Shown here piece after piece: positions 1 to 49,722 of a stretch of DNA of 49,722 nucleotides; the first letter of the stretch is position 1, and each line of letters opens with the position of its first letter. Position numbers and translations under genes: made by a program. Below the pieces are notes generated by a model that saw only the letters and a program-made list of their open reading frames with translations, ran no database searches and was not told the origin of the DNA. This DNA is from Desulfobotulus mexicanus (GTDB taxonomy: Bacteria > Desulfobacterota > Desulfobacteria > Desulfobacterales > ASO4-4): the NCBI RefSeq assembly GCF_006175995.1, contig NZ_VDMB01000001.1:371800-421521 (forward strand), given 5' to 3'.

Positions 1-789
1 ACCCTGAGTCAGGATGACATAGAGGCCCTTTTATCGGGAGATGGCGGCAAAAGCGCCCCTCCGTCGGAAAAGCCAGCGGCTCCTGAAGATGATATGGGCA
101 ATGCCACCCTGAGTCAGGACGATATAGAAGCCCTTTTATCCGGTGGCAATGCAAGCTCGGAAACATCACCGCCACCGGAGGATTCAGAATGGGATAAGGA
201 CAGTCCTGCAATTTCTCAGGATGAGCTTGACAGACTGATGGGTCTTGCTGCGCCGGAATCTCCCGCACTGGAAACTGACATACCCCAGGAGGACCTGTCT
301 TTACCTTCCTATGAAACAGAAGAGGGTTCGAATCTTCTTAGTCAGGATTTCCTTGATACCCTCCTTAAGGCACACCAGGCAGAACAGGCTGCAAAGACAG
401 CAATTGCTGAGCCGCAGAAAGAAAAGAAGGTGCTTGCAGAGGATAAGGGAGAAGATGATTTCATAGGGCAGGATGACATTGACCGTCTTTTATCCGGCAT
501 GGGGGAAGAAAAAAGCAAGGGGGATGTGGAAGAGGATCTTCTGATTTCCCAGGATGACATTGAAAAACTGCTGGGTAACACTGCATCGTCTGAGGGCGGA
601 GGGGACGGTGGAGAGGCGGATCCGGATGCAGAACTGCTGATTTCTCAGCAGGATCTTGAAGATCTGATGAAAGATGTGGTGGTGGAAGATTCGTTTCTAT
701 CAGAAGAATCTGCCCGGGAAGAAAGGCCTTTTCAGGAGGGTAAGGAGGTTCTCAGTCAGGAGGATCTGGATGCTCTTCTGAACAACATG
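1..789 (+). repeat. Dispersed repeats encoding SQDDIExLL peptides
   Basis: Eight degenerate copies of a coding unit for an SQ(D/E)xI(D/E)xLL peptide lie in the cytoplasmic half of the FliL-like protein, spaced irregularly by about 25-40 codons with acidic, Pro/Glu/Ser-rich linkers. The first two copies (starting at 1 and 106, exactly 35 codons apart) share most of their bases, while the others are similar mainly at protein level. More copies may lie upstream of the window. Confidence 0.85.
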
Positions 790-1428
790 GAGGATGAGGC
801 AGAGGCAGTTGTAGATTTTGATGGAATACCCACGGAGTCTGCTTCCGAAGAATCACCTGTGCAGGAAGAAAAGCCCGCACCTGAAGAAAAAAAGCCTCAG
901 GAAGAGGACCGTGTGGTTCTTATGCCTGTGGATGAAAAAAAAGCATCTGAAAAAAAGAAGCGGAAAAAATGGCCCATGGCGCTGGCTGCGGGCATTGCCT
1001 TCCTGATGATGGCTGGGGTGGGTGGGTGGTGGTTCTTCGGTTCGCCTGTGGAGGAGGTCTTCATGGCAGAATCCGTAATTCCTGAATCTCTTCCTTTGGA
1101 GGAAAGTCCTTTGCCGGTTCAGCCTGCCATTGTTTCTCTGGGCCTTCCCGGTTTTATTGTGCCTTCTTCGCCGGGGGTTACCCACACGGCCTACCTCATG
1201 GCAGATCTCTCCATCGACCTTTCCCAGCAGGCTGCCATATCTTTTGAGAAAGAACCCGCCCGTTTCCGGGATGTGATTTTTCAGTCTTTGAAAAGGGCTG
1301 TGGATGCATCTAAAAATACGGAAATTACGGAAGAAAACTTGCAAAAGAGCCTGATTGATGCTCTAAATGAGTCTTTCCATGACGCTCCGGTACTCCGGGT
1401 GGTCTTTACCCGCATTTCCATTGGTTGA
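1..1428 (+). CDS. FliL-like membrane protein with an array of FliM/FliN-type N-terminal peptides (5' partial)
   Basis: The frame is open from the first base, so the true start lies upstream; an internal ATG is at 94. The cytoplasmic part is acidic and carries at least eight copies of a short peptide of the form [IL]SQ-D/E-x-[IL]-D/E-x-[LM][LM], for example LSQDDIEALLSG, ISQDELDRLM, LLSQDFLDTLL, IGQDDIDRLL, ISQDDIEKLL, ISQQDLEDLM and LSQEDLDALL. Near residue 300 (counting from the ATG at 94) a basic stretch (KKKRKKW) precedes one membrane helix (MALAAGIAFLMMAGVGGWWF). The last 90 residues look like the periplasmic FliL domain: a strand, an RFRDVIFQSLKR helix, a second helix (LQKSLIDALNESF) and a closing strand (LRVVFTRISI). 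FliL works at the stator ring. The peptide is the CheY-P-binding N-terminus of FliM and FliY in known systems. Copies at 1 and 106 are nearly identical in DNA, indicating repeat expansion. Its function is inferred from these two parts only. Confidence 0.75.
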   Translation, partial: TLSQDDIEALLSGDGGKSAPPSEKPAAPEDDMGNATLSQDDIEALLSGGNASSETSPPPEDSEWDKDSPAISQDELDRLMGLAAPESPALETDIPQEDLSLPSYETEEGSNLLSQDFLDTLLKAHQAEQAAKTAIAEPQKEKKVLAEDKGEDDFIGQDDIDRLLSGMGEEKSKGDVEEDLLISQDDIEKLLGNTASSEGGGDGGEADPDAELLISQQDLEDLMKDVVVEDSFLSEESAREERPFQEGKEVLSQEDLDALLNNMEDEAEAVVDFDGIPTESASEESPVQEEKPAPEEKKPQEEDRVVLMPVDEKKASEKKKRKKWPMALAAGIAFLMMAGVGGWWFFGSPVEEVFMAESVIPESLPLEESPLPVQPAIVSLGLPGFIVPSSPGVTHTAYLMADLSIDLSQQAAISFEKEPARFRDVIFQSLKRAVDASKNTEITEENLQKSLIDALNESFHDAPVLRVVFTRISIG

Positions 1429-1459
1429 TCTTTCATAAAGGGCTTCTTATTTTTATGAA

Positions 1460-1484
1460 AAAGTCCTTAAGGGCTTTGTTTTTT
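1460..1484 (+). terminator. Intrinsic terminator after the FliL-like gene
   Basis: AAAGTCC (1460-1466) pairs with GGGCTTT (1471-1477), including one G-U pair, around a TTAA loop, followed by a run of six T (1479-1484). It sits between the FliL-like stop codon and the next gene and would end or attenuate transcription here. Confidence 0.55.
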
Positions 1485-1516
1485 GATTTAAGAAACCTTT
1501 TTAAGGGGAGGCCATC

Positions 1517-1822
1517 ATGACGACCATACCCAATCTCAATATGGTGATTCAACAGGGAGGGGCCGTACGGGAAGCCCATAATCTTAAGGCGCAGCCCTAT
1601 GATTCCTCCCAGGCTGCCAATGCTGTACAGCCGGAGCGGGATGCCCGCAGGCGTGAAGAAGTACAGCTCAGCGAAGAAGCCTTTAAAGCAGGGAGAGATG
1701 GTAAGGAAGGCAGGCAGGAAGGCCGGGATTCGGAAAAAAGGGAAGGGCAGGAGAAGCAGGAGAAAGCGTTGGAAACGCAGCACTCCGGAGGCGTGGGAAG
1801 TCTTGTGAATACCCGGGCCTGA
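1517..1822 (+). CDS. Small hydrophilic protein of unknown function in a flagellar operon
   Basis: 101 residues, preceded by a good ribosome site (AGGGGAGG, 1504-1511 region) and ending a few bases before the next gene. The N-terminal 40 residues (MTTIPNLNMVIQQGGAVREA) contain few charges. The second half is highly charged, rich in Arg, Lys, Glu and Gln with a pattern suggesting a coiled coil or disordered tail. There is no signal peptide and no membrane segment. I do not recognise a family; the operon position between a FliL-like and a DUF2802-like gene suggests a role in flagellar assembly or control. Confidence 0.6.
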   Translation: MTTIPNLNMVIQQGGAVREAHNLKAQPYDSSQAANAVQPERDARRREEVQLSEEAFKAGRDGKEGRQEGRDSEKREGQEKQEKALETQHSGGVGSLVNTRA

Positions 1823-1843
1823 CATCTTTTGGAAGAGGACTCT

Positions 1844-2317
1844 GTGGATACGCTTCTTTACTGGGTTGCCATACCCATGGTGGCCAATATTTTTCTGATA
1901 TTTTTTGTGATTCTGAGTCTGCGTCGTCTGATGCGCCGCCTGGAGGATGAGGCCGTGCATAAGGCGGTGGACCGTGTGCTGGCAAGCCTTGCTCCACTGG
2001 TGGATCAGGCACGGAATCTTTCCATGGCCTTTGATGAACAGCTTCGGGAGAAGCAGCGTCTTATTCATAGCCTGAATGAAAATCTGGACCGCAGAATCAC
2101 AGCTTTAAGTCTTATGGTGAATCGTGCGGAGGCCACTTTGAAATCTGCTGAAAGTCAACGCCATAACAGTGAGTCCATGGATTTGCAGGGTGCTGTTCTG
2201 GATCTGGCAGATCAGGGCAGGGATGCGGAACGCATTGCCAGGGAGCTGGCCGTCAGTCCCGGTGAAGTCAGCCTTATTCTGGATTTGAAACGTAAACTGG
2301 ATGCCCTTTCCCGCTGA
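1844..2317 (+). CDS. DUF2802/DUF6115-like flagellar-cluster membrane protein
   Basis: The best start is GTG at 1844, because GGAAGAGG at 1831-1838 forms its ribosome site; a longer reading from TTG at 1829 would place that motif inside the gene. The product begins with one membrane helix (TLLYWVAIPMVANIFLIFFVIL), continues as a long coiled coil (roughly residues 30-110), and ends with a helix-turn-helix-like stretch (DLADQGRDAERIARELAVSP followed by GEVSLIL). This layout is that of small proteins coded in many flagellar operons (DUF2802/DUF6115, SwrB-like in Bacillus). Its stop overlaps the next start (TGATG), indicating coupled translation. The family assignment is from memory of domain layout. 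Confidence 0.65.
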   Translation: MDTLLYWVAIPMVANIFLIFFVILSLRRLMRRLEDEAVHKAVDRVLASLAPLVDQARNLSMAFDEQLREKQRLIHSLNENLDRRITALSLMVNRAEATLKSAESQRHNSESMDLQGAVLDLADQGRDAERIARELAVSPGEVSLILDLKRKLDALSR

Positions 2318-3369
2318 TGTCATTTTCCCTGTCCCTCTCATCCCTTCCGGGAATCCGTGAACAGAGCCGTCTGGAAGCCCTGCTCAGGCCCGGAGCCCGT
2401 TACAGCGCAAAGGTGGCAGCGGGCCTTGCCGATGGCAGGGTGCGTCTGAGTTTTGCGGGCCAGACTCTTCTGATTCGTCCGGAAAAACCCCTTGTCCCCG
2501 GTTCTTTTGTGGAGCTGCGTATCCATGCTACTCCCAAAGGTCCAGTTCTGGAAATTCTGCCCCAGTCTCTGAAAGATGAAAAAACAGCCACCCTTTCTTC
2601 CCGGGATTCTCTTCAGGATAAAACATCTTCTCTGTCCGGACAGGCATCTGCTGGCCGATCCGTCCACGGGGCAAGGCCCATGGGTCGTATGCTGCAGCTT
2701 TTTTCCTCCCTTGTGCAGGGCAGGAGTATGCAGGCTTCAGGCTCTGAAAAAAAAGGAGTTTCTCTGCCTTTTTTATCCATGGCTTCCGATATTAAGGCAA
2801 ATCAGCAGGCTTTGACCTCACTGGTGCGATCTTTTTTCCATGAGCCTTCAGCAATGCGGGAGCCTTTGTCTGCAGGATTCAAGGACGACATGCTTTTTTC
2901 CCTTGCTGCCCTTGCTGAAAAAGAAGGAGGAAAGGAAGCTTCTGAGCTGGTGCAGGATTTTAGGGAGATGATTGCCAGAAATCTGGTGGATCAGGGTCGT
3001 ATTTCCCTGCCTCTGCCTTTAAGCATGGACGGAATTTTTTTTATGGGCCGTTTTTTCATGGATCTTGGAGAAGGCGGCGGAGGGGATTCGGAGCCGAAGG
3101 TTCTCCGTGCCGGTCTGTCTTTGGATCTGGAAAGTCTTGGCCGTATCCGGGCGGATGCCCTCCTTTTCGTTAAAGAGCTGCAGCTGGGTTTTTGGGCGGA
3201 AGATCCTGAGGTTTTAGCCCTTTTTGAAGAAGAGATGCCTGAGCTGGTGCAGCGGCTTAAGGGGCTTGGTTTCCGGGTTCTTCCCGTAAGGTATCAGCTT
3301 CTGGAGAATAATGATGTCTGGGAGGAGGAGGGTGCTGTACCGGGAGATGGCTGGGGGGTGGTTGTATGA
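2317..3369 (+). CDS. FliK-like hook-length control family protein (Flg_hook C-terminal domain)
   Basis: 350 residues starting at an ATG that overlaps the upstream stop. The N-terminal quarter (residues 1-90) is a small beta-rich domain (LRPGARYSAKVAAGLADGRV), and the middle is low-complexity and Ser/Gln/Leu rich. The C-terminal part (about 240-335) has the pattern of the FliK C-terminal domain: a strand pair around LSLDLESLGRIRADALL, FWAEDPEVLALFEEEMPELV, then LKGLGFRVLPVRYQL. FliK measures hook length and flips export specificity by contacting FlhB. The following gene is a free FlhB C-terminal domain, which supports the call. It could be a second, non-canonical FliK, as the classical fliK normally sits next to flgD and flgE, which are not in view. 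Confidence 0.6.
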   Translation: MSFSLSLSSLPGIREQSRLEALLRPGARYSAKVAAGLADGRVRLSFAGQTLLIRPEKPLVPGSFVELRIHATPKGPVLEILPQSLKDEKTATLSSRDSLQDKTSSLSGQASAGRSVHGARPMGRMLQLFSSLVQGRSMQASGSEKKGVSLPFLSMASDIKANQQALTSLVRSFFHEPSAMREPLSAGFKDDMLFSLAALAEKEGGKEASELVQDFREMIARNLVDQGRISLPLPLSMDGIFFMGRFFMDLGEGGGGDSEPKVLRAGLSLDLESLGRIRADALLFVKELQLGFWAEDPEVLALFEEEMPELVQRLKGLGFRVLPVRYQLLENNDVWEEEGAVPGDGWGVVV

Positions 3370-3393
3370 TTTCTATGGTGCGGGGGAAATCCG

Positions 3394-3699
3394 ATGGCGG
3401 AGGAAAAGGGAAAGGGTGGTAAGGGGCCGCTCAAGGCTGTGGCTCTTCGTTATAAGGTGCTGGAGGATGCGGCTCCCAAGGTCATGGCCAAGGGCCGGGG
3501 AAGTATTGCCAGAAGAATCATGGAGCTGGCGGAAGAACATGGTATCCCCGTGAAGGAAGACCGGGATCTTGTGAATCTTCTGGAAGCGCTGGATGTGGGA
3601 AAGGAAGTGCCGCCGGAGCTGTATCAGGTGGTGGCGGAGCTTCTGGCCTTTGTTTACAGAACAGGAAAGAAAACGAAAGCCCTGATTCCATCCGGGTAG
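3394..3699 (+). CDS. Stand-alone FlhB C-terminal domain-like protein (FhlB/YlqH type)
   Basis: 101 residues, ATG at 3394. The upstream in-frame codon at 3367-3369 is the stop of the previous gene, and no other ATG lies between, so the start is firm. From residue 16 on (AVALRYKVLEDAAPKVMAKG, then AEEHGIPVKEDRDLV and PPELYQVVAELLAFVYR) it follows the part of FlhB that comes after the self-cleavage site. The NPTH cleavage motif and the whole membrane part of FlhB are absent. Such small FlhB-like proteins occur beside full flhB in many bacteria and can partly stand in for its C-terminal domain in export switching. Its place after a FliK-like gene fits that role. Confidence 0.8.
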   Translation: MAEEKGKGGKGPLKAVALRYKVLEDAAPKVMAKGRGSIARRIMELAEEHGIPVKEDRDLVNLLEALDVGKEVPPELYQVVAELLAFVYRTGKKTKALIPSG

Positions 3700-3815
3700 T
3701 TTTTTCCCTGCCCTGTCAAAATTGCCGGGCAGCCTGCGTCAATGAAGTGGCGTAAATTCTTGTGTAAGGTGTCATGGAATTCTTCAAAGGGCCTTTTGCG
3801 GGCTTTTGAGTTTCA

Positions 3816-3831
3816 TGGCATTTTTTTTGCT
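3816..3831 (+). promoter_or_regulatory. Sigma-54 (-24/-12) promoter for flgF
   Basis: TGGCATTTTTTTTGCT matches the TGGCAC-N5-TTGCW consensus with the invariant GG and GC at the right spacing (one mismatch at the C after TGGCA). It lies 32 bases before the flgF start, which leaves room for a start site near 3842 and the AAAGGGAGG ribosome site. The 116 bases before it (3700-3815) contain a CTGCCC/GGGCAG inverted repeat at about 3709-3733 with no T-run, and nothing else I can name. Confidence 0.75.
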
Positions 3832-3863
3832 TTGAATCAGGTCAGAGCGAAAGGGAGGACGCC

Positions 3864-4547
3864 ATGATTCTTCAGATGACACGCCCTGTGCAGGGTGGCC
3901 TGCGGCAGGAAAGACATTTTGAAAACACATCCAATCACCTGGCCAATGCGGATACGCCGGGTTTTAAAAAAGACATTGTATCCTTTGACAAGGCTTTCAG
4001 GGCACAGCTCCATACGGATCTCACCCAGGGACCGGTGCGTATGACGGGCAATGATCTGGATTTTGCCCTGGAAGATGAAGGTTTTTTTGTCATCGAGACC
4101 AACAGGGGACCACGGTATACGCGGAACGGTAACTTCACGGTGAATGCCGATGGTTTTCTGGTGACACAGCAGGGTGAAGCTGTCCTTTCCGGTGGTGCGC
4201 CTCTGGGTGTGGCCGATGGCCGGGTTTTTGCCGATGCCCAGGGCAATATTTTTGTGGATGAAGAACTGGTGGGAGCCCTTGATGTTGTCACCTTTGGAAA
4301 CCTTGAAGGGCTTGAAAAGGAGGGGAGAACCCTTTTTCGTTACAAGGGCGATGATGCAGATGCTTTGCCGCCACCCAACATAAGGTTGAAGCAGGGGGCT
4401 TTGGAAATGGCCAATGTGGAGGTTGTGGAGGAGATGAGCCATATGATTTCCATACACCGCATGTATGAAATTCAGCAGAAGATGATGATGACCATAGATG
4501 AGATGGACACCAAGGCCATCACGGAGCTGGGACGTTCGCCAGCCTGA
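3864..4547 (+). CDS. flgF: Flagellar basal-body rod protein FlgF
   Basis: 227 residues. It builds the proximal part of the distal rod, exported by the flagellar type III system. The N-terminus has the rod-protein signature (FENTSNHLANADTPGFKKD). The centre has the FlgE/F/G core (TGNDLDFALEDEGFFVIETN followed by YTRNGNFTVNADGFLVT), and the C-terminus has the conserved heptad helix (LEMANVEVVEEMSHMISIHR). The length is close to the 240-250 usual for FlgF. The gene is first behind the sigma-54 promoter and has the ribosome site AAAGGGAGG. flgG follows after 37 bases. Confidence 0.93.
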   Translation: MILQMTRPVQGGLRQERHFENTSNHLANADTPGFKKDIVSFDKAFRAQLHTDLTQGPVRMTGNDLDFALEDEGFFVIETNRGPRYTRNGNFTVNADGFLVTQQGEAVLSGGAPLGVADGRVFADAQGNIFVDEELVGALDVVTFGNLEGLEKEGRTLFRYKGDDADALPPPNIRLKQGALEMANVEVVEEMSHMISIHRMYEIQQKMMMTIDEMDTKAITELGRSPA

Positions 4548-4584
4548 TGGCTGTTTTACCTGTTTTTAATGAAGGGAGGACCCC

Positions 4585-5367
4585 ATGATAAGAGGTCTAT
4601 GGACGGCTGCCTCAGGCATGGTGGCTCAGCAGATGCAGACGGATGTCATTGCCAATAACCTTGCCAACACCAATACCACGGGCTTTAAAAAAAGCCGGGC
4701 TAATTTTCAGGACGTGATGTACCAGACCATGCTGGTGGCCGGAGCCATTACGCCGGGTGGCGGTCAGATTCCTTCGGGTATTCAGGTGGGTATGGGGGTG
4801 CGTCCTGCCAGCGTGCAGAAGGTATTTACGGAAGGGGATTATACCCAGACGGGCAATGACTTGGATTTTATCATTGAAGGCAGGGGGTTTTTTCAGGTGA
4901 TGCAGAACGGGGAGCCTGTGTATACCCGTGCCGGTAATTTCTCAAGGGATGCTGAGGGTTTTATCACCACCCCTGCCGGGGATCGCTTGCAGCCTGAAAT
5001 TGCCATTCCGCCGGAAACCATTCTGGTGACTCTGCAGTCCAATGGCCTGCTTACGGCCCATGGACAGGGCGATGAAATTCTGGTTCAGGAGCAGATCACC
5101 ATCCATAATTTTGTGAATCCTTCGGGGCTTTTTGCCATGGGGCAGAACCTTTTTCGTCCTACGGAAGGTTCAGGTCCTGCCATTGAAGGTATTCCCGGAG
5201 AAGACGGACTGGGCACCCTTGCCAACAACTATCTGGAAATGTCCAATGTGAGTGTGGTGGAAGAGATGGTGGGCATGATTGTGGGACAGCGTGCCTATGA
5301 AGCCAACTCCAAGAGTGTGCAGACGGCCGATGCCATGCTGGGACTGGCAAACGGCCTCAAGCGTTAG
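4585..5367 (+). CDS. flgG: Flagellar distal rod protein FlgG
   Basis: 260 residues, the standard length. FlgG forms the distal rod crossing the periplasm and the P and L rings. It starts with MIRGLWTAASGMVAQQMQTD, has the NNLANTNTTGFKK rod signature at about residue 25, the core TGNDLDFIIEGRGFFQVMQN near residue 90, and ends with the helix NNYLEMSNVSVVEEMVGMIV followed by GQRAYEANSKSVQTAD. The ribosome site GAAGGGAGGA lies just before the ATG. It is cotranscribed with flgF, and flgA begins ten bases after its stop. Confidence 0.96.
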   Translation: MIRGLWTAASGMVAQQMQTDVIANNLANTNTTGFKKSRANFQDVMYQTMLVAGAITPGGGQIPSGIQVGMGVRPASVQKVFTEGDYTQTGNDLDFIIEGRGFFQVMQNGEPVYTRAGNFSRDAEGFITTPAGDRLQPEIAIPPETILVTLQSNGLLTAHGQGDEILVQEQITIHNFVNPSGLFAMGQNLFRPTEGSGPAIEGIPGEDGLGTLANNYLEMSNVSVVEEMVGMIVGQRAYEANSKSVQTADAMLGLANGLKR

Positions 5368-5377
5368 GGGTGAAATT

Positions 5378-6313
5378 ATGAAGCGTATCGTACGGATTTC
5401 CGGATGGATACTGTTCTGGCTGATTATGGGAAGTGCTGTGTCTTCTTCTGCATCGGTGCGGGTGGTGCTTCCGGAGTCTGTACGTGTGACGGGGGATGAA
5501 ATTCTTCTGGGGGAAGTTGCCCGTATAGAGGGTACTTCAAAGCTTGATAAACTGGTTCTGGGGCGAAGCCCAAGGCCTGGTCATTCCCTTTCCCTTCCGG
5601 GAAGCCGCATCCGTATTCTGATTTTACGGGAATTTCCCGATGCGGAACACGAAATCCCAGGTGTACTGAGGGTGGAGCGGCCGGGGCAGAGTATCTCCGA
5701 GGAAAGGGTGAAGGTTTTGCTGCAAAGTTCCATGCGGAAAAGATATCCTGGCGCTTCCATTGAAATCAGGGATCTGCGCCTTCAGGGGCAGGATACCTTT
5801 GCATTGGGCAGGCTGACCCTGGGGGCCTTGGAATTTTCCGGTACGGGAAGTCGTATCCGGGGACAGTTTCCTGTTTTTGTTGACGGGCAGTCCATGGGGA
5901 ATCTCCGTTTTGCCGCCCAGGTGGATCGCATGGGCAGTGTGGCTGTTGCGGTCCGTACGATGGAGAGGGATGCCGTCATTGGTCCTGATGATTTGCGAAT
6001 GGAACGCAGGAATCTTTCTGAGCTGCGGGATGATGTGGTTTTGGATGCTGAGGCTGTCTATGGGATGGCTGTCCGCTTAAGAATCAGTGCAGGAGATGCC
6101 CTTCGGGCGGACCGGCTGATGGTCCCGCCTCTGGTACGGCGGGGAGACCGGGTTCGGATGGTGGTGCAGAGTGAGACCCTTATGGTTCATACCGCAGGTC
6201 AGGCCCTCAGGGATGGGGGGATGGGGGAACGCATACCCGTGGAAAATCTTCGTACGGGCAAGGTTGTACAGGGAGAAGTGACGGCGGCAGGGCAGGTACG
6301 GCTGGCTTTTTAG
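5378..6313 (+). CDS. flgA: P-ring assembly chaperone FlgA
   Basis: 311 residues from the ATG at 5378. A longer in-frame reading exists but would run 99 bases into flgG, and only this start gives a Sec signal peptide (MKRIVRISGWILFWLIMGSA, cut near SSSAS). FlgA acts in the periplasm and helps FlgI form the P ring. After a variable N-terminal half there is a SAF-like domain (MERDAVIGPDDLRMERRNLS, near residues 195-255) and the typical FlgA end (RRGDRVRMVVQSETLMVHTA, then LRTGKVVQGEV). The family is usually 210-330 residues. flgH, usually next, is separated by a 289-bp gap. Confidence 0.88.
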   Translation: MKRIVRISGWILFWLIMGSAVSSSASVRVVLPESVRVTGDEILLGEVARIEGTSKLDKLVLGRSPRPGHSLSLPGSRIRILILREFPDAEHEIPGVLRVERPGQSISEERVKVLLQSSMRKRYPGASIEIRDLRLQGQDTFALGRLTLGALEFSGTGSRIRGQFPVFVDGQSMGNLRFAAQVDRMGSVAVAVRTMERDAVIGPDDLRMERRNLSELRDDVVLDAEAVYGMAVRLRISAGDALRADRLMVPPLVRRGDRVRMVVQSETLMVHTAGQALRDGGMGERIPVENLRTGKVVQGEVTAAGQVRLAF

Positions 6314-6602
6314 TGGAAAGTTGGGAGTTGGAAGTGGAGAGTGGAAAGAAAGCTTTAAAAGGCATTATGTCCATTGGTTTTTCCTAAATATTTTATACTC
6401 TACAGGGCTATTTTTGAAACGCCGTCCCTTAATGAAAGGTCACAAGAACAGTGCTGATAAGTATTGTTCAAATTGTCAAATATCCTATGAATGGCCGAGT
6501 GGAGTATAATCTCGGAAATAGCCTAAAGATACTGAGGTTTACTGGTCTGGGATGGCATAAAAGATACTGGAGTCAGGAGTAATGACCCGAAGGAGGCGAG
6601 GG
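6314..6602 (+). other. Non-coding, AT-rich gap between flgA and flgH with interleaved complementary segments
   Basis: No convincing gene: a 62-codon open frame at 6321-6509 has no ribosome site and resembles nothing. The stretch is clearly richer in A and T than the genes on both sides. It opens with a purine-rich tract of GGAAG/GTGGAG-like words (6314-6352). Two pairs of 8-base complementary words occur in crossed order: TTATACTC (6393-6400) with GAGTATAA (6502-6509), and GGCTATTT (6406-6413) with AAATAGCC (6516-6523), a pseudoknot-like order. CCGAG/CTCGG (6494-6498, 6511-6515) forms a small competing hairpin. A TATAAT word is at 6505-6510. No terminator with a T-run is seen. Confidence 0.5.
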
Positions 6603-7304
6603 ATGCAAAATACAATGGGGCTGAATTCTATATTGGCGGGTTTCTGTCTTTTTCTAATGGCAGGTTGTGCAGCCCAGTCCGTACCCCAGGCAGCTCTGGT
6701 GCCTCAGCCCATGGGCATGGAGGCGCCGCCAGCATTTTTTGGGGCTGTGCCTCCACCGGAGGGATCTCTCTGGAGTGATTCAGGAGATATGCTCTTTACG
6801 GATCAGCGGGCCAGACGTGTGGGGGATACGGTTATTGTGGATATTGTTGAAAATGCCACTTCCCAGGTGGCGGCCAACACCAACCTGAAGAGGGAAACCA
6901 CTACAAGGGCAGGTATACCCAATGCTTTGGGTCTTACTTCGAATCTCGGAGGCAACATTGATGCGGCCAGCCTTTTTGAAGCCAACACCCGGACCGAGCT
7001 GAAGGGTTCCGGTCAGAGTGACAGGTCCGGCCGTATCACCGCATCCATCGGAGCCCGGGTCATCAAGGTCATGCCCAACGGAAATGTCATGGTCTATGGC
7101 AGCCGGGAGCTTAAAGTCAACCATGAGACGCAGTTTATCACCGTTTCCGGGGTAATCCGGCCCAAGGATATCGGATCGGACAACCGGGTGCAGTCCACGG
7201 TGCTGGCCGATGCCCGTATTGAATATTCCGGCAGGGGCGTGATTGATGAAAAGCAGAGGCCCGGGTGGATGACACGCTTTGTTGACAGATACTGGCCATT
7301 TTAG
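6603..7304 (+). CDS. flgH: Flagellar L-ring lipoprotein FlgH
   Basis: 233 residues from the ATG at 6603, chosen because AAGGAGG (6590-6596) is ideally placed; an upstream in-frame ATG at 6582 would put this motif inside the gene. The signal peptide ends in a lipobox (LFLMAG-C), so the protein is a lipoprotein of the outer membrane forming the L ring. Family landmarks are SLWSDSGDMLFTDQRARRVG, DTVIVDIVENATSQVAANT, and near the end VSGVIRPKDIGSDNRVQST. The length is normal (220-240). Next is flgI, as in most flagellar operons. Confidence 0.95.
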   Translation: MQNTMGLNSILAGFCLFLMAGCAAQSVPQAALVPQPMGMEAPPAFFGAVPPPEGSLWSDSGDMLFTDQRARRVGDTVIVDIVENATSQVAANTNLKRETTTRAGIPNALGLTSNLGGNIDAASLFEANTRTELKGSGQSDRSGRITASIGARVIKVMPNGNVMVYGSRELKVNHETQFITVSGVIRPKDIGSDNRVQSTVLADARIEYSGRGVIDEKQRPGWMTRFVDRYWPF

Positions 7305-7332
7305 AGAATACCGAAAGAACCCGGAGGATGCC

Positions 7333-8442
7333 ATGGCGCATGATTATACAAAAAAGAGCATCTTTTTTCTGCTGAGCCTTCTGGTATGGGTGCTGGTTTT
7401 TCCTGCGCACGGGGCGAGAATCAAGGATATGGCCGCCTTTCAGGGGGTGCGTTCCAACCAGCTTCTGGGGTACGGCATTGTGGTGGGCCTTGATGGCACA
7501 GGGGACAAGAATACCCCCCTCACCACCCAGGCCCTGGCCAGTATGATGGACCGTATGGGTATCAGCATTGACAGGAACCAGATCAATGTCAAAAACGTGG
7601 CAGCGGTCATGGTAACGGCCAGCCTGCCTCCCTTTGCCCGTGTGGGTAATAAGATAGATGTGACCATTTCTTCCATGGGAGATGCCAAAAGCCTTGCGGG
7701 GGGCACTCTTCTGCTGACTCCCCTCAAGGGGGTGGATGGTAATGTCTATGCCCTTGCCCAGGGTGCCATCGCTCTGGGGGGGCATGGTGCTGATGGTGCC
7801 GGAGCAGCCAGGGTGAAAAATCATCTGCTTGTGGGGCGCATTGCCGGAGGTGCCTCTGTGGAGCGGCAGCTTCCCTTTGAACTGAACGGCAGATCCAGCC
7901 TGACCCTTTCTTTGTATCAGCCGGATTTTACAACGGTGATCCGGATGACGGAAGCCATTAACAATGCCCTTGGCAAGCCCCTTGCCATGGCACTGGATTC
8001 CGGAGCTGTTCAGATTCATGTGCCTGAACACCTCCAGTCTTCCATTCCCATGTTCATTGCAGGTATTGAAGCCCTGGAGGTGAATCCGGATATGCCTGCC
8101 CGCATTGTGGTGAATGAAAAAACAGGTACGGTGGTCATCGGAGAAAATGTAAGGATATCCACCGTTGCCGTTGCCCATGGCAATCTCAGTATTTCCGTGC
8201 GGGAGATGGCAAGGGTGAGTCAGCCTGAGGCCTTTGGTGAAGGTGAAACCGTTGTTGTGCCGGAAACCGAGATTGATGTGGATGAGGAAATGGCCAAGGT
8301 CATGCTCATGGGCGGCGGGGCCACCATTGGTGAGCTTGTGCGGGCCCTGAATGCCATCGGTGTTACACCAAGGGATATGATCAGTATTTTTCAGACCATC
8401 AAGGCTGCCGGAGCCTTACAGGCGGATCTTGAGATTATTTAG
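7333..8442 (+). CDS. flgI: Flagellar P-ring protein FlgI
   Basis: 369 residues from the ATG at 7333, preceded by CCGGAGG; a longer reading would overlap flgH. A signal peptide (KKSIFFLLSLLVWVLVFPAH) directs it to the periplasm, where it assembles the P ring with help from FlgA. Landmarks are ARIKDMAAFQGVRSNQLLGY, GIVVGLDGTGD, QINVKNVAAVMVTASLPPFA, VGNKIDVTISSMGDAKSLAG, GGTLLLTPLKGVDGNVYALA, and the end MLMGGGATIGELVRALNAIG followed by TPRDMISIFQTIKAAGALQA. Length and domains are normal. Confidence 0.97.
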   Translation: MAHDYTKKSIFFLLSLLVWVLVFPAHGARIKDMAAFQGVRSNQLLGYGIVVGLDGTGDKNTPLTTQALASMMDRMGISIDRNQINVKNVAAVMVTASLPPFARVGNKIDVTISSMGDAKSLAGGTLLLTPLKGVDGNVYALAQGAIALGGHGADGAGAARVKNHLLVGRIAGGASVERQLPFELNGRSSLTLSLYQPDFTTVIRMTEAINNALGKPLAMALDSGAVQIHVPEHLQSSIPMFIAGIEALEVNPDMPARIVVNEKTGTVVIGENVRISTVAVAHGNLSISVREMARVSQPEAFGEGETVVVPETEIDVDEEMAKVMLMGGGATIGELVRALNAIGVTPRDMISIFQTIKAAGALQADLEII

Positions 8443-8652
8443 GGTCTAAGGTCCTTAAAGACATTAAAGACGGGCAGGCACAGGGGTCTGCCCCTACAAC
8501 ACCTTTTACCCTCACAGCCTTTTTTAAAGACCTTAAAGGCTCTAAACCCGGCAGGCCTCTGGTGCCTGCCTTCATTAAAGACCCTAAAGACTCTAAAGAC
8601 CTTAAAAAGTTTAAGCACCTTAATGGAAGTTCAAACAGCAGGGAGATGCCCT
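8443..8652 (+). repeat. Intergenic mosaic of 9-bp repeats and hairpins between flgI and flgJ
   Basis: The gap carries three clusters of a degenerate 9-bp unit of the type TAAAGACCT. The last cluster (about 8577-8622) reads as five consecutive 9-bp units (TAAAGACCC, TAAAGACTC, TAAAGACCT, TAAAAAGTT, TAAGCACCT). Two-copy versions lie near 8455 and 8527. Between the clusters are two inverted repeats: GGGCAG/CTGCCC around 8473-8494, followed by CCTAC, and GGCAGGC/GCCTGCC around 8551-8571 with a 7-base loop. No gene is visible. The layout looks like a REP/MITE-type intergenic element or slipped-strand expansion; I cannot tell which. The ribosome site for flgJ (CAGGGAG) follows at about 8639. Confidence 0.7.
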
Positions 8653-8976
8653 ATGCGCCTGAATAGCGATGTACAGATGTCTATGGTTTCGGAGTCCCGG
8701 CTGGCCGGGGATGCAAAGGCTGCGGCCAGGGCTGCTGAAGATGCCAGACTGAAGGAGGCATGCGCCGGTTTTGAAGCTATTATGCTGCAGACCATGCTGA
8801 AGGGTATGCGGCAAACTTTGCCGGGGGATGGTATTTTTGGTCAGGGACAGGCCGAGGAGATCTGGCAGTCCCGGCTGGATCAGGAGCTTGCTGAGCGCAT
8901 TTCCAAGGGAGGCAACAGTCCGGGGCTGCGGGATTTCCTTTACCGGCAGCTTTCAAGGTCTGGCGGGGACGGCTGA
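8653..8976 (+). CDS. flgJ: Rod-binding protein FlgJ, N-terminal domain only
   Basis: 107 residues from the ATG at 8653; an upstream in-frame ATG at 8623 lacks a ribosome site. The rod-binding domain is complete: LKEACAGFEAIMLQTMLKGM, MRQTLPGDGIFGQGQAEEIW, QSRLDQELAERISKGGNSPG. The C-terminal glucosaminidase domain that digests peptidoglycan in enterobacterial FlgJ is missing, as is usual in this bacterial group, so another hydrolase must open the wall for the rod. The protein is exported and caps the growing rod. Confidence 0.9.
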   Translation: MRLNSDVQMSMVSESRLAGDAKAAARAAEDARLKEACAGFEAIMLQTMLKGMRQTLPGDGIFGQGQAEEIWQSRLDQELAERISKGGNSPGLRDFLYRQLSRSGGDG

Positions 8977-9016
8977 TTTCAGGTTGATTCATGCGAAGCA
9001 GAGAGCTTTAAAGCTC

Positions 9017-9032
9017 TGGCACATATTATGCA
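9017..9032 (+). promoter_or_regulatory. Sigma-54-like promoter upstream of flgN-flgK-flgL
   Basis: TGGCACATATTATGCA fits TGGCAC-N5-TTGCW with one change (A for the first T of TTGC); the invariant GG and GC are correctly spaced. The predicted start near 9043 falls inside a strong hairpin (9032-9084). The region has no gene between flgJ and flgN, where flgM is often found. Confidence 0.6.
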
Positions 9033-9084
9033 AAAAAACTTATGCAGAGGCTCGGATATGCCGATCTTCTGCATAGGTTTTTTT
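9032..9084. terminator. Long bidirectional terminator-like hairpin between flgJ and flgN
   Basis: AAAAAAAC (9032-9039) pairs with GTTTTTTT (9077-9084), T9040 with G9076, and TATGCAGA (9041-9048) with TCTGCATA (9068-9075). This gives a near-perfect 17-bp stem flanked by A and T runs on opposite sides, so it can terminate in both directions. The inner part can form a further CGG/CCG pair. It would end the flgJ transcript, and it overlaps the -12 end of the sigma-54 element. A second inverted repeat follows (ATGCCCT 9085-9091 with AGGGCAT 9128-9134, enclosing a GTTTTTT/AAAAAAAAC pair), which could compete with it in a leader RNA. Confidence 0.65.
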
Positions 9085-9178
9085 ATGCCCTTTTTGATTC
9101 GGCTCATGTTTTTTCAAAAAAAACGGCAGGGCATCCTGAATATACATCATCGCTTTATTCAGCATGGAGGAGGCAGAC

Positions 9179-9667
9179 ATGACACTGACAACGGAACTTC
9201 AGAGCCTTTACAATGAAAAAATTGCCTGCTTTGAGAACCTTCTTTCCGTGCTGGATAAAGAAGCAGATATTCTTAAATCAGGAGATGTGGCCCCCCTCTG
9301 GCCTCTGGCTGAGGAGAAGCAGAAGGCCGCCGGAGCCATCATGGAAGTAAGGGAGCGCATCAAGCAGGTCATGGTCAGGGCAGGCAGGCCGCTGGATGTG
9401 GAAGCCATTCACTTCCAGTCCCGGGTGCTCAAGGACAGGCTTTCCCACGGAGAGCAGGCAGATCTGGAGCCTTTTTTTCTTAAAGCAGAGGATCTGGGGC
9501 AACAGGTGCGCAGCGCAGCAGATGCCAATATCACCTATGTCAGTCTCTGTCTGGATGTGGTGGGTGAAATGATGTCCGTATTCATGCGGCCGCAGAAGCA
9601 GGCGGGCTATGACCGCAGCAGTCGTATGACCGGAACCGGAAACGGGTATGTCAACCGGAGGGTCTGA
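9179..9667 (+). CDS. flgN: FlgN-type export chaperone
   Basis: 162 residues from the ATG at 9179 with a strong ribosome site (GGAGGAGG, 9167-9174); an ATG at 9164 would overlap this motif. The product is almost entirely helical (TTELQSLYNEKIACFENLLS; LVLDKEADILKSGD-type spacing; EEKQKAAGAIMEVRERIKQV), as expected of FlgN, the cytoplasmic chaperone that keeps FlgK and FlgL unfolded for export. Its position two bases before flgK supports this. FlgN proteins are weakly conserved in sequence, so the call rests largely on length, helix pattern and place. Confidence 0.78.
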   Translation: MTLTTELQSLYNEKIACFENLLSVLDKEADILKSGDVAPLWPLAEEKQKAAGAIMEVRERIKQVMVRAGRPLDVEAIHFQSRVLKDRLSHGEQADLEPFFLKAEDLGQQVRSAADANITYVSLCLDVVGEMMSVFMRPQKQAGYDRSSRMTGTGNGYVNRRV

Positions 9668-9669
9668 CC

Positions 9670-12600
9670 ATGGCCGGAATCAACAGCACCATGAACATTG
9701 CAAAGCAGGGACTTGCGGCCCAGCAGCTTGGCCTTAACGTAACGGGCCACAATATTGCCAATGTGAACAACCCGAATTTTTCCCGTCAGTCCGTGTCCCA
9801 GGCTGCCAATGCCCCCCTTGTTCAGTCCGGGCACCTCATCGGTAACGGGGTCATGAGCCAGCAGATCCGTCAGACGGCGGACCAGTTGCTGGAAGATCGT
9901 ATCACAAGCCAGAAGTCGGCTTTTTCCGCATCGGAAGCTTTTATGAACTATATGAAGGTGTTGTCCGGGATGTTCAGTGAAAGCTCCAATACGAGCATCA
10001 GCCAGCTTCTTCCGGATTTCTGGGATTCCTGGAACACCCTTGCCAATAACCCCGATGGCGCTGCGGAGCGTATGAATGTGTATGAAAACGGGGTGAAGCT
10101 CAGTGAGCGTTTTAATATTATGGAAAGGGATCTCTGGCAGTTGGAGCAGGATCTGCATTCAGATATTCAGAATGGTGTACACAGGGTCAATCAGCTGACC
10201 GTTGAAATTGCCCGTCTGAACCAGTCTGTCATGGGGCAGGAAAGCCAGAGAACATCCAATGATAACAGGGATCTCCGTAATGAAAAAATCAAAGAGCTTT
10301 CGGAAATTATTGATATCAAAAGTTTTGAGGATGAAAAGGGTGCGGTAACCATTACCACAGCAGGAGGTTTCCCTCTGGTTTCCGGTAATTCATCCTATGA
10401 TCTGAAGTACGAATCCGGTCAGGTGAAGTGGGTTGCTTCGGACGGTGGAAGGGTGGATATCACAGAGCGCATACAGGGAGGAAAACTTGGGGGCTGGCTG
10501 GAAATGCGGGATGTGGAGATTCCCCGTTACCGGAGGGAAATGGACGCACTGGCCAGAGAAACCATCTGGAATGTGAACAAAAGCCATAGCATGGGGGCCG
10601 GTTCCTACTACATGACCGAACCCCTGAAAGGGACTTATCAGCCCAGACAAAGCAACTGGCTGGCCACCCTTCCTTACGGAGATCGTATCGATTATTCAAA
10701 GGATTTTGGTATGTGGGTGGAAAACAAGGGTACCATTCCCTCTTCCTACACCCAGACCGTTGTGGATATGGGGGTTTCCACGGCTGCTGTCCAGAACTGG
10801 TCGGGTACGGGAGCTGCGGACAGCCGTTATGATTTTGAGGTGGTGCGAAGCGGCACCACGGGAGAATCCCTCTGGCTGGCTGACGGGCAGAATCTGGGTA
10901 CGGTGCAGACGGCTGCTGATCCGGAAACGGCCCTGGCCCAGGCCATCCGGCGGCAGACCCTTACCATTACGGATGGCAACGGGAATGTGCAGACCCTTGA
11001 GATCGGTCATGGAGAAGGGATGATCGAGCCTTCATCCGCCGCCATTGCGGCGGCCCTGAACGGGGTGGACGGTCTGCAGTCCTACAGTCTTTCCAATCAG
11101 CTGGAACTGGACATGGATTCCATTATGGGCAGTGCACATATGCAGGAACATGATGAGGTCATGTTTACCCTGATAGCGGGCGATATCCGGGAAGAGGTGG
11201 TATTCCGGGTTGGGGAGGATGATGCGGCCACACGCTCCAATTTTGATGCTGCCCTGAGGGCTGTTGTGGATCAGTCCGAGGATCTGAATCTGGAGTTCGA
11301 TCCTTCTGCCGGTACTACGGTGGCGGTTCTGAAGAGCACAAAGGGTGAGAATCTGGGGATTGCTGATTTCCGGGTAGTGGATAATGCCAGCATCACACTG
11401 GATACTTTTGTGGAAGATGGAGATGGCCCCGGTCTGGCTTCTTTTACCCTTGGAGGGGTGGAGATCCGTTTTCATATAGATGAAAGCGATCAGGAAGCGA
11501 CGGCAAAAAATCTGGAAGCGGCCCTGATGCGGGAAAAGACGGCTTTGCAGAGCCGTGGGATTTCATGGGAGCGGAATGGCAATGCCCTAAACCTCCGGGG
11601 GAGCGGCGGCGCGGCGATGGACATCAGCGGCCTGAATACCCGACTGGATGATGAAGCCAGTGCGGGAACCGGTGGCTTTAGGGTGACAGGAGCCTCCGGA
11701 ACCCTTGTGGATGATACGGACGCAGGCAGTGTTAACCTGGTTGGGGATAGCGTTTCCGGAGTGACGGTGGCTCCCTATGAACAGTCTGGCGGTATGGTAA
11801 CGCTGGGTGTGGATTCAGAAACCCTTGGCGGTGTCGGGCACAATTCTGCTATGAAAACAGCTACCTTTACCGTTTTTGCCGCACCGGGAATGGAAATCCG
11901 CAGCAGTGCGGATCCGGCCAGAGGCAGCCTGTTCAATGTCACGGCGGACAGCTCTGTGCCTGCGGCCAATGCCATCCTCACCTTGGGCGGTGACGGTGGA
12001 TTTACGGATTTTAATGTGGGGGATGAGGTTTCTTTTCAGGTGGATGGTGTGACCGTGACCTTCCCTGTCACGGCATCGGATGACCGCACGCTTGCCGGAG
12101 ATCTGGAAACAGCCCTGTTGGGTGCCGGGCTGGATGCCTCTTTGTACCGCATTGCAGGATCGGGCAGCTCGGTTTCCATTCTGCGTAATGACGGGGAAAA
12201 CATCCGCATTTCAGAATTTGAGGTTGACGATAACCTGGCGGCTAAACTCAGTGTGGTCACGGGTAGCGGTTTTGGACTGGAAGGGCCTTTTCAATCGGTT
12301 CTGGACAATGCCAGTCCCCATGCGGAGTCTGCTGTTTTCGGTACGGGTGCTGCTATGGAGTGGCGGGAATATGACAGTCATGGTGAGTTTACGGGCCGTT
12401 CGGGGCTGATTTCCATTCAGGATTCCGGTCCCTATGGGCTGAGTGGCACGGATCTTTCCTTTCATCTTGCCCCCGGAACCCTTGTGGCGGGCAATACCTT
12501 TTCCATCAATACGGATGATGAAGGAAGGGCAGCTCCTTTGAATATGTCGTTAAAGGGTCGGGCCGGGAGCATCAATGACAGCTATATTTTTACGGTAAAA

Positions 12601-13788
12601 CCCCCCGGTGGTGCCCTCGGAGAAGAAACGGTTACCCTTCAGTGGGAAAGTCGTTACGGCCATGGGGAGGTGGTGGTGGAGGTGGATGAACGCACAAAAC
12701 CACCGATCTACGTAGAAGTGGATGGCATGCGTTTGGGTTTTGATTCCGGAATTCTTTTTAAAGATGATATTTTTGTCATCGAAACGGATGCCAATGGTAA
12801 TGGCACCCTGCTCAAAGGATCGGACTGGCACTGGACCACAGACAGCTTTGCTGCCCAGTTCAATCGACAGGGTGAGGGCGTGACGGCCCGGGTACTGCAT
12901 GACGGCAGTCTTGAATTTACCACGAAAACGCCCACCTTTGCCATCTCAGATCTAGGCTGCTCCGGTGTGAATGGTTTTTGTGATGTGAACACCCGTATAA
13001 CCATACTGGATGCAACGGCCCTTCAGGAAGAAGCCCTTGATTTCGGACTGGAAAGGGATGAAGACGGCAAGTGGTCCATCCGTAATGATTATACCCGTGG
13101 TGTGGCAAAACTTGTACCCGAAGATGGCGATGATTCCGGTTTCGGCATAGACCTCAACGGTAACGGCCTTGCGGATATTCAGCTCAGTTTTGATCAGCCC
13201 GTTACGGGTTCCGGTTATGTGGAGATGGATATTCTGAAACGAAAGCCCGATCACTACGGATTTGCCTTTTCCGGTGAACAGGCCCATAACAGCGGTCTGG
13301 CCGCAGCTCTGGGTGTGAACACTTTTTATACGGGTACGGATGCCTCCAGTATAAAGGTGAATGATGTGGTGAAGGAAACGGGGCTGATCAGTGCAGGCAC
13401 CATAGATCCGGCCACGGGAAAGATCCGTCCCGGTGACGGCAGCACAGCCATTGCCATGGCCGATCTTCAGGGAAAGAGCATTCAGTTTGAAGAGTGGCGT
13501 TTTTCCCGCAGCGGTAAAGCCTTTGCCACCCAGACCGATGCCAGCCTGGAAGGCTATTATCAGAAAATAGTAGGCAATATGGGAACCCGCTATCAGACAG
13601 AGCTTCGCTCCATGGAGTTTTACGGTACCATGCTTTACAATCTCGGCCAGCAGAGGGATTCCCTTTCCGCCGTGTCACTGGATGAGGAAATGGTGAACCT
13701 CATCAAGTATCAGCAGGCTTATACGGCAGCGGCCAAACTGATCACCGTATCCGATGAAATGCTCAGCACCCTCGTCAATATGAGGTGA
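9670..13788 (+). CDS. flgK: Giant hook-associated protein 1, FlgK
   Basis: 1372 residues, against 450-650 usual. FlgK is the first hook-filament junction protein. The N-terminal D0/D1 part is standard (MAGINSTMNIAKQGLAAQQL, then GHNIANVNNPNFSRQSV), with the D1 helices to about residue 345. The C-terminus closes normally (MVNLIKYQQAYTAAAKLITV, then SDEMLSTLVN). Residues from about 350 to 1240 are an enlarged, beta-rich, Gly/Asp-rich exposed region. In it at least two modules repeat (about 494-575 and 784-862), sharing a beta pair with F-x-V, a helix with LE/DAAL, and the ending GEN-[IL]-x-I-x-[DE]-F-x-V-x-DN; a shorter third copy lies near 590-655. The size matches the very large flagellins coded downstream, suggesting a thick filament. 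Confidence 0.93.
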   Translation: MAGINSTMNIAKQGLAAQQLGLNVTGHNIANVNNPNFSRQSVSQAANAPLVQSGHLIGNGVMSQQIRQTADQLLEDRITSQKSAFSASEAFMNYMKVLSGMFSESSNTSISQLLPDFWDSWNTLANNPDGAAERMNVYENGVKLSERFNIMERDLWQLEQDLHSDIQNGVHRVNQLTVEIARLNQSVMGQESQRTSNDNRDLRNEKIKELSEIIDIKSFEDEKGAVTITTAGGFPLVSGNSSYDLKYESGQVKWVASDGGRVDITERIQGGKLGGWLEMRDVEIPRYRREMDALARETIWNVNKSHSMGAGSYYMTEPLKGTYQPRQSNWLATLPYGDRIDYSKDFGMWVENKGTIPSSYTQTVVDMGVSTAAVQNWSGTGAADSRYDFEVVRSGTTGESLWLADGQNLGTVQTAADPETALAQAIRRQTLTITDGNGNVQTLEIGHGEGMIEPSSAAIAAALNGVDGLQSYSLSNQLELDMDSIMGSAHMQEHDEVMFTLIAGDIREEVVFRVGEDDAATRSNFDAALRAVVDQSEDLNLEFDPSAGTTVAVLKSTKGENLGIADFRVVDNASITLDTFVEDGDGPGLASFTLGGVEIRFHIDESDQEATAKNLEAALMREKTALQSRGISWERNGNALNLRGSGGAAMDISGLNTRLDDEASAGTGGFRVTGASGTLVDDTDAGSVNLVGDSVSGVTVAPYEQSGGMVTLGVDSETLGGVGHNSAMKTATFTVFAAPGMEIRSSADPARGSLFNVTADSSVPAANAILTLGGDGGFTDFNVGDEVSFQVDGVTVTFPVTASDDRTLAGDLETALLGAGLDASLYRIAGSGSSVSILRNDGENIRISEFEVDDNLAAKLSVVTGSGFGLEGPFQSVLDNASPHAESAVFGTGAAMEWREYDSHGEFTGRSGLISIQDSGPYGLSGTDLSFHLAPGTLVAGNTFSINTDDEGRAAPLNMSLKGRAGSINDSYIFTVKPPGGALGEETVTLQWESRYGHGEVVVEVDERTKPPIYVEVDGMRLGFDSGILFKDDIFVIETDANGNGTLLKGSDWHWTTDSFAAQFNRQGEGVTARVLHDGSLEFTTKTPTFAISDLGCSGVNGFCDVNTRITILDATALQEEALDFGLERDEDGKWSIRNDYTRGVAKLVPEDGDDSGFGIDLNGNGLADIQLSFDQPVTGSGYVEMDILKRKPDHYGFAFSGEQAHNSGLAAALGVNTFYTGTDASSIKVNDVVKETGLISAGTIDPATGKIRPGDGSTAIAMADLQGKSIQFEEWRFSRSGKAFATQTDASLEGYYQKIVGNMGTRYQTELRSMEFYGTMLYNLGQQRDSLSAVSLDEEMVNLIKYQQAYTAAAKLITVSDEMLSTLVNMR

Positions 13789-13792
13789 TTCC

Positions 13793-16700
13793 ATGCGTGT
13801 ACCCAATAAAATCCTTTTTGATACTTCCACCCACCGTCTCGGCAGCCAGAGCAGTGCCTATTACAAGGCCAATGAGGTGGTGACAACGGGCAAGCGGATT
13901 AACCATATTCATGATGATCCCATGGGTCTGGCCCAGGTCATGCGCCTGAATTCCTCCATTGCCGGTCTTGAACAGCTCAATAAAAATATGGATATGGGCA
14001 AAACGTGGCTGGATGCTGCGGATTCGGCCATGGACAGCATGAAGGAGCTGATCATTGATGTGAATCTGGAGATCAGCCAGCTGGTCAGTTCCGCTGCCGG
14101 GCCTCAGGAGAGAAATGATGCCATTGCCCGCATAGACGGAATGCTGCGGCAGATTGTGGATCTGGGCAATACCCAGGTGAACGGAAGCTATATTTTCGGG
14201 GGATCCCGTACGGATAAGCCGCCTTTTATCTACCATGACCGGGAGAATCCCCCCCGTGTCAGCTATGAGGGCGATGATGAGGCCTTTCGTATCCGTACGG
14301 GTGATCAGAAATCCATGGAAGTGGGCAGGGACGGGTCAACCATTTTTTATATGGATTATCTGAAGGTGAATAAAACCAACCACAGCCTTGTTTTTCAGGA
14401 AGACAGGGGGCTGGGACCCGCCTACCGGAAAACCATGACCGTTGAAATTCCCCATGGTTCCTATACGAAAGAGGAACTGGCCATTGAAGTGGAGAAGCAG
14501 ATGAATGCGGCCTCCGCAGAAGACGGGTACGGGCTGACTTATACCGTACGCTATGATAAGGAAGCCAGCAGCTATGTCATCCGGGAAAAGGGGGCGGGTA
14601 CGGACAGCTTTGTGCGTACGGAAATTCTCTGGGATACGGGAGGCAATGCCCGGGTGGAGAATGCCGCCGTAACGGGCTCCATTCTGCCCGAAAGCCTTAC
14701 CGTGAACCTGAGAAATCCGGAACATCTCACCCTTGCCACCCAGGAGAATGAGCCCATGCGGCTTGTGTGGGACGGGAAGGACAGTTTTACCGTTGAAAAC
14801 AATCCGGGCTATGTTCTTCCGGGTAAGGTGAGCCCGGTGAACGGAAAAATTTTTTTGGACCTCAGCGACAATGGCCGCACGGATCTGGAAATAACGGTGG
14901 ATATGACAGGTATTCAGGCCGGAGACAGCATTGAGCTGAATCTGGTGCCTTTTACCGGTATGACCTCCATTGGCAGGGATATGGGTTTTTACGGCAGCAA
15001 TACCAGTCTTCTGCCTCCGATGAGCAGCACAAAGCCACCCTATATCACAGCCATAGAAATTGGCGTAACCAATCAGCACATTGATTTCAGGGAAATCCAT
15101 CCGGATGGCAGCTCCGCTGAACTTACGGCCAGTATAGCCCATAAAAATTATGAAAGCATGGAAGAGCTGACCGCAGAGATCAAAAGGGCCATGGAAGAGG
15201 CTTCCCATGATGCGGGTCAGCTTGAAGTTCCTCCCCGTCCCGGAATTCTCTATGCTGTCAGCTATGATCCGGCCACCAGCCGTTTCATGATCCGTGAGGA
15301 AGGCAGCACCCTGCAGAAACTGGAACTCCTTTGGGAAACGGGACCAGCTTCACGGGTGAGCAGTGCGGGAGAAAGCCTTGGTTTTCATGTCAGTGATATG
15401 GTTGTAGAGTCTCCCGTGGGGGATGCTGCCGTATTGTTTGATGTGACACCGGAAAATAACCGCATTAATTTTACGGAATCCTTTGTCAATGCCGATGGGG
15501 AAATGGAAACCAGAACCCTCACGGCCGTTATTCCTGCGGGAGCCTACACCAGCGTGGCCGATTTTGAGGATGCTGTCAGCCAAGCCATGACCGATACCTC
15601 CGAGATGCTGGGTAACGGCGTGATCTATGATCTCAGCTATGGTTATGATCCCCTTACGGGAACGGGAGACAGGCGTTTTTCCATGGAAGTGGATGCTTCC
15701 TCCGTGGTGCCGTCACCCGCTGATCCTTTTGCCATTGGTTTTCTTTGGGAAAGTGGCGGGGACAGCCACCGAAGCATGGCTGCCATGCTGGGTTATGATG
15801 CTCAGGATTTTGAAATATCTTTTCCGGATACAACGCCCATTACGTACACGGCGGATGGTGATGCGGTTCTTTTTCGTATCACCAAGGAAAACAGATATCT
15901 GGATTTCCAGGAAGTGGATGAAAGCGGCAATCCGGGCAAGGTACTTTCCATTATGCTGCCGATGAAAGAATATACGGATCCCCGTGAACTGGCGGCGGAT
16001 ATACAGGCAGAGCTGCGGGAGACTTCCCCTTCCGGGCTGGCGTACGCCGTGGATTATAACGAAATCACGAATACCTTTTCCATCCGTGGCGGTACTCAGG
16101 AGGTGAGTGAGGTCCGTTTTCTGTGGAACAGCGGGCCCAACGCCCACAGAAGCGCAGGGCAGACCCTGGGCTTTGATCCTGCTGCGGATACGGTGGCCGG
16201 ATTTCCCATGAGTGATGATAAGGTGGTCCGGGTTGTGCTGGATCAGAATAATAATCGTCTGGACTTCAGAGAGGTCGTGGGAAAAGGGGAGCATCAGGAG
16301 TTCTGTGAACTCACGGCCTCTGTGGTACCTTTCCCGAAACCAGAACCACCGGATGACTGGACGGAATTGGTTTTTACGGACATGCAGGATTTAGCGAAAG
16401 CCATTGAAAAGGCAATGGAAAAGGAATCCCGTGACAAGGGCTACGGTATCCGTTATGATGTTACTTACGATGAACAAACGGGAAAATTCGTCATCCGTGA
16501 GGAGTCGGACCGTCTGCATTCACTGGACCTTCTTTTTGAAACCGGCCGGAATCGTTCTGCAGATACTGGCGGTACGGGTAAGAGCATGGCCGGGATTATC
16601 GGTTTTTCCGAAAAAGATATTTCCTTTATGCCCATGCAGAGCAGCCGGGATGTGGAATGGAGTCTTTTCCGTACGATGACCGATCTGATGGCTGACCTTG

Positions 16701-16987
16701 AATCCAATGATGTGGAGGGAATGGAGCAGGGTATGCAGCGTCTGGAAACCTCTTTTCAGCATGTGAACTCCCTGCATGCGGACACGGGTATCCGTTTTAA
16801 CCGTCTTGAAATTCAGCAGGGTATTCATAAGGACATGCGGCTTAGCATCAAAGATCACCGGTCCCATCTGGAAGATGCGGATATGATAGAGGCCATCATG
16901 AATCTGCAGGCCCGGGAGCTGGGCTATCAGGCAGCCATGAGTTCCACATCCAAAATTATGAAAATGAGCCTCATGGATTATATGTAG
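13793..16987 (+). CDS. flgL: Giant hook-associated protein 3, FlgL, with five internal repeats
   Basis: 1064 residues, against about 300-400 usual. FlgL joins FlgK to the flagellin filament. The N-terminus is flagellin-like (MRVPNKILFDTSTHRLGSQS, then TGKRINHIHDDPMGLAQVM) and the C-terminus ends with the expected helix (MIEAIMNLQARELGYQAAMS). Between them lie five repeats of 100-130 residues (about 193-296, 418-531, 546-668, 691-794, 811-938). Each runs N-x-x-[IL]-x-F-x-E, then an A-x-I-P-x-G-x-Y-T-like strand, a helix, Y-x-V-x-Y-D-x-x-T-x-x-F-x-I-R-E, and L-x-W-E-T-G followed by LGF. The start four bases after the flgK stop shows cotranscription. The repeats most likely form bead-like surface domains; that is inference. 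Confidence 0.93.
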   Translation: MRVPNKILFDTSTHRLGSQSSAYYKANEVVTTGKRINHIHDDPMGLAQVMRLNSSIAGLEQLNKNMDMGKTWLDAADSAMDSMKELIIDVNLEISQLVSSAAGPQERNDAIARIDGMLRQIVDLGNTQVNGSYIFGGSRTDKPPFIYHDRENPPRVSYEGDDEAFRIRTGDQKSMEVGRDGSTIFYMDYLKVNKTNHSLVFQEDRGLGPAYRKTMTVEIPHGSYTKEELAIEVEKQMNAASAEDGYGLTYTVRYDKEASSYVIREKGAGTDSFVRTEILWDTGGNARVENAAVTGSILPESLTVNLRNPEHLTLATQENEPMRLVWDGKDSFTVENNPGYVLPGKVSPVNGKIFLDLSDNGRTDLEITVDMTGIQAGDSIELNLVPFTGMTSIGRDMGFYGSNTSLLPPMSSTKPPYITAIEIGVTNQHIDFREIHPDGSSAELTASIAHKNYESMEELTAEIKRAMEEASHDAGQLEVPPRPGILYAVSYDPATSRFMIREEGSTLQKLELLWETGPASRVSSAGESLGFHVSDMVVESPVGDAAVLFDVTPENNRINFTESFVNADGEMETRTLTAVIPAGAYTSVADFEDAVSQAMTDTSEMLGNGVIYDLSYGYDPLTGTGDRRFSMEVDASSVVPSPADPFAIGFLWESGGDSHRSMAAMLGYDAQDFEISFPDTTPITYTADGDAVLFRITKENRYLDFQEVDESGNPGKVLSIMLPMKEYTDPRELAADIQAELRETSPSGLAYAVDYNEITNTFSIRGGTQEVSEVRFLWNSGPNAHRSAGQTLGFDPAADTVAGFPMSDDKVVRVVLDQNNNRLDFREVVGKGEHQEFCELTASVVPFPKPEPPDDWTELVFTDMQDLAKAIEKAMEKESRDKGYGIRYDVTYDEQTGKFVIREESDRLHSLDLLFETGRNRSADTGGTGKSMAGIIGFSEKDISFMPMQSSRDVEWSLFRTMTDLMADLESNDVEGMEQGMQRLETSFQHVNSLHADTGIRFNRLEIQQGIHKDMRLSIKDHRSHLEDADMIEAIMNLQARELGYQAAMSSTSKIMKMSLMDYM
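14369..16606 (+). repeat. Five tandem ~110-130-codon repeats inside flgL
   Basis: The coding repeats show a shared skeleton although their DNA has diverged. The most telling marks are the end motifs EILWDTG, ELLWETG, GFLWESG, RFLWNSG and DLLFETG, each followed after about 15 residues by a LGF/LGY/IGF-type turn (weakest in the first copy), and the middle motif YDVTYDEQTGKFVIREE with its equivalents. Repeats 2 to 5 are nearly contiguous, while repeat 1 is separated from repeat 2 by about 120 unrelated residues (297-417). Confidence 0.85.
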
Positions 16988-17013
16988 GCCTTTTGTTTTC
17001 CGGGAGAATGATC

Positions 17014-17259
17014 ATGCTGGTTCTGACAAGAAAGGCCGGTGAACAGATCCGGATAGGAAATGATATTACAATTCAGGTGCTGGAGCTGGGCAAGGGCGGA
17101 GTCAAGCTTGGAATCAGGGCGCCGGAAAGTATTGCCATACACAGGGAAGAGGTTTTTGAGAGGGTGAGGCAGTGCAACCTTGCTGCCATGGAAGATGTAC
17201 GGCTGCGGCCCATGGATGCGGCCTTGCGTCTCTGGAAAGAGCGTATGGAGAAAAGCTGA
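17014..17259 (+). CDS. csrA: Carbon storage regulator CsrA
   Basis: 81 residues. The ATG at 17014 gives the family start MLVLTRKAGEQIRIG and is 7 bases from GGGAG (17002-17006); the ATG at 17008 is too close. CsrA is a dimeric RNA-binding protein that recognises GGA in hairpin loops and blocks ribosome binding. Strand residues of the family are present (ITIQVLELGKGGVKLGIRAP, then IAIHREEVFERV). The C-terminal tail is about 20 residues longer than in gamma-proteobacterial CsrA, as usual in CsrA types that bind FliW. It lies directly before fliW, the classic flagellin translation switch; candidate target sites are in the leaders of both flagellins. Confidence 0.96.
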   Translation: MLVLTRKAGEQIRIGNDITIQVLELGKGGVKLGIRAPESIAIHREEVFERVRQCNLAAMEDVRLRPMDAALRLWKERMEKS

Positions 17260-17287
17260 AACAATCACTTTGGATCCGGAGGAAGCG

Positions 17288-17737
17288 ATGCAGATTGAAA
17301 CGGCAAAATTTGGTGTGATTGAGGTTGAAGAAGAAAAAATTCTTTATCTGCCCTATGGTCTGGCGGGGTTTCCCGGTGAAGAGCGTTTTGTGATTCTGGA
17401 CAAGGAAGACACAAGACCTTTCTGCTGGCTGCAGTGTGTGGATGTGCCGGACATTGCCCTGATGCTCATGGATCCCTGTCTTTTCAAACCGGACTATTCC
17501 GTGGATCTGGCCCCCGTCCGTGAGGAGATGGGGTGGACCGGTGAACCGGAAAATGATCTTTTACTTTATGTTGTGGTTCGCATGTACTCGGAAGAGGCTG
17601 CGAATCCTGAAAAGGAGGCCGCCCTTCGTCTGGTGGCCAATCTTGCAAGCCCCCTTCTGGTGAACGCAGAAAAACGGCAGGCCGTACAGATTGTCATGTA
17701 CGATACCCATTATTCCTATGAACATCCTGTGGTATGA
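17288..17737 (+). CDS. fliW: Flagellar assembly factor FliW
   Basis: 149 residues from the ATG at 17288 (ribosome site GGAGGAAG); longer readings run into csrA. FliW binds CsrA and releases it from flagellin mRNA; flagellin in turn sequesters FliW, so flagellin synthesis follows export. Landmarks are FGVIEVEEEKILYLPYGLAG, GFPGEERFVILDKEDTRPFC, WLQCVDVPDIALMLMDP, and near the end NLASPLLVNAEKRQAVQIV. The csrA-fliW pair sits between flgL and the flagellin block, as in many bacteria. Confidence 0.95.
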   Translation: MQIETAKFGVIEVEEEKILYLPYGLAGFPGEERFVILDKEDTRPFCWLQCVDVPDIALMLMDPCLFKPDYSVDLAPVREEMGWTGEPENDLLLYVVVRMYSEEAANPEKEAALRLVANLASPLLVNAEKRQAVQIVMYDTHYSYEHPVV

Positions 17738-17752
17738 AGCTCTTTTGGATTC

Positions 17753-17775
17753 AGGGTCTGATGATTTCAGACCCT
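17753..17775. terminator. Hairpin between the convergent fliW and flaG genes
   Basis: AGGGTCTGA (17753-17761) and TCAGACCCT (17767-17775) are perfect complements around a 5-base loop. The element lies just after the fliW stop and overlaps the last codons of flaG on the other strand. T-runs are short, so it may be a weak terminator in both directions. Confidence 0.5.
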
Positions 17776-18195
17776 TTCATCCAGAAGAATACCTGCCAGT
17801 TCCGCCATTTTTTCCCGTATGGCCACAAGTTCTTCAGGAGGAATCTGCTTGATGATTTCCTTGGTATCCCGATTGATGATGTTCACCAGAAGTTCATTGG
17901 TCTCGTCATGGATGGTAAAGCCTAAGCTTGTTTTAAGTTCATCCATGTACTTGTTGAGATCTTTCGTTGCCTTTTCAAGGTCTTCCAGCGGAGTGTCCTT
18001 GCCTTTTTCCTTCGTCTGACGGGCTTTTTCAAGGTTTGTGTCTGTCCTGAACTTAAAGGCTTCCTCGCTGGACTGCGCTCTTTTTTCCTGGCCGGATCTG
18101 GCTTTATTATCAGGAAGCCCCTGAGCCTCGGAAATATTTTTAACTTTACTGATTTCGCCAGTCTGTTTTACTCCCTGATTTACACTGATTTCCAT
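17767..18195 (-). CDS. flaG: FlaG family flagellar protein
   Basis: 142 residues with the ribosome site AAAGGGGGG. The N-terminal half is charged and probably disordered. The C-terminal half is the FlaG domain: LNKYMDELKTSLGFTIHDET, then NELLVNIINRDTKEIIKQIP, then PPEELVAIREKMAELAGILL. FlaG proteins influence filament length in several bacteria; the mechanism is unclear. It is the last gene of the fliD-fliS-fliT-flaG transcript. Confidence 0.92.
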   Translation of the reverse strand: MEISVNQGVKQTGEISKVKNISEAQGLPDNKARSGQEKRAQSSEEAFKFRTDTNLEKARQTKEKGKDTPLEDLEKATKDLNKYMDELKTSLGFTIHDETNELLVNIINRDTKEIIKQIPPEELVAIREKMAELAGILLDERV

Positions 18196-18213
18196 GATGC
18201 CCCCCTTTTCTCT

Positions 18214-18609
18214 TTACCCTGAAAGCCGAACCAGAGTTTTTCCCTTAATTCCAGCGCCATATCCGCTGACTGCGGTTTTCCCCCTTTTTATTTCCTGCAT
18301 TTTTTTCGACAGCTCCTCTTTGTGCTGCCGTATCTTTTCTGTGATTCTTGCGTCCGTATCCATAATTGCACGGATTCTGCGGTTACAGGCAGTCACCATT
18401 TCTTCTCTGGTTTCATCGTTGAAAGCAGGTGTCTGTATCTGGCGCAAAAGGTTACGGAGTTCCTGTTCCAGATCTGCATAATTTCTGGACCTTTCGAAAT
18501 TCATGTTTTCCATGTCCGGTTCCGGCATTTCAAGGTTCAGAAGATGATTCTTCTGCATCCTGATATATGTATCAAAACTGTTTATCAGAGTTTCCGGTAA
18601 AAAATCCAT
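18214..18609 (-). CDS. FliT-like small helical protein
   Basis: 131 residues, ATG with the ribosome site AAGGGGG. There is no signal peptide or membrane helix. Residues 40-110 form long amphipathic helices (RNYADLEQELRNLLRQIQTP, then RIRAIMDTDARITEKIRQHK), ending in a Gly-rich basic tail. Position right after fliS and the helical hairpin layout are those of FliT, the chaperone for the filament cap FliD. Sequence conservation of FliT is low, so this is a positional call. Confidence 0.55.
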   Translation of the reverse strand: MDFLPETLINSFDTYIRMQKNHLLNLEMPEPDMENMNFERSRNYADLEQELRNLLRQIQTPAFNDETREEMVTACNRRIRAIMDTDARITEKIRQHKEELSKKMQEIKRGKTAVSGYGAGIKGKTLVRLSG

Positions 18610-18620
18610 AAAAAACCCCC

Positions 18621-19205
18621 TTAAACGGTGAAGCTGCGTCCGTAGTTCCGTGCAGCCTGTCCCTTGCCACCGTATCCGGGGGCAGGCGGGGCAGCAGGCT
18701 TCTGCTGGGGCGGATAGCCTCCGGGAACCGGCTGGGGAGCTGCAGGTGTTTTGGCGGCCTGTTCCTGGGAAGATGCTACGGTTTCTGTCTGCTGGTTCAG
18801 TGTGGTTTTAACGGCATCGGTTTGGGTAGCCGGAAGGGCCATGACCTCTTCGGCCCAGATTTTTCTGAGCTGGGCAATGTAGCGTTCCGTCTGTTCAATG
18901 GGCTTGACATTGTTTGCAATGGAGGCCGTGGGAAGTTCCGCAAGAATGCTGGTGTAAAGGCCCCTGAGAAATTCTGTGGCATCATCGTTCATGTTTGGGT
19001 TCAAAGAAGCCTGAAGCTCAGTGATGATGGCAATGGCGCGGCCAATATTTTCTCCCCGTTTCTGTGGATTGTTTTCCAGAGCCCCTTCACGGGCACCCTT
19101 AAGGAAGCGCAGGGCACCATCGTAGAGCATGAGGATCAGTCTTCTTGGATCCATGCCTTCAAAATGATTGCTCTGGTAGGTTTTATAAGCTGTGGCTGCA
19201 CTCAT
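18621..19205 (-). CDS. fliS: Flagellin export chaperone FliS with a Pro/Gln-rich tail
   Basis: 194 residues from the ATG at 19205, which has a perfect AAGGAGG; the frame stays open upstream but without a ribosome site. The FliS domain covers residues 1-135: AAATAYKTYQSN-type start, DPRRLILMLYDGALRFLKGA, NIGRAIAIITELQASLNPNM and LRGLYTSILAEL. Family members are about 125-135 long. Here roughly 60 extra residues follow, rich in Gln, Thr, Ala and Pro (QPVPGGYPPQQKPAAPPAPG) and ending in a basic piece. FliS holds the C-terminal helices of flagellin before export. The tail may serve the oversized flagellins or bind a partner; that is inference. Confidence 0.92.
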   Translation of the reverse strand: MSAATAYKTYQSNHFEGMDPRRLILMLYDGALRFLKGAREGALENNPQKRGENIGRAIAIITELQASLNPNMNDDATEFLRGLYTSILAELPTASIANNVKPIEQTERYIAQLRKIWAEEVMALPATQTDAVKTTLNQQTETVASSQEQAAKTPAAPQPVPGGYPPQQKPAAPPAPGYGGKGQAARNYGRSFTV

Positions 19206-19275
19206 GGGTTTCCTCCTTGATGGGAAGATTGTCTGTATGTATTCGGTATATGGAAAATATTCAGAATCATTAGAA

Positions 19276-20982
19276 CTATTTTTTATTGTTGTTTGCTGCA
19301 TTGTTAAAGGAATCGAACATGCTTTTCATAAAGTCGGCCTGACTGTTCAGGGAATTGATAGCCTTGTCCAGCCGGATAAATTCATGGGTCATAATTTCGT
19401 ATTTTTTGTCCAGGCGGACTGTGGCGTTTTCTATGGTGGTTTCAAGCCTTCTTTCCCTTTCTTCCAGTGTATTTTTCTGAAGGGAGAGGGGACCCGTGTC
19501 CGAAGTCAGCTGGCTCAGCCGCTCGTTCATTATGCTGGCAAAGCCCTTTTGCTCTGTCTCCTTATTATCGAGGAAGAAGTTTCTTACGGCTTCGGGATCG
19601 GATTCAAGCATTTTATCCAGCTTGTTTTCGTCAAAGGAAATGCGCCCGGCACCGTCAAAGGAGAGGCCCAGATCATAGAGAGAGCTTACGCTTCCCTGTC
19701 CCACCCTCTGGGAAATAAGGGTTTTCAGTTCCCTTTCGATGTTTCTTACGGAAGAAAGATCCTTCAGAAGCCCCTCGTCCTCTTCTTCCGGTTCCCTTTT
19801 GGTATGTCTTGCAATGTCTTCGGAGAATTTAATGATGCCTTCCATCATTTCCATGATTGATTCTTTTACTCCATCATGGTCCGCAGTAATGGATATGGTG
19901 GTTTTCCCCTCGCTTTCAAGATTCAGGCTGAGGCCGGGAATTATATCTTCAAGGCCCCTGTCGCTGTTTCGCTGATAGGTAATACCGTTGACCGTGAACC
20001 TTGCATTCAGGGATTCTTCTTCACCGCCCTGCACTTCATCCATGATACCGGCAAAGTTGGGGCTTAAAAAAATACGGCTGGCTTCCCCGGTTTCCCTTGC
20101 GGTCAGGGTGAATCTATAGGGGTCTTTGGAACTTCCGTCATTGATAATGGATGCATCCATCCCATGCTTTTCCGCCTGTTCATTGATTGCACTCACCATG
20201 CCCTGATAGCTGCTTCCCGGTGGTATGCGGACATAAATGGGATCATTTTCAGCCCCCACTTTAAATGAAAAGGTAATGTCTGATTTCAAAAAGCTGAGGT
20301 CCGGACCTTCTTCTGTGCCTTCAATGATGATGTTCTGATGAACGGTTTCATCCGGATCGGCGGGCTGAATGTAAAGATAGCTGTCTCCGGAAGGGGCCGT
20401 GGCCAGAGATGCCCTCATGAGGGGTTTTCCGTTTTCATCCAGATTACCGGGGGCATTGTTGATGGCTTCCGCCACCTCATTCAGGGTGGCCCCGGCGGGA
20501 ATATCCACACTTATTTTTTCTTCCCGGCTTCCGAAGGTGAGATGAATGGTGGTTGCGTCTTCCAGTGCCACGCTGTCTCCGGAAAGGAGCCCGGTTTTGG
20601 GATGCTCATAGAAGGCTGCCGATGGGTCGGAAAAGCCCCCGCTGCTTTGCCATGTGCTTTTTTTGGCCATGGAGTGAACTTCAAGGCTGTGGCTGCCTGT
20701 GGCAATACCCGAAGAGGCCGTGGCCGTTGCCACATCGTCTTTGCCCGAAGAAACTTTACGTCCAAGGAAGTGGGACTCCAGGGACAGGGTTCTGGCAGAT
20801 GAGCGGACACCCATAAGATCGGCATTCAGGGTGTCCAGCGTCCGGGCCTGGGCCTGCATAAGGGTCCGGTTTTCTTTCTGCCTTTTAATAGGGGCTTCAT
20901 CAATTTCACGCAGATCATCCAGCATCTGCTGAAGTCCAAGGCCGGATCCCAGTCCGACGGTGCTGATGGTTCCCAGTGTCAT
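19276..20982 (-). CDS. fliD: Filament cap protein FliD (HAP2)
   Basis: 568 residues, within the family range (450-680), unlike its enlarged neighbours FlgK and FlgL. The N-terminal FliD domain begins STVGLGSGLGLQQMLDDLRE; a flagellin hook-IN-like segment lies in the middle (ARFTVNGITYQRNSDRGLED, then GLSLNLESEGKTTISI). The C-terminal domain includes LYDLGLSFDGAGRISFDENK, then LESDPEAVRNFF, and a long coiled coil (LDKKYEIMTHEFIRLDKAIN). The cap folds flagellin subunits at the filament tip. The ribosome site AAGGAGG touches a GCGGGG/CCCCGC hairpin (20995-21010) that could affect initiation. Confidence 0.95.
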   Translation of the reverse strand: MTLGTISTVGLGSGLGLQQMLDDLREIDEAPIKRQKENRTLMQAQARTLDTLNADLMGVRSSARTLSLESHFLGRKVSSGKDDVATATASSGIATGSHSLEVHSMAKKSTWQSSGGFSDPSAAFYEHPKTGLLSGDSVALEDATTIHLTFGSREEKISVDIPAGATLNEVAEAINNAPGNLDENGKPLMRASLATAPSGDSYLYIQPADPDETVHQNIIIEGTEEGPDLSFLKSDITFSFKVGAENDPIYVRIPPGSSYQGMVSAINEQAEKHGMDASIINDGSSKDPYRFTLTARETGEASRIFLSPNFAGIMDEVQGGEEESLNARFTVNGITYQRNSDRGLEDIIPGLSLNLESEGKTTISITADHDGVKESIMEMMEGIIKFSEDIARHTKREPEEEDEGLLKDLSSVRNIERELKTLISQRVGQGSVSSLYDLGLSFDGAGRISFDENKLDKMLESDPEAVRNFFLDNKETEQKGFASIMNERLSQLTSDTGPLSLQKNTLEERERRLETTIENATVRLDKKYEIMTHEFIRLDKAINSLNSQADFMKSMFDSFNNAANNNKK

Positions 20983-21124
20983 GGTGTCCTCCTTGCGGGG
21001 AAAGCCCCGCTTTTCCAGTAGCCGGGGCCGCTTCCCCTGCCATATGGTTTCTATCGGTAAACAGACATTAAAACCTTAAGGTATCTGTGAAAATTTTTCC
21101 ATACCCACTGTTTTGTCTTTATCA

Positions 21125-21140
21125 GGCAATAATAGTGCCA
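21125..21140 (-). promoter_or_regulatory. Sigma-54 promoter for fliD-fliS-fliT-flaG
   Basis: On the minus strand the sequence reads TGGCACTATTATTGCC: perfect TGGCAC, five spacer bases, and TTGC. It lies 143 bases before the fliD start, giving a leader of about 130 bases with several GC-rich hairpins. Apart from this and the flagellin terminator, I see nothing else in the 20983-21276 gap. Confidence 0.8.
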
Positions 21141-21172
21141 TCTTTTTGGTTGTGGCCACTCTTTTGAATAAT

Positions 21173-21208
21173 AAAGGCCGGTTTCCTTTTTCAAAGAAAC
21201 CGGCCTTT
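21173..21208 (-). terminator. Terminator of the first flagellin gene
   Basis: AAAGGCCGGTTTC (21173-21185) and GAAACCGGCCTTT (21196-21208) form a perfect 13-bp stem with a 10-base loop, followed on the minus strand by the T-rich TTTATTATT. A second GC-rich hairpin (CCGGGC/GCCCGG, about 21211-21230) lies between it and the stop codon. It separates the flagellin transcript from the fliD promoter. Confidence 0.85.
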
Positions 21209-21276
21209 GCCGGGCAGGGGAACGCCCGGGGAGCCCCTTGGCTCAGGTACAGCAGCTTCCTGCCCTCTGATGTGTT

Positions 21277-24200
21277 TTACTGCAGCAGGCTCATGACATT
21301 CTGGGAGCTGGCATTGGCCTGAGCCATGGCAAAGGTACCTGCCTGCATGAGCACCTGCATTTTGGTGAAGTTGGCGGATTCATCGGCAAAGTCCACATCC
21401 CGGATGGTGGATTCGGCAGCATTCACATTCACTCTGGTGGTGGAGATATTGGCTATGGTGGAGGCCAGCTGATTCTGCACGGAGCCGAGGTCTGCCCGGA
21501 TTCTGTCCAGATCCTTCAGGGCCGCATCGGCAACGGCAATGGCTTTCTGGGCGTTTTCCTGATTGAGTACATTGATTTGGGAAAGCCGTACCATTTCCGT
21601 ATCTCCTATTTCGGCCTCGGCCGTTCCGGAGATGGCGTTGTTGGGGGCCAGTTCGGACCCGGCTTTGAGTATGGAGCCGCTCTGCAGGGTCATGTCATTG
21701 GGAATTTTCGTGTCTTCTCCCAGGATGATCTCCTGGGTCAGGATGGTTCCGGCCCTGTAAAAATTGCCTGCCGCATCCGTCATGTCCGCCGTGAGCACCG
21801 TGTTTTCGGCTATGGTGCTGCCTGCGGTCAGTATGCTGCCAGCCCGGACAAAAAGATCCGCATCCCTTGCAACCACCTCGTCATGTTTCAGGGTAATGGT
21901 GCCGCCGATGGTGGATCCGCTGGAAAGGAGGCTTCGGCTGGCCATGACCGAACCTTCGGCAAGGACGAAGTCATCTTCAATGGCAAGGTTTCGCGTGAGC
22001 ACCGCACTTCCGCCAATGGTGGAGCCTGCGGCAGCCTTGAAAGCACTTCCCGTAAGAAGGGTGGATCCCTCCTTAATGGTGGCATCCTGTTCGAGAATGA
22101 TATTGTCAAGGATATGAACCTTGGCGCCAATAACAGAGCCTGCTGCAAGCCGGGTATCGTTTTCAAATTCAGAACCTGTTTGTGCCACCATGTCCTGATC
22201 CAGCCGCATGGCAAACTCCAGTTTAATCTCCGCACCTATACGACTGCCCGTTTCCATGCGGGACCCCTGAGCGATGAGGGAGTCTCCTTTCAGAACCATT
22301 TCTTTTTCAAGGATGCTGACACCTGCGGTCGTGATTTCCACATCCAGCCTGCTGTCTGTCTGGAGGCGGGAGCCTGCGGTTACCATGGAGCCTGCCTGAA
22401 GGCTCATGTTGTTATCTATGGTGGCAGACCCGGATACGATAATATCCGTATCTACTCTGGAACCGGCTGTGAGTACGGTTTTCTCACCGGCCGTGGAGGA
22501 AAGGGTGGAGCCTGCCTTGAGGGTCATGGTCTGGCTGATATCTGCGGTGTCGGCGAGGGTGATATCCGCATGGAGGGTGGAACCTTCCTTCAGGATACTG
22601 TTGGCAGCCAGGCGGGACCCTTGGGTGAGCTCCATGTCCGTTACAAGGGTGGCACTGGCGTGGGTATCCACGCCTACGGAAAGAACGGAACCCCGGGCTA
22701 CGGTGCTTTCATCCGCAAGTTGGGATCCTGATTCCAGTACCATGGAATTGGTAAGGTGGGCGGAGGTGATACTGGCTGTTATGGCGGCACCAATGCTGGA
22801 ACCCATGCCCAGTGCGGAACCAGCATCAATGGTTGAACCGATTCCGAGAACGAGGATGCCTCCGTCATTCAGATCTGCTGGACCCGTAAGGGTCGCAGTG
22901 GAGCCCGCGGGTGTTCCCCCTTCGGCTTCCACCAGCTGCCGCAGGGTGGCTGTCCCGTTGCCCGTTACGGGGGACGCAATGGGTATCTCCTGACCCTTGG
23001 CAGGAACCGTATCCCAGGAAAGAAGGCTGCCTGCGTTGAGAGTGCCGGTGATATTCGTGCTGATATCCGTGGTGACCACAGCCGGAGACAGGGTGATATC
23101 CGCACCGAGGGTGCTGTTGGCACCGATAACGCTGCCTGTAACGATAATGGAGCCCGGTGCCAGGGTGCTTTCCTGTACGGTGGCCTGCATCCCCGTGATC
23201 TGAATGTCGGCACCAAAGACCGAATCTTTGGCAATGGTGGAGCCTGTCACAATGGTGGAACCTAATTTGAGGAGGCTGTCTCCGCCGGATGTGGCCTGGG
23301 TGGCCGTATTTACCGTGCAGTCTCCTCCCAGTTTGCTTCCGGCGGCAATAGTCGATCCCTGACCCAGTTTGCTCCCCTTGGCTATGGTGCTGTCCACTAT
23401 GGTTTTACTGTAGGGAGGAGGAGTAGGATCCTGCAGGGTGATGGTTCCTCCCAGCAGGGTGTTTTTTCCGATCACAGATCCCGATGCCAGTTCCGATCCT
23501 GCTGTAATGACGGTTTCTTTGCTGGTATAGCCCGTATTGGCATCAAGGGTTACGGGGCCTCCCAGGGTGGAATCCGGGGCGATGATGCTGCCTGATTCCA
23601 GCCGTGACCCCTGTGTGAGGTAGGAGTCTCCGTTGGTCCGCTGGGAATCTTCGGCCAGAACGGCCCGTCCACCCAGCGTGGAGTTTACGGCTATAATACT
23701 GCCTGTGGCCAGAATGGAGTTTATGGCAAGGCGGCTGGGAGATGTGGTGGGTTCTGTCTTGGCAATGCGGGTACGGGCACCCAGTTCAGACCCTGCCGCA
23801 AGAAAAGAATTGGCTGCCAGAACGGAGCCTGCCTTGAAGTGGGATTCTTTGCTTGTGTGGATGTTATCTTTGATCAGGGTATGGGTGATTTCCTGCCCCG
23901 TAGTGAATCCCGCACCCAGCTCACTGTTCACAGCCAGAACGGAGCCTTCCTTCAGCAGGGCTTCCATGCTTGTCCGATCCGAATTTCCCTCAATTTCGAT
24001 GGGTCTTTCAAAGGAAACCGCGTCACCGCCACCCACATTGTGTACTATGATTTCCGATGCGCTCATCTGGGTAAGCTGAATATATCCCACAGTGCTCATG
24101 TTCGTGCCCCGGAAAACAGCTTCGGTCTGTTCTCCGGCGGTAACGCCAATGGCACGGCCATCATTGGAGGTAAGGGTGAGCTGCCCGCTGGTATTGATGG

Positions 24201-25077
24201 ATGCCACCACCCCGTGCTGGGAACTCTTTTGATTGATGGATTTCACCAGGGCGTAGTCGCTGTCATTGGTCTTCACATCGACAGCACCGATGGTGACACC
24301 ATTGATGGCAAAGTCATGATCCGTGGTTCCGGCCGCCAGACTGAGTTCCGTTGTGGAGGATACAAAGGCCGTTGCGGAAATGCCTAAGACATCGCTTAAG
24401 CGGTTCATGGAATCGGCCACGGCCCCCATGCTGTTTTCCCGGCTGTTGTTGTATTGTACCTCCACGGTTTCCAGATCAAAGGTCTGATCCGTAATGTTGG
24501 AGTAAATGGCCAGATCCACGGTGCCGGGCTGATCATCCTTCAGGGTCATGCGGCTGACGGTTGTGTGGCCGATTTTATTGGACTGGGAAGCGGGAACGGA
24601 AATATTGACCGTTTCTCCTGAGTAGGCACCTACCTGAAATTTTTTATTGGTAAAGGCTCCGGAGAGGAGTTTCTGGTTGTTAAAAGAGGTGTTTTTGGCA
24701 ATGGCATCCAGATTTTCCAGCAGCCTGTCAATGTCGGACTGGATGGCGGCACGGGATTCCGTGGTCTGACCGTCCTGGGCGGCCTGAATGGATTTTTCCT
24801 TGATGGTATTGACAATGCTGATGGATTCTTCCAGAGCCGCATCGGCTGTCTGTACTATATTGATGCCGTCACTGGCATTCCGGATGGCCTGCCCCAGGCT
24901 CAGGTGCTGGGATCTCAGGGAGTCGGCTATGGTCATGCCGGAGGCATCATCGGCGGCTCTGTTGATGCGCATGCCCGAAGACAGCCGTTCAAGGGAGGTG
25001 GAAAGGTGGCCGTCGGTCCGGGTAAGGTGTCTGTGTGCACTCAGTGATGAGATATTGGTGTTGATGCGAAAGCCCAT
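21277..25077 (-). CDS. fliC: Giant flagellin 1 with a hexapeptide-repeat central domain
   Basis: 1266 residues from the ATG at 25077 (ribosome site AAAGGGGG). A longer frame to 25185 is not used because only this start gives the flagellin N-terminus MGFRINTNISSLSAHRHLTR. The D0/D1 parts are canonical: RLSSGMRINRAADDASGMTI, then GINIVQTADAALEESISIVN, and at the C-terminus NQLASTIANISTTRVNVNAA, VDFADESANFTKMQVLMQAG and the end MSLLQ. Residues about 245-355 resemble the flagellin hook-IN motif (FAINGVTIGAVDVKTND). Residues about 371-1146 are six-residue repeats with an aliphatic residue every sixth position (SRLAAN, STIGGT, TRLAAG, SVIGAK). One Cys is present near residue 586, uncommon in flagellins. 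It has its own sigma-54 promoter and terminator. Confidence 0.95.
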   Translation of the reverse strand: MGFRINTNISSLSAHRHLTRTDGHLSTSLERLSSGMRINRAADDASGMTIADSLRSQHLSLGQAIRNASDGINIVQTADAALEESISIVNTIKEKSIQAAQDGQTTESRAAIQSDIDRLLENLDAIAKNTSFNNQKLLSGAFTNKKFQVGAYSGETVNISVPASQSNKIGHTTVSRMTLKDDQPGTVDLAIYSNITDQTFDLETVEVQYNNSRENSMGAVADSMNRLSDVLGISATAFVSSTTELSLAAGTTDHDFAINGVTIGAVDVKTNDSDYALVKSINQKSSQHGVVASINTSGQLTLTSNDGRAIGVTAGEQTEAVFRGTNMSTVGYIQLTQMSASEIIVHNVGGGDAVSFERPIEIEGNSDRTSMEALLKEGSVLAVNSELGAGFTTGQEITHTLIKDNIHTSKESHFKAGSVLAANSFLAAGSELGARTRIAKTEPTTSPSRLAINSILATGSIIAVNSTLGGRAVLAEDSQRTNGDSYLTQGSRLESGSIIAPDSTLGGPVTLDANTGYTSKETVITAGSELASGSVIGKNTLLGGTITLQDPTPPPYSKTIVDSTIAKGSKLGQGSTIAAGSKLGGDCTVNTATQATSGGDSLLKLGSTIVTGSTIAKDSVFGADIQITGMQATVQESTLAPGSIIVTGSVIGANSTLGADITLSPAVVTTDISTNITGTLNAGSLLSWDTVPAKGQEIPIASPVTGNGTATLRQLVEAEGGTPAGSTATLTGPADLNDGGILVLGIGSTIDAGSALGMGSSIGAAITASITSAHLTNSMVLESGSQLADESTVARGSVLSVGVDTHASATLVTDMELTQGSRLAANSILKEGSTLHADITLADTADISQTMTLKAGSTLSSTAGEKTVLTAGSRVDTDIIVSGSATIDNNMSLQAGSMVTAGSRLQTDSRLDVEITTAGVSILEKEMVLKGDSLIAQGSRMETGSRIGAEIKLEFAMRLDQDMVAQTGSEFENDTRLAAGSVIGAKVHILDNIILEQDATIKEGSTLLTGSAFKAAAGSTIGGSAVLTRNLAIEDDFVLAEGSVMASRSLLSSGSTIGGTITLKHDEVVARDADLFVRAGSILTAGSTIAENTVLTADMTDAAGNFYRAGTILTQEIILGEDTKIPNDMTLQSGSILKAGSELAPNNAISGTAEAEIGDTEMVRLSQINVLNQENAQKAIAVADAALKDLDRIRADLGSVQNQLASTIANISTTRVNVNAAESTIRDVDFADESANFTKMQVLMQAGTFAMAQANASSQNVMSLLQ
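21640..23967 (-). repeat. Hexapeptide-repeat region of flagellin 1
   Basis: This DNA codes residues about 371-1146. The repeated unit is x-x-[LIVM]-x-x-[GDN], most often S-x-[LI]-x-x-G, and often fits the hexapeptide pattern [LIV]-[GAED]-x-x-[STAV]-x known from left-handed beta-helix proteins. The phase is kept over many units with small slips, for example an 8-residue unit (SAFKAAAG). A non-repeated insert with the words LSWDTV and TLRQLVEAE lies near residues 670-745. Confidence 0.85.
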
Positions 25078-25105
25078 GGTTTTTCCCCCTTTGGCGGATA
25101 AATCT

Positions 25106-25122
25106 TCGGTCCTGTTGCCCGA
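25106..25122 (-). promoter_or_regulatory. Possible CsrA site in the flagellin 1 leader
   Basis: On the minus strand TCGG (25119-25122) and CCGA (25106-25109) can pair around the loop GCAACAGGA, which places ACAGGA, the core of the CsrA consensus, in the loop. It lies about 30 bases before the start. The ribosome site (AAAGGGGGAA) contains a second GGA. The stem is only four pairs, so this is weaker than the site before flagellin 2. Confidence 0.4.
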
Positions 25123-25168
25123 GGGTACGGGTACCACTCTGGCCTGATTTTTCTGAAAAATCATGGAT

Positions 25169-25184
25169 AGCAAAATGGGTGCCA
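25169..25184 (-). promoter_or_regulatory. Sigma-54 promoter for flagellin 1
   Basis: The minus strand reads TGGCACCCATTTTGCT, an exact match to TGGCAC-N5-TTGCT. It is 92 bases from the flagellin start, giving a leader of about 80 bases that includes a GATTTTT/AAAAATC inverted repeat (25147-25163) and the possible CsrA site. From 25185 to the terminator at 25351 there is a T-rich stretch and nothing else I can name. Confidence 0.85.
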
Positions 25185-25350
25185 CGTTGTTTTTTTGTTC
25201 TTTTTTCTTTGATTATCGGGTGTTGTCATGCGCATTGAAGGCTTTTTTTCGGAGGCAGAGCAGTGCGGGGTGGGAAAACAGCGGGGGGGAGTGGGCAAAT
25301 TCTTCCGCTTTGATCTGTTTGAAAAAGGGCTTTTACTGTTTCCGGGAGTT

Positions 25351-25386
25351 AAAAAAAGCCCCTGCCGCTTTTTGCGGGTCGGGGCC
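25351..25386 (-). terminator. Terminator of the small gene between the flagellins
   Basis: On the minus strand CCCCG-A-CCGC-like and GCGG-CA-GGGG arms flank an AAAAA-rich loop and are followed by seven T (25351-25357 on the plus strand are A). It lies about 43 bases after the stop codon at 25429. Confidence 0.8.
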
Positions 25387-25428
25387 CTGATCCGTTCCGG
25401 CTGGGGAAGGGGGGCTGGTGTCGGGTAC

Positions 25429-25722
25429 TCAGCCTTCCAGCAGCTGCATTACCCTTTCATAGCTGATGGGGCTGTGGGCGGTGGCAAGGCCTTCTGCTTT
25501 GGAAAGTCCTGCAATTTTTGCCATATTGGTATCCTCTTCCCCAAGGTTTACCGCTTGCACAGACTCAGGCGCAGCCATGCTGCTCCGGGAAAGGGTGGTT
25601 TTATCCTGAGGGCTGGTGGGGTTCTGATGCCCGTGTTTTTCCTGAACATGGGGTTCTGCGGCAGGCTTTCTGGTGCTGTGCATGGGGGTGTTGATCTGGC
25701 TGCTGGATATCTGGATGCTCAT
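25429..25722 (-). CDS. Small protein of unknown function between the two flagellins
   Basis: 97 residues with a good ribosome site (AGGAGGCATACC before the ATG). It starts MSIQISSSQINTPMHSTRKP, is rich in Ser, Gln, Pro and His through the middle, and ends in a likely helical part (MAKIAGLSKAEGLATAHSPI, then YERVMQLLEG). There is no signal peptide and no membrane helix. It forms its own transcription unit with a sigma-54 promoter and a terminator. I do not recognise the family. The segment DKTTLSRSS followed by an MAKIAGL-type helix is faintly like FlgM, the anti-sigma-28 factor otherwise not found in this window, but the resemblance is too weak for a call. Confidence 0.65.
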   Translation of the reverse strand: MSIQISSSQINTPMHSTRKPAAEPHVQEKHGHQNPTSPQDKTTLSRSSMAAPESVQAVNLGEEDTNMAKIAGLSKAEGLATAHSPISYERVMQLLEG

Positions 25723-25803
25723 GGTATGCCTCCTTCTGGCTCATGGAAAAATTGCTTTGTGACAGGGTTTTTCCCTGTGTTTTGTTTTTCTGTAAAAAAA
25801 TAA

Positions 25804-25819
25804 AGCAATATCAATGCCA
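25804..25819 (-). promoter_or_regulatory. Sigma-54 promoter for the small gene
   Basis: The minus strand reads TGGCATTGATATTGCT, one mismatch from TGGCAC-N5-TTGCT. It lies 82 bases before the start. The leader contains a short hairpin, ACAGGG/CCCTGT around AAAAA (25762-25778). The stretch 25820-25917 up to the flagellin 2 terminator holds nothing I can name. Confidence 0.8.
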
Positions 25820-25917
25820 AAAAATAAAAGGGGTGACCCTTTTTATCTGAATGCCAGATTGAAGGGTGGGCTATAACGAAGCCTGCCCTGTTGTGGGTAG
25901 CTACGGGGGGCCTACAC

Positions 25918-25949
25918 AAAAAACCCCCCTCCGGCAGGAGGGGGGTTTT
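25918..25949 (-). terminator. Terminator of flagellin 2
   Basis: AACCCCCCTCC (25922-25932) and GGAGGGGGGTT (25937-25947) form a perfect 11-bp stem with a 4-base loop. On the minus strand a run of six T follows. It lies about 30 bases after the flagellin stop codon. Confidence 0.9.
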
Positions 25950-25977
25950 AAGGTTAAGGGTTAATCGGGGTTAAGGC

Positions 25978-28900
25978 TTACTGGAGCAGGCTCATGACAT
26001 TCTGGGAGCTGGCATTGGCCTGAGCCATGGCAAAGGTGCCTGCCTGCATCAGAACCTGCATCTTGGTGAAGTTGGAGGATTCTTCCGCAAAGTCCACGTC
26101 ACGGATGGTGGATTCGGCGGACATAACATTCACCCTTGTGGTGGAGATGTTGGCAATGGTGGAGGTCAGCTGGTTCTGTACGGAACCAAGGTCTGCCCGG
26201 ATCTTATCCAGATCCTTCAGTGCTGCGTCTGCCACTGCGATGGACTTCTGGGCACCTTCCTGAGTAAGAACATTCACCTGAGAAAGCCGCAGCAGTTCCG
26301 TTTCACCGAGCTCTGCCGTGGCAGAATCGGAGCTGGCATTGTTGGCCGCCAGTGTGGAGCCTGCCTTGACCTGAGAACCGCCCTGCAGGGTCATGTCCTG
26401 TGTAAGGGTGAGATCTTCGGCCAGAGTGATACCCTGCGTGAGTACGGTACCTGCGGTGTGCAGGTTTCCTGCTGAGTCGGTCACGTCCATGGTGAGCAGG
26501 GTATTAACCCCAAGGGAAGAGCCGGCCTTGAGGGTACTGCCTGCTGCCACCAGAAGATCCGTTTCCTGGGATACGGTTTCATCGTTTCTCAGGGTGATGG
26601 TGCCGCCGATGGTGGAGCCGTTGGCAAGCACGGTATTGTTGGCCATCACAGAACCCTTGGCAAGGGTGAAGTCTGCGGTGATGGCAAGGTCTGTGGCCAG
26701 ATCCGCCCGGCCGCCGATGGTGGAGCCAGCCTCTGCCTTGAAGGCGTTGCTGGTGACCAGGGTGGAGCCTTCTTTTATGGCCGCATCCTGGGTAAGGGTC
26801 ATGTTGTTGCGGGTGGTGACATCCGCACCGATCACAGAGCCTGCGGCAAGGCGGGTGTCGCTTTTAAAGAGAGAGCCTGCATTGGCTGTCATGTCCTGAT
26901 CCAGACGCATGTCGTTTTTGAGGGTGATTTTGGCACCCACATTGGAGCCTGCCTCAAGGCGGGATTCGGCGGCTATCTTTGAATCGCCCTTGAGGGTCAT
27001 GTTCTGGTTCAGAACGGTTACACCTGTTGTGTTGATGGTCTGGTCAATACGGCTGCTGGTGTTAAGGGTGCTGCCGCTAACGATCCTGGAGCCTGCCTGC
27101 AGGGTCATGTCCCGGTCCATGGTGGCATCTGCAGAGAGGGTGATGTCCGTATCCACCCGGGATCCGGCCGCAAGCTTAGTTGCTTCAGCTGCACCACCTT
27201 TCAGAGTGGAGCCAGCATTGAGGGTCATGGTAGTTTTCACCTCCATGACTGTATTCCCAAGGGTTATGTCCGCATCAATACGGGATCCTTCCTTGAGTAC
27301 ACTGGCGGTGGCAATTTTTGAGCCTTCGTTGAGCTGCATGTCTGAGGCAAGGTTCATTACTGCCGCAGTGGTTGTATCCACAGAGAGGGTGGAGCCTCTG
27401 GCTATGTTTGTGGTGCCAATCAGCTGGGATCCGGCCTCAAGGGTCATTTCATTGGTGACGCTCAGGCCTAAGCGGAGGGTGAGATCCTCACCGATCTGCG
27501 AACCGGCGTATAAAGCGGAGCCTGAGCTTATTTCGGACCCAATGCCCATTTCCAGAATGCCACCGTCCGTAAATGCTACTGTCTCATCACTTACAAGACT
27601 GAGATTGGTTGCAATGGTAGCAGTGGCACCACTGTTGGCTTCCACCAGCTGGCGCAGGGTGAGGTTGCCATCTCCGGTGATGGCTGTATGGGTGCCATCC
27701 ATGGAGGCGGATGTTATTGCCTGCCCATTGGCAAGAACCGTATCCCAGCTTAGTACAGCTCCAGAACCAAGGGTTCCGGTTATATTGAAGCTTTTGTCTG
27801 TAGTTGTGGTTACCCCTGTGGTGGTGGCCGTACCTCCCAGCACCGTACCGTTGCCAATGGTACTGCCTATACCAAGGAGCGAACCCTGAGCTATGGTGCT
27901 TTCTTCGGTGGTTGTGTCGGTCATTGCTGCGATTTGTGTTGCTGCAACTCCCTGGAAAGTGGAGCCTGCGGCAATGACGGTACCTACTGCAAGTGCCGAA
28001 CCCTGCTTTGCCAGCCCTCCCTTATCCCCGATGGCCGTTGTGGCAGCACCCAGTGTGGCATCCCCGCCCAGTTTCGTGTCGGCTGCGATGATGGTGCTTG
28101 TACCCAGCTGACTTCCTGCGGTGATCACACTGTCCTGGGTGGTCTTGCTGTATGTTACTGAATGGTCGAGAGTAACTTCACCGCCAAGCTCTGTGTTTTT
28201 TCCGATCACAGAACCAACAGCCAGTTCGGAGCCCGCTGTGATGTGGCCTTCCTTACTGGTAAAGCCGGTGCTGGAGCTTAGGGTGACATTGCCACCCAGA
28301 GTGGAGTCTGCTGCAATGATGGTGCCAGCTTCGAGCCGGGAGCCTGCCATAAGGAGGGAATCTCCGTTGGTGCTTTCCGTTGTGCCGCTCAGGGTAGCCC
28401 TGCCGCCGAGGGTGGAGTTGGCTGCAATTTCTGATTTTGCTTTAATGACAGAATCTTTGGCAAGGGTGCTGGCCTCTGTTGTAGCCTGTGTTTCACCGAT
28501 TCTTACCTGACCGCCGATGACAGACCCTGCGCCCAGAACGGAGTTGGCCACAATTACGGAGCCTTCAGTCAGAACACTTTCTTTACTGGTGTTGATGCTG
28601 CTGTTTTTAACGCTTGCTCCCGTGAGGGTTTGACCTGTGGTGAAACCTGCGGCCAGTTCACTGTTCTGGGCCAGAACAGAGCCTTCCTTGAGGGTGGATT
28701 CCAGGGTGGTTGCTTCGGAGTTGCCCTGAATCTGGATGTTGTTTTCAAAGGCCACGGCATCCCCGCCGCCCACATTGTTGATAATGATTTCCGAAGAAGT
28801 CATCTGGGTGAGCTGGATGTGGCCTACGGTGCTCATTTCTGTACCGCGGAGTACGGTTTCCGTACCCTCACCGCCCGTATCCACCTTAATGGCCCGGCCA

Positions 28901-29817
28901 TCCGTGGAGGTGAGGGTGAGTTTTCCTTCCGTATTCACGGAGGCAAATACGCCATGATCGGCGGTTTTCTGGTTGATGGCCCTGACCAGAGCACCATTGG
29001 CATCGTTATTCTGCACGTCTACGGCGCCGATGCGGGTACCGTTGATGAAAAAATCGTTGTCTGTACGGCCTTGGGCCACGCTGAGATCCGTGGTGGAAGA
29101 AACAAAGGCTGTGGCAGAAATTCCCAGTACGTCACTGAGCATATTGATGGAGTCTGCAACGGCGCCCATACCGTTTTCCCTGTCATTGTTGTACTTCACA
29201 TCAATGGCGTTCATGTTGAAGGTCTGGTCCAGGGTGTTGGAGTAGATGGCCAGATCCACGGTGCCGGGAGCATTGTCTTTCAGGGTCAGGGTGCTTGTTG
29301 TGGTATGCCCGATTTTGCTGGACTGGGAAGCACCGATGGAGATGTTCACGGTTTCGCCGGAGTAGGCACCCACCTGAAACTGCTTGTTGGTGAAGTTACC
29401 GGAAAGGAGCTTCTGGTTGTTGAAGGATGTGTTTTTGGCAATGGTGTCCAGGTTTTCAAGGAGTTTGTCGATGTCAGCCTGAATGGCTGCCCTGGATTCG
29501 GAAGTCTGGCCGTCCTGGGCTGCCTGAATGGATTTTTCCTTGATGGTGTTAACAATATTGATGGATTCTTCCAGAGCCGCATCCGCAGTCTGTACGATGT
29601 TGATGCCATCGTTGGCATTCCGGATGGCCTGTCCAAGGCCCATGTGCTGGGACTTGAGGGAGTTGGCAATGGTCATGCCGGAGGCATCGTCCGCTGCACG
29701 GTTGATACGCATGCCCGAGGAAAGACGCTCCAGTGATGTGGAGATTTTTCCGTCGGTGGCACCAAGATTTTTGTGGGCATTGAGTGCTGCCACGTTGGTA
29801 TTAATTCGAAGACCCAT
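25978..29817 (-). CDS. fliC: Giant flagellin 2 with a hexapeptide-repeat central domain
   Basis: 1279 residues, ATG with AAGGAGGG. It is a close paralogue of flagellin 1 along its whole length. N-terminal D0/D1: MGLRINTNVAALNAHKNLGA, RLSSGMRINRAADDASGMTI; C-terminal: NQLTSTIANISTTRVNVMSA, VDFAEESSNFTKMQVLMQAG, end MSLLQ. Residues about 245-355 are hook-IN-like (FFINGTRIGAVDVQNND). Residues about 372-1160 are hexapeptide repeats such as SKIAAE, SRLEAG, TRLAAG and SVIGAD, with the same local interruptions as in flagellin 1. No cysteine was seen. Ser and Thr are abundant, offering many sites for O-glycosylation. Its leader differs from that of flagellin 1: a sigma-28-like promoter and a strong CsrA-type hairpin. 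Confidence 0.95.
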   Translation of the reverse strand: MGLRINTNVAALNAHKNLGATDGKISTSLERLSSGMRINRAADDASGMTIANSLKSQHMGLGQAIRNANDGINIVQTADAALEESINIVNTIKEKSIQAAQDGQTSESRAAIQADIDKLLENLDTIAKNTSFNNQKLLSGNFTNKQFQVGAYSGETVNISIGASQSSKIGHTTTSTLTLKDNAPGTVDLAIYSNTLDQTFNMNAIDVKYNNDRENGMGAVADSINMLSDVLGISATAFVSSTTDLSVAQGRTDNDFFINGTRIGAVDVQNNDANGALVRAINQKTADHGVFASVNTEGKLTLTSTDGRAIKVDTGGEGTETVLRGTEMSTVGHIQLTQMTSSEIIINNVGGGDAVAFENNIQIQGNSEATTLESTLKEGSVLAQNSELAAGFTTGQTLTGASVKNSSINTSKESVLTEGSVIVANSVLGAGSVIGGQVRIGETQATTEASTLAKDSVIKAKSEIAANSTLGGRATLSGTTESTNGDSLLMAGSRLEAGTIIAADSTLGGNVTLSSSTGFTSKEGHITAGSELAVGSVIGKNTELGGEVTLDHSVTYSKTTQDSVITAGSQLGTSTIIAADTKLGGDATLGAATTAIGDKGGLAKQGSALAVGTVIAAGSTFQGVAATQIAAMTDTTTEESTIAQGSLLGIGSTIGNGTVLGGTATTTGVTTTTDKSFNITGTLGSGAVLSWDTVLANGQAITSASMDGTHTAITGDGNLTLRQLVEANSGATATIATNLSLVSDETVAFTDGGILEMGIGSEISSGSALYAGSQIGEDLTLRLGLSVTNEMTLEAGSQLIGTTNIARGSTLSVDTTTAAVMNLASDMQLNEGSKIATASVLKEGSRIDADITLGNTVMEVKTTMTLNAGSTLKGGAAEATKLAAGSRVDTDITLSADATMDRDMTLQAGSRIVSGSTLNTSSRIDQTINTTGVTVLNQNMTLKGDSKIAAESRLEAGSNVGAKITLKNDMRLDQDMTANAGSLFKSDTRLAAGSVIGADVTTRNNMTLTQDAAIKEGSTLVTSNAFKAEAGSTIGGRADLATDLAITADFTLAKGSVMANNTVLANGSTIGGTITLRNDETVSQETDLLVAAGSTLKAGSSLGVNTLLTMDVTDSAGNLHTAGTVLTQGITLAEDLTLTQDMTLQGGSQVKAGSTLAANNASSDSATAELGETELLRLSQVNVLTQEGAQKSIAVADAALKDLDKIRADLGSVQNQLTSTIANISTTRVNVMSAESTIRDVDFAEESSNFTKMQVLMQAGTFAMAQANASSQNVMSLLQ
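26338..28704 (-). repeat. Hexapeptide-repeat region of flagellin 2
   Basis: This DNA codes residues about 372-1160. The run from about residue 939 to 1022 keeps hexad phase for some 14 consecutive units with an aliphatic or aromatic residue at the third place in nearly all of them. Repeats are divergent at DNA level, so recent slippage is not the cause. A non-repeated insert (LSWDTV ... TLRQLVEAN) lies near residues 672-745, as in flagellin 1. Confidence 0.87.
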
Positions 29818-29840
29818 GGTTCCCTCCTTGTGGTTGAGTG

Positions 29841-29858
29841 GGGCGCGTCCATGCGCCC
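29841..29858 (-). promoter_or_regulatory. CsrA-type hairpin in the flagellin 2 leader
   Basis: On the minus strand GGGCGC and GCGCCC form a perfect 6-bp stem with the 6-base loop ATGGAC, presenting GGA in the loop as CsrA prefers. It ends 11 bases before the ribosome site AAGGAGGG (29822-29829 on the plus strand), which contains a second GGA. Two sites, one over the ribosome site and one in an upstream hairpin, is the arrangement known from flagellin mRNA of Bacillus. Confidence 0.65.
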
Positions 29859-29879
29859 GGTTTGGTTGCTCTGACAGAC

Positions 29880-29907
29880 TTTTCGGAGGACAGGGAAGAA
29901 ACCTTTA
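29880..29907 (-). promoter_or_regulatory. Sigma-28-like promoter for flagellin 2
   Basis: On the minus strand TAAAGGTT, 12 bases, then TCCGAAAA resemble the FliA consensus TAAAGTTT-N11-GCCGATAA, with one extra spacer base and a few mismatches. It lies between the end of the MAF gene and the CsrA-type hairpin. No sigma-54 motif was found in this gap, unlike the other transcription units here. Confidence 0.4.
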
Positions 29908-29915
29908 ATACTTTT

Positions 29916-32900
29916 TTAACTTTTTCTGTCCTGACGGAGATTATCCTGGGCCGAAAGGGCCATGCTGTGATCCGGGTTCAGCTCCAGAACCAGATCATAG
30001 GCCTTAAGAGCCTTCTGCTTTTCTCCCATGGCCTCCAGGGTTTTTGCGTAGTTATAAAAGGCATCGGCATTCAGGGGGGCAATGGCCATCACCTTCTCAA
30101 AGCGGGTTGCGGCACTTGTGTATTCTCCCCGGTTGAATGCGAGGACACCCAGATTGGTAAGGGCAGATGTCATTTCAGGGTCTGTACGGAGGGCATCGGA
30201 ATAGGCTGCTTCTGCCTCACGGAAGTAGCCGTTTTCCTGAAGAAGGAGGCCCAGATGATAGTGGGCAAGGCTGTGGTCGGGTTTAAGGGTGAGAGCCGTC
30301 CGGAAGCACTGCTCCGCATCCTGCATACGGCCTGTGCGGTGGCAGGCACAGCCGAAGAGGTTCCAGAAGTCTGCATTCTCATTTTGGGTGTGCTGCAGGG
30401 GAATGAGAAGCTGGAGGGCTTCTTCAGGTTTTTCTTTGGCCAGAAGCTGTTCTGCTTGATTGGGTATGCTCTCCTCAGGGGCTTGCGCCGGTTTTTCCAT
30501 AAGCTCTTTATACATGCCAAGGTGATGCCTTGCCTGCCCGATATCTCCATGGCGTAAAAGGATCTGCCCTGCTTTCAAATGGAAAGGAGCATGCAGGGGC
30601 AGAAGTTCAAGGCCTTTACCGTAGGCTTCCAGAGCACTTGCATCCTCGCCGTTTGCCTCCAGGCTGTCACCAATGCTTTCCCAGTGCATGGCCATGTCTG
30701 CATTCAGGTCTGTGGCAGCCTGAAGGTGCTGCAGGCCTGCAGCAAACTCTTCAAGGCTGAAGCAGAGGTGCATGAGCTTGATGTGACGGGGGGCGGTTTC
30801 TTCTTTTGTCTGGGCAAGTTCCAGAAGAATACGGGCCTTTTCCGGCAGGCTGTCTTTTTCTTCCTTCTCTGCCCTTATTTCCAGGAATGTGGCAAAATCC
30901 GAAGGGGACAGGAGCTCCGGAATCATCGGGTTTTCGGAAAGCCAGTCTTCCCACAGGGCAAGGAGGGCAGGGCCCTGCTCCAGCCCCTGCTGCAGGCTGT
31001 GCAGCATCCTGCGGAAAAAGCGTTGTAAAAGAAGCGTCAGTCCGTAATGGTCCGGTGCCATGGCAAGTCCCTTCTGCAGCATGCGCAGGCTTACCCTGAT
31101 GTTGGCTGATGTTCTGAGTGCGGCAAAGTCCGTATAGGTATCTCCCCACTTTTTTCTGAATTTATCCACTTCTTTTTGCAGGGGGGGAGGATGGATTTTG
31201 GCAAAAAGACCATTGGCCTTTTCATAATCCATGTATGTGGCAGCAATTTTTCCCCTTATCAGGAGTACCTCATCCATATTTTTTTCTTCATCTGACATCT
31301 GGCCGATCACTTTACGGGCCGAAGCCAGATCGTCCGTTTCATGGAAAAACCGCAGTGCCTCCAGAAGAGAAAGTTTTTTTTCCGGATGGAAAGCGGGATT
31401 TTTTTCCATGGACTGGATGGCATTTTCCACACCGGATTTCATAATAGACAGGCCGTTCATTCTGACCCGGTTGATTTCGTTGAGTCTTTCAAGGCTGAGG
31501 CGGAGCCACTGGAGGTAAGGACCGTTTTCCGCAAGGCGGTCAATTTCCATGAGCATACGCTCGCTGGTTCGCAGGCCTTCCAGGGTAATATCATCCATAA
31601 GAGCCCATATTTTTTCCCGGTCTGCCTGTTTATGGGCTTTGTCTGCTGCCTCAATGGCCCGGCGCAGGGGGGAGGGGAGGGTGGTGAGGGCTGGATACTG
31701 TTTGCCTGCCTTTATCAATTTATCCACACCCTGCAGTGCCGACTCTCCTTCTTTTTGGCAAACCTTCAGAAGCTTTTCCAGTTTATGGATGGTTTTCAGG
31801 GTGGATTTTAACGATTTTTCGGTGCCTGCTGGTGTCTGTTTCCAGGGCACATGCTGGCTGGACTGGCTGATGATGGTCTCTGCGGAGACCTCTTTTGTGC
31901 AGAAGGCAGAGAGAATATCTTGTAAGGGCATCACTTCCGTGCCTTCAATGACAGCACCGGGCAGCGTGGCATTGATATAGTGGCCCGGATTGGCTTTGAT
32001 CATCTGTTCAAAAAAAATTTTAAAGTCGTAAAAACCCCTGTTTGTAAAGGCGGGTATACCGTTATTGGTTTGAATATTCACCCTGTCTTCTATTTTTCCG
32101 GATTCATCAAAGGAGAGAACCGTACTTTGCACATGGGTGTTTTTGCCCATGGGATAGCAGAGGTCCTGCCCCAGCAGCACAATGGGAGAGCAGCCCAGGG
32201 AAATGGCCGCAATCATGTTCATGTGGGCAACGGTGCCTGCGCCGCCGTTTTCCATACTCCCGCCCATGAGGTGGTTGATCCAGCGCTCCAGATTGGCTGT
32301 GCTGAAGGCCCAGAATATTTCTTTAAAGGGAAACTGACAGGGTACCTTGTGAGTTACAAAGGGCATGGCAATGAGGTTGATCCGATCAGCAAAAAAAGGG
32401 GCTGCGGGGGCCATTTTTTCGTAGGTGAGTTCCTGATAATCAAGCGATGTTACAAAGTCTGGAATAATGTTTCTGGAGGCAAGGGCAGGCAGAACTGTAT
32501 CCACGGCAAAGAGGACGGCACGGCCCTGAAATTTTTTTAAGGTGTCCAGCTCCTGGGTTAAGGAAGGCCCACCGGCTATGAGGATGGCAGGTACTCCCTG
32601 AAAGGCGTTGGCCAGCTCCTGCAGAAGGCGGTTTTTTTGAATAAGGGGCAGGATACTCATACGGTTTTTAAAAAAGGTGCTGCCATGGAGCATGAGGGTG
32701 CTGCCGCTCACATTCAGCTGGTTGAGGCGTTTGTAAATATCCTGACGCAGGTTTTCGTACCCATCCGGATCCATCTGAAGGGAGGGCTGGTGGGGAAGGA
32801 TGAAGGCATTTTCCAGTTTTAAAATACGGTTGGCCGGGCTTATGGCCTCTGCCATATCCTCTGGATCCGTAAGAAAAATATGGACTCTTTTATCCTTGAG

Positions 32901-33251
32901 AAGCAGGGACAGATCTTTTTGGCAGAGGGCCTGAAGAAAAACTTCCGGATGGCGCTCAAAAATAAAAAAATGAGCTATGCCGGGTCTCTGTTCCACGAGC
33001 CTGCCGGCGCCGTGCCCAAGACCCATGCCAAGGAGTATGACTGCGCCGCTTTGCTGTGGAGGCACGGTGTTAAAGTGGCTGAGGCATTCGTTACCCGGGT
33101 TTTGGACATCATGCATCCATATGTTTTTGAACTTAAAGTTTTCCGGATGCTCAGAACTTACAGGAAAGGGGGTAAGGCCCTTTAAATGGGAAAGCAGGTG
33201 GGGGTGGTGTTTTTCCACAAGGGCCATGTTGGATGCAAAAAAGGATGTCAC
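29916..33251 (-). CDS. Motility-associated (MAF, DUF115-type) glycosyltransferase fused to TPR repeats
   Basis: 1111 residues. MAF enzymes transfer nonulosonic acids such as pseudaminic acid to Ser/Thr of flagellin in the cytoplasm. The N-terminal region has the MAF domain order: GAVILLGMGLGHGAGRLVEQ, then about residues 210-235 GVPAILIAGGPSLTQELDTL, AVDTVLPALASRNIIPDFVT, and MIAAISLGCSPIVLLGQDLC. A helical middle follows, and from about residue 860 on there are five or so TPR units (MHWESIGDSLEANGEDASAL; DHSLAHYHLGLLLQENGYFR; MTSALTNLGVLAFNRGEYTS). TPRs are protein-binding and may hold the flagellin or other enzymes. It is last in the pseudaminic acid operon and directly upstream of flagellin 2. 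Confidence 0.9.
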   Translation of the reverse strand: MTSFFASNMALVEKHHPHLLSHLKGLTPFPVSSEHPENFKFKNIWMHDVQNPGNECLSHFNTVPPQQSGAVILLGMGLGHGAGRLVEQRPGIAHFFIFERHPEVFLQALCQKDLSLLLKDKRVHIFLTDPEDMAEAISPANRILKLENAFILPHQPSLQMDPDGYENLRQDIYKRLNQLNVSGSTLMLHGSTFFKNRMSILPLIQKNRLLQELANAFQGVPAILIAGGPSLTQELDTLKKFQGRAVLFAVDTVLPALASRNIIPDFVTSLDYQELTYEKMAPAAPFFADRINLIAMPFVTHKVPCQFPFKEIFWAFSTANLERWINHLMGGSMENGGAGTVAHMNMIAAISLGCSPIVLLGQDLCYPMGKNTHVQSTVLSFDESGKIEDRVNIQTNNGIPAFTNRGFYDFKIFFEQMIKANPGHYINATLPGAVIEGTEVMPLQDILSAFCTKEVSAETIISQSSQHVPWKQTPAGTEKSLKSTLKTIHKLEKLLKVCQKEGESALQGVDKLIKAGKQYPALTTLPSPLRRAIEAADKAHKQADREKIWALMDDITLEGLRTSERMLMEIDRLAENGPYLQWLRLSLERLNEINRVRMNGLSIMKSGVENAIQSMEKNPAFHPEKKLSLLEALRFFHETDDLASARKVIGQMSDEEKNMDEVLLIRGKIAATYMDYEKANGLFAKIHPPPLQKEVDKFRKKWGDTYTDFAALRTSANIRVSLRMLQKGLAMAPDHYGLTLLLQRFFRRMLHSLQQGLEQGPALLALWEDWLSENPMIPELLSPSDFATFLEIRAEKEEKDSLPEKARILLELAQTKEETAPRHIKLMHLCFSLEEFAAGLQHLQAATDLNADMAMHWESIGDSLEANGEDASALEAYGKGLELLPLHAPFHLKAGQILLRHGDIGQARHHLGMYKELMEKPAQAPEESIPNQAEQLLAKEKPEEALQLLIPLQHTQNENADFWNLFGCACHRTGRMQDAEQCFRTALTLKPDHSLAHYHLGLLLQENGYFREAEAAYSDALRTDPEMTSALTNLGVLAFNRGEYTSAATRFEKVMAIAPLNADAFYNYAKTLEAMGEKQKALKAYDLVLELNPDHSMALSAQDNLRQDRKS

Positions 33252-33271
33252 GAAAAACCTCCCGTTGGATG

Positions 33272-34327
33272 TCAGATATCAATGTCTTCCCAGGCTGCGG
33301 GAGTTCCCCTGTCTACGGATTTTTTGAGTCTTTTGCCGAAAAGTGTATTCAGATGTTTAGGTGCAAGACCGTAGCCGGGACGGATGCTCTTTATACTTTT
33401 TTCATCAAGAATATCTCCGGCCTTCATATCCTTTATATAATAGAGGGATCTGCGGAAGAGGACATTGGCCCGTTCACTGGATTTTCTGCCGTAATCCACT
33501 TTGCCTAAGGCCTGCCAGGCGGTTTTAGCGTCCCGGCAGAGTTCTTCGAGCTGGGGAGGCTCTAAGGAAAAACTGTCGTCCGGGCCTCCGCCCTTTCTGT
33601 TGAGGGTGAAATGCTTTTCGATGATGGCGGCGCCCAAGGCCACACTGGCAATGGCTGTGGTGTTGTCCAGGGTGTGATCGGAAAGCCCTGTGACCTTGCC
33701 GAAGCGGGCCATCATGTCAGGGATGGTTTTCAGGTTGTAGTCTTCGGGAGGCGCCGGATAGCCGCTGACGCAGTGCAGAAGGGCAAGTTCCGTGCAGCCC
33801 CCGTCTTCTGCGGCCTGAACGGCCTCTGCGATTTCTTCCATGTCCGCCATGCCTGTGGAAAGGATCATGGGCTTTTTGGTGGAAGCGGCATAGCGAACCA
33901 GGTTAAGATCCACGGCTTCAAAGGAGGCGATTTTATAGGCAGGCGTATTGAGGTCTTCCAGAAGATCCACGGCTGTACTGTCAAAGGGTGTGCTGAAAAT
34001 GGTGATGCCCAGCTCCTTTGCCCGGTCAAAGAGGGGGCCGTGCCAGTCCCAGGGCATCTGTGCCCACCGATAAAGCTCGTACAGGGTTTTTCCGTCCCAG
34101 AGGCCCCCTTTAATCTGAAAGTCTTCGCTATCACAATTGAGGGTGAGGGTGTCTGCCGTATAGGTCTGGAGCTTGACGGCATCTGCACCGCATTTTTTAG
34201 CGGTTTCCAAAATGGCGAGGGCCCTTTCCAGGCTGCCGTTGTGGTTGGCGGAAAGTTCGGCAACAATATAGGGTGGAGCATTGGATGATATTTCACGTTT
34301 ATTAATATTTATACAGGAGTTAATCAT
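33272..34327 (-). CDS. pseI: Pseudaminic acid synthase PseI
   Basis: 351 residues from the ATG at 34327 (GAAGGAAA upstream); the frame is open to 34351 but only with a TTG that overlaps the previous gene. PseI condenses 6-deoxy-AltdiNAc with phosphoenolpyruvate. The NeuB-type barrel starts PYIVAELSANHNGSLERALA and contains ADAVKLQTYTADTLTL, IASFEAVDLNLVRYAA and LALLHCVSGYPAPPEDYNL. The motif KHFTLNRKGGGPDDSFSLEP is that of PseI rather than NeuB. The C-terminal antifreeze-like SAF domain is present (RRSLYYIKDMKAGDILDEKS). The first dozen codons are AT-rich like the neighbouring block at 34341-37145, the rest GC-richer. Confidence 0.92.
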   Translation of the reverse strand: MINSCININKREISSNAPPYIVAELSANHNGSLERALAILETAKKCGADAVKLQTYTADTLTLNCDSEDFQIKGGLWDGKTLYELYRWAQMPWDWHGPLFDRAKELGITIFSTPFDSTAVDLLEDLNTPAYKIASFEAVDLNLVRYAASTKKPMILSTGMADMEEIAEAVQAAEDGGCTELALLHCVSGYPAPPEDYNLKTIPDMMARFGKVTGLSDHTLDNTTAIASVALGAAIIEKHFTLNRKGGGPDDSFSLEPPQLEELCRDAKTAWQALGKVDYGRKSSERANVLFRRSLYYIKDMKAGDILDEKSIKSIRPGYGLAPKHLNTLFGKRLKKSVDRGTPAAWEDIDI

Positions 34328-34340
34328 TTGATTTTTTCCT

Positions 34341-35825
34341 TCACTCGTCAAATAAGGATTCTTTATGTTCCAGCTCTGTCCATTTTTCTTTGATTAAATC
34401 GTGGTGTTGCAGGGGGGTTTTGTTTAAGGACTTTGTTAAAAGATCCTTTGCAAAATTTCTATATTCATGGCCTGCAGATGCAAGATGCCACATGTAAATC
34501 CATGTAAGATGATATATAGGCGGTAAACTCTCTGGTTTTTTTTCTTGATAGAGTTTTTCTAATGTGCTGTTTGGAAAAATGTTGAGATGAAAAACTATGG
34601 TTCTTTTAGGAGGAATGGAGCAAAGAAGATCGAAGGTTTCTTTTAGTGTTTCTTCTGTTTCGAAAGGGTTAAATCCTATTATATCATGTTGATAATTAAT
34701 CTTGTTTTCTGTCAGAAAGTTCGCTGCTAGAATTATTTGCTCATTTGATATTTTTCTATTGTAGATTTCCTTCCTGATTCTTTCGGAACCGGATTGAATG
34801 CCAAAGCTGGTTTCCTGCATCCCTGCAGCACATAGTTTTTCAAGAATCGACATCGATTGAAAACGGACTTCAATGTTACAGAAAAAGGGCAAGCTGATTT
34901 CTTTTATATATAAAGCCAGAAATGTATCCAGCCATTTTTCAGATGATGAAAAAATTGAATCCATAAATCGAATATACTTTAAATTGTATTTTTTCTTACG
35001 CTCTCGTAATTCTTCTATGACATTTTCTGGATTCCTTACGCGAATTCGTGGAAAAGTTATATTTCCATAATCTTTATATAAGTTTGTCCATTGACCTGCC
35101 ATACAATAAGTACAATTTGAAGAACAGCCCCTGCTTGCAAAAATATCATACCAAGTTGTTTTGCGTATTAATGACTGATCTGAGATCACTTGATCATCTT
35201 CAATATAAAAAGAGTTTTCATCATCCCAGTCGGGGAAAGGAAGTTCATTCAAGTTTTTTAAGGGAGGATGTAAGGGGTTTATTATTAATTCTTTTTGGTT
35301 GTTGATATATGCTATATTGTTAAGATGTTTTATTTCTTCATAATGGTTGTCGTCATAGGAGTTGGCTAGATCAAGGAGCGTTTTTTCACCCTCTCCAAAA
35401 CATACATAATCAAAAATTTCTGCAAACTCTTTTGTAAGAAGAGAAGGGCCATAACCTCCTGCAATAAGAAGTGATTTTGGAGATTTCTTGCGTATTTTTT
35501 CTGTCATGTCAGAGTTCATATCCAGCCAGAATGTTCTTGTGCTAAGTCCAATAATGTCTGGTTTTTGGGATGCAATGGTGTCGATTAGCAGATTCAGTTC
35601 TGTTTCTGTATAAGGATTTGTATCATATCCATTGGCATAAATTTGGCCGGGTAAATAATGAAGATACATTATGGTCTTTAAATTTTCTTCTTTGACAGGT
35701 GCAGCAGAATGTGTTTTGAAAAAGATCATTGTTACATGATGGCCATTCTTTTTTAAATGACTACTCAGAGCCCGCATTCCAAGACATATTACATCATAAC
35801 AGGTAAAAAGTACTATTTTGGCCAT
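34341..35825 (-). CDS. B12-binding-type radical SAM protein in the glycan operon
   Basis: 494 residues. The N-terminal 140 residues have a cobalamin-binding-like Rossmann domain (MAKIVLFTCYDVICLGMRAL, SSHLKKNGHHVTMIFF, PKSLLIAGGYGPSLL). The radical SAM core begins at about residue 230 with YDIFASRGCSSNCTYCMAGQ, which holds the CxxxCxxC cluster motif, and continues with LKYIRFMDSIFSSSEKWLDT and TSFGIQSGSERIRKEIYNRK. Enzymes of this class often methylate unreactive carbons or rearrange sugars; the substrate here is unknown. Position between pse genes suggests a modified nonulosonic acid or flagellin residue. Codons are AT-rich, unlike the flanking genes. Confidence 0.85.
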   Translation of the reverse strand: MAKIVLFTCYDVICLGMRALSSHLKKNGHHVTMIFFKTHSAAPVKEENLKTIMYLHYLPGQIYANGYDTNPYTETELNLLIDTIASQKPDIIGLSTRTFWLDMNSDMTEKIRKKSPKSLLIAGGYGPSLLTKEFAEIFDYVCFGEGEKTLLDLANSYDDNHYEEIKHLNNIAYINNQKELIINPLHPPLKNLNELPFPDWDDENSFYIEDDQVISDQSLIRKTTWYDIFASRGCSSNCTYCMAGQWTNLYKDYGNITFPRIRVRNPENVIEELRERKKKYNLKYIRFMDSIFSSSEKWLDTFLALYIKEISLPFFCNIEVRFQSMSILEKLCAAGMQETSFGIQSGSERIRKEIYNRKISNEQIILAANFLTENKINYQHDIIGFNPFETEETLKETFDLLCSIPPKRTIVFHLNIFPNSTLEKLYQEKKPESLPPIYHLTWIYMWHLASAGHEYRNFAKDLLTKSLNKTPLQHHDLIKEKWTELEHKESLFDE

Positions 35826-35852
35826 TTTTATTCTCCAATATGTTTTGCTTGT

Positions 35853-36629
35853 TTAGTTTGTTTTTTCCCAAATCCAAAGTTTTCCTTGCCCTAATTCTCC
35901 TATGGGGGGAAGAATGAGGCCAAGCTTATTGACCAATGCATCATATTGGGGTTGTTGGCCTTCCTGCATGGCCAGCCATGCATTGACTACACGGCTGATG
36001 ATATAATATGTTGAGCTATAATGTTCTAAATCAATAAGTTTTACATTCTCGATATGAAGAGATGCAATTTCTTTGTTGTATAGATAACGATTATGCCAAG
36101 GAGGTGTAATAGGGGGCAGTTGGCACAGCCCTCTTAATTGATTGATTTCATCCAAGCCTTCCTGGCTGTTTTCACACATTAAATAGCGGCCACCAGGTTT
36201 AAGAAGGCCTGTAATATCTTTTATTGCTTTGGCTTGGCTGGGCCAGTCAGGAAGATTTATTAAAGCTCTTTCTGTATAGGCAATATCATAGTTTGCATTT
36301 AACAGGGGGAGTTTTCTCATGTCTGCAACTTGAAAGTTTATGTTGCCTTTCAACGTTGTATTTTTTGCAGTCAGCTTAGCCTCCTCGATCATTTTCTCAG
36401 AAAAGTCAAAAGCATCAATTTGGATATTAAAATTTTTTGCAAATTCAATGGCCGTTATTCCATTGCCACACCCGATTTCGAGTATTTTTTGTCCAGTTTG
36501 AATATGCTTTTTCAGTGTGTTTATTTCAAGTTGTTTTGCAATATAATCATTTGATCCAGCCTGTTGTTTCAGGGGTGCACGATCATTCCAGAATTTGTGG
36601 ATATTATTTTCATAGTTTTCTTGGGCCAT
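35853..36629 (-). CDS. Class I SAM-dependent methyltransferase
   Basis: 258 residues. Motif I is ILEIGCGNGITAIEFAKNF (about residues 49-67), followed by the acidic strand IDAFDFSEKMIEEAKL, motif II-like FQVADMRKLPLLNANYDIAY, and LLKPGGRYLMCENSQEGLDE. The N-terminus (HKFWNDRAPLKQQAGSNDYI) is shared by several sugar and polyketide methyltransferases. The substrate is unknown; context favours the activated sugar or glycan. It lies in the AT-rich block with the radical SAM gene, suggesting the two came together. Confidence 0.82.
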   Translation of the reverse strand: MAQENYENNIHKFWNDRAPLKQQAGSNDYIAKQLEINTLKKHIQTGQKILEIGCGNGITAIEFAKNFNIQIDAFDFSEKMIEEAKLTAKNTTLKGNINFQVADMRKLPLLNANYDIAYTERALINLPDWPSQAKAIKDITGLLKPGGRYLMCENSQEGLDEINQLRGLCQLPPITPPWHNRYLYNKEIASLHIENVKLIDLEHYSSTYYIISRVVNAWLAMQEGQQPQYDALVNKLGLILPPIGELGQGKLWIWEKTN

Positions 36630-36673
36630 TGGCTGTGTTCTCCTTAGATATTTTTTTTAATATTCGTTTCAGC

Positions 36674-37762
36674 TTATTGTGTTGTAAGTAGCTTATGTAT
36701 GTTTTTTATTTTAATTGTATTTATTAGTTTTGAGCAGTTGTCGCTAAGTTTTTTTAGGATATCTGGTGATTTTTTAAGATTTTGTATTGTTTTAGGAATA
36801 GAATGAATTCCAGAATAATTGTTTGGGACAATTATTGCGGACTGCTCAGCTTTCATTTTCTGAGCGATTGTTTTTTGATTAGCTGCTATGCATAAGACTA
36901 AGCTTGGAAGACCCATAAAGCATCTTTCCCAAGTTGTGCTGCCTGCTGCGCCGATAGCTAAATCGCTTTCAGTCATAAGCTTGGCCATACATGGGGTGTC
37001 TGTGTGTAGATGTACAGGGCAGTGAAAATTCACTATTTGTTGTTGGATCAAACTCAGGTGTGGGGCCAAGCTGTTCAGAACGATATCAATTTCTATATTT
37101 TTAATAAATGTTGCTTGGCTTAGAATCTGAAGAATATTCCCTGTTATGTTATCTGTATCCATGCCACCCATGGTGATGAGGATACGACGGAGGACGGGGT
37201 TTGCACGTCTTTTCAGGCTTTCCGGGCGCATCCGGATGAATTCTTCCCGCAGAAGGACATAGTCTGTTCCTAGCAGCAGGATGCAATTAGCTGGCACGAG
37301 GTGTATATAGTCTCGACTTTCCGGTTCTCTTCCGGAATCGAGAAGGATGTCACAGTCGTGGTATCTGTCCGCCAGATCATCCAGCACAAAAAGTTTTTCC
37401 GTATAGGGCCTGATCTCTTTTTCCCAGCGGATGTCGATGCCATAATGATCCACAACTACCCAGTCCGGCTGAATTTTTTTGAGTAAAGAAAGGCTTTGGG
37501 CAGCGTCGTCTTTCCATGATCCTCCGAGCCAGTGTGCATGGACGGGATCACCCGGCTCCGGGCTTTCTTTTGCGGGAGAAAGGTAAAACACAGGAAATCC
37601 ATGGCTTATGATTTTTTCTATGAGATGACCTGTGTGGGTCTTGCAGAGAAAATGGCAGTTCGCACCTCTGGCTTTGAGGGCCTGGGCCAAGGTCAGGCAG
37701 CGCATGACATGGCCGGTGCCAATGGTTAAGGATGCGTCGGTTCTGAAAACAATAGTGGTCAT
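36674..37762 (-). CDS. pseG: UDP-sugar hydrolase PseG (mosaic gene)
   Basis: 362 residues from the ATG at 37762; a longer frame to 37801 would start at TTG and overlap the neighbour. PseG removes UDP from UDP-6-deoxy-AltdiNAc before the PseI step. The glycosyltransferase-B fold starts with IVFRTDASLTIGTGHVMRCL, giving the GxGHxxR motif, and includes PDWVVVDHYGIDIRWEKEIR. Later landmarks are RRILITMGGMDTDNITGNIL, ESDLAIGAAGSTTWERCFMG and GLPSLVLCIAANQKTIAQKM. The 5' part has ordinary composition, whereas the last 150 or so codons are strongly AT-rich, with the change near 37145; the reading frame is unbroken. Confidence 0.9.
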   Translation of the reverse strand: MTTIVFRTDASLTIGTGHVMRCLTLAQALKARGANCHFLCKTHTGHLIEKIISHGFPVFYLSPAKESPEPGDPVHAHWLGGSWKDDAAQSLSLLKKIQPDWVVVDHYGIDIRWEKEIRPYTEKLFVLDDLADRYHDCDILLDSGREPESRDYIHLVPANCILLLGTDYVLLREEFIRMRPESLKRRANPVLRRILITMGGMDTDNITGNILQILSQATFIKNIEIDIVLNSLAPHLSLIQQQIVNFHCPVHLHTDTPCMAKLMTESDLAIGAAGSTTWERCFMGLPSLVLCIAANQKTIAQKMKAEQSAIIVPNNYSGIHSIPKTIQNLKKSPDILKKLSDNCSKLINTIKIKNIHKLLTTQ

Positions 37763-37787
37763 GAAATTGCTTTTTTTTAAAAAAATG

Positions 37788-38426
37788 TCAGGGCTTTTCA
37801 AAAAGCCACCAGTTGAGGTTGTCGAATATCGGAAATTCCCTTTGCCAGAGAAAACCGTAATTTACAACTTTGAGAAAGGGATAGCGATCCAGATAGAATG
37901 CGCCAAAGTCCCTTTTGAAGAGAAGATCAGACTGATTGTGATAGGGTTTTTCTTCGGGTTCATGGGAAAAATATTCGCTGCAAAGGATGTATCTTGCGGA
38001 AACCCGGACGATTTCATCGGTAATGCGGCCCAGATCTTCGGGAGCAACATGGATGAGAACACCATTGGTAAAAACAAGATCCATGGAGGCATCCGCAGGG
38101 GGCAGAGAGAATCCGTCACAGTTCCAGGCTTTTTTTAACTGAATGGGGGCCTCAAGAAGTTTTGCATAGGCTTTGGAGTTGGGTTCTACGGCATGGAGGC
38201 TGACCCTGCCCTGGAACAGGGCATCAATAAAGTGCAGGTTAAGGCCGATGTTGCTGCCCACCTCAAGGATGGACTGTAAGGTCAGGTCACCAATCATACG
38301 ACGGAAAGCTTCCATACCCACAGGCATTTTCCAGTCTTCCAGATCATTGCGGTGAATATAGTCATTACCAAAATCAGAAACCCATTTTTCAAGCTGAGGG
38401 TTTTTTTTGTCCATATCCGTTGTCAT
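37788..38426 (-). CDS. Pseudaminic acid biosynthesis-associated methylase
   Basis: 212 residues, ATG with AAGGA upstream. It matches the small methyltransferase type often coded in pse clusters: EKWVSDFGNDYIHRNDL near the start, motif I SILEVGSNIGLNLHFIDALF, then LHAVEPNSKAYAKL, SMDLVFTNGVLIHVAPEDLG and SARYILCSEYFSHEPEEKPY. The family name is from the TIGR03587 group as I remember it. It probably methylates a pseudaminic acid derivative or precursor; the position modified is not known. Confidence 0.82.
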   Translation of the reverse strand: MTTDMDKKNPQLEKWVSDFGNDYIHRNDLEDWKMPVGMEAFRRMIGDLTLQSILEVGSNIGLNLHFIDALFQGRVSLHAVEPNSKAYAKLLEAPIQLKKAWNCDGFSLPPADASMDLVFTNGVLIHVAPEDLGRITDEIVRVSARYILCSEYFSHEPEEKPYHNQSDLLFKRDFGAFYLDRYPFLKVVNYGFLWQREFPIFDNLNWWLFEKP

Positions 38427-38444
38427 GAAGTTTCCTTATCCCTT

Positions 38445-39698
38445 TCAGGTATTGTCCACCCAGCCCCGCCCTAGCAGAACATAGCCCGTTTCTTCTGCCT
38501 TGTCCCTTGGGGGGGGAAGATGAAAGTGGCAGTCTTCAGTTTTGGTGAGGCGCACCTTTTCTACTCCGCTATCCTTTTCATGGTTCAGGATGCTGTCCTT
38601 CAGTGTCCATTTCCCTTCCTGTTTCTCCCATATTTTAGAATCCCTGTGCGGATCGATGCATTCCCATAAAGCCCTTTCATCCATGCCCAGCCAGTCCAGA
38701 AAAAGCCCCGTATCTTTTGGCCGGACATCCTGATACTGCCGCACCCGTGCAATGCCTTCCTCACGGGTGAGGCGTTTCAGGCGGATTTCCCTTGTGGCAT
38801 GATCCGTGACCTTGCCATAACCGTACTTCAAAAATCTGATGGCATCATGGAGTCCGGAGTAATGGAAGCAGTCCACATCGTTATAGGTGTCAAAGGTACG
38901 CTGCTGCATCATGGTTTCATAGCCGTGGAGACGGATCATTTCCTCATGCTGGGCCTTGGAGTCCCAGCGGATGTAGTTGCCAAGGTAAATGCCCCGTACA
39001 CCGATGGCGGCCAGTTCTCCGTCATGGGGATAAAGATAGGGTTCAAGATCCCCCGGAGAAAGCCTGCCTTGAGAAAGTCTTGAGAGGTCTTCGGCCTCAA
39101 GACCCATGAGATCATGTTCCTTGCGATATTTACGGGTCATTTCGACCTCATCCAGATGGGAGAACATCCCCACCTGGTCACAGCCCTGGTGGGCTCCCCA
39201 GACAATGAGGGGTATCTTGAAGCGTACAGCGGTCTGGACGGGGAATGCAGTGTGTCCCGCAAGACAGTGCCAGTACATGGATGCCTTCAGCCTCAGGGTT
39301 TCCCGTGTGATTTTTTTTACCGTCTCCGGATTGGTGGTGTGGCTGATGATGTCGCAGCCAAAGAGGGTTCGCAGGTAGGCAAGGTTCCGGATGCCCATGC
39401 GGGTATTGTAATGTTTGTTGTAATGCACCAGAAGGGGGTGCATGCCAAAGACATTTTTTACCACATGGACAATAAAGTGGGAGTCACGGGCTCCGGTCAC
39501 GGGAATGATGCAATCGTGGATATGGCGGGAGCGGGATCGGTAAGCGTCAAAAAGACAGCGGAGTTTTTCCGCCCTTTCCCGCCAGTCCAGCCTGTCTTTT
39601 TCCTCATGCACCCGGCACCCGCTGCAAACGCCTTCTTCATCAAAGGTGAGGTGCAGGGGATGGTTGGCGGGATAGAGGCAGCGTGTGCAGTACTTCAT
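38445..39698 (-). CDS. N-acetyl sugar amidotransferase family protein (WbpG/PseA-like) with an altered PP-loop
   Basis: 417 residues. The zinc-type cysteines of the family are present (CTRCLYP at residue 4 and CSGC near residue 25). The ATP-pyrophosphatase loop, usually SGGKDS or SGGRDS, reads TGARDS (IIPVTGARDSHFIVHVV). Later parts match the family: RNLAYLRTLFGCDIISHTTN, PLIVWGAHQGCDQVGMFSHL, GIYLGNYIRWDSKAQHEEMI. In the paralogue at 41216-42343 the loop is intact. Family members use ammonia from HisH/HisF to turn an acetamido into an acetamidino group. The change may reduce activity or mark a different substrate. Its start overlaps the hisF stop by 4 bases. Confidence 0.85.
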   Translation of the reverse strand: MKYCTRCLYPANHPLHLTFDEEGVCSGCRVHEEKDRLDWRERAEKLRCLFDAYRSRSRHIHDCIIPVTGARDSHFIVHVVKNVFGMHPLLVHYNKHYNTRMGIRNLAYLRTLFGCDIISHTTNPETVKKITRETLRLKASMYWHCLAGHTAFPVQTAVRFKIPLIVWGAHQGCDQVGMFSHLDEVEMTRKYRKEHDLMGLEAEDLSRLSQGRLSPGDLEPYLYPHDGELAAIGVRGIYLGNYIRWDSKAQHEEMIRLHGYETMMQQRTFDTYNDVDCFHYSGLHDAIRFLKYGYGKVTDHATREIRLKRLTREEGIARVRQYQDVRPKDTGLFLDWLGMDERALWECIDPHRDSKIWEKQEGKWTLKDSILNHEKDSGVEKVRLTKTEDCHFHLPPPRDKAEETGYVLLGRGWVDNT

Positions 39699-40561
39699 AT
39701 GATTTCCTCCGGAATGTATTCAAAACGGAGTTTTTCCAGGAATCGGTCTTCCTTTTTGGCAAGTCGGCCTTTTTCATCAAAGGAGGCTCCTTCATAGGAG
39801 GCATGGCTGTCCAGCCGTATGGGAAGGCTTTGCCCGTGAAGAAAGCGTTTGGCAAGGATGACGCTGTGTTCCGTAAAGTGAAAATAGTTGGCCGCCGCCG
39901 CAGCAGCAGCGCCGCAGAGAAAGGGTGTGACAAAGTCCTTTGCGTGGCCCGCGCCTCCGCAGGCGATCACGGGGACGCTGACGGCTTTGCATACCTGAGA
40001 GATGAGTTCCGCATCATAGCCTTTCTGGCTGCCGTCCCTGTCCACCGAATTGATAAAAATCTCTCCGGCTCCCCTGTCTTCGGCCATACGGGCGAGATCC
40101 GCCGGGGTGTGGCCTGTGGGGAGAAGGCCGGTGGAGAGGGTTTCATAACTTCCGTCGTTTTTTTGACGGGCATCAATGGAAACCACCATGCACTGACGGC
40201 CAAAATGACGGGCCCCTTCACGGAGAAGATCCGGCTCCCGGAACAGGGCGGACTGAAGAACCACCTTGTCGGCTCCGGAACGGATCAGTTTTTCCATATC
40301 CTTTAAGTTGTGAACGCCACCCCCAGCAGCAAGGGGGACGAGGCAGAAGGGGGCCAGCTCTGCGATCATGGCGCAGTCCGGACTGCGGCCTTCTGCTGTG
40401 GCGCTGATATCCACAAGAAGGATCTCATCAATCCCCCAGCGGTTGAGGTATTCCACGGCAACGGTGGGCCTGCCGACGGGAAGATAATGCCTGAAGCCGA
40501 TACTCTGCACCACAAGACCATTTTTTACCACAAGGACACCGATGAGACGTTTTTTCAGCAT
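39695..40561 (-). CDS. HisF-type amidotransferase subunit (AglZ/HisF2 acetamidino modification type)
   Basis: 288 residues, a (beta/alpha)8 barrel of the HisF family: MLKKRLIGVLVVKNGLVVQS at the start, EILLVDISATAEGRSPDCAM, VPLAAGGGVHNLKDMEKLIR, GADKVVLQSALFREPDL, INSVDRDGSQKGYDAELISQ, and VPVIACGGAGHAKDFVTPFL. No histidine operon genes are near, and it lies with hisH and two wbpG-like genes, so it serves sugar amidination, delivering ammonia from HisH. True HisF is about 250 residues; this one has some 35 extra C-terminal residues (DSHASYEGASFDEKGRLAKK) of unknown role. Confidence 0.88.
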   Translation of the reverse strand: MLKKRLIGVLVVKNGLVVQSIGFRHYLPVGRPTVAVEYLNRWGIDEILLVDISATAEGRSPDCAMIAELAPFCLVPLAAGGGVHNLKDMEKLIRSGADKVVLQSALFREPDLLREGARHFGRQCMVVSIDARQKNDGSYETLSTGLLPTGHTPADLARMAEDRGAGEIFINSVDRDGSQKGYDAELISQVCKAVSVPVIACGGAGHAKDFVTPFLCGAAAAAAANYFHFTEHSVILAKRFLHGQSLPIRLDSHASYEGASFDEKGRLAKKEDRFLEKLRFEYIPEEII

Positions 40562-41232
40562 GACGGGGTCTCCACGGGGCTTTTATCTTCAATGAAATTA
40601 AGGAAATTCCTGAGGAGTTTCAGGCCGTTCCGCTGACTTTTTTCCGGATGGAACTGGGCAGCCATGAGGTTTTTATGCTGGATGGCAGCAATGACCGGGC
40701 CGCCATAATCACAGATGGCGGATACCATTTCTTTGCTGCACAAGAGATGCAGGGAGTGATCGAAATAGAAGTTTGTCCCGTCATCAAGGGTGGAAAAAAA
40801 AGGATCTTTGCGGTGAATGCGGATATCATTCCAGCCTACGTGGGGAACGGGAAGTCCTTCCGGCTCAAGGGGCAGGACATGGGCATCCAGCCAGCCGAGG
40901 CCCCTGTGAAACCCCATTTCGCAGGAATCCTTTGCAAAAAGCTGCATGCCAAGGCAGATGCCGAGGCAGGGCTTTCCCTTTTCCATGACTTCACGGGTCA
41001 GGGGAGCAATGAGATGCTGTTTTTGAAGATTTTCCATGGCTGTTCCAAAGGCTCCGACTCCGGGCAGTATGAAGGCGTCTGCTTCCGGAAAGTCCCTTCC
41101 CTCTGAGGATACGAAAAAGGAGGCTCCCAGATGGCTGAGAGCGCTGGATACGGAAAGCAGGTTGCCCATGCCAAAGGAGACAATGAGAATGCGTTTTTTG
41201 GGGGAATAGGGCTGTCTATCGGTAGTCCACAT
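40555..41232 (-). CDS. HisH-type glutamine amidotransferase
   Basis: 225 residues from the ATG at 41232; a longer frame overlaps the preceding gene deeply. Class I glutaminase landmarks: RILIVSFGMGNLLSVSSALS, DAFILPGVGAFGTAMENLQK, nucleophile Cys in PCLGICLGMQLFAKDS, and the His-Glu pair in AAQFHPEKSQRNGLKLLRNF. It would release ammonia from glutamine and pass it through the HisF partner to the WbpG-type enzyme. Gene overlaps of 7 and 17 bases with its neighbours indicate coupled translation. Confidence 0.9.
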   Translation of the reverse strand: MWTTDRQPYSPKKRILIVSFGMGNLLSVSSALSHLGASFFVSSEGRDFPEADAFILPGVGAFGTAMENLQKQHLIAPLTREVMEKGKPCLGICLGMQLFAKDSCEMGFHRGLGWLDAHVLPLEPEGLPVPHVGWNDIRIHRKDPFFSTLDDGTNFYFDHSLHLLCSKEMVSAICDYGGPVIAAIQHKNLMAAQFHPEKSQRNGLKLLRNFLNFIEDKSPVETPSC

Positions 41233-42343
41233 GAAGAATCCACTCTCCTTTTTCATCCTTTGACCAGATAGCAGGGTTCCGCACGGATTCGGCCACTTCC
41301 CAGAATTCCTCCTCGCTGATTTCAAGGTAATGGCAGAAGCGCCGGATATAGTCCATGTCACATTTTCCATCGTATTTTCTGACAAGCTCCAGGCCTTCTT
41401 CCCGGTTCATCATGCCCAGATGGATGGCTTCCGTGACCTGATCGGTCACATGACCAAAACCAAATTTAAGATACTTGATCATCTGATTGACCAGACGGAA
41501 GTCTTCATCCAGGCCGCTGACACCCCAGAGGTCGCCAATTTTTCCCGGGGGCTCCGTGCGGGTGACAAGGCCGTGTCTGATGGAAAAATCCGCATTGTTC
41601 CTGCCAGACCATTCCTTGATGTAGTAGCCGAGATAAATGATGCGAATTCCGGCATACAGCATGTCTTCGTCGGGCGGGTAGCTGTAGAAATGGATGTCTT
41701 TGGGGTCAATTCCCTCCGTGAGCCGGGCATCCGGAACACCGCCTCCGAGGGTATTGCAGTGTTTCATCTGGGAGGCGTCACCATCAAGTCTGCCATGCTT
41801 TTCTCCGATGGTGAGGGCCGGATTTTCCCCCAGAAAAACCAGCGGAATCCTGTAGGCAATGGCCACATGGATGGGGATGGCATAGAGGGCCATTTCCGTG
41901 GATCGGCACCAGTTTGCGTAGAGAAAAAAACTGCGGCGCATCATTTTTTTCCATACCTGGGGATTCAGGCTGAGGCTGACCGTATCAAAACCTAAGGAAA
42001 TCAGGTTTGCAAGATTGTGGGCACCCCGTTCATGGAGCTGTTCCGGCGGATAGACGCAGCTCACAAGGAGGGGTTTCAGCCCGAGAACATCCCTTGCATA
42101 CATAGCCTGCTTGGTGCTGTCTTTCCCCCCGCTTACGGTGACAATGCAGTCATAGCAGGTTTTGCTGTTTTCCCGGCCCCATGTGAGGATGGACTCCAGT
42201 TCCTTCTGCCGTGCCTCCCAGTCGATGCTCTTGTTTCGTTTTTCTTCCTCAAAGCGACAGACAAGGCAGATGCCTTCTTCATCAAAAACCACATTGGGCC
42301 TTGTGCTGGGGTTGGCGCAGGTCTTGCAGAGGGTGATCGTCAT
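41216..42343 (-). CDS. N-acetyl sugar amidotransferase (WbpG/PseA type) with intact PP-loop
   Basis: 375 residues. Zinc-type cysteines CKTC (residue 6) and CLVC (about 26), and the intact ATP-binding loop in DCIVTVSGGKDSTKQAMYAR. Other landmarks: RGAHNLANLISLGFDTVSLS, IPLVFLGENPALTIGEKHGR and IIYLGYYIKEWSGRNNADF. It most likely catalyses ATP-dependent conversion of an N-acetyl to an acetamidino group, as PseA does for Pse5Ac7Am in Campylobacter and WbpG does with HisH2/HisF2 in Pseudomonas. It starts in a 4-base overlap with the acetyltransferase gene. Confidence 0.9.
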   Translation of the reverse strand: MTITLCKTCANPSTRPNVVFDEEGICLVCRFEEEKRNKSIDWEARQKELESILTWGRENSKTCYDCIVTVSGGKDSTKQAMYARDVLGLKPLLVSCVYPPEQLHERGAHNLANLISLGFDTVSLSLNPQVWKKMMRRSFFLYANWCRSTEMALYAIPIHVAIAYRIPLVFLGENPALTIGEKHGRLDGDASQMKHCNTLGGGVPDARLTEGIDPKDIHFYSYPPDEDMLYAGIRIIYLGYYIKEWSGRNNADFSIRHGLVTRTEPPGKIGDLWGVSGLDEDFRLVNQMIKYLKFGFGHVTDQVTEAIHLGMMNREEGLELVRKYDGKCDMDYIRRFCHYLEISEEEFWEVAESVRNPAIWSKDEKGEWILHVDYR

Positions 42344-42903
42344 GCCTGGTTCTCCGCTTTACAGGTAGCTTTCGGTTCTTGAAAAAGGGCCATATGCACC
42401 ACATCCGTTTCCATTCCATTGCAAATATAATGCCGCTTTCTGATGCCATCTTCCACCATACCCGCCTTTTCCATGAGCTTCAGCATGGCCCTGTTCCCGG
42501 CCAGGGTTCCGGCTGTTACTTTACGCAGCCCTGCCCTGTGCAGGAGAAAGTCGGCAACGGCCTTCCAGGTCTCCAGTCCGTAGCCCTTTCCCTTTGCTTC
42601 CGGACTTCCGATGAGAATGCCCATGTCCGCAAGGCCATTGGGGATATTGACATAGGCATTGATGTTGCCGATGTGTCCCAGTCCCCTTTTTTCTTCCATG
42701 ATGGCCCAGAAGTAGTGGGGGGTTTTCTCAAAGGAGCGGAGATAGGCAAGGCAGGAGGCTGCATCGTGTTCCCTGTGGCGCTGTTCGCTGTGGGCCATGA
42801 GCTTTTTGTTATTGAGCCAGCCGATGTAGGCTTCTGAGATATGGGTCTCCGTAAAGGGCGTGATCCTGAGCCTTTGGGTGCAGATCTCCGGGTGTGGGCT
42901 CAT
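42340..42903 (-). CDS. pseH: GNAT acetyltransferase, probable PseH
   Basis: 187 residues from the ATG at 42903 (AAAGGGAAT upstream); a longer frame would overlap the aminotransferase gene. RimJ/RimL-like GNAT fold: start ICTQRLRITPFTETHISEAY, then YIGWLNNKKLMAHSEQRHRE, HYFWAIMEEKRGLGHIGNIN, the acetyl-CoA loop near SPEAKGKGYGLETWKAVADF, and GTLAGNRAMLKLMEKAGMVE. In the Pse pathway PseH acetylates the 4-amino group of the UDP-sugar made by PseC; it follows the aminotransferase here with a 4-base overlap. The specific substrate is inferred from context. Confidence 0.8.
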   Translation of the reverse strand: MSPHPEICTQRLRITPFTETHISEAYIGWLNNKKLMAHSEQRHREHDAASCLAYLRSFEKTPHYFWAIMEEKRGLGHIGNINAYVNIPNGLADMGILIGSPEAKGKGYGLETWKAVADFLLHRAGLRKVTAGTLAGNRAMLKLMEKAGMVEDGIRKRHYICNGMETDVVHMALFQEPKATCKAENQA

Positions 42904-44213
42904 TTTATATTCCCTTTTAGCTGATCTCTGGCTTCCCAGACCTTGGTGAAGGCCCGGAGAACGTCGTCCATATCGGCCTTTTCCATGGAAGGGAGCATGA
43001 GCTCGTGGGTGAAAAGGGTTTTTTCGTGCAGATCTTCGCATACGGGGCAGCTTCCTTTGCCATAATCCGGTACAGAGGGATTCCATGGGGAGGTGAAGGG
43101 GAAGTGGCCGCTGCCGTGGGCGATTTTCTGCTGAAAAAGGGGCAGGAGGTAGAGGGGCTTCACATAACCGCAGCCGATCTTCACCCCTTCGGACTCCCGA
43201 CCTTCGGTGCAGGGAAGCTCGGCTTTCACCGCGTCCATGAAGGTGTTGCGGGAAACGCCTGCAAGGGTTTCGTCAAATTTGCAGGCATGGACATAGAAGG
43301 CGTGTCTGCAGTTCTCACGGATGACCGGCGCTGTGATGGCGGGGATTTGGGAAAGGCCTTCGGTCATGTAGCGGCAGTTTTCCAGACGCTTTTCAAGAAG
43401 TCCTTCCAGTTTGTGAAGCTGGCAGCGGGCCACGGCGGCTTCCATTTCCGTCATGCGGAAATTGAACCCCACCATGTTGACAAGGTTTGCCGTACCCATG
43501 CCTTCCACCACGGATTCCCCATGGTTGCGGATGAGGCGGATTCTTTCCGCAAGGGTATCGTCGTCTGTGACCACAACCCCGCCTTCGCCGCAGTGGATGT
43601 GCTTGTGGTAGTTGAGGGAAAATACGCCGATGTGGCCCAGGGTTCCGGCGGGTTTTCCCTGATACAGGGCGCCCGGTGCCTGGGCCGTGTCCTCGATGAC
43701 ATGGAGGCCATTTTTACGGGCCAGGGCATGGATGCCTTCCGCATCAGAGGGCTGGCCGAAGAGATCCACCACCATGATGGCGCGGGTGCGCTTTGTGATT
43801 TTTTTTTCCACTTCCTTAGGATCGAGGCAGAAACAGTCCGCCTCAATGTCCGCAAAAACGGGAACGGCATTGTAAATGAGGGGGGCTACGGCGGTGGCAC
43901 TCATGGTGTAGGGCGGGACGATGATCTCATCTCCCGGTTCCGTTCCGATGGCCCCTACGGCGCAGAACAGCCCGGAGGTGCAGGAATTGACGGCAATGGC
44001 GTGGCGGGCGCCGAAATAAGCCGCCCATTCTTCTTCCAGTGCCCGGACTTCATGGCCGCCCATGAAATCCTCGTGCCAGCATCCGAGGTATTTGGACAGC
44101 ACACCGGAATCCAGCACCCGGCAGACGGCTTCCTTTTCTTCGGATCCGATGGTTCTGTGGCGGGGAAAGGGGCGGGTGCGCACAGGGTTTCCGCCGTGAA
44201 TGGCAAGGGTCAT
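42900..44213 (-). CDS. DegT/DnrJ/EryC1/StrS aminotransferase, probable PseC role
   Basis: 437 residues. PLP-dependent sugar aminotransferase: GARHAIAVNSCTSGLFCAVG, GDEIIVPPYTMSATAVAPLI, RTRAIMVVDLFGQPSDAEGI, LHVIEDTAQAPGALYQGKPA, and the Schiff-base Lys in FSLNYHKHIHCGEGGVVVTD, then NMVGFNFRMTEMEAAVARCQ. It is longer than typical PseC (about 380), with extra sequence near residues 340-410 containing a CPVC pair. As the only aminotransferase in a cluster with pseB, pseF, pseG, pseH and pseI, it probably does the PseC step (4-amination of the UDP-4-keto sugar). It could instead act on another sugar, with PseC elsewhere. Confidence 0.8.
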   Translation of the reverse strand: MTLAIHGGNPVRTRPFPRHRTIGSEEKEAVCRVLDSGVLSKYLGCWHEDFMGGHEVRALEEEWAAYFGARHAIAVNSCTSGLFCAVGAIGTEPGDEIIVPPYTMSATAVAPLIYNAVPVFADIEADCFCLDPKEVEKKITKRTRAIMVVDLFGQPSDAEGIHALARKNGLHVIEDTAQAPGALYQGKPAGTLGHIGVFSLNYHKHIHCGEGGVVVTDDDTLAERIRLIRNHGESVVEGMGTANLVNMVGFNFRMTEMEAAVARCQLHKLEGLLEKRLENCRYMTEGLSQIPAITAPVIRENCRHAFYVHACKFDETLAGVSRNTFMDAVKAELPCTEGRESEGVKIGCGYVKPLYLLPLFQQKIAHGSGHFPFTSPWNPSVPDYGKGSCPVCEDLHEKTLFTHELMLPSMEKADMDDVLRAFTKVWEARDQLKGNIK

Positions 44214-44923
44214 GGGGTGGTCCCTTTCTTTTCTCCGGAAAGGTGGATGGCCTGAAACAGATATTCCGCCCGCTGCCAGTCTTCTTCCGTGTCAATGTCC
44301 TGAACCAGATGCCGGGGCAGAATCACGGGCAGGGCATCGGCTGTATAGAGTTTCGGCCTTTCCATGAATTTTCTGCAGTCAAACCAGTAAAACTGTCCTG
44401 CATCATGGAAGGCTTCGGCTAGATCGTTGGAGCGGGTGAGCTCATGCTCCGGCCAGAACATGGCAAGGTGCCCGGTCTGGGTTATGTGCAGGGCCCTGAA
44501 AATGGGAAAGGGAAAGCTTGTGACGGAAAAAACGGAAGAAACGGCGTTTTTTGTAAGGGTTTCATGGCCTTCACGGATGTGGCGGGCCTGAATCAGGGGG
44601 GCTGTGGCGTAGATGCAGCAGGCGGATGCTGGAGTTTCTCCCCTTTCCTTCAGCCATTCAAGGCAGTGAAGGAGAACGGGTGCTGTGGGCGTGTGATCGT
44701 CGGAAAGCTCCGGAGGCCGCACAAAGGGGGTTTCCGCCCCGTATTCACGGGCAATGGCTGCGATGTCAGGAGAATCCGTAGAAACGAGAATGCGGTCGAA
44801 AACCCCTGCCTGTTTTGCCGCCTCAATGCTGTGGGCAATCATGGGTTTTCCGGCAAAGGGCCGGATATTTTTTAAGGGGATGCGTTTACTCCCCCCCCTT
44901 GCGGGTATTATGGCAATGGTCAT
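44210..44923 (-). CDS. pseF: Pseudaminic acid cytidylyltransferase PseF
   Basis: 237 residues. CMP-sugar synthetase family: AIIPARGGSKRIPLKNIRPF at the start, FAGKPMIAHSIEAAKQAGVF, RILVSTDSPDIAAIAREYGA, ETPFVRPPELSDDHTPTAPV and LVQDIDTEEDWQRAEYLFQA. PseF joins pseudaminic acid to CMP, giving the donor used by the MAF transferase. Length and motifs fit PseF better than NeuA. It overlaps its neighbours by 4 bases on both sides. Confidence 0.92.
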   Translation of the reverse strand: MTIAIIPARGGSKRIPLKNIRPFAGKPMIAHSIEAAKQAGVFDRILVSTDSPDIAAIAREYGAETPFVRPPELSDDHTPTAPVLLHCLEWLKERGETPASACCIYATAPLIQARHIREGHETLTKNAVSSVFSVTSFPFPIFRALHITQTGHLAMFWPEHELTRSNDLAEAFHDAGQFYWFDCRKFMERPKLYTADALPVILPRHLVQDIDTEEDWQRAEYLFQAIHLSGEKKGTTP

Positions 44924-46002
44924 GGTGTCCTCGTGGGTACCTGGGTTTTTTTCAGGCAGGTCATGGCCAGATCCAGGATGCGGGAAGCTGCCTGGCTGTG
45001 CCGGGTGAGATCATCCCTTGGAAGGGGAGGCTTGTGAAAGGGCGTGTCCAGCCACAGGGAAAGAAGTCGGGGAAGTTCTTCCTTCTTATCCGTGAAAAAG
45101 ACACCGGGCCGGGAAGCGAGCTGGGCCAGACTTTTTTGACGGAGATCTGGCTGAAAGCTCAGTACGGGTTTTCCGAGAAGCCAGGCTTCATAGAGAAGGA
45201 TGGAGGTCATGCCCATGATGCCGTCCGCCTTCAGCACTTCCTCCCGGCCATGGGCTGTGGCCTGATCCAGAACCCGGCCCTTTAGTCCGCCCCGGTTTTT
45301 TTCCCAGATATCCACAAGGCCGGATCGTTCTTCCCGGGGATGGGGCAGAAGATGGAGAAAAAGATTTTCCGTCCAGGGCTGAAGGGCGGCGCAGAGAAGG
45401 CCTAAGACATCCTTTTCCGTGTAGCCCCTGAAGGCGGGGTTGCTGGAGTCTCTGCCCTGATCCGCTTCCGCAGGTTCGGAAACAAAAAGAAGGGAGAAAG
45501 GTTTTTTGGGGGCTGGCACTGGATGGCGGGCGGCGCTGTCCGCTAAACCTGCCAGTGCGGGCTGGCCTGTGACGACGAGAATTTCTTCCGGAAGCCCTTC
45601 TTCCATGGCGACTTTGAGGGCCATCTCATCCATGAGGGCATAATGATCCGGCATGAAGGGGGGGAGGCCGTCGTTTTCAAGACGGTTTCGGTAACTCGAC
45701 CAGTTGTCCAGCACGTGGATGACGGGAAGTCCTGCCCTTTGGCCTGCCCTTGCAAGGGTAAGGGACAGGGTATCATGGACACTGGAAGCGAAAAGTATCA
45801 GGGTAACTCCCCTGCTGCCAAGCCAGTCTTCCAGAGAATCTTTATCCGACGGGGGGGCAGGCATGGGCCAGTCCGGGGCACTTTCTTTAAGCATATGCCC
45901 GTGGGCCAGCACCGCAAAGGGAAGGTTTCTTTCTTCACAGGCATGGATGACGGGCAGCAGTGCCCGGCATCCTCCCACATCGCCTCCGGCAAAAAGAATC
46001 AC
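44920..46002 (-). CDS. GT-B-fold-like protein of unknown function in the pse operon
   Basis: 360 residues. The N-terminus resembles a nucleotide-sugar-enzyme Rossmann start (MILFAGGDVGGCRALLPVIH, then LPFAVLAHGHMLKESA). The centre has VIHVLDNWSSYRNRLENDGL, EEILVVTGQPALAGLADSA, FSLLFVSEPAEADQGRDS; the second half has LFLHLLPHPREERSGLVDIW, LKADGIMGMTSILLYEAWLL and GKPVLSFQPDLRQKSLAQLA, the layout of UDP-GlcNAc 2-epimerase or MurG-like glycosyltransferases. No signal peptide or membrane helix. A glycosyltransferase or sugar hydrolase is likely; I cannot say which. Confidence 0.7.
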   Translation of the reverse strand: MILFAGGDVGGCRALLPVIHACEERNLPFAVLAHGHMLKESAPDWPMPAPPSDKDSLEDWLGSRGVTLILFASSVHDTLSLTLARAGQRAGLPVIHVLDNWSSYRNRLENDGLPPFMPDHYALMDEMALKVAMEEGLPEEILVVTGQPALAGLADSAARHPVPAPKKPFSLLFVSEPAEADQGRDSSNPAFRGYTEKDVLGLLCAALQPWTENLFLHLLPHPREERSGLVDIWEKNRGGLKGRVLDQATAHGREEVLKADGIMGMTSILLYEAWLLGKPVLSFQPDLRQKSLAQLASRPGVFFTDKKEELPRLLSLWLDTPFHKPPLPRDDLTRHSQAASRILDLAMTCLKKTQVPTRTP

Positions 46003-47069
46003 AGGGCCCTCCCCGTCTTCTGGAAGTGGCGTACCCTTTCCATGAGGGCCATGGTTTTGCGGGAAGAGCGGAGGGTACTGAGGGGAGGCCGCTTCTTTTC
46101 ATGACTTTCCATGAGATCTGAAAGGGCGTTTTCCATGGCTCCGGTAATGCCGGAAAGTCTGGTGAGGAAAGCCTCTGGATCGGGTTTGAGCCGGAAAAAG
46201 CCTTTGAAATATTCGTGTTCTTCCTTTTTTTCCAAAAGGGCTGTCATGCCGCCGTGCAGGATGGAAAGGCGGCCCTGCTCACAGGTCAGCTCCATGTCGA
46301 TGTTGTGGTAAGAAAGATCCATGCCCGTCACCGATACTTCCACATCTTCAGGGAGTTTTCTGAAACCGCAAGGCCCTTTGTCTCCCTCTGGAAGAGGGGC
46401 GGGGTGAGGCATGCCGTTTGGGGTGCTTTCAATTTCAGACTGGGTCTTCAGGCGGAAACCGAAGGAGGGGCTTTCTCCTTTGCCGGATACCCAGAGCAGT
46501 TCTGCCCTCATTCTGTCTTCCGTGAGAAAGAAGATCATGTCCAGCATGTGGGAGCCGTTGGCTTCCAGCCCCCTGGAATACACGGCCCGGATATGCCTGC
46601 AGGGGCCTAAGGTTTCTTCCGTGAGCGCTTTTTTCATCTCCTGATAGGAAGGCAGGTAGCGCCGCTGGTAATTGACAAGGAGGGTATTGCCCCTTTGCTC
46701 CGAAGCCCGGATGAGGGCATCCATTTCCCCAAGGCTCAGGGCCGGGGGTTTTTCCAGCCAGATCATGGGCACGGCCTTTTCCATGCAGGCCATGGCCTGT
46801 TCAAAGTGCAAGGGAGCCGGAGAGCAGATGCTGACGATGTCTGGTTTTTCCGCAAGCAGGGCTTCCAGGTTTTCAAAGGCGGGCTGCTTTAACGCTTTGG
46901 TGAAGGCCTCCCGCTCGCGGGCTTGCGGGTCAAAGCCTCCGGCAAGCCGGATGCGTGTATTGGCAAGAAAAGCCCCTGCGTGGGAAAGGCGGACTGGCTT
47001 TGTGGAATTGTGGTCAAAACGCCAGGCGATGTTGCCAAGGCCGCAGAGGGCTGCACGGTAATGCTGCAT
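45999..47069 (-). CDS. Gfo/Idh/MocA family oxidoreductase
   Basis: 356 residues from the ATG at 47069, preceded by AAAGGAAG. NAD(P)-binding start RAALCGLGNIAWRFDHNSTK, then SICSPAPLHFEQAMACMEKA and the catalytic EKP motif in MIWLEKPPALSLGEMDALIR, followed by RGNTLLVNYQRRYLPSYQEM and ADRMRAELLW-type strands. Family members oxidise or reduce sugar hydroxyls, often in nucleotide-sugar pathways. No such step belongs to the standard Pse pathway, so it may modify the sugar or build another residue of the glycan. It overlaps the next gene by 4 bases. Confidence 0.85.
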   Translation of the reverse strand: MQHYRAALCGLGNIAWRFDHNSTKPVRLSHAGAFLANTRIRLAGGFDPQAREREAFTKALKQPAFENLEALLAEKPDIVSICSPAPLHFEQAMACMEKAVPMIWLEKPPALSLGEMDALIRASEQRGNTLLVNYQRRYLPSYQEMKKALTEETLGPCRHIRAVYSRGLEANGSHMLDMIFFLTEDRMRAELLWVSGKGESPSFGFRLKTQSEIESTPNGMPHPAPLPEGDKGPCGFRKLPEDVEVSVTGMDLSYHNIDMELTCEQGRLSILHGGMTALLEKKEEHEYFKGFFRLKPDPEAFLTRLSGITGAMENALSDLMESHEKKRPPLSTLRSSRKTMALMERVRHFQKTGRAL

Positions 47070-47092
47070 GAAATCTTCCTTTGCTGCGATGC

Positions 47093-48172
<1,080 letters not shown>

Positions 48173-48353
48173 TCAGTGGGTTTATTGTGTGCTTAGAATT
48201 TTTTGTTTAGGCAAGCCTGTTTGAGTACTGCATTGGTTGTGTGTATTGATCAGATATCATGACCCAGCACAAAGAGGAAGTTTGTTTGGGGACTGTACCA
48301 GATTTTATGATCACCTTTTCCTGCTTGCTCTGGCCTTCGTTTTAGCCCCCCAA

Positions 48354-48833
48354 CTATTCTTTGCCCGCAAGCAGATCCAACCCCTTATCCCCTGCAGCAA
48401 GGACTTCTTTGACTTTTTCAGGGGTAAGGCCAACACCTACGGCAATATCATGGGGATTTAGATTGAGCTTGGAAAGACGCATGATGGTTTCAAACTTCTC
48501 TTCATGTCGTCCCTTCTTTTCAGCATAAAGCAGATCCGTCTTTTGATCCCGCTTCCATTTGAGGTGGGATTCATAGGCTTCACGCATATGCTCGTCTTGG
48601 GTGAACTTGATATACTTTTCTCTGGCGCTGGCGATGTGGGGGTTGTTCTTCAAGATGGTTTCCATGATTTTATCCTCCCTGCTCTGGCCTTCATTTTTGA
48701 GGTAATAGAGCCACATGTCTATGGTCTTTTCCACATTGTAATCAGTAATCTTTGGAAGTTCAAGGAAATGCAGGGCAAGATGATCCGTCAGAAGCAGTTC
48801 CGGCATGTCCTTTTCCCTGAGCATGAAGCAGAG
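48354..48833 (-). pseudogene. C-terminal fragment of an Rpn-type PD-(D/E)XK nuclease
   Basis: From FMLREKDMPELLLTDHLALH onward the frame matches the latter half of Rpn (recombination-promoting nuclease/putative transposase) proteins, including HFLELPKI, LKNEGQSREDK-type helices and the C-terminal NLNPHDIAVGVGLTPEKVKE and VLAAGDKGLDLLAGKE. The N-terminal catalytic half is missing; upstream DNA codes, in another frame, a nucleotidyltransferase piece. An in-frame extension to 48914 exists but is only that other gene read in the wrong frame. The tail is shared with the Rpn gene at 49147-49722. Confidence 0.75.
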
Positions 48834-49071
48834 GTGCAGGCAGTTTTTCCTGGGAAAGAAAGCCGATATCCACACCGGCCCGGCTGCCATGCTTGCCGGA
48901 AACCCTGGAACCAAAGAGAAAAATCATGACCTCCTTATGGTTGATTCTGGAGAGGATGATGTTTTTCAGCAGGTCCATGTATTTTTTCTGATGCCCTGGA
49001 GGAGGGCTTTCAGCATTAAGGGTCGGTGGCAAGGAGGCGGATGCCAGTATGGAGAGTTTACTTTCTTTCAT
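48760..49071 (-). pseudogene. Truncated MNT-type nucleotidyltransferase
   Basis: 103 codons. Residues about 32-80 are the start of a minimal nucleotidyltransferase domain: MDLLKNIILSRINHKEVMIF, FLFGSRVSGKHGSRAGVDIG. The GSR motif is present, but the usual D-I-D pair is D-I-G, losing a catalytic Asp. After LSQEKLPAPLLHAQ the frame becomes unrelated and stops, because the DNA from about 48833 on belongs to the Rpn fragment. So two gene remnants are fused end to end. No clear ribosome site precedes the start. Confidence 0.65.
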
Positions 49072-49146
49072 GGAAGCATCTTACTTCAAAATTTTTGATA
49101 ATTCTATCTTTGATGCCCTCGCAAATAGCCTTTTTGCTCATACAGG

Positions 49147-49722
49147 CTAGTGTTTGGTGGTATTATCGCTTATGAGAAGATCCAAGCCCTTGTCACCGGC
49201 AGCAAGAATCTCTCTGACCTTTTCAGGGGTAAGCCTGGTAGCTCTGGCAATATCCTCAGGTTTCATATGGAATTCACGGAGACTCATGATGGTTTCATAC
49301 TTTTCCCGCATCAGGCGTACCAGGCCTTTCTGCTCTCCTATTTTCAGGCCTCTTTGTTCACCTCTCTGTTCGCCCATAATCAGGCCTCTTTGTTCACCCA
49401 TAATCATGCCTTCTTCAATCCATTTTTGGGCCAATGTGGGCATAAGCACCTCCATGTATCCGCTGTTTTCGAGGGCCTTTTCAATGGTGGCCTCGTCAAT
49501 GTCCTGGCTTGCCGAGATGACGTAGCGCAGAAAAATTTCTATGTATTCCAGTGTCGTTTTGCCGGGCTCCATCATTTTAGTCAGCATCTGAATCATCTCA
49601 GGGAGATCATCTTTGATTTCAGGCCCCATGACGGAACCCAGAATCTTTAAGAAAACCTTTAGCACAATATTGTGCTGGAGGGTATTGGGGTCAAGGGTGC
49701 TGACATCACAAAGCAGGGTATG
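49147..49722 (-). CDS. Rpn-type PD-(D/E)XK nuclease family protein (5' partial)
   Basis: The frame is open to the window edge, so the N-terminal nuclease domain lies outside; a GTG at 49665 is internal. The visible part begins HTLLCDVSTLDPNTLQHNIV, typical of the middle of Rpn proteins, continues with EYIEIFLRYVISASQDIDEA and WIEEGMIMGEQRGLIMGEQR, a run of GEQRG-type repeats, and ends with LTPEKVREILAAGDKGLDLL. Rpn proteins form paralogous families spread through genomes and promote RecA-independent recombination in E. coli. The gap 49072-49146 holds nothing notable. Confidence 0.8.
   Translation of the reverse strand, partial: HTLLCDVSTLDPNTLQHNIVLKVFLKILGSVMGPEIKDDLPEMIQMLTKMMEPGKTTLEYIEIFLRYVISASQDIDEATIEKALENSGYMEVLMPTLAQKWIEEGMIMGEQRGLIMGEQRGEQRGLKIGEQKGLVRLMREKYETIMSLREFHMKPEDIARATRLTPEKVREILAAGDKGLDLLISDNTTKH

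Follow-up and report, generated by a model that had tools for sequence, protein, structure and literature searches.

Two giant flagellins of Desulfobotulus mexicanus with a long hexad-repeat region resembling left-handed beta-helix proteins in sequence

The outer domains of flagellins are among the most variable of all protein regions, and those that have been solved are, to our knowledge, compact and globular. Repeats of six residues with a recurring aliphatic position characterize a very different set of proteins, the left-handed beta-helix (LbH, or hexapeptide transferase) proteins, which are cytoplasmic and have about 10 coils or fewer; the enzymes among them are trimers, with the catalytic site located between neighbouring subunits. 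Bactofilins and other right-handed beta-helices have coils of about 18 residues.

Among described flagellins, three kinds come closest to those examined here (termed A and B, of 1266 and 1279 residues). Campylobacterota flagellins (H. pylori FlaA and FlaB and C. jejuni FlaA; PDB 9ygu, 9yh1 and 6x80) share with them D0, D1 and a Flagellin_IN-type D2, but are only 508 to 576 residues long. The giant flagellins of Bermanella marisrubri and Oleibacter marinus, which make thick filaments, likewise exceed 1000 residues and have a large central insertion; this is described, however, as tandem 'Domain-Extension' regions plus a DX insert--which sets it apart from that of A and B--and the word 'hexapep' does not occur in the main text of that article (Thomson et al. 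2018, PMC6248924). Flagellinolysins likewise carry a foreign fold within the flagellin hypervariable region, the insert being a metallopeptidase (PMC5595980) rather than a repeat region. No flagellin with a hexad or beta-helix domain of the kind proposed below was found among titles and abstract beginnings in the open-access literature, where combining flagellin with left-handed beta-helix leads only to the enzyme PseH, and neither 'beta-helix' nor 'solenoid' occurs in the main text of PMC8931119; this agrees with the sequence-only reading, which knew of no described flagellin with this fold.

Here the two proteins are analyzed within a 49,722-nucleotide stretch of the D. mexicanus genome (the window). 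They correspond to two minus-strand open reading frames, at 21277-25185 (listed as 1302 residues from a GTG start) and 25978-29817 (1279 residues), that are clustered with fliD, fliS, fliW, flgK and flgL. Flagellin A probably starts instead at ATG 25077 (MGFRINT...), because a perfect sigma-54-type -24/-12 site lies within the codons that precede this ATG (Table 1). Perfect sites number three across the window, including one at 28313-28327 within the coding part of B, and sites with at most two mismatches number 77 versus 59.7 expected, so that the weight rests on where the site lies rather than on how many there are. A pattern search found no exact match to the sigma-28 promoter pattern.

At the two ends of each protein Pfam finds Flagellin_N (146.3 bits in A and 145 in B, that is, 145-146 against a cut-off of 26.6) and Flagellin_C (94.3 and 94.9, that is, 94-95 against 23), which supports classing both as flagellins; Flagellin_IN scores 42.1 and 33 bits. 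Both thus are giant flagellins, as had been proposed, each exceeding 1000 residues and having a central insertion. The model of B aligns with H. pylori FlaA and FlaB over 378 residues (Z 24.7; 42 and 44 percent identity) and with C. jejuni FlaA over 376 (Z 23.0), versus about 189 residues for flagellins lacking outer domains. Full-length fold searches have no bearing on the repeats, because their best 50 rows consist of flagellins only.

Table 1. Positions, within the window, of the two flagellin genes, their parts and adjoining features.
Feature	Position	Strand	Basis or remark
Flagellin A, 1266 aa	21277..25077	-	ATG 25077 likely start; listed ORF from GTG 25185
A D0/D1 N-terminal part, residues 1-176	24550..25077	-	Pfam Flagellin_N
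A D2-like part, residues 177-344	24046..24549	-	Pfam Flagellin_IN, two stretches
A hexad block 1, residues 371-698, putative outgoing rod	22984..23967	-	Hexad register
A apex, residues 699-742, putative hairpin turn	22852..22983	-	Register break 708-742 in mid hexad region
A hexad block 2, residues 743-1147, putative returning rod	21637..22851	-	Register; PDB profile; AlphaFold2 model m529b6c3419e4
A D1/D0 C-terminal part, residues 1163-1266	21280..21591	-	Pfam Flagellin_C
Sigma-54-type -24/-12 site upstream of flagellin A, TGGCACCCATTTTGC	25170..25184	-	0 mismatches to TGGCAC-N5-TTGC
Flagellin B, 1279 aa	25978..29817	-	Pfam flagellin domains and Hexapep
B D0/D1 N-terminal part, residues 1-176	29290..29817	-	Pfam Flagellin_N
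B D2-like part, residues 177-345	28783..29289	-	Flagellin_IN motifs; B model alignment to flagellins
B hexad block 1, residues 371-705, putative outgoing rod, ~18 coils if regular	27703..28707	-	Hexad register; phmmer
B apex, residues 706-755, least conserved segment	27553..27702	-	Predicted helix ~721-729
B hexad block 2, residues 756-1160, putative returning rod, ~22 coils if regular	26338..27552	-	Hexad register
B D1/D0 C-terminal part, residues 1176-1279	25981..26292	-	Pfam Flagellin_C
Maf/MptE-like, candidate flagellin glycosyltransferase, C-terminal TPRs	29916..33251	-	Adjoins flagellin B
PseI, pseudaminic acid synthase	33272..34351	-	TIGR03586 497 bits, cut-off 340; start of sugar-modification cluster

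Between these conserved ends an aliphatic residue does recur every six residues, as the sequence-only reading had noted. When aliphatic (LIVMF) residues are autocorrelated over positions 371-1147 in A and 372-1160 in B, pairs at lag 6 number 105 in A (55.2 expected; z 9.3) and 109 in B (49.3 expected; z 11.5). No shuffle out of 1000 reaches these counts. An excess is also seen at lags 12, 18 and 24, and a deficit at lags 3, 9, 15 and 21. Matches to the motif [LIV][GAED]xx[STAV]x number 42 in A and 44 in B; 1000 shuffles give on average 24.8 and 25.9, and at most 40 and 39. A six-state Viterbi hexad model--trained on A and B together, that is, on the same two proteins to which it was then applied--places 728 of 825 residues of A (120 hexads) and 754 of 835 of B (125 hexads) in register, a share of 88 to 90 percent; the longest unbroken runs span 155 and 153 residues, and the scores are 298 and 270, whereas the highest among 20 shuffles of each protein is -125. 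Taking the aliphatic residue as position 1, G, D or N is preferred at position 4 and S or T at position 5. Block 1 contains many register shifts and loops.

The repeat pattern is like that of LpxD, LpxA, GlmU, NeuD/PglD, gamma-carbonic anhydrase and eIF2B epsilon. Independently of the hexad model, an LbH profile search finds Pfam Hexapep (PF00132) above its cut-off of 27 bits in both proteins (71.1 in A, 59.8 in B); LbH_EIF2B, with a cut-off of 54, scores 58.4 bits in A and falls below it, at 35.9, in B. At E <= 0.01 a profile of block 2 (A5) matches 17 PDB sequences, the best at E 8e-6, and at E <= 10 it matches 69; the best 60 of the 69 bear LbH names only and no right-handed family by name, where LbH status is known or presumed from those names and, for 7s43, 7s3u and 3vnp, is not readable from the name alone. 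No flagellin is found among the listed PDB matches of the hexad blocks (for block 2, the best 60 of 69). For block 1, phmmer with residues 400-715 of B finds two PDB matches at E <= 0.01, namely LpxA (6oss, E 0.0011) and GlmU (2v0h, E 0.0081). Partial NCBIfam matches to LpxD (58 bits in A, 50 in B) and NeuD (56 and 44 bits) were also obtained, no model exceeding its own cut-off among the best 25 listed for each protein.

The hexad model, in turn, detects 12 of 12 LpxD proteins (z 13.9-47.8) and, in D. mexicanus itself, four other hexapeptide proteins (z 10.0 to 18.9; names such as LpxA and gamma-carbonic-anhydrase-like were assigned by eye), not counting L094 and L095, whose frames lay on the wrong strand. 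Right-handed controls score low, although a weak hexad signal is present in some of them: z ranges from -0.7 to 5.8 for 15 bactofilins, one of which lies above all 50 shuffles, and from 0.1 to 4.9 for 15 Beta_helix loci, five of which lie above all 20 shuffles. (Some of the Beta_helix loci are truncated where the locus ends, and two of them, L123 and L135, represent one gene; an extra frame of L114, with z -0.8, is no bactofilin.) Pfam Bactofilin (PF04519) is not listed for A or B at E <= 1, and membership of that family was rejected on this ground. These comparisons support assigning the repeats, as judged by sequence, to the LbH-protein type rather than to the bactofilin or Beta_helix type.

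Related hexad flagellins occur in 12 of 395 genomes sampled across the phylum, D. mexicanus itself included. Hexapep is matched at E <= 0.001 by 28, and LbH_EIF2B by 23, of 32 hexad-type flagellins, and neither by any of 12 non-hexad flagellins from the same searches; because the two sets were split by lag-6 score (L026 and L040 by inspection of their frames), these counts measure the agreement of Pfam with that split rather than a frequency. Left out were truncated frames (such as L009, L010, L011, L014, L015, L024 and L028), C-terminal pieces (L034-L036) and small flagellins of about 260-310 residues. L050 of genome G008 (1510 residues) resembles, by eye, a PKD-repeat surface protein rather than a flagellin. 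A PF00132 search of 58 relatives was positive for every genome and is uninformative regarding flagellins.

The reading favoured here, at a probability of roughly 0.6, is that A and B are filament flagellins with D0, D1 and D2 whose outermost domain is of LbH type, forming a two-rod hairpin that would thicken the filament and might be glycosylated. The chain would leave D2 as a triangular rod of ~18 coils, roughly 9 nm long (the LbH rise usually being 4.8 Å per coil), would turn at the non-hexad apex and would come back into the C-terminal D1 as another rod, this one with ~22 coils and a length of roughly 11 nm. Rods of this length would exceed any left-handed beta-helix known to us. The stiff, Ser/Thr-rich rods of the subunits would cover the filament and make it thick, their role being presumably structural rather than enzymatic.

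AlphaFold2 confidence speaks against this reading, since LbH enzymes usually give good structure models. The two models obtained here have mean pLDDT values of 61.2 and 57.2; ten-residue blocks within the repeats mostly lie at 27-65, although the last part of block 2 reaches higher values (71-80 in the first model, 71-96 in the second), and over most of the repeats the models consist of short strands, mostly one per six residues, at low confidence. The LbH proposal of the sequence-only reading stands insofar as the hexads are real and of LbH type in sequence; the fold itself, with AlphaFold2 at low confidence over most repeats, is neither established nor refuted by these models. To the confident stretch of the block-2 model (~85 residues) fold searches assign neither LbH nor any other class.

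It is in the low-confidence part of this model that a right-handed beta-solenoid of 18-residue coils (similar to bactofilins, Ag43 or tailspikes), which would leave the external architecture the same, finds its support. That part superposes on right-handed beta-helices, which appear by name among the best 50 VIA-align rows with Z 10.9 to 14.3 (the best over 290 residues, rmsd 4.0 Å; most matches end by residue 326), yet its pLDDT is near 48. Left-handed helices are absent from those 50 rows, which does not amount to their exclusion, because the rows re-align Foldseek's own ranking. Foldseek itself finds no PDB match to the block-2 model at E <= 0.001, its best row being antigen 43b (E 2.2e-3). 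In a viral library a single match lies at E <= 0.001, to a protein with an LpxD domain; LpxD- or LpxA-like proteins occupy the first three rows, albeit at rmsd 24, 25 and 10 Å. The weak model resembles right-handed helices, but the hexad-model scores, the best 60 of 69 PDB sequence matches and the lack of a Bactofilin match at E <= 1 speak against them, and we regard this alternative as unlikely.

Low AlphaFold2 confidence, together with the shifts and loops of block 1, could also mean that the hexads are low-complexity Ser/Thr/Gly/Ala sequence lacking a stable solenoid--either a flexible, glycosylated brush or short solenoid pieces joined by loops. A packed core is indicated, however, by the strictness of the hydrophobic period, with its depletion at lags 3 and 9, and by the fact that relatives with 35 to 58 percent identity within the blocks retain it, which renders this reading rather improbable.

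The sequence-only reading had pictured one unbroken left-handed rod of 40-odd turns per subunit. This is consistent with the nearly continuous register and with the fact that several relatives lack a central break: the same hexad model finds none in L037 (the orthologue of A in genome G002, 97 percent identical), nor a mid-region break in L039 or L026, and 8 of 32 hexad flagellins, including 7 of 9 of 795-811 residues, have no break of at least 12 residues. In flagellin topology, however, the D1 strands from the two termini have to come together, and a single rod, ~20 nm long, would have its ends at opposite tips even though only about 15 residues separate the last hexad from the conserved C-terminal part in both proteins. 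Moreover, register breaks interrupt the run, a mid-region break being present in both A and B, and in the B apex AlphaFold2 weakly predicts a helix (about residues 721-729, pLDDT 57-65). Because the chain has to come back to D1, the single rod was rejected as a candidate, and we consider it highly doubtful; a pair of rods running out and back is the simpler topology.

A better fit is given by two rods, of ~18 and ~22 coils, with the turn in a fast-evolving apex. Compared with its G002 orthologue, B is 98 percent identical in D0/D1 (residues 1-176 of A are identical to their orthologue at 176 of 176 positions), 79 percent in each hexad block and 24 of 47 at the apex; in bins, identity reaches 93-100 percent next to the two bases but falls to 33 percent at the apex, and low values also occur beyond it (43 percent in the bins at B 781 and 871). 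Identities of blocks 1 and 2 are nearly equal in all five comparisons (79/79, 97/97, 54/58, 35/38 and 42/44 percent). Across the relatives the search for a central break gives no clean mark of a hairpin, the shorter ones being without a clear turn.

An acyltransferase displayed on the filament, in the manner of the flagellinolysin protease, is suggested by the likeness of the repeats to LpxD, LpxA, GlmU and NeuD but was rejected as scarcely credible, given that His makes up only 1.0 (A) and 0.5 (B) percent of the hexad regions and that no NCBIfam model passes its cut-off among the best 25 per protein. A and B differ from known LbH proteins in having ~120 hexads, in being poor in His and in lying inside an exported filament protein.

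Genes for PseI, PseF, an amidotransferase and a Maf-like protein adjoin the flagellin genes, the Maf/MptE-like product matching PF01973 (MptE-like, 117.8 bits) and PF20157 (Maf_flag10_N, 34.5 bits), and in the hexad regions 24 (A) and 26 (B) percent of the residues are Ser or Thr. The rods of the favoured hairpin might thus be O-glycosylated with pseudaminic-acid-type sugars provided by the neighbouring cluster. More tentatively, and at somewhat less than even odds, this lineage of Desulfobacterota may use flagellins with a hairpin of two long LbHs (~18 and ~22 coils); these proteins would travel unfolded through the filament, fold at the tip and bear pseudaminic-acid-type sugars on regularly spaced threonines, together forming a thick, stiff sleeve around the filament.

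If true, a long hexapeptide solenoid would represent a new way of armouring and thickening a flagellar filament, would make it possible to test how long solenoids fold once they have passed a narrow export channel, and would offer protein designers a natural, very long beta-helix. It would also raise the question of whether such filaments give the sulfate reducers that live in mud and soda lakes a different way of swimming.

The repeats that the sequence-only reading had described in the two giant flagellins of the window (termed here A and B) are confirmed: aliphatic residues recur at a lag of six with z scores of 9.3 in A (residues 371-1147) and 11.5 in B (372-1160), values reached by none of 1000 shuffles, and are rare at lags of three and nine in the same regions. 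A six-phase model trained on A and B (the hexad model) places 120 six-residue repeats (hexads) in A and 125 in B, with the residues L/I, A/G, A/G, G/D/N, S/T and T/V prevailing at phases 1 to 6, respectively. This profile resembles the fingerprint of left-handed beta-helices (LbH; the type of LpxD, LpxA and GlmU), in which a turn residue stands at the fourth place of the hexad.

Database searches point to the same type. Both proteins score above the cut-off of the Pfam model Hexapep, and A also passes that of LbH_EIF2B. The hexads form two blocks, one on either side of a middle segment termed the apex (A 371-698 and 743-1147; B 371-705 and 756-1160). A profile of block 2 retrieves 69 PDB sequences at E <= 10, 17 of them at E <= 0.01, with LpxD best (E 8e-6); the names of the best 60 of these 69 are all ones that we take to be known or presumed LbH proteins. 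Block 1 of B retrieves two PDB sequences at E <= 0.01, namely one LpxA and one GlmU. As a control, the hexad model, which had been trained on A and B only, was applied to other solenoids encoded in this genome and in related ones: LpxD scores at z 13.9 to 47.8 (12 of 12), the 15 Beta_helix (PF13229) loci at 0.1 to 4.9 (five above all their 20 shuffles), and the 15 bactofilins at -0.7 to 5.8 (one above all its 50 shuffles). Within the genome carrying the window (3.8 Mb), the model finds the coils of LpxD and four further hexapeptide proteins in register but marks nothing in the bactofilin.

The AlphaFold2 model of B residues 45-1240 (18 sequences in the alignment; mean pLDDT 61.2, pTM 0.37) has pLDDT values mostly of 61-89 in D1/D2 and mostly of 27-65 in the hexad blocks, rising to 71-80 at the end of block 2; its strands are short, mostly one per six residues, and fold searches with it yielded, among the matches listed, flagellins only. 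The model of A residues 738-1148 (25 sequences; mean pLDDT 57.2, pTM 0.40) stays near 48 over model residues 1-320 and reaches 71-96 over residues ~321-410. Foldseek finds no match to it in the PDB at E <= 0.001. The 50 VIA-align matches listed for it (Z 10.9 to 14.3), which comprise tailspikes, antigen 43, UpaB and others known as right-handed helices, mostly stop by model residue 326--that is, they cover the low-confidence part and lie outside the confident stretch. Against a viral library the top three matches are LpxD- or LpxA-like (E 4.2e-5 to 2.9e-3; rmsd 24, 25 and 10 Å), below which come mainly tail and lyase-like proteins. The signals for handedness are left from sequence and right-like from the weak model, the confident stretch being left unclassified by these searches. 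Greater weight is given to the sequence evidence: it is specific and backed by controls, whereas AlphaFold2 models of solenoids with repetitive sequence are not to be relied on when their confidence is low. A and B are likely to be hexapeptide-type flagellins, and a left-handed fold of the hexad region is predicted with the balance of probability on its side. Of the LbH proposed earlier for the filament surface, the hexapeptide type is upheld by the Pfam and PDB matches and by the controls, while the fold is unproven, the low-confidence part of the model being right-handed-like.

A single straight rod of 40-odd coils per subunit, as first proposed, is unlikely: its far end would lie ~20 nm away, yet the chain flanking the repeats at either end contributes to D1, only ~15 residues separate the last hexad from the conserved C-terminal part, and in both proteins the hexads are interrupted about halfway along (A 708-742, B 730-755 by the six-phase model), with a helix predicted there in B (pLDDT 57-65). 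A hairpin of two rods is predicted instead, with moderate confidence. When B is compared with its orthologue in G002, a genome of the same genus, conservation is lowest in the apex (706-755; 24/47 identical), and the bins nearest both bases are 93-100 percent identical; low bins also occur outside the apex, at 781 and 871 (43 percent). Identity is the same in the two hexad blocks (79 percent) and nearly the same in four other comparisons (97/97, 54/58, 35/38 and 42/44). Such a pattern is expected of two rods that run out and back and expose their tip, and in part also of any outer flagellin region. A break of at least 12 residues is absent from 8 of the 32 family members, including seven of the nine shortest (795-811 aa), and under the same hexad model the near-identical G002 orthologue of A (L037) has no mid-region break; these counts speak somewhat against a universal hairpin. 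The overall reading--D0-D1-D2 flagellins with an LbH-type hexad outer domain, out-and-back rods, a thick filament and possible glycosylation--is assigned a probability of roughly 0.6. Its most specific form, a hairpin of two long left-handed beta-helices with pseudaminic-type sugars on Thr, forming a thick, stiff sleeve round the filament, is tentative and rather more doubtful.

Window features discussed in the text (positions within the window)
Feature	Position	Strand	Details
Flagellar cluster		+	FlhB C-terminal-type gene, fliK, two flgF/G-like, flgA, flgH, flgI, rod-binding gene, flgN, flgK, flgL, fliW
Flagellar cluster		-	flaG, fliT, fliS, fliD, flagellins A and B
FlgK	9670-13788	+	1372 aa; looks unusually large
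FlgL	13793-16987	+	1064 aa; looks unusually large; Flagellin_N and _C at its ends
Second perfect -24/-12 site, TGGCACTATTATTGC	21126-21140	-	upstream of fliD
Flagellin A	21277-25077	-	1266 aa
Perfect -24/-12 site	25170-25184		
97-aa frame	25432-25722	-	between B and A
One-mismatch -24/-12 site	25805-25819		upstream of 97-aa frame
GC-rich hairpin, then T run	25915-25945	-	directly after B; by eye
Flagellin B	25978-29817	-	1279 aa
Third perfect -24/-12 site	28313-28327		within coding part of B
Maf/MptE-like gene			upstream of B, followed by sugar cluster
Sugar cluster	33272-48148	-	above cut-off: PseI (497 bits), PseF (317), WbuX N-acetyl sugar amidotransferase (286), HisH (207); below: PseC-like transaminase, HisF/WbuZ-like protein; also two methyltransferases, one radical SAM/B12 protein
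PD-(D/E)XK transposase-family frame	48354-48914	-	186 aa; sugar cluster edge; only Pfam model end matched

The listed GTG start of A (25185) is probably wrong and the ATG at 25077 likelier, since a perfect -24/-12 site (25170-25184) lies in the codons ahead of the latter, which itself begins a B-like start. The hairpin and T run after B suggest separate transcripts for A and B. The 97-aa frame between them, which lacks a Pfam match at E <= 0.01, is by its place a candidate anti-sigma factor of the FlgM type, though this is a guess. The junction proteins FlgK and FlgL look enlarged as if in step with the flagellins; neither has a Hexapep match at E <= 0.01.

The simplest reading of the hexad region is as a surface domain that gives a thicker and stiffer filament. 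The sugar cluster would fit an acetamidino pseudaminic-acid-type glycan for flagellin, as judged from its gene content. A glycosylated rod is a plausible candidate, because the hexad regions are rich in Ser and Thr (24 and 26 percent), phase 6 is most often occupied by Thr, and the neighbourhood holds both a Maf-like gene and a pseudaminic-acid-type pathway that includes acetamidino-type genes. The hexad blocks of A are nearly frozen relative to the G002 orthologue (97 percent, against 79 percent for B and its orthologue L006), and such unequal rates suggest that the two differ in position or function within the filament. Elsewhere the genome encodes a third, small flagellin (~277 residues).

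Among 58 genomes drawn from its own genus and order, B has a match in 21, and at least eight of the 58 (G000, G001, G002, G015, G036, G041, G045 and G053) encode hexad-type proteins by lag-6 score; in G017 the locus is cut by a contig end. Across the phylum (an even sample of 395 genomes, 243 with Flagellin_N), the hexad region of B is matched at E <= 1e-6 in 12, its own included, which is probably a lower bound. Among the named records of relatives are Desulfobotulus alkaliphilus and MAGs labelled Desulfosudis, Desulfobacterium and Thermosulfurimonas. A flagellin frame of G001, which belongs to the genus of the window, is identical to the one in the D. alkaliphilus record, placing the window in the genus of that species. 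Flagellin_N and Flagellin_C occur in all 32 hexad-type flagellins and Hexapep (E <= 0.001) in 28; Hexapep occurs in none of 12 non-hexad flagellins, some of which reach a similar length (up to 1235 aa). L047, L048 and L049 (in G022 and G011), giant flagellins of 1146-1235 aa from the same order, show little or no hexad signal and appear to carry a different, unclassified outer domain of similar size.

On a tree of the D0/D1 ends (44 rows), in which some long branches make placements unsure, the hexad trait takes three changes, as compared with 10.5 when the labels are shuffled; a single gain followed by two losses could account for them. Two non-hexad groups (L047-L049 and L044-L046) are nested among the hexad flagellins, so that the outer domain may have undergone more than one swap or loss. 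Given its spread among relatives and the tree, the hexad trait is old in the phylum and no quirk of one assembly. A hexapeptide-type flagellin would be of real interest if structure bears it out.
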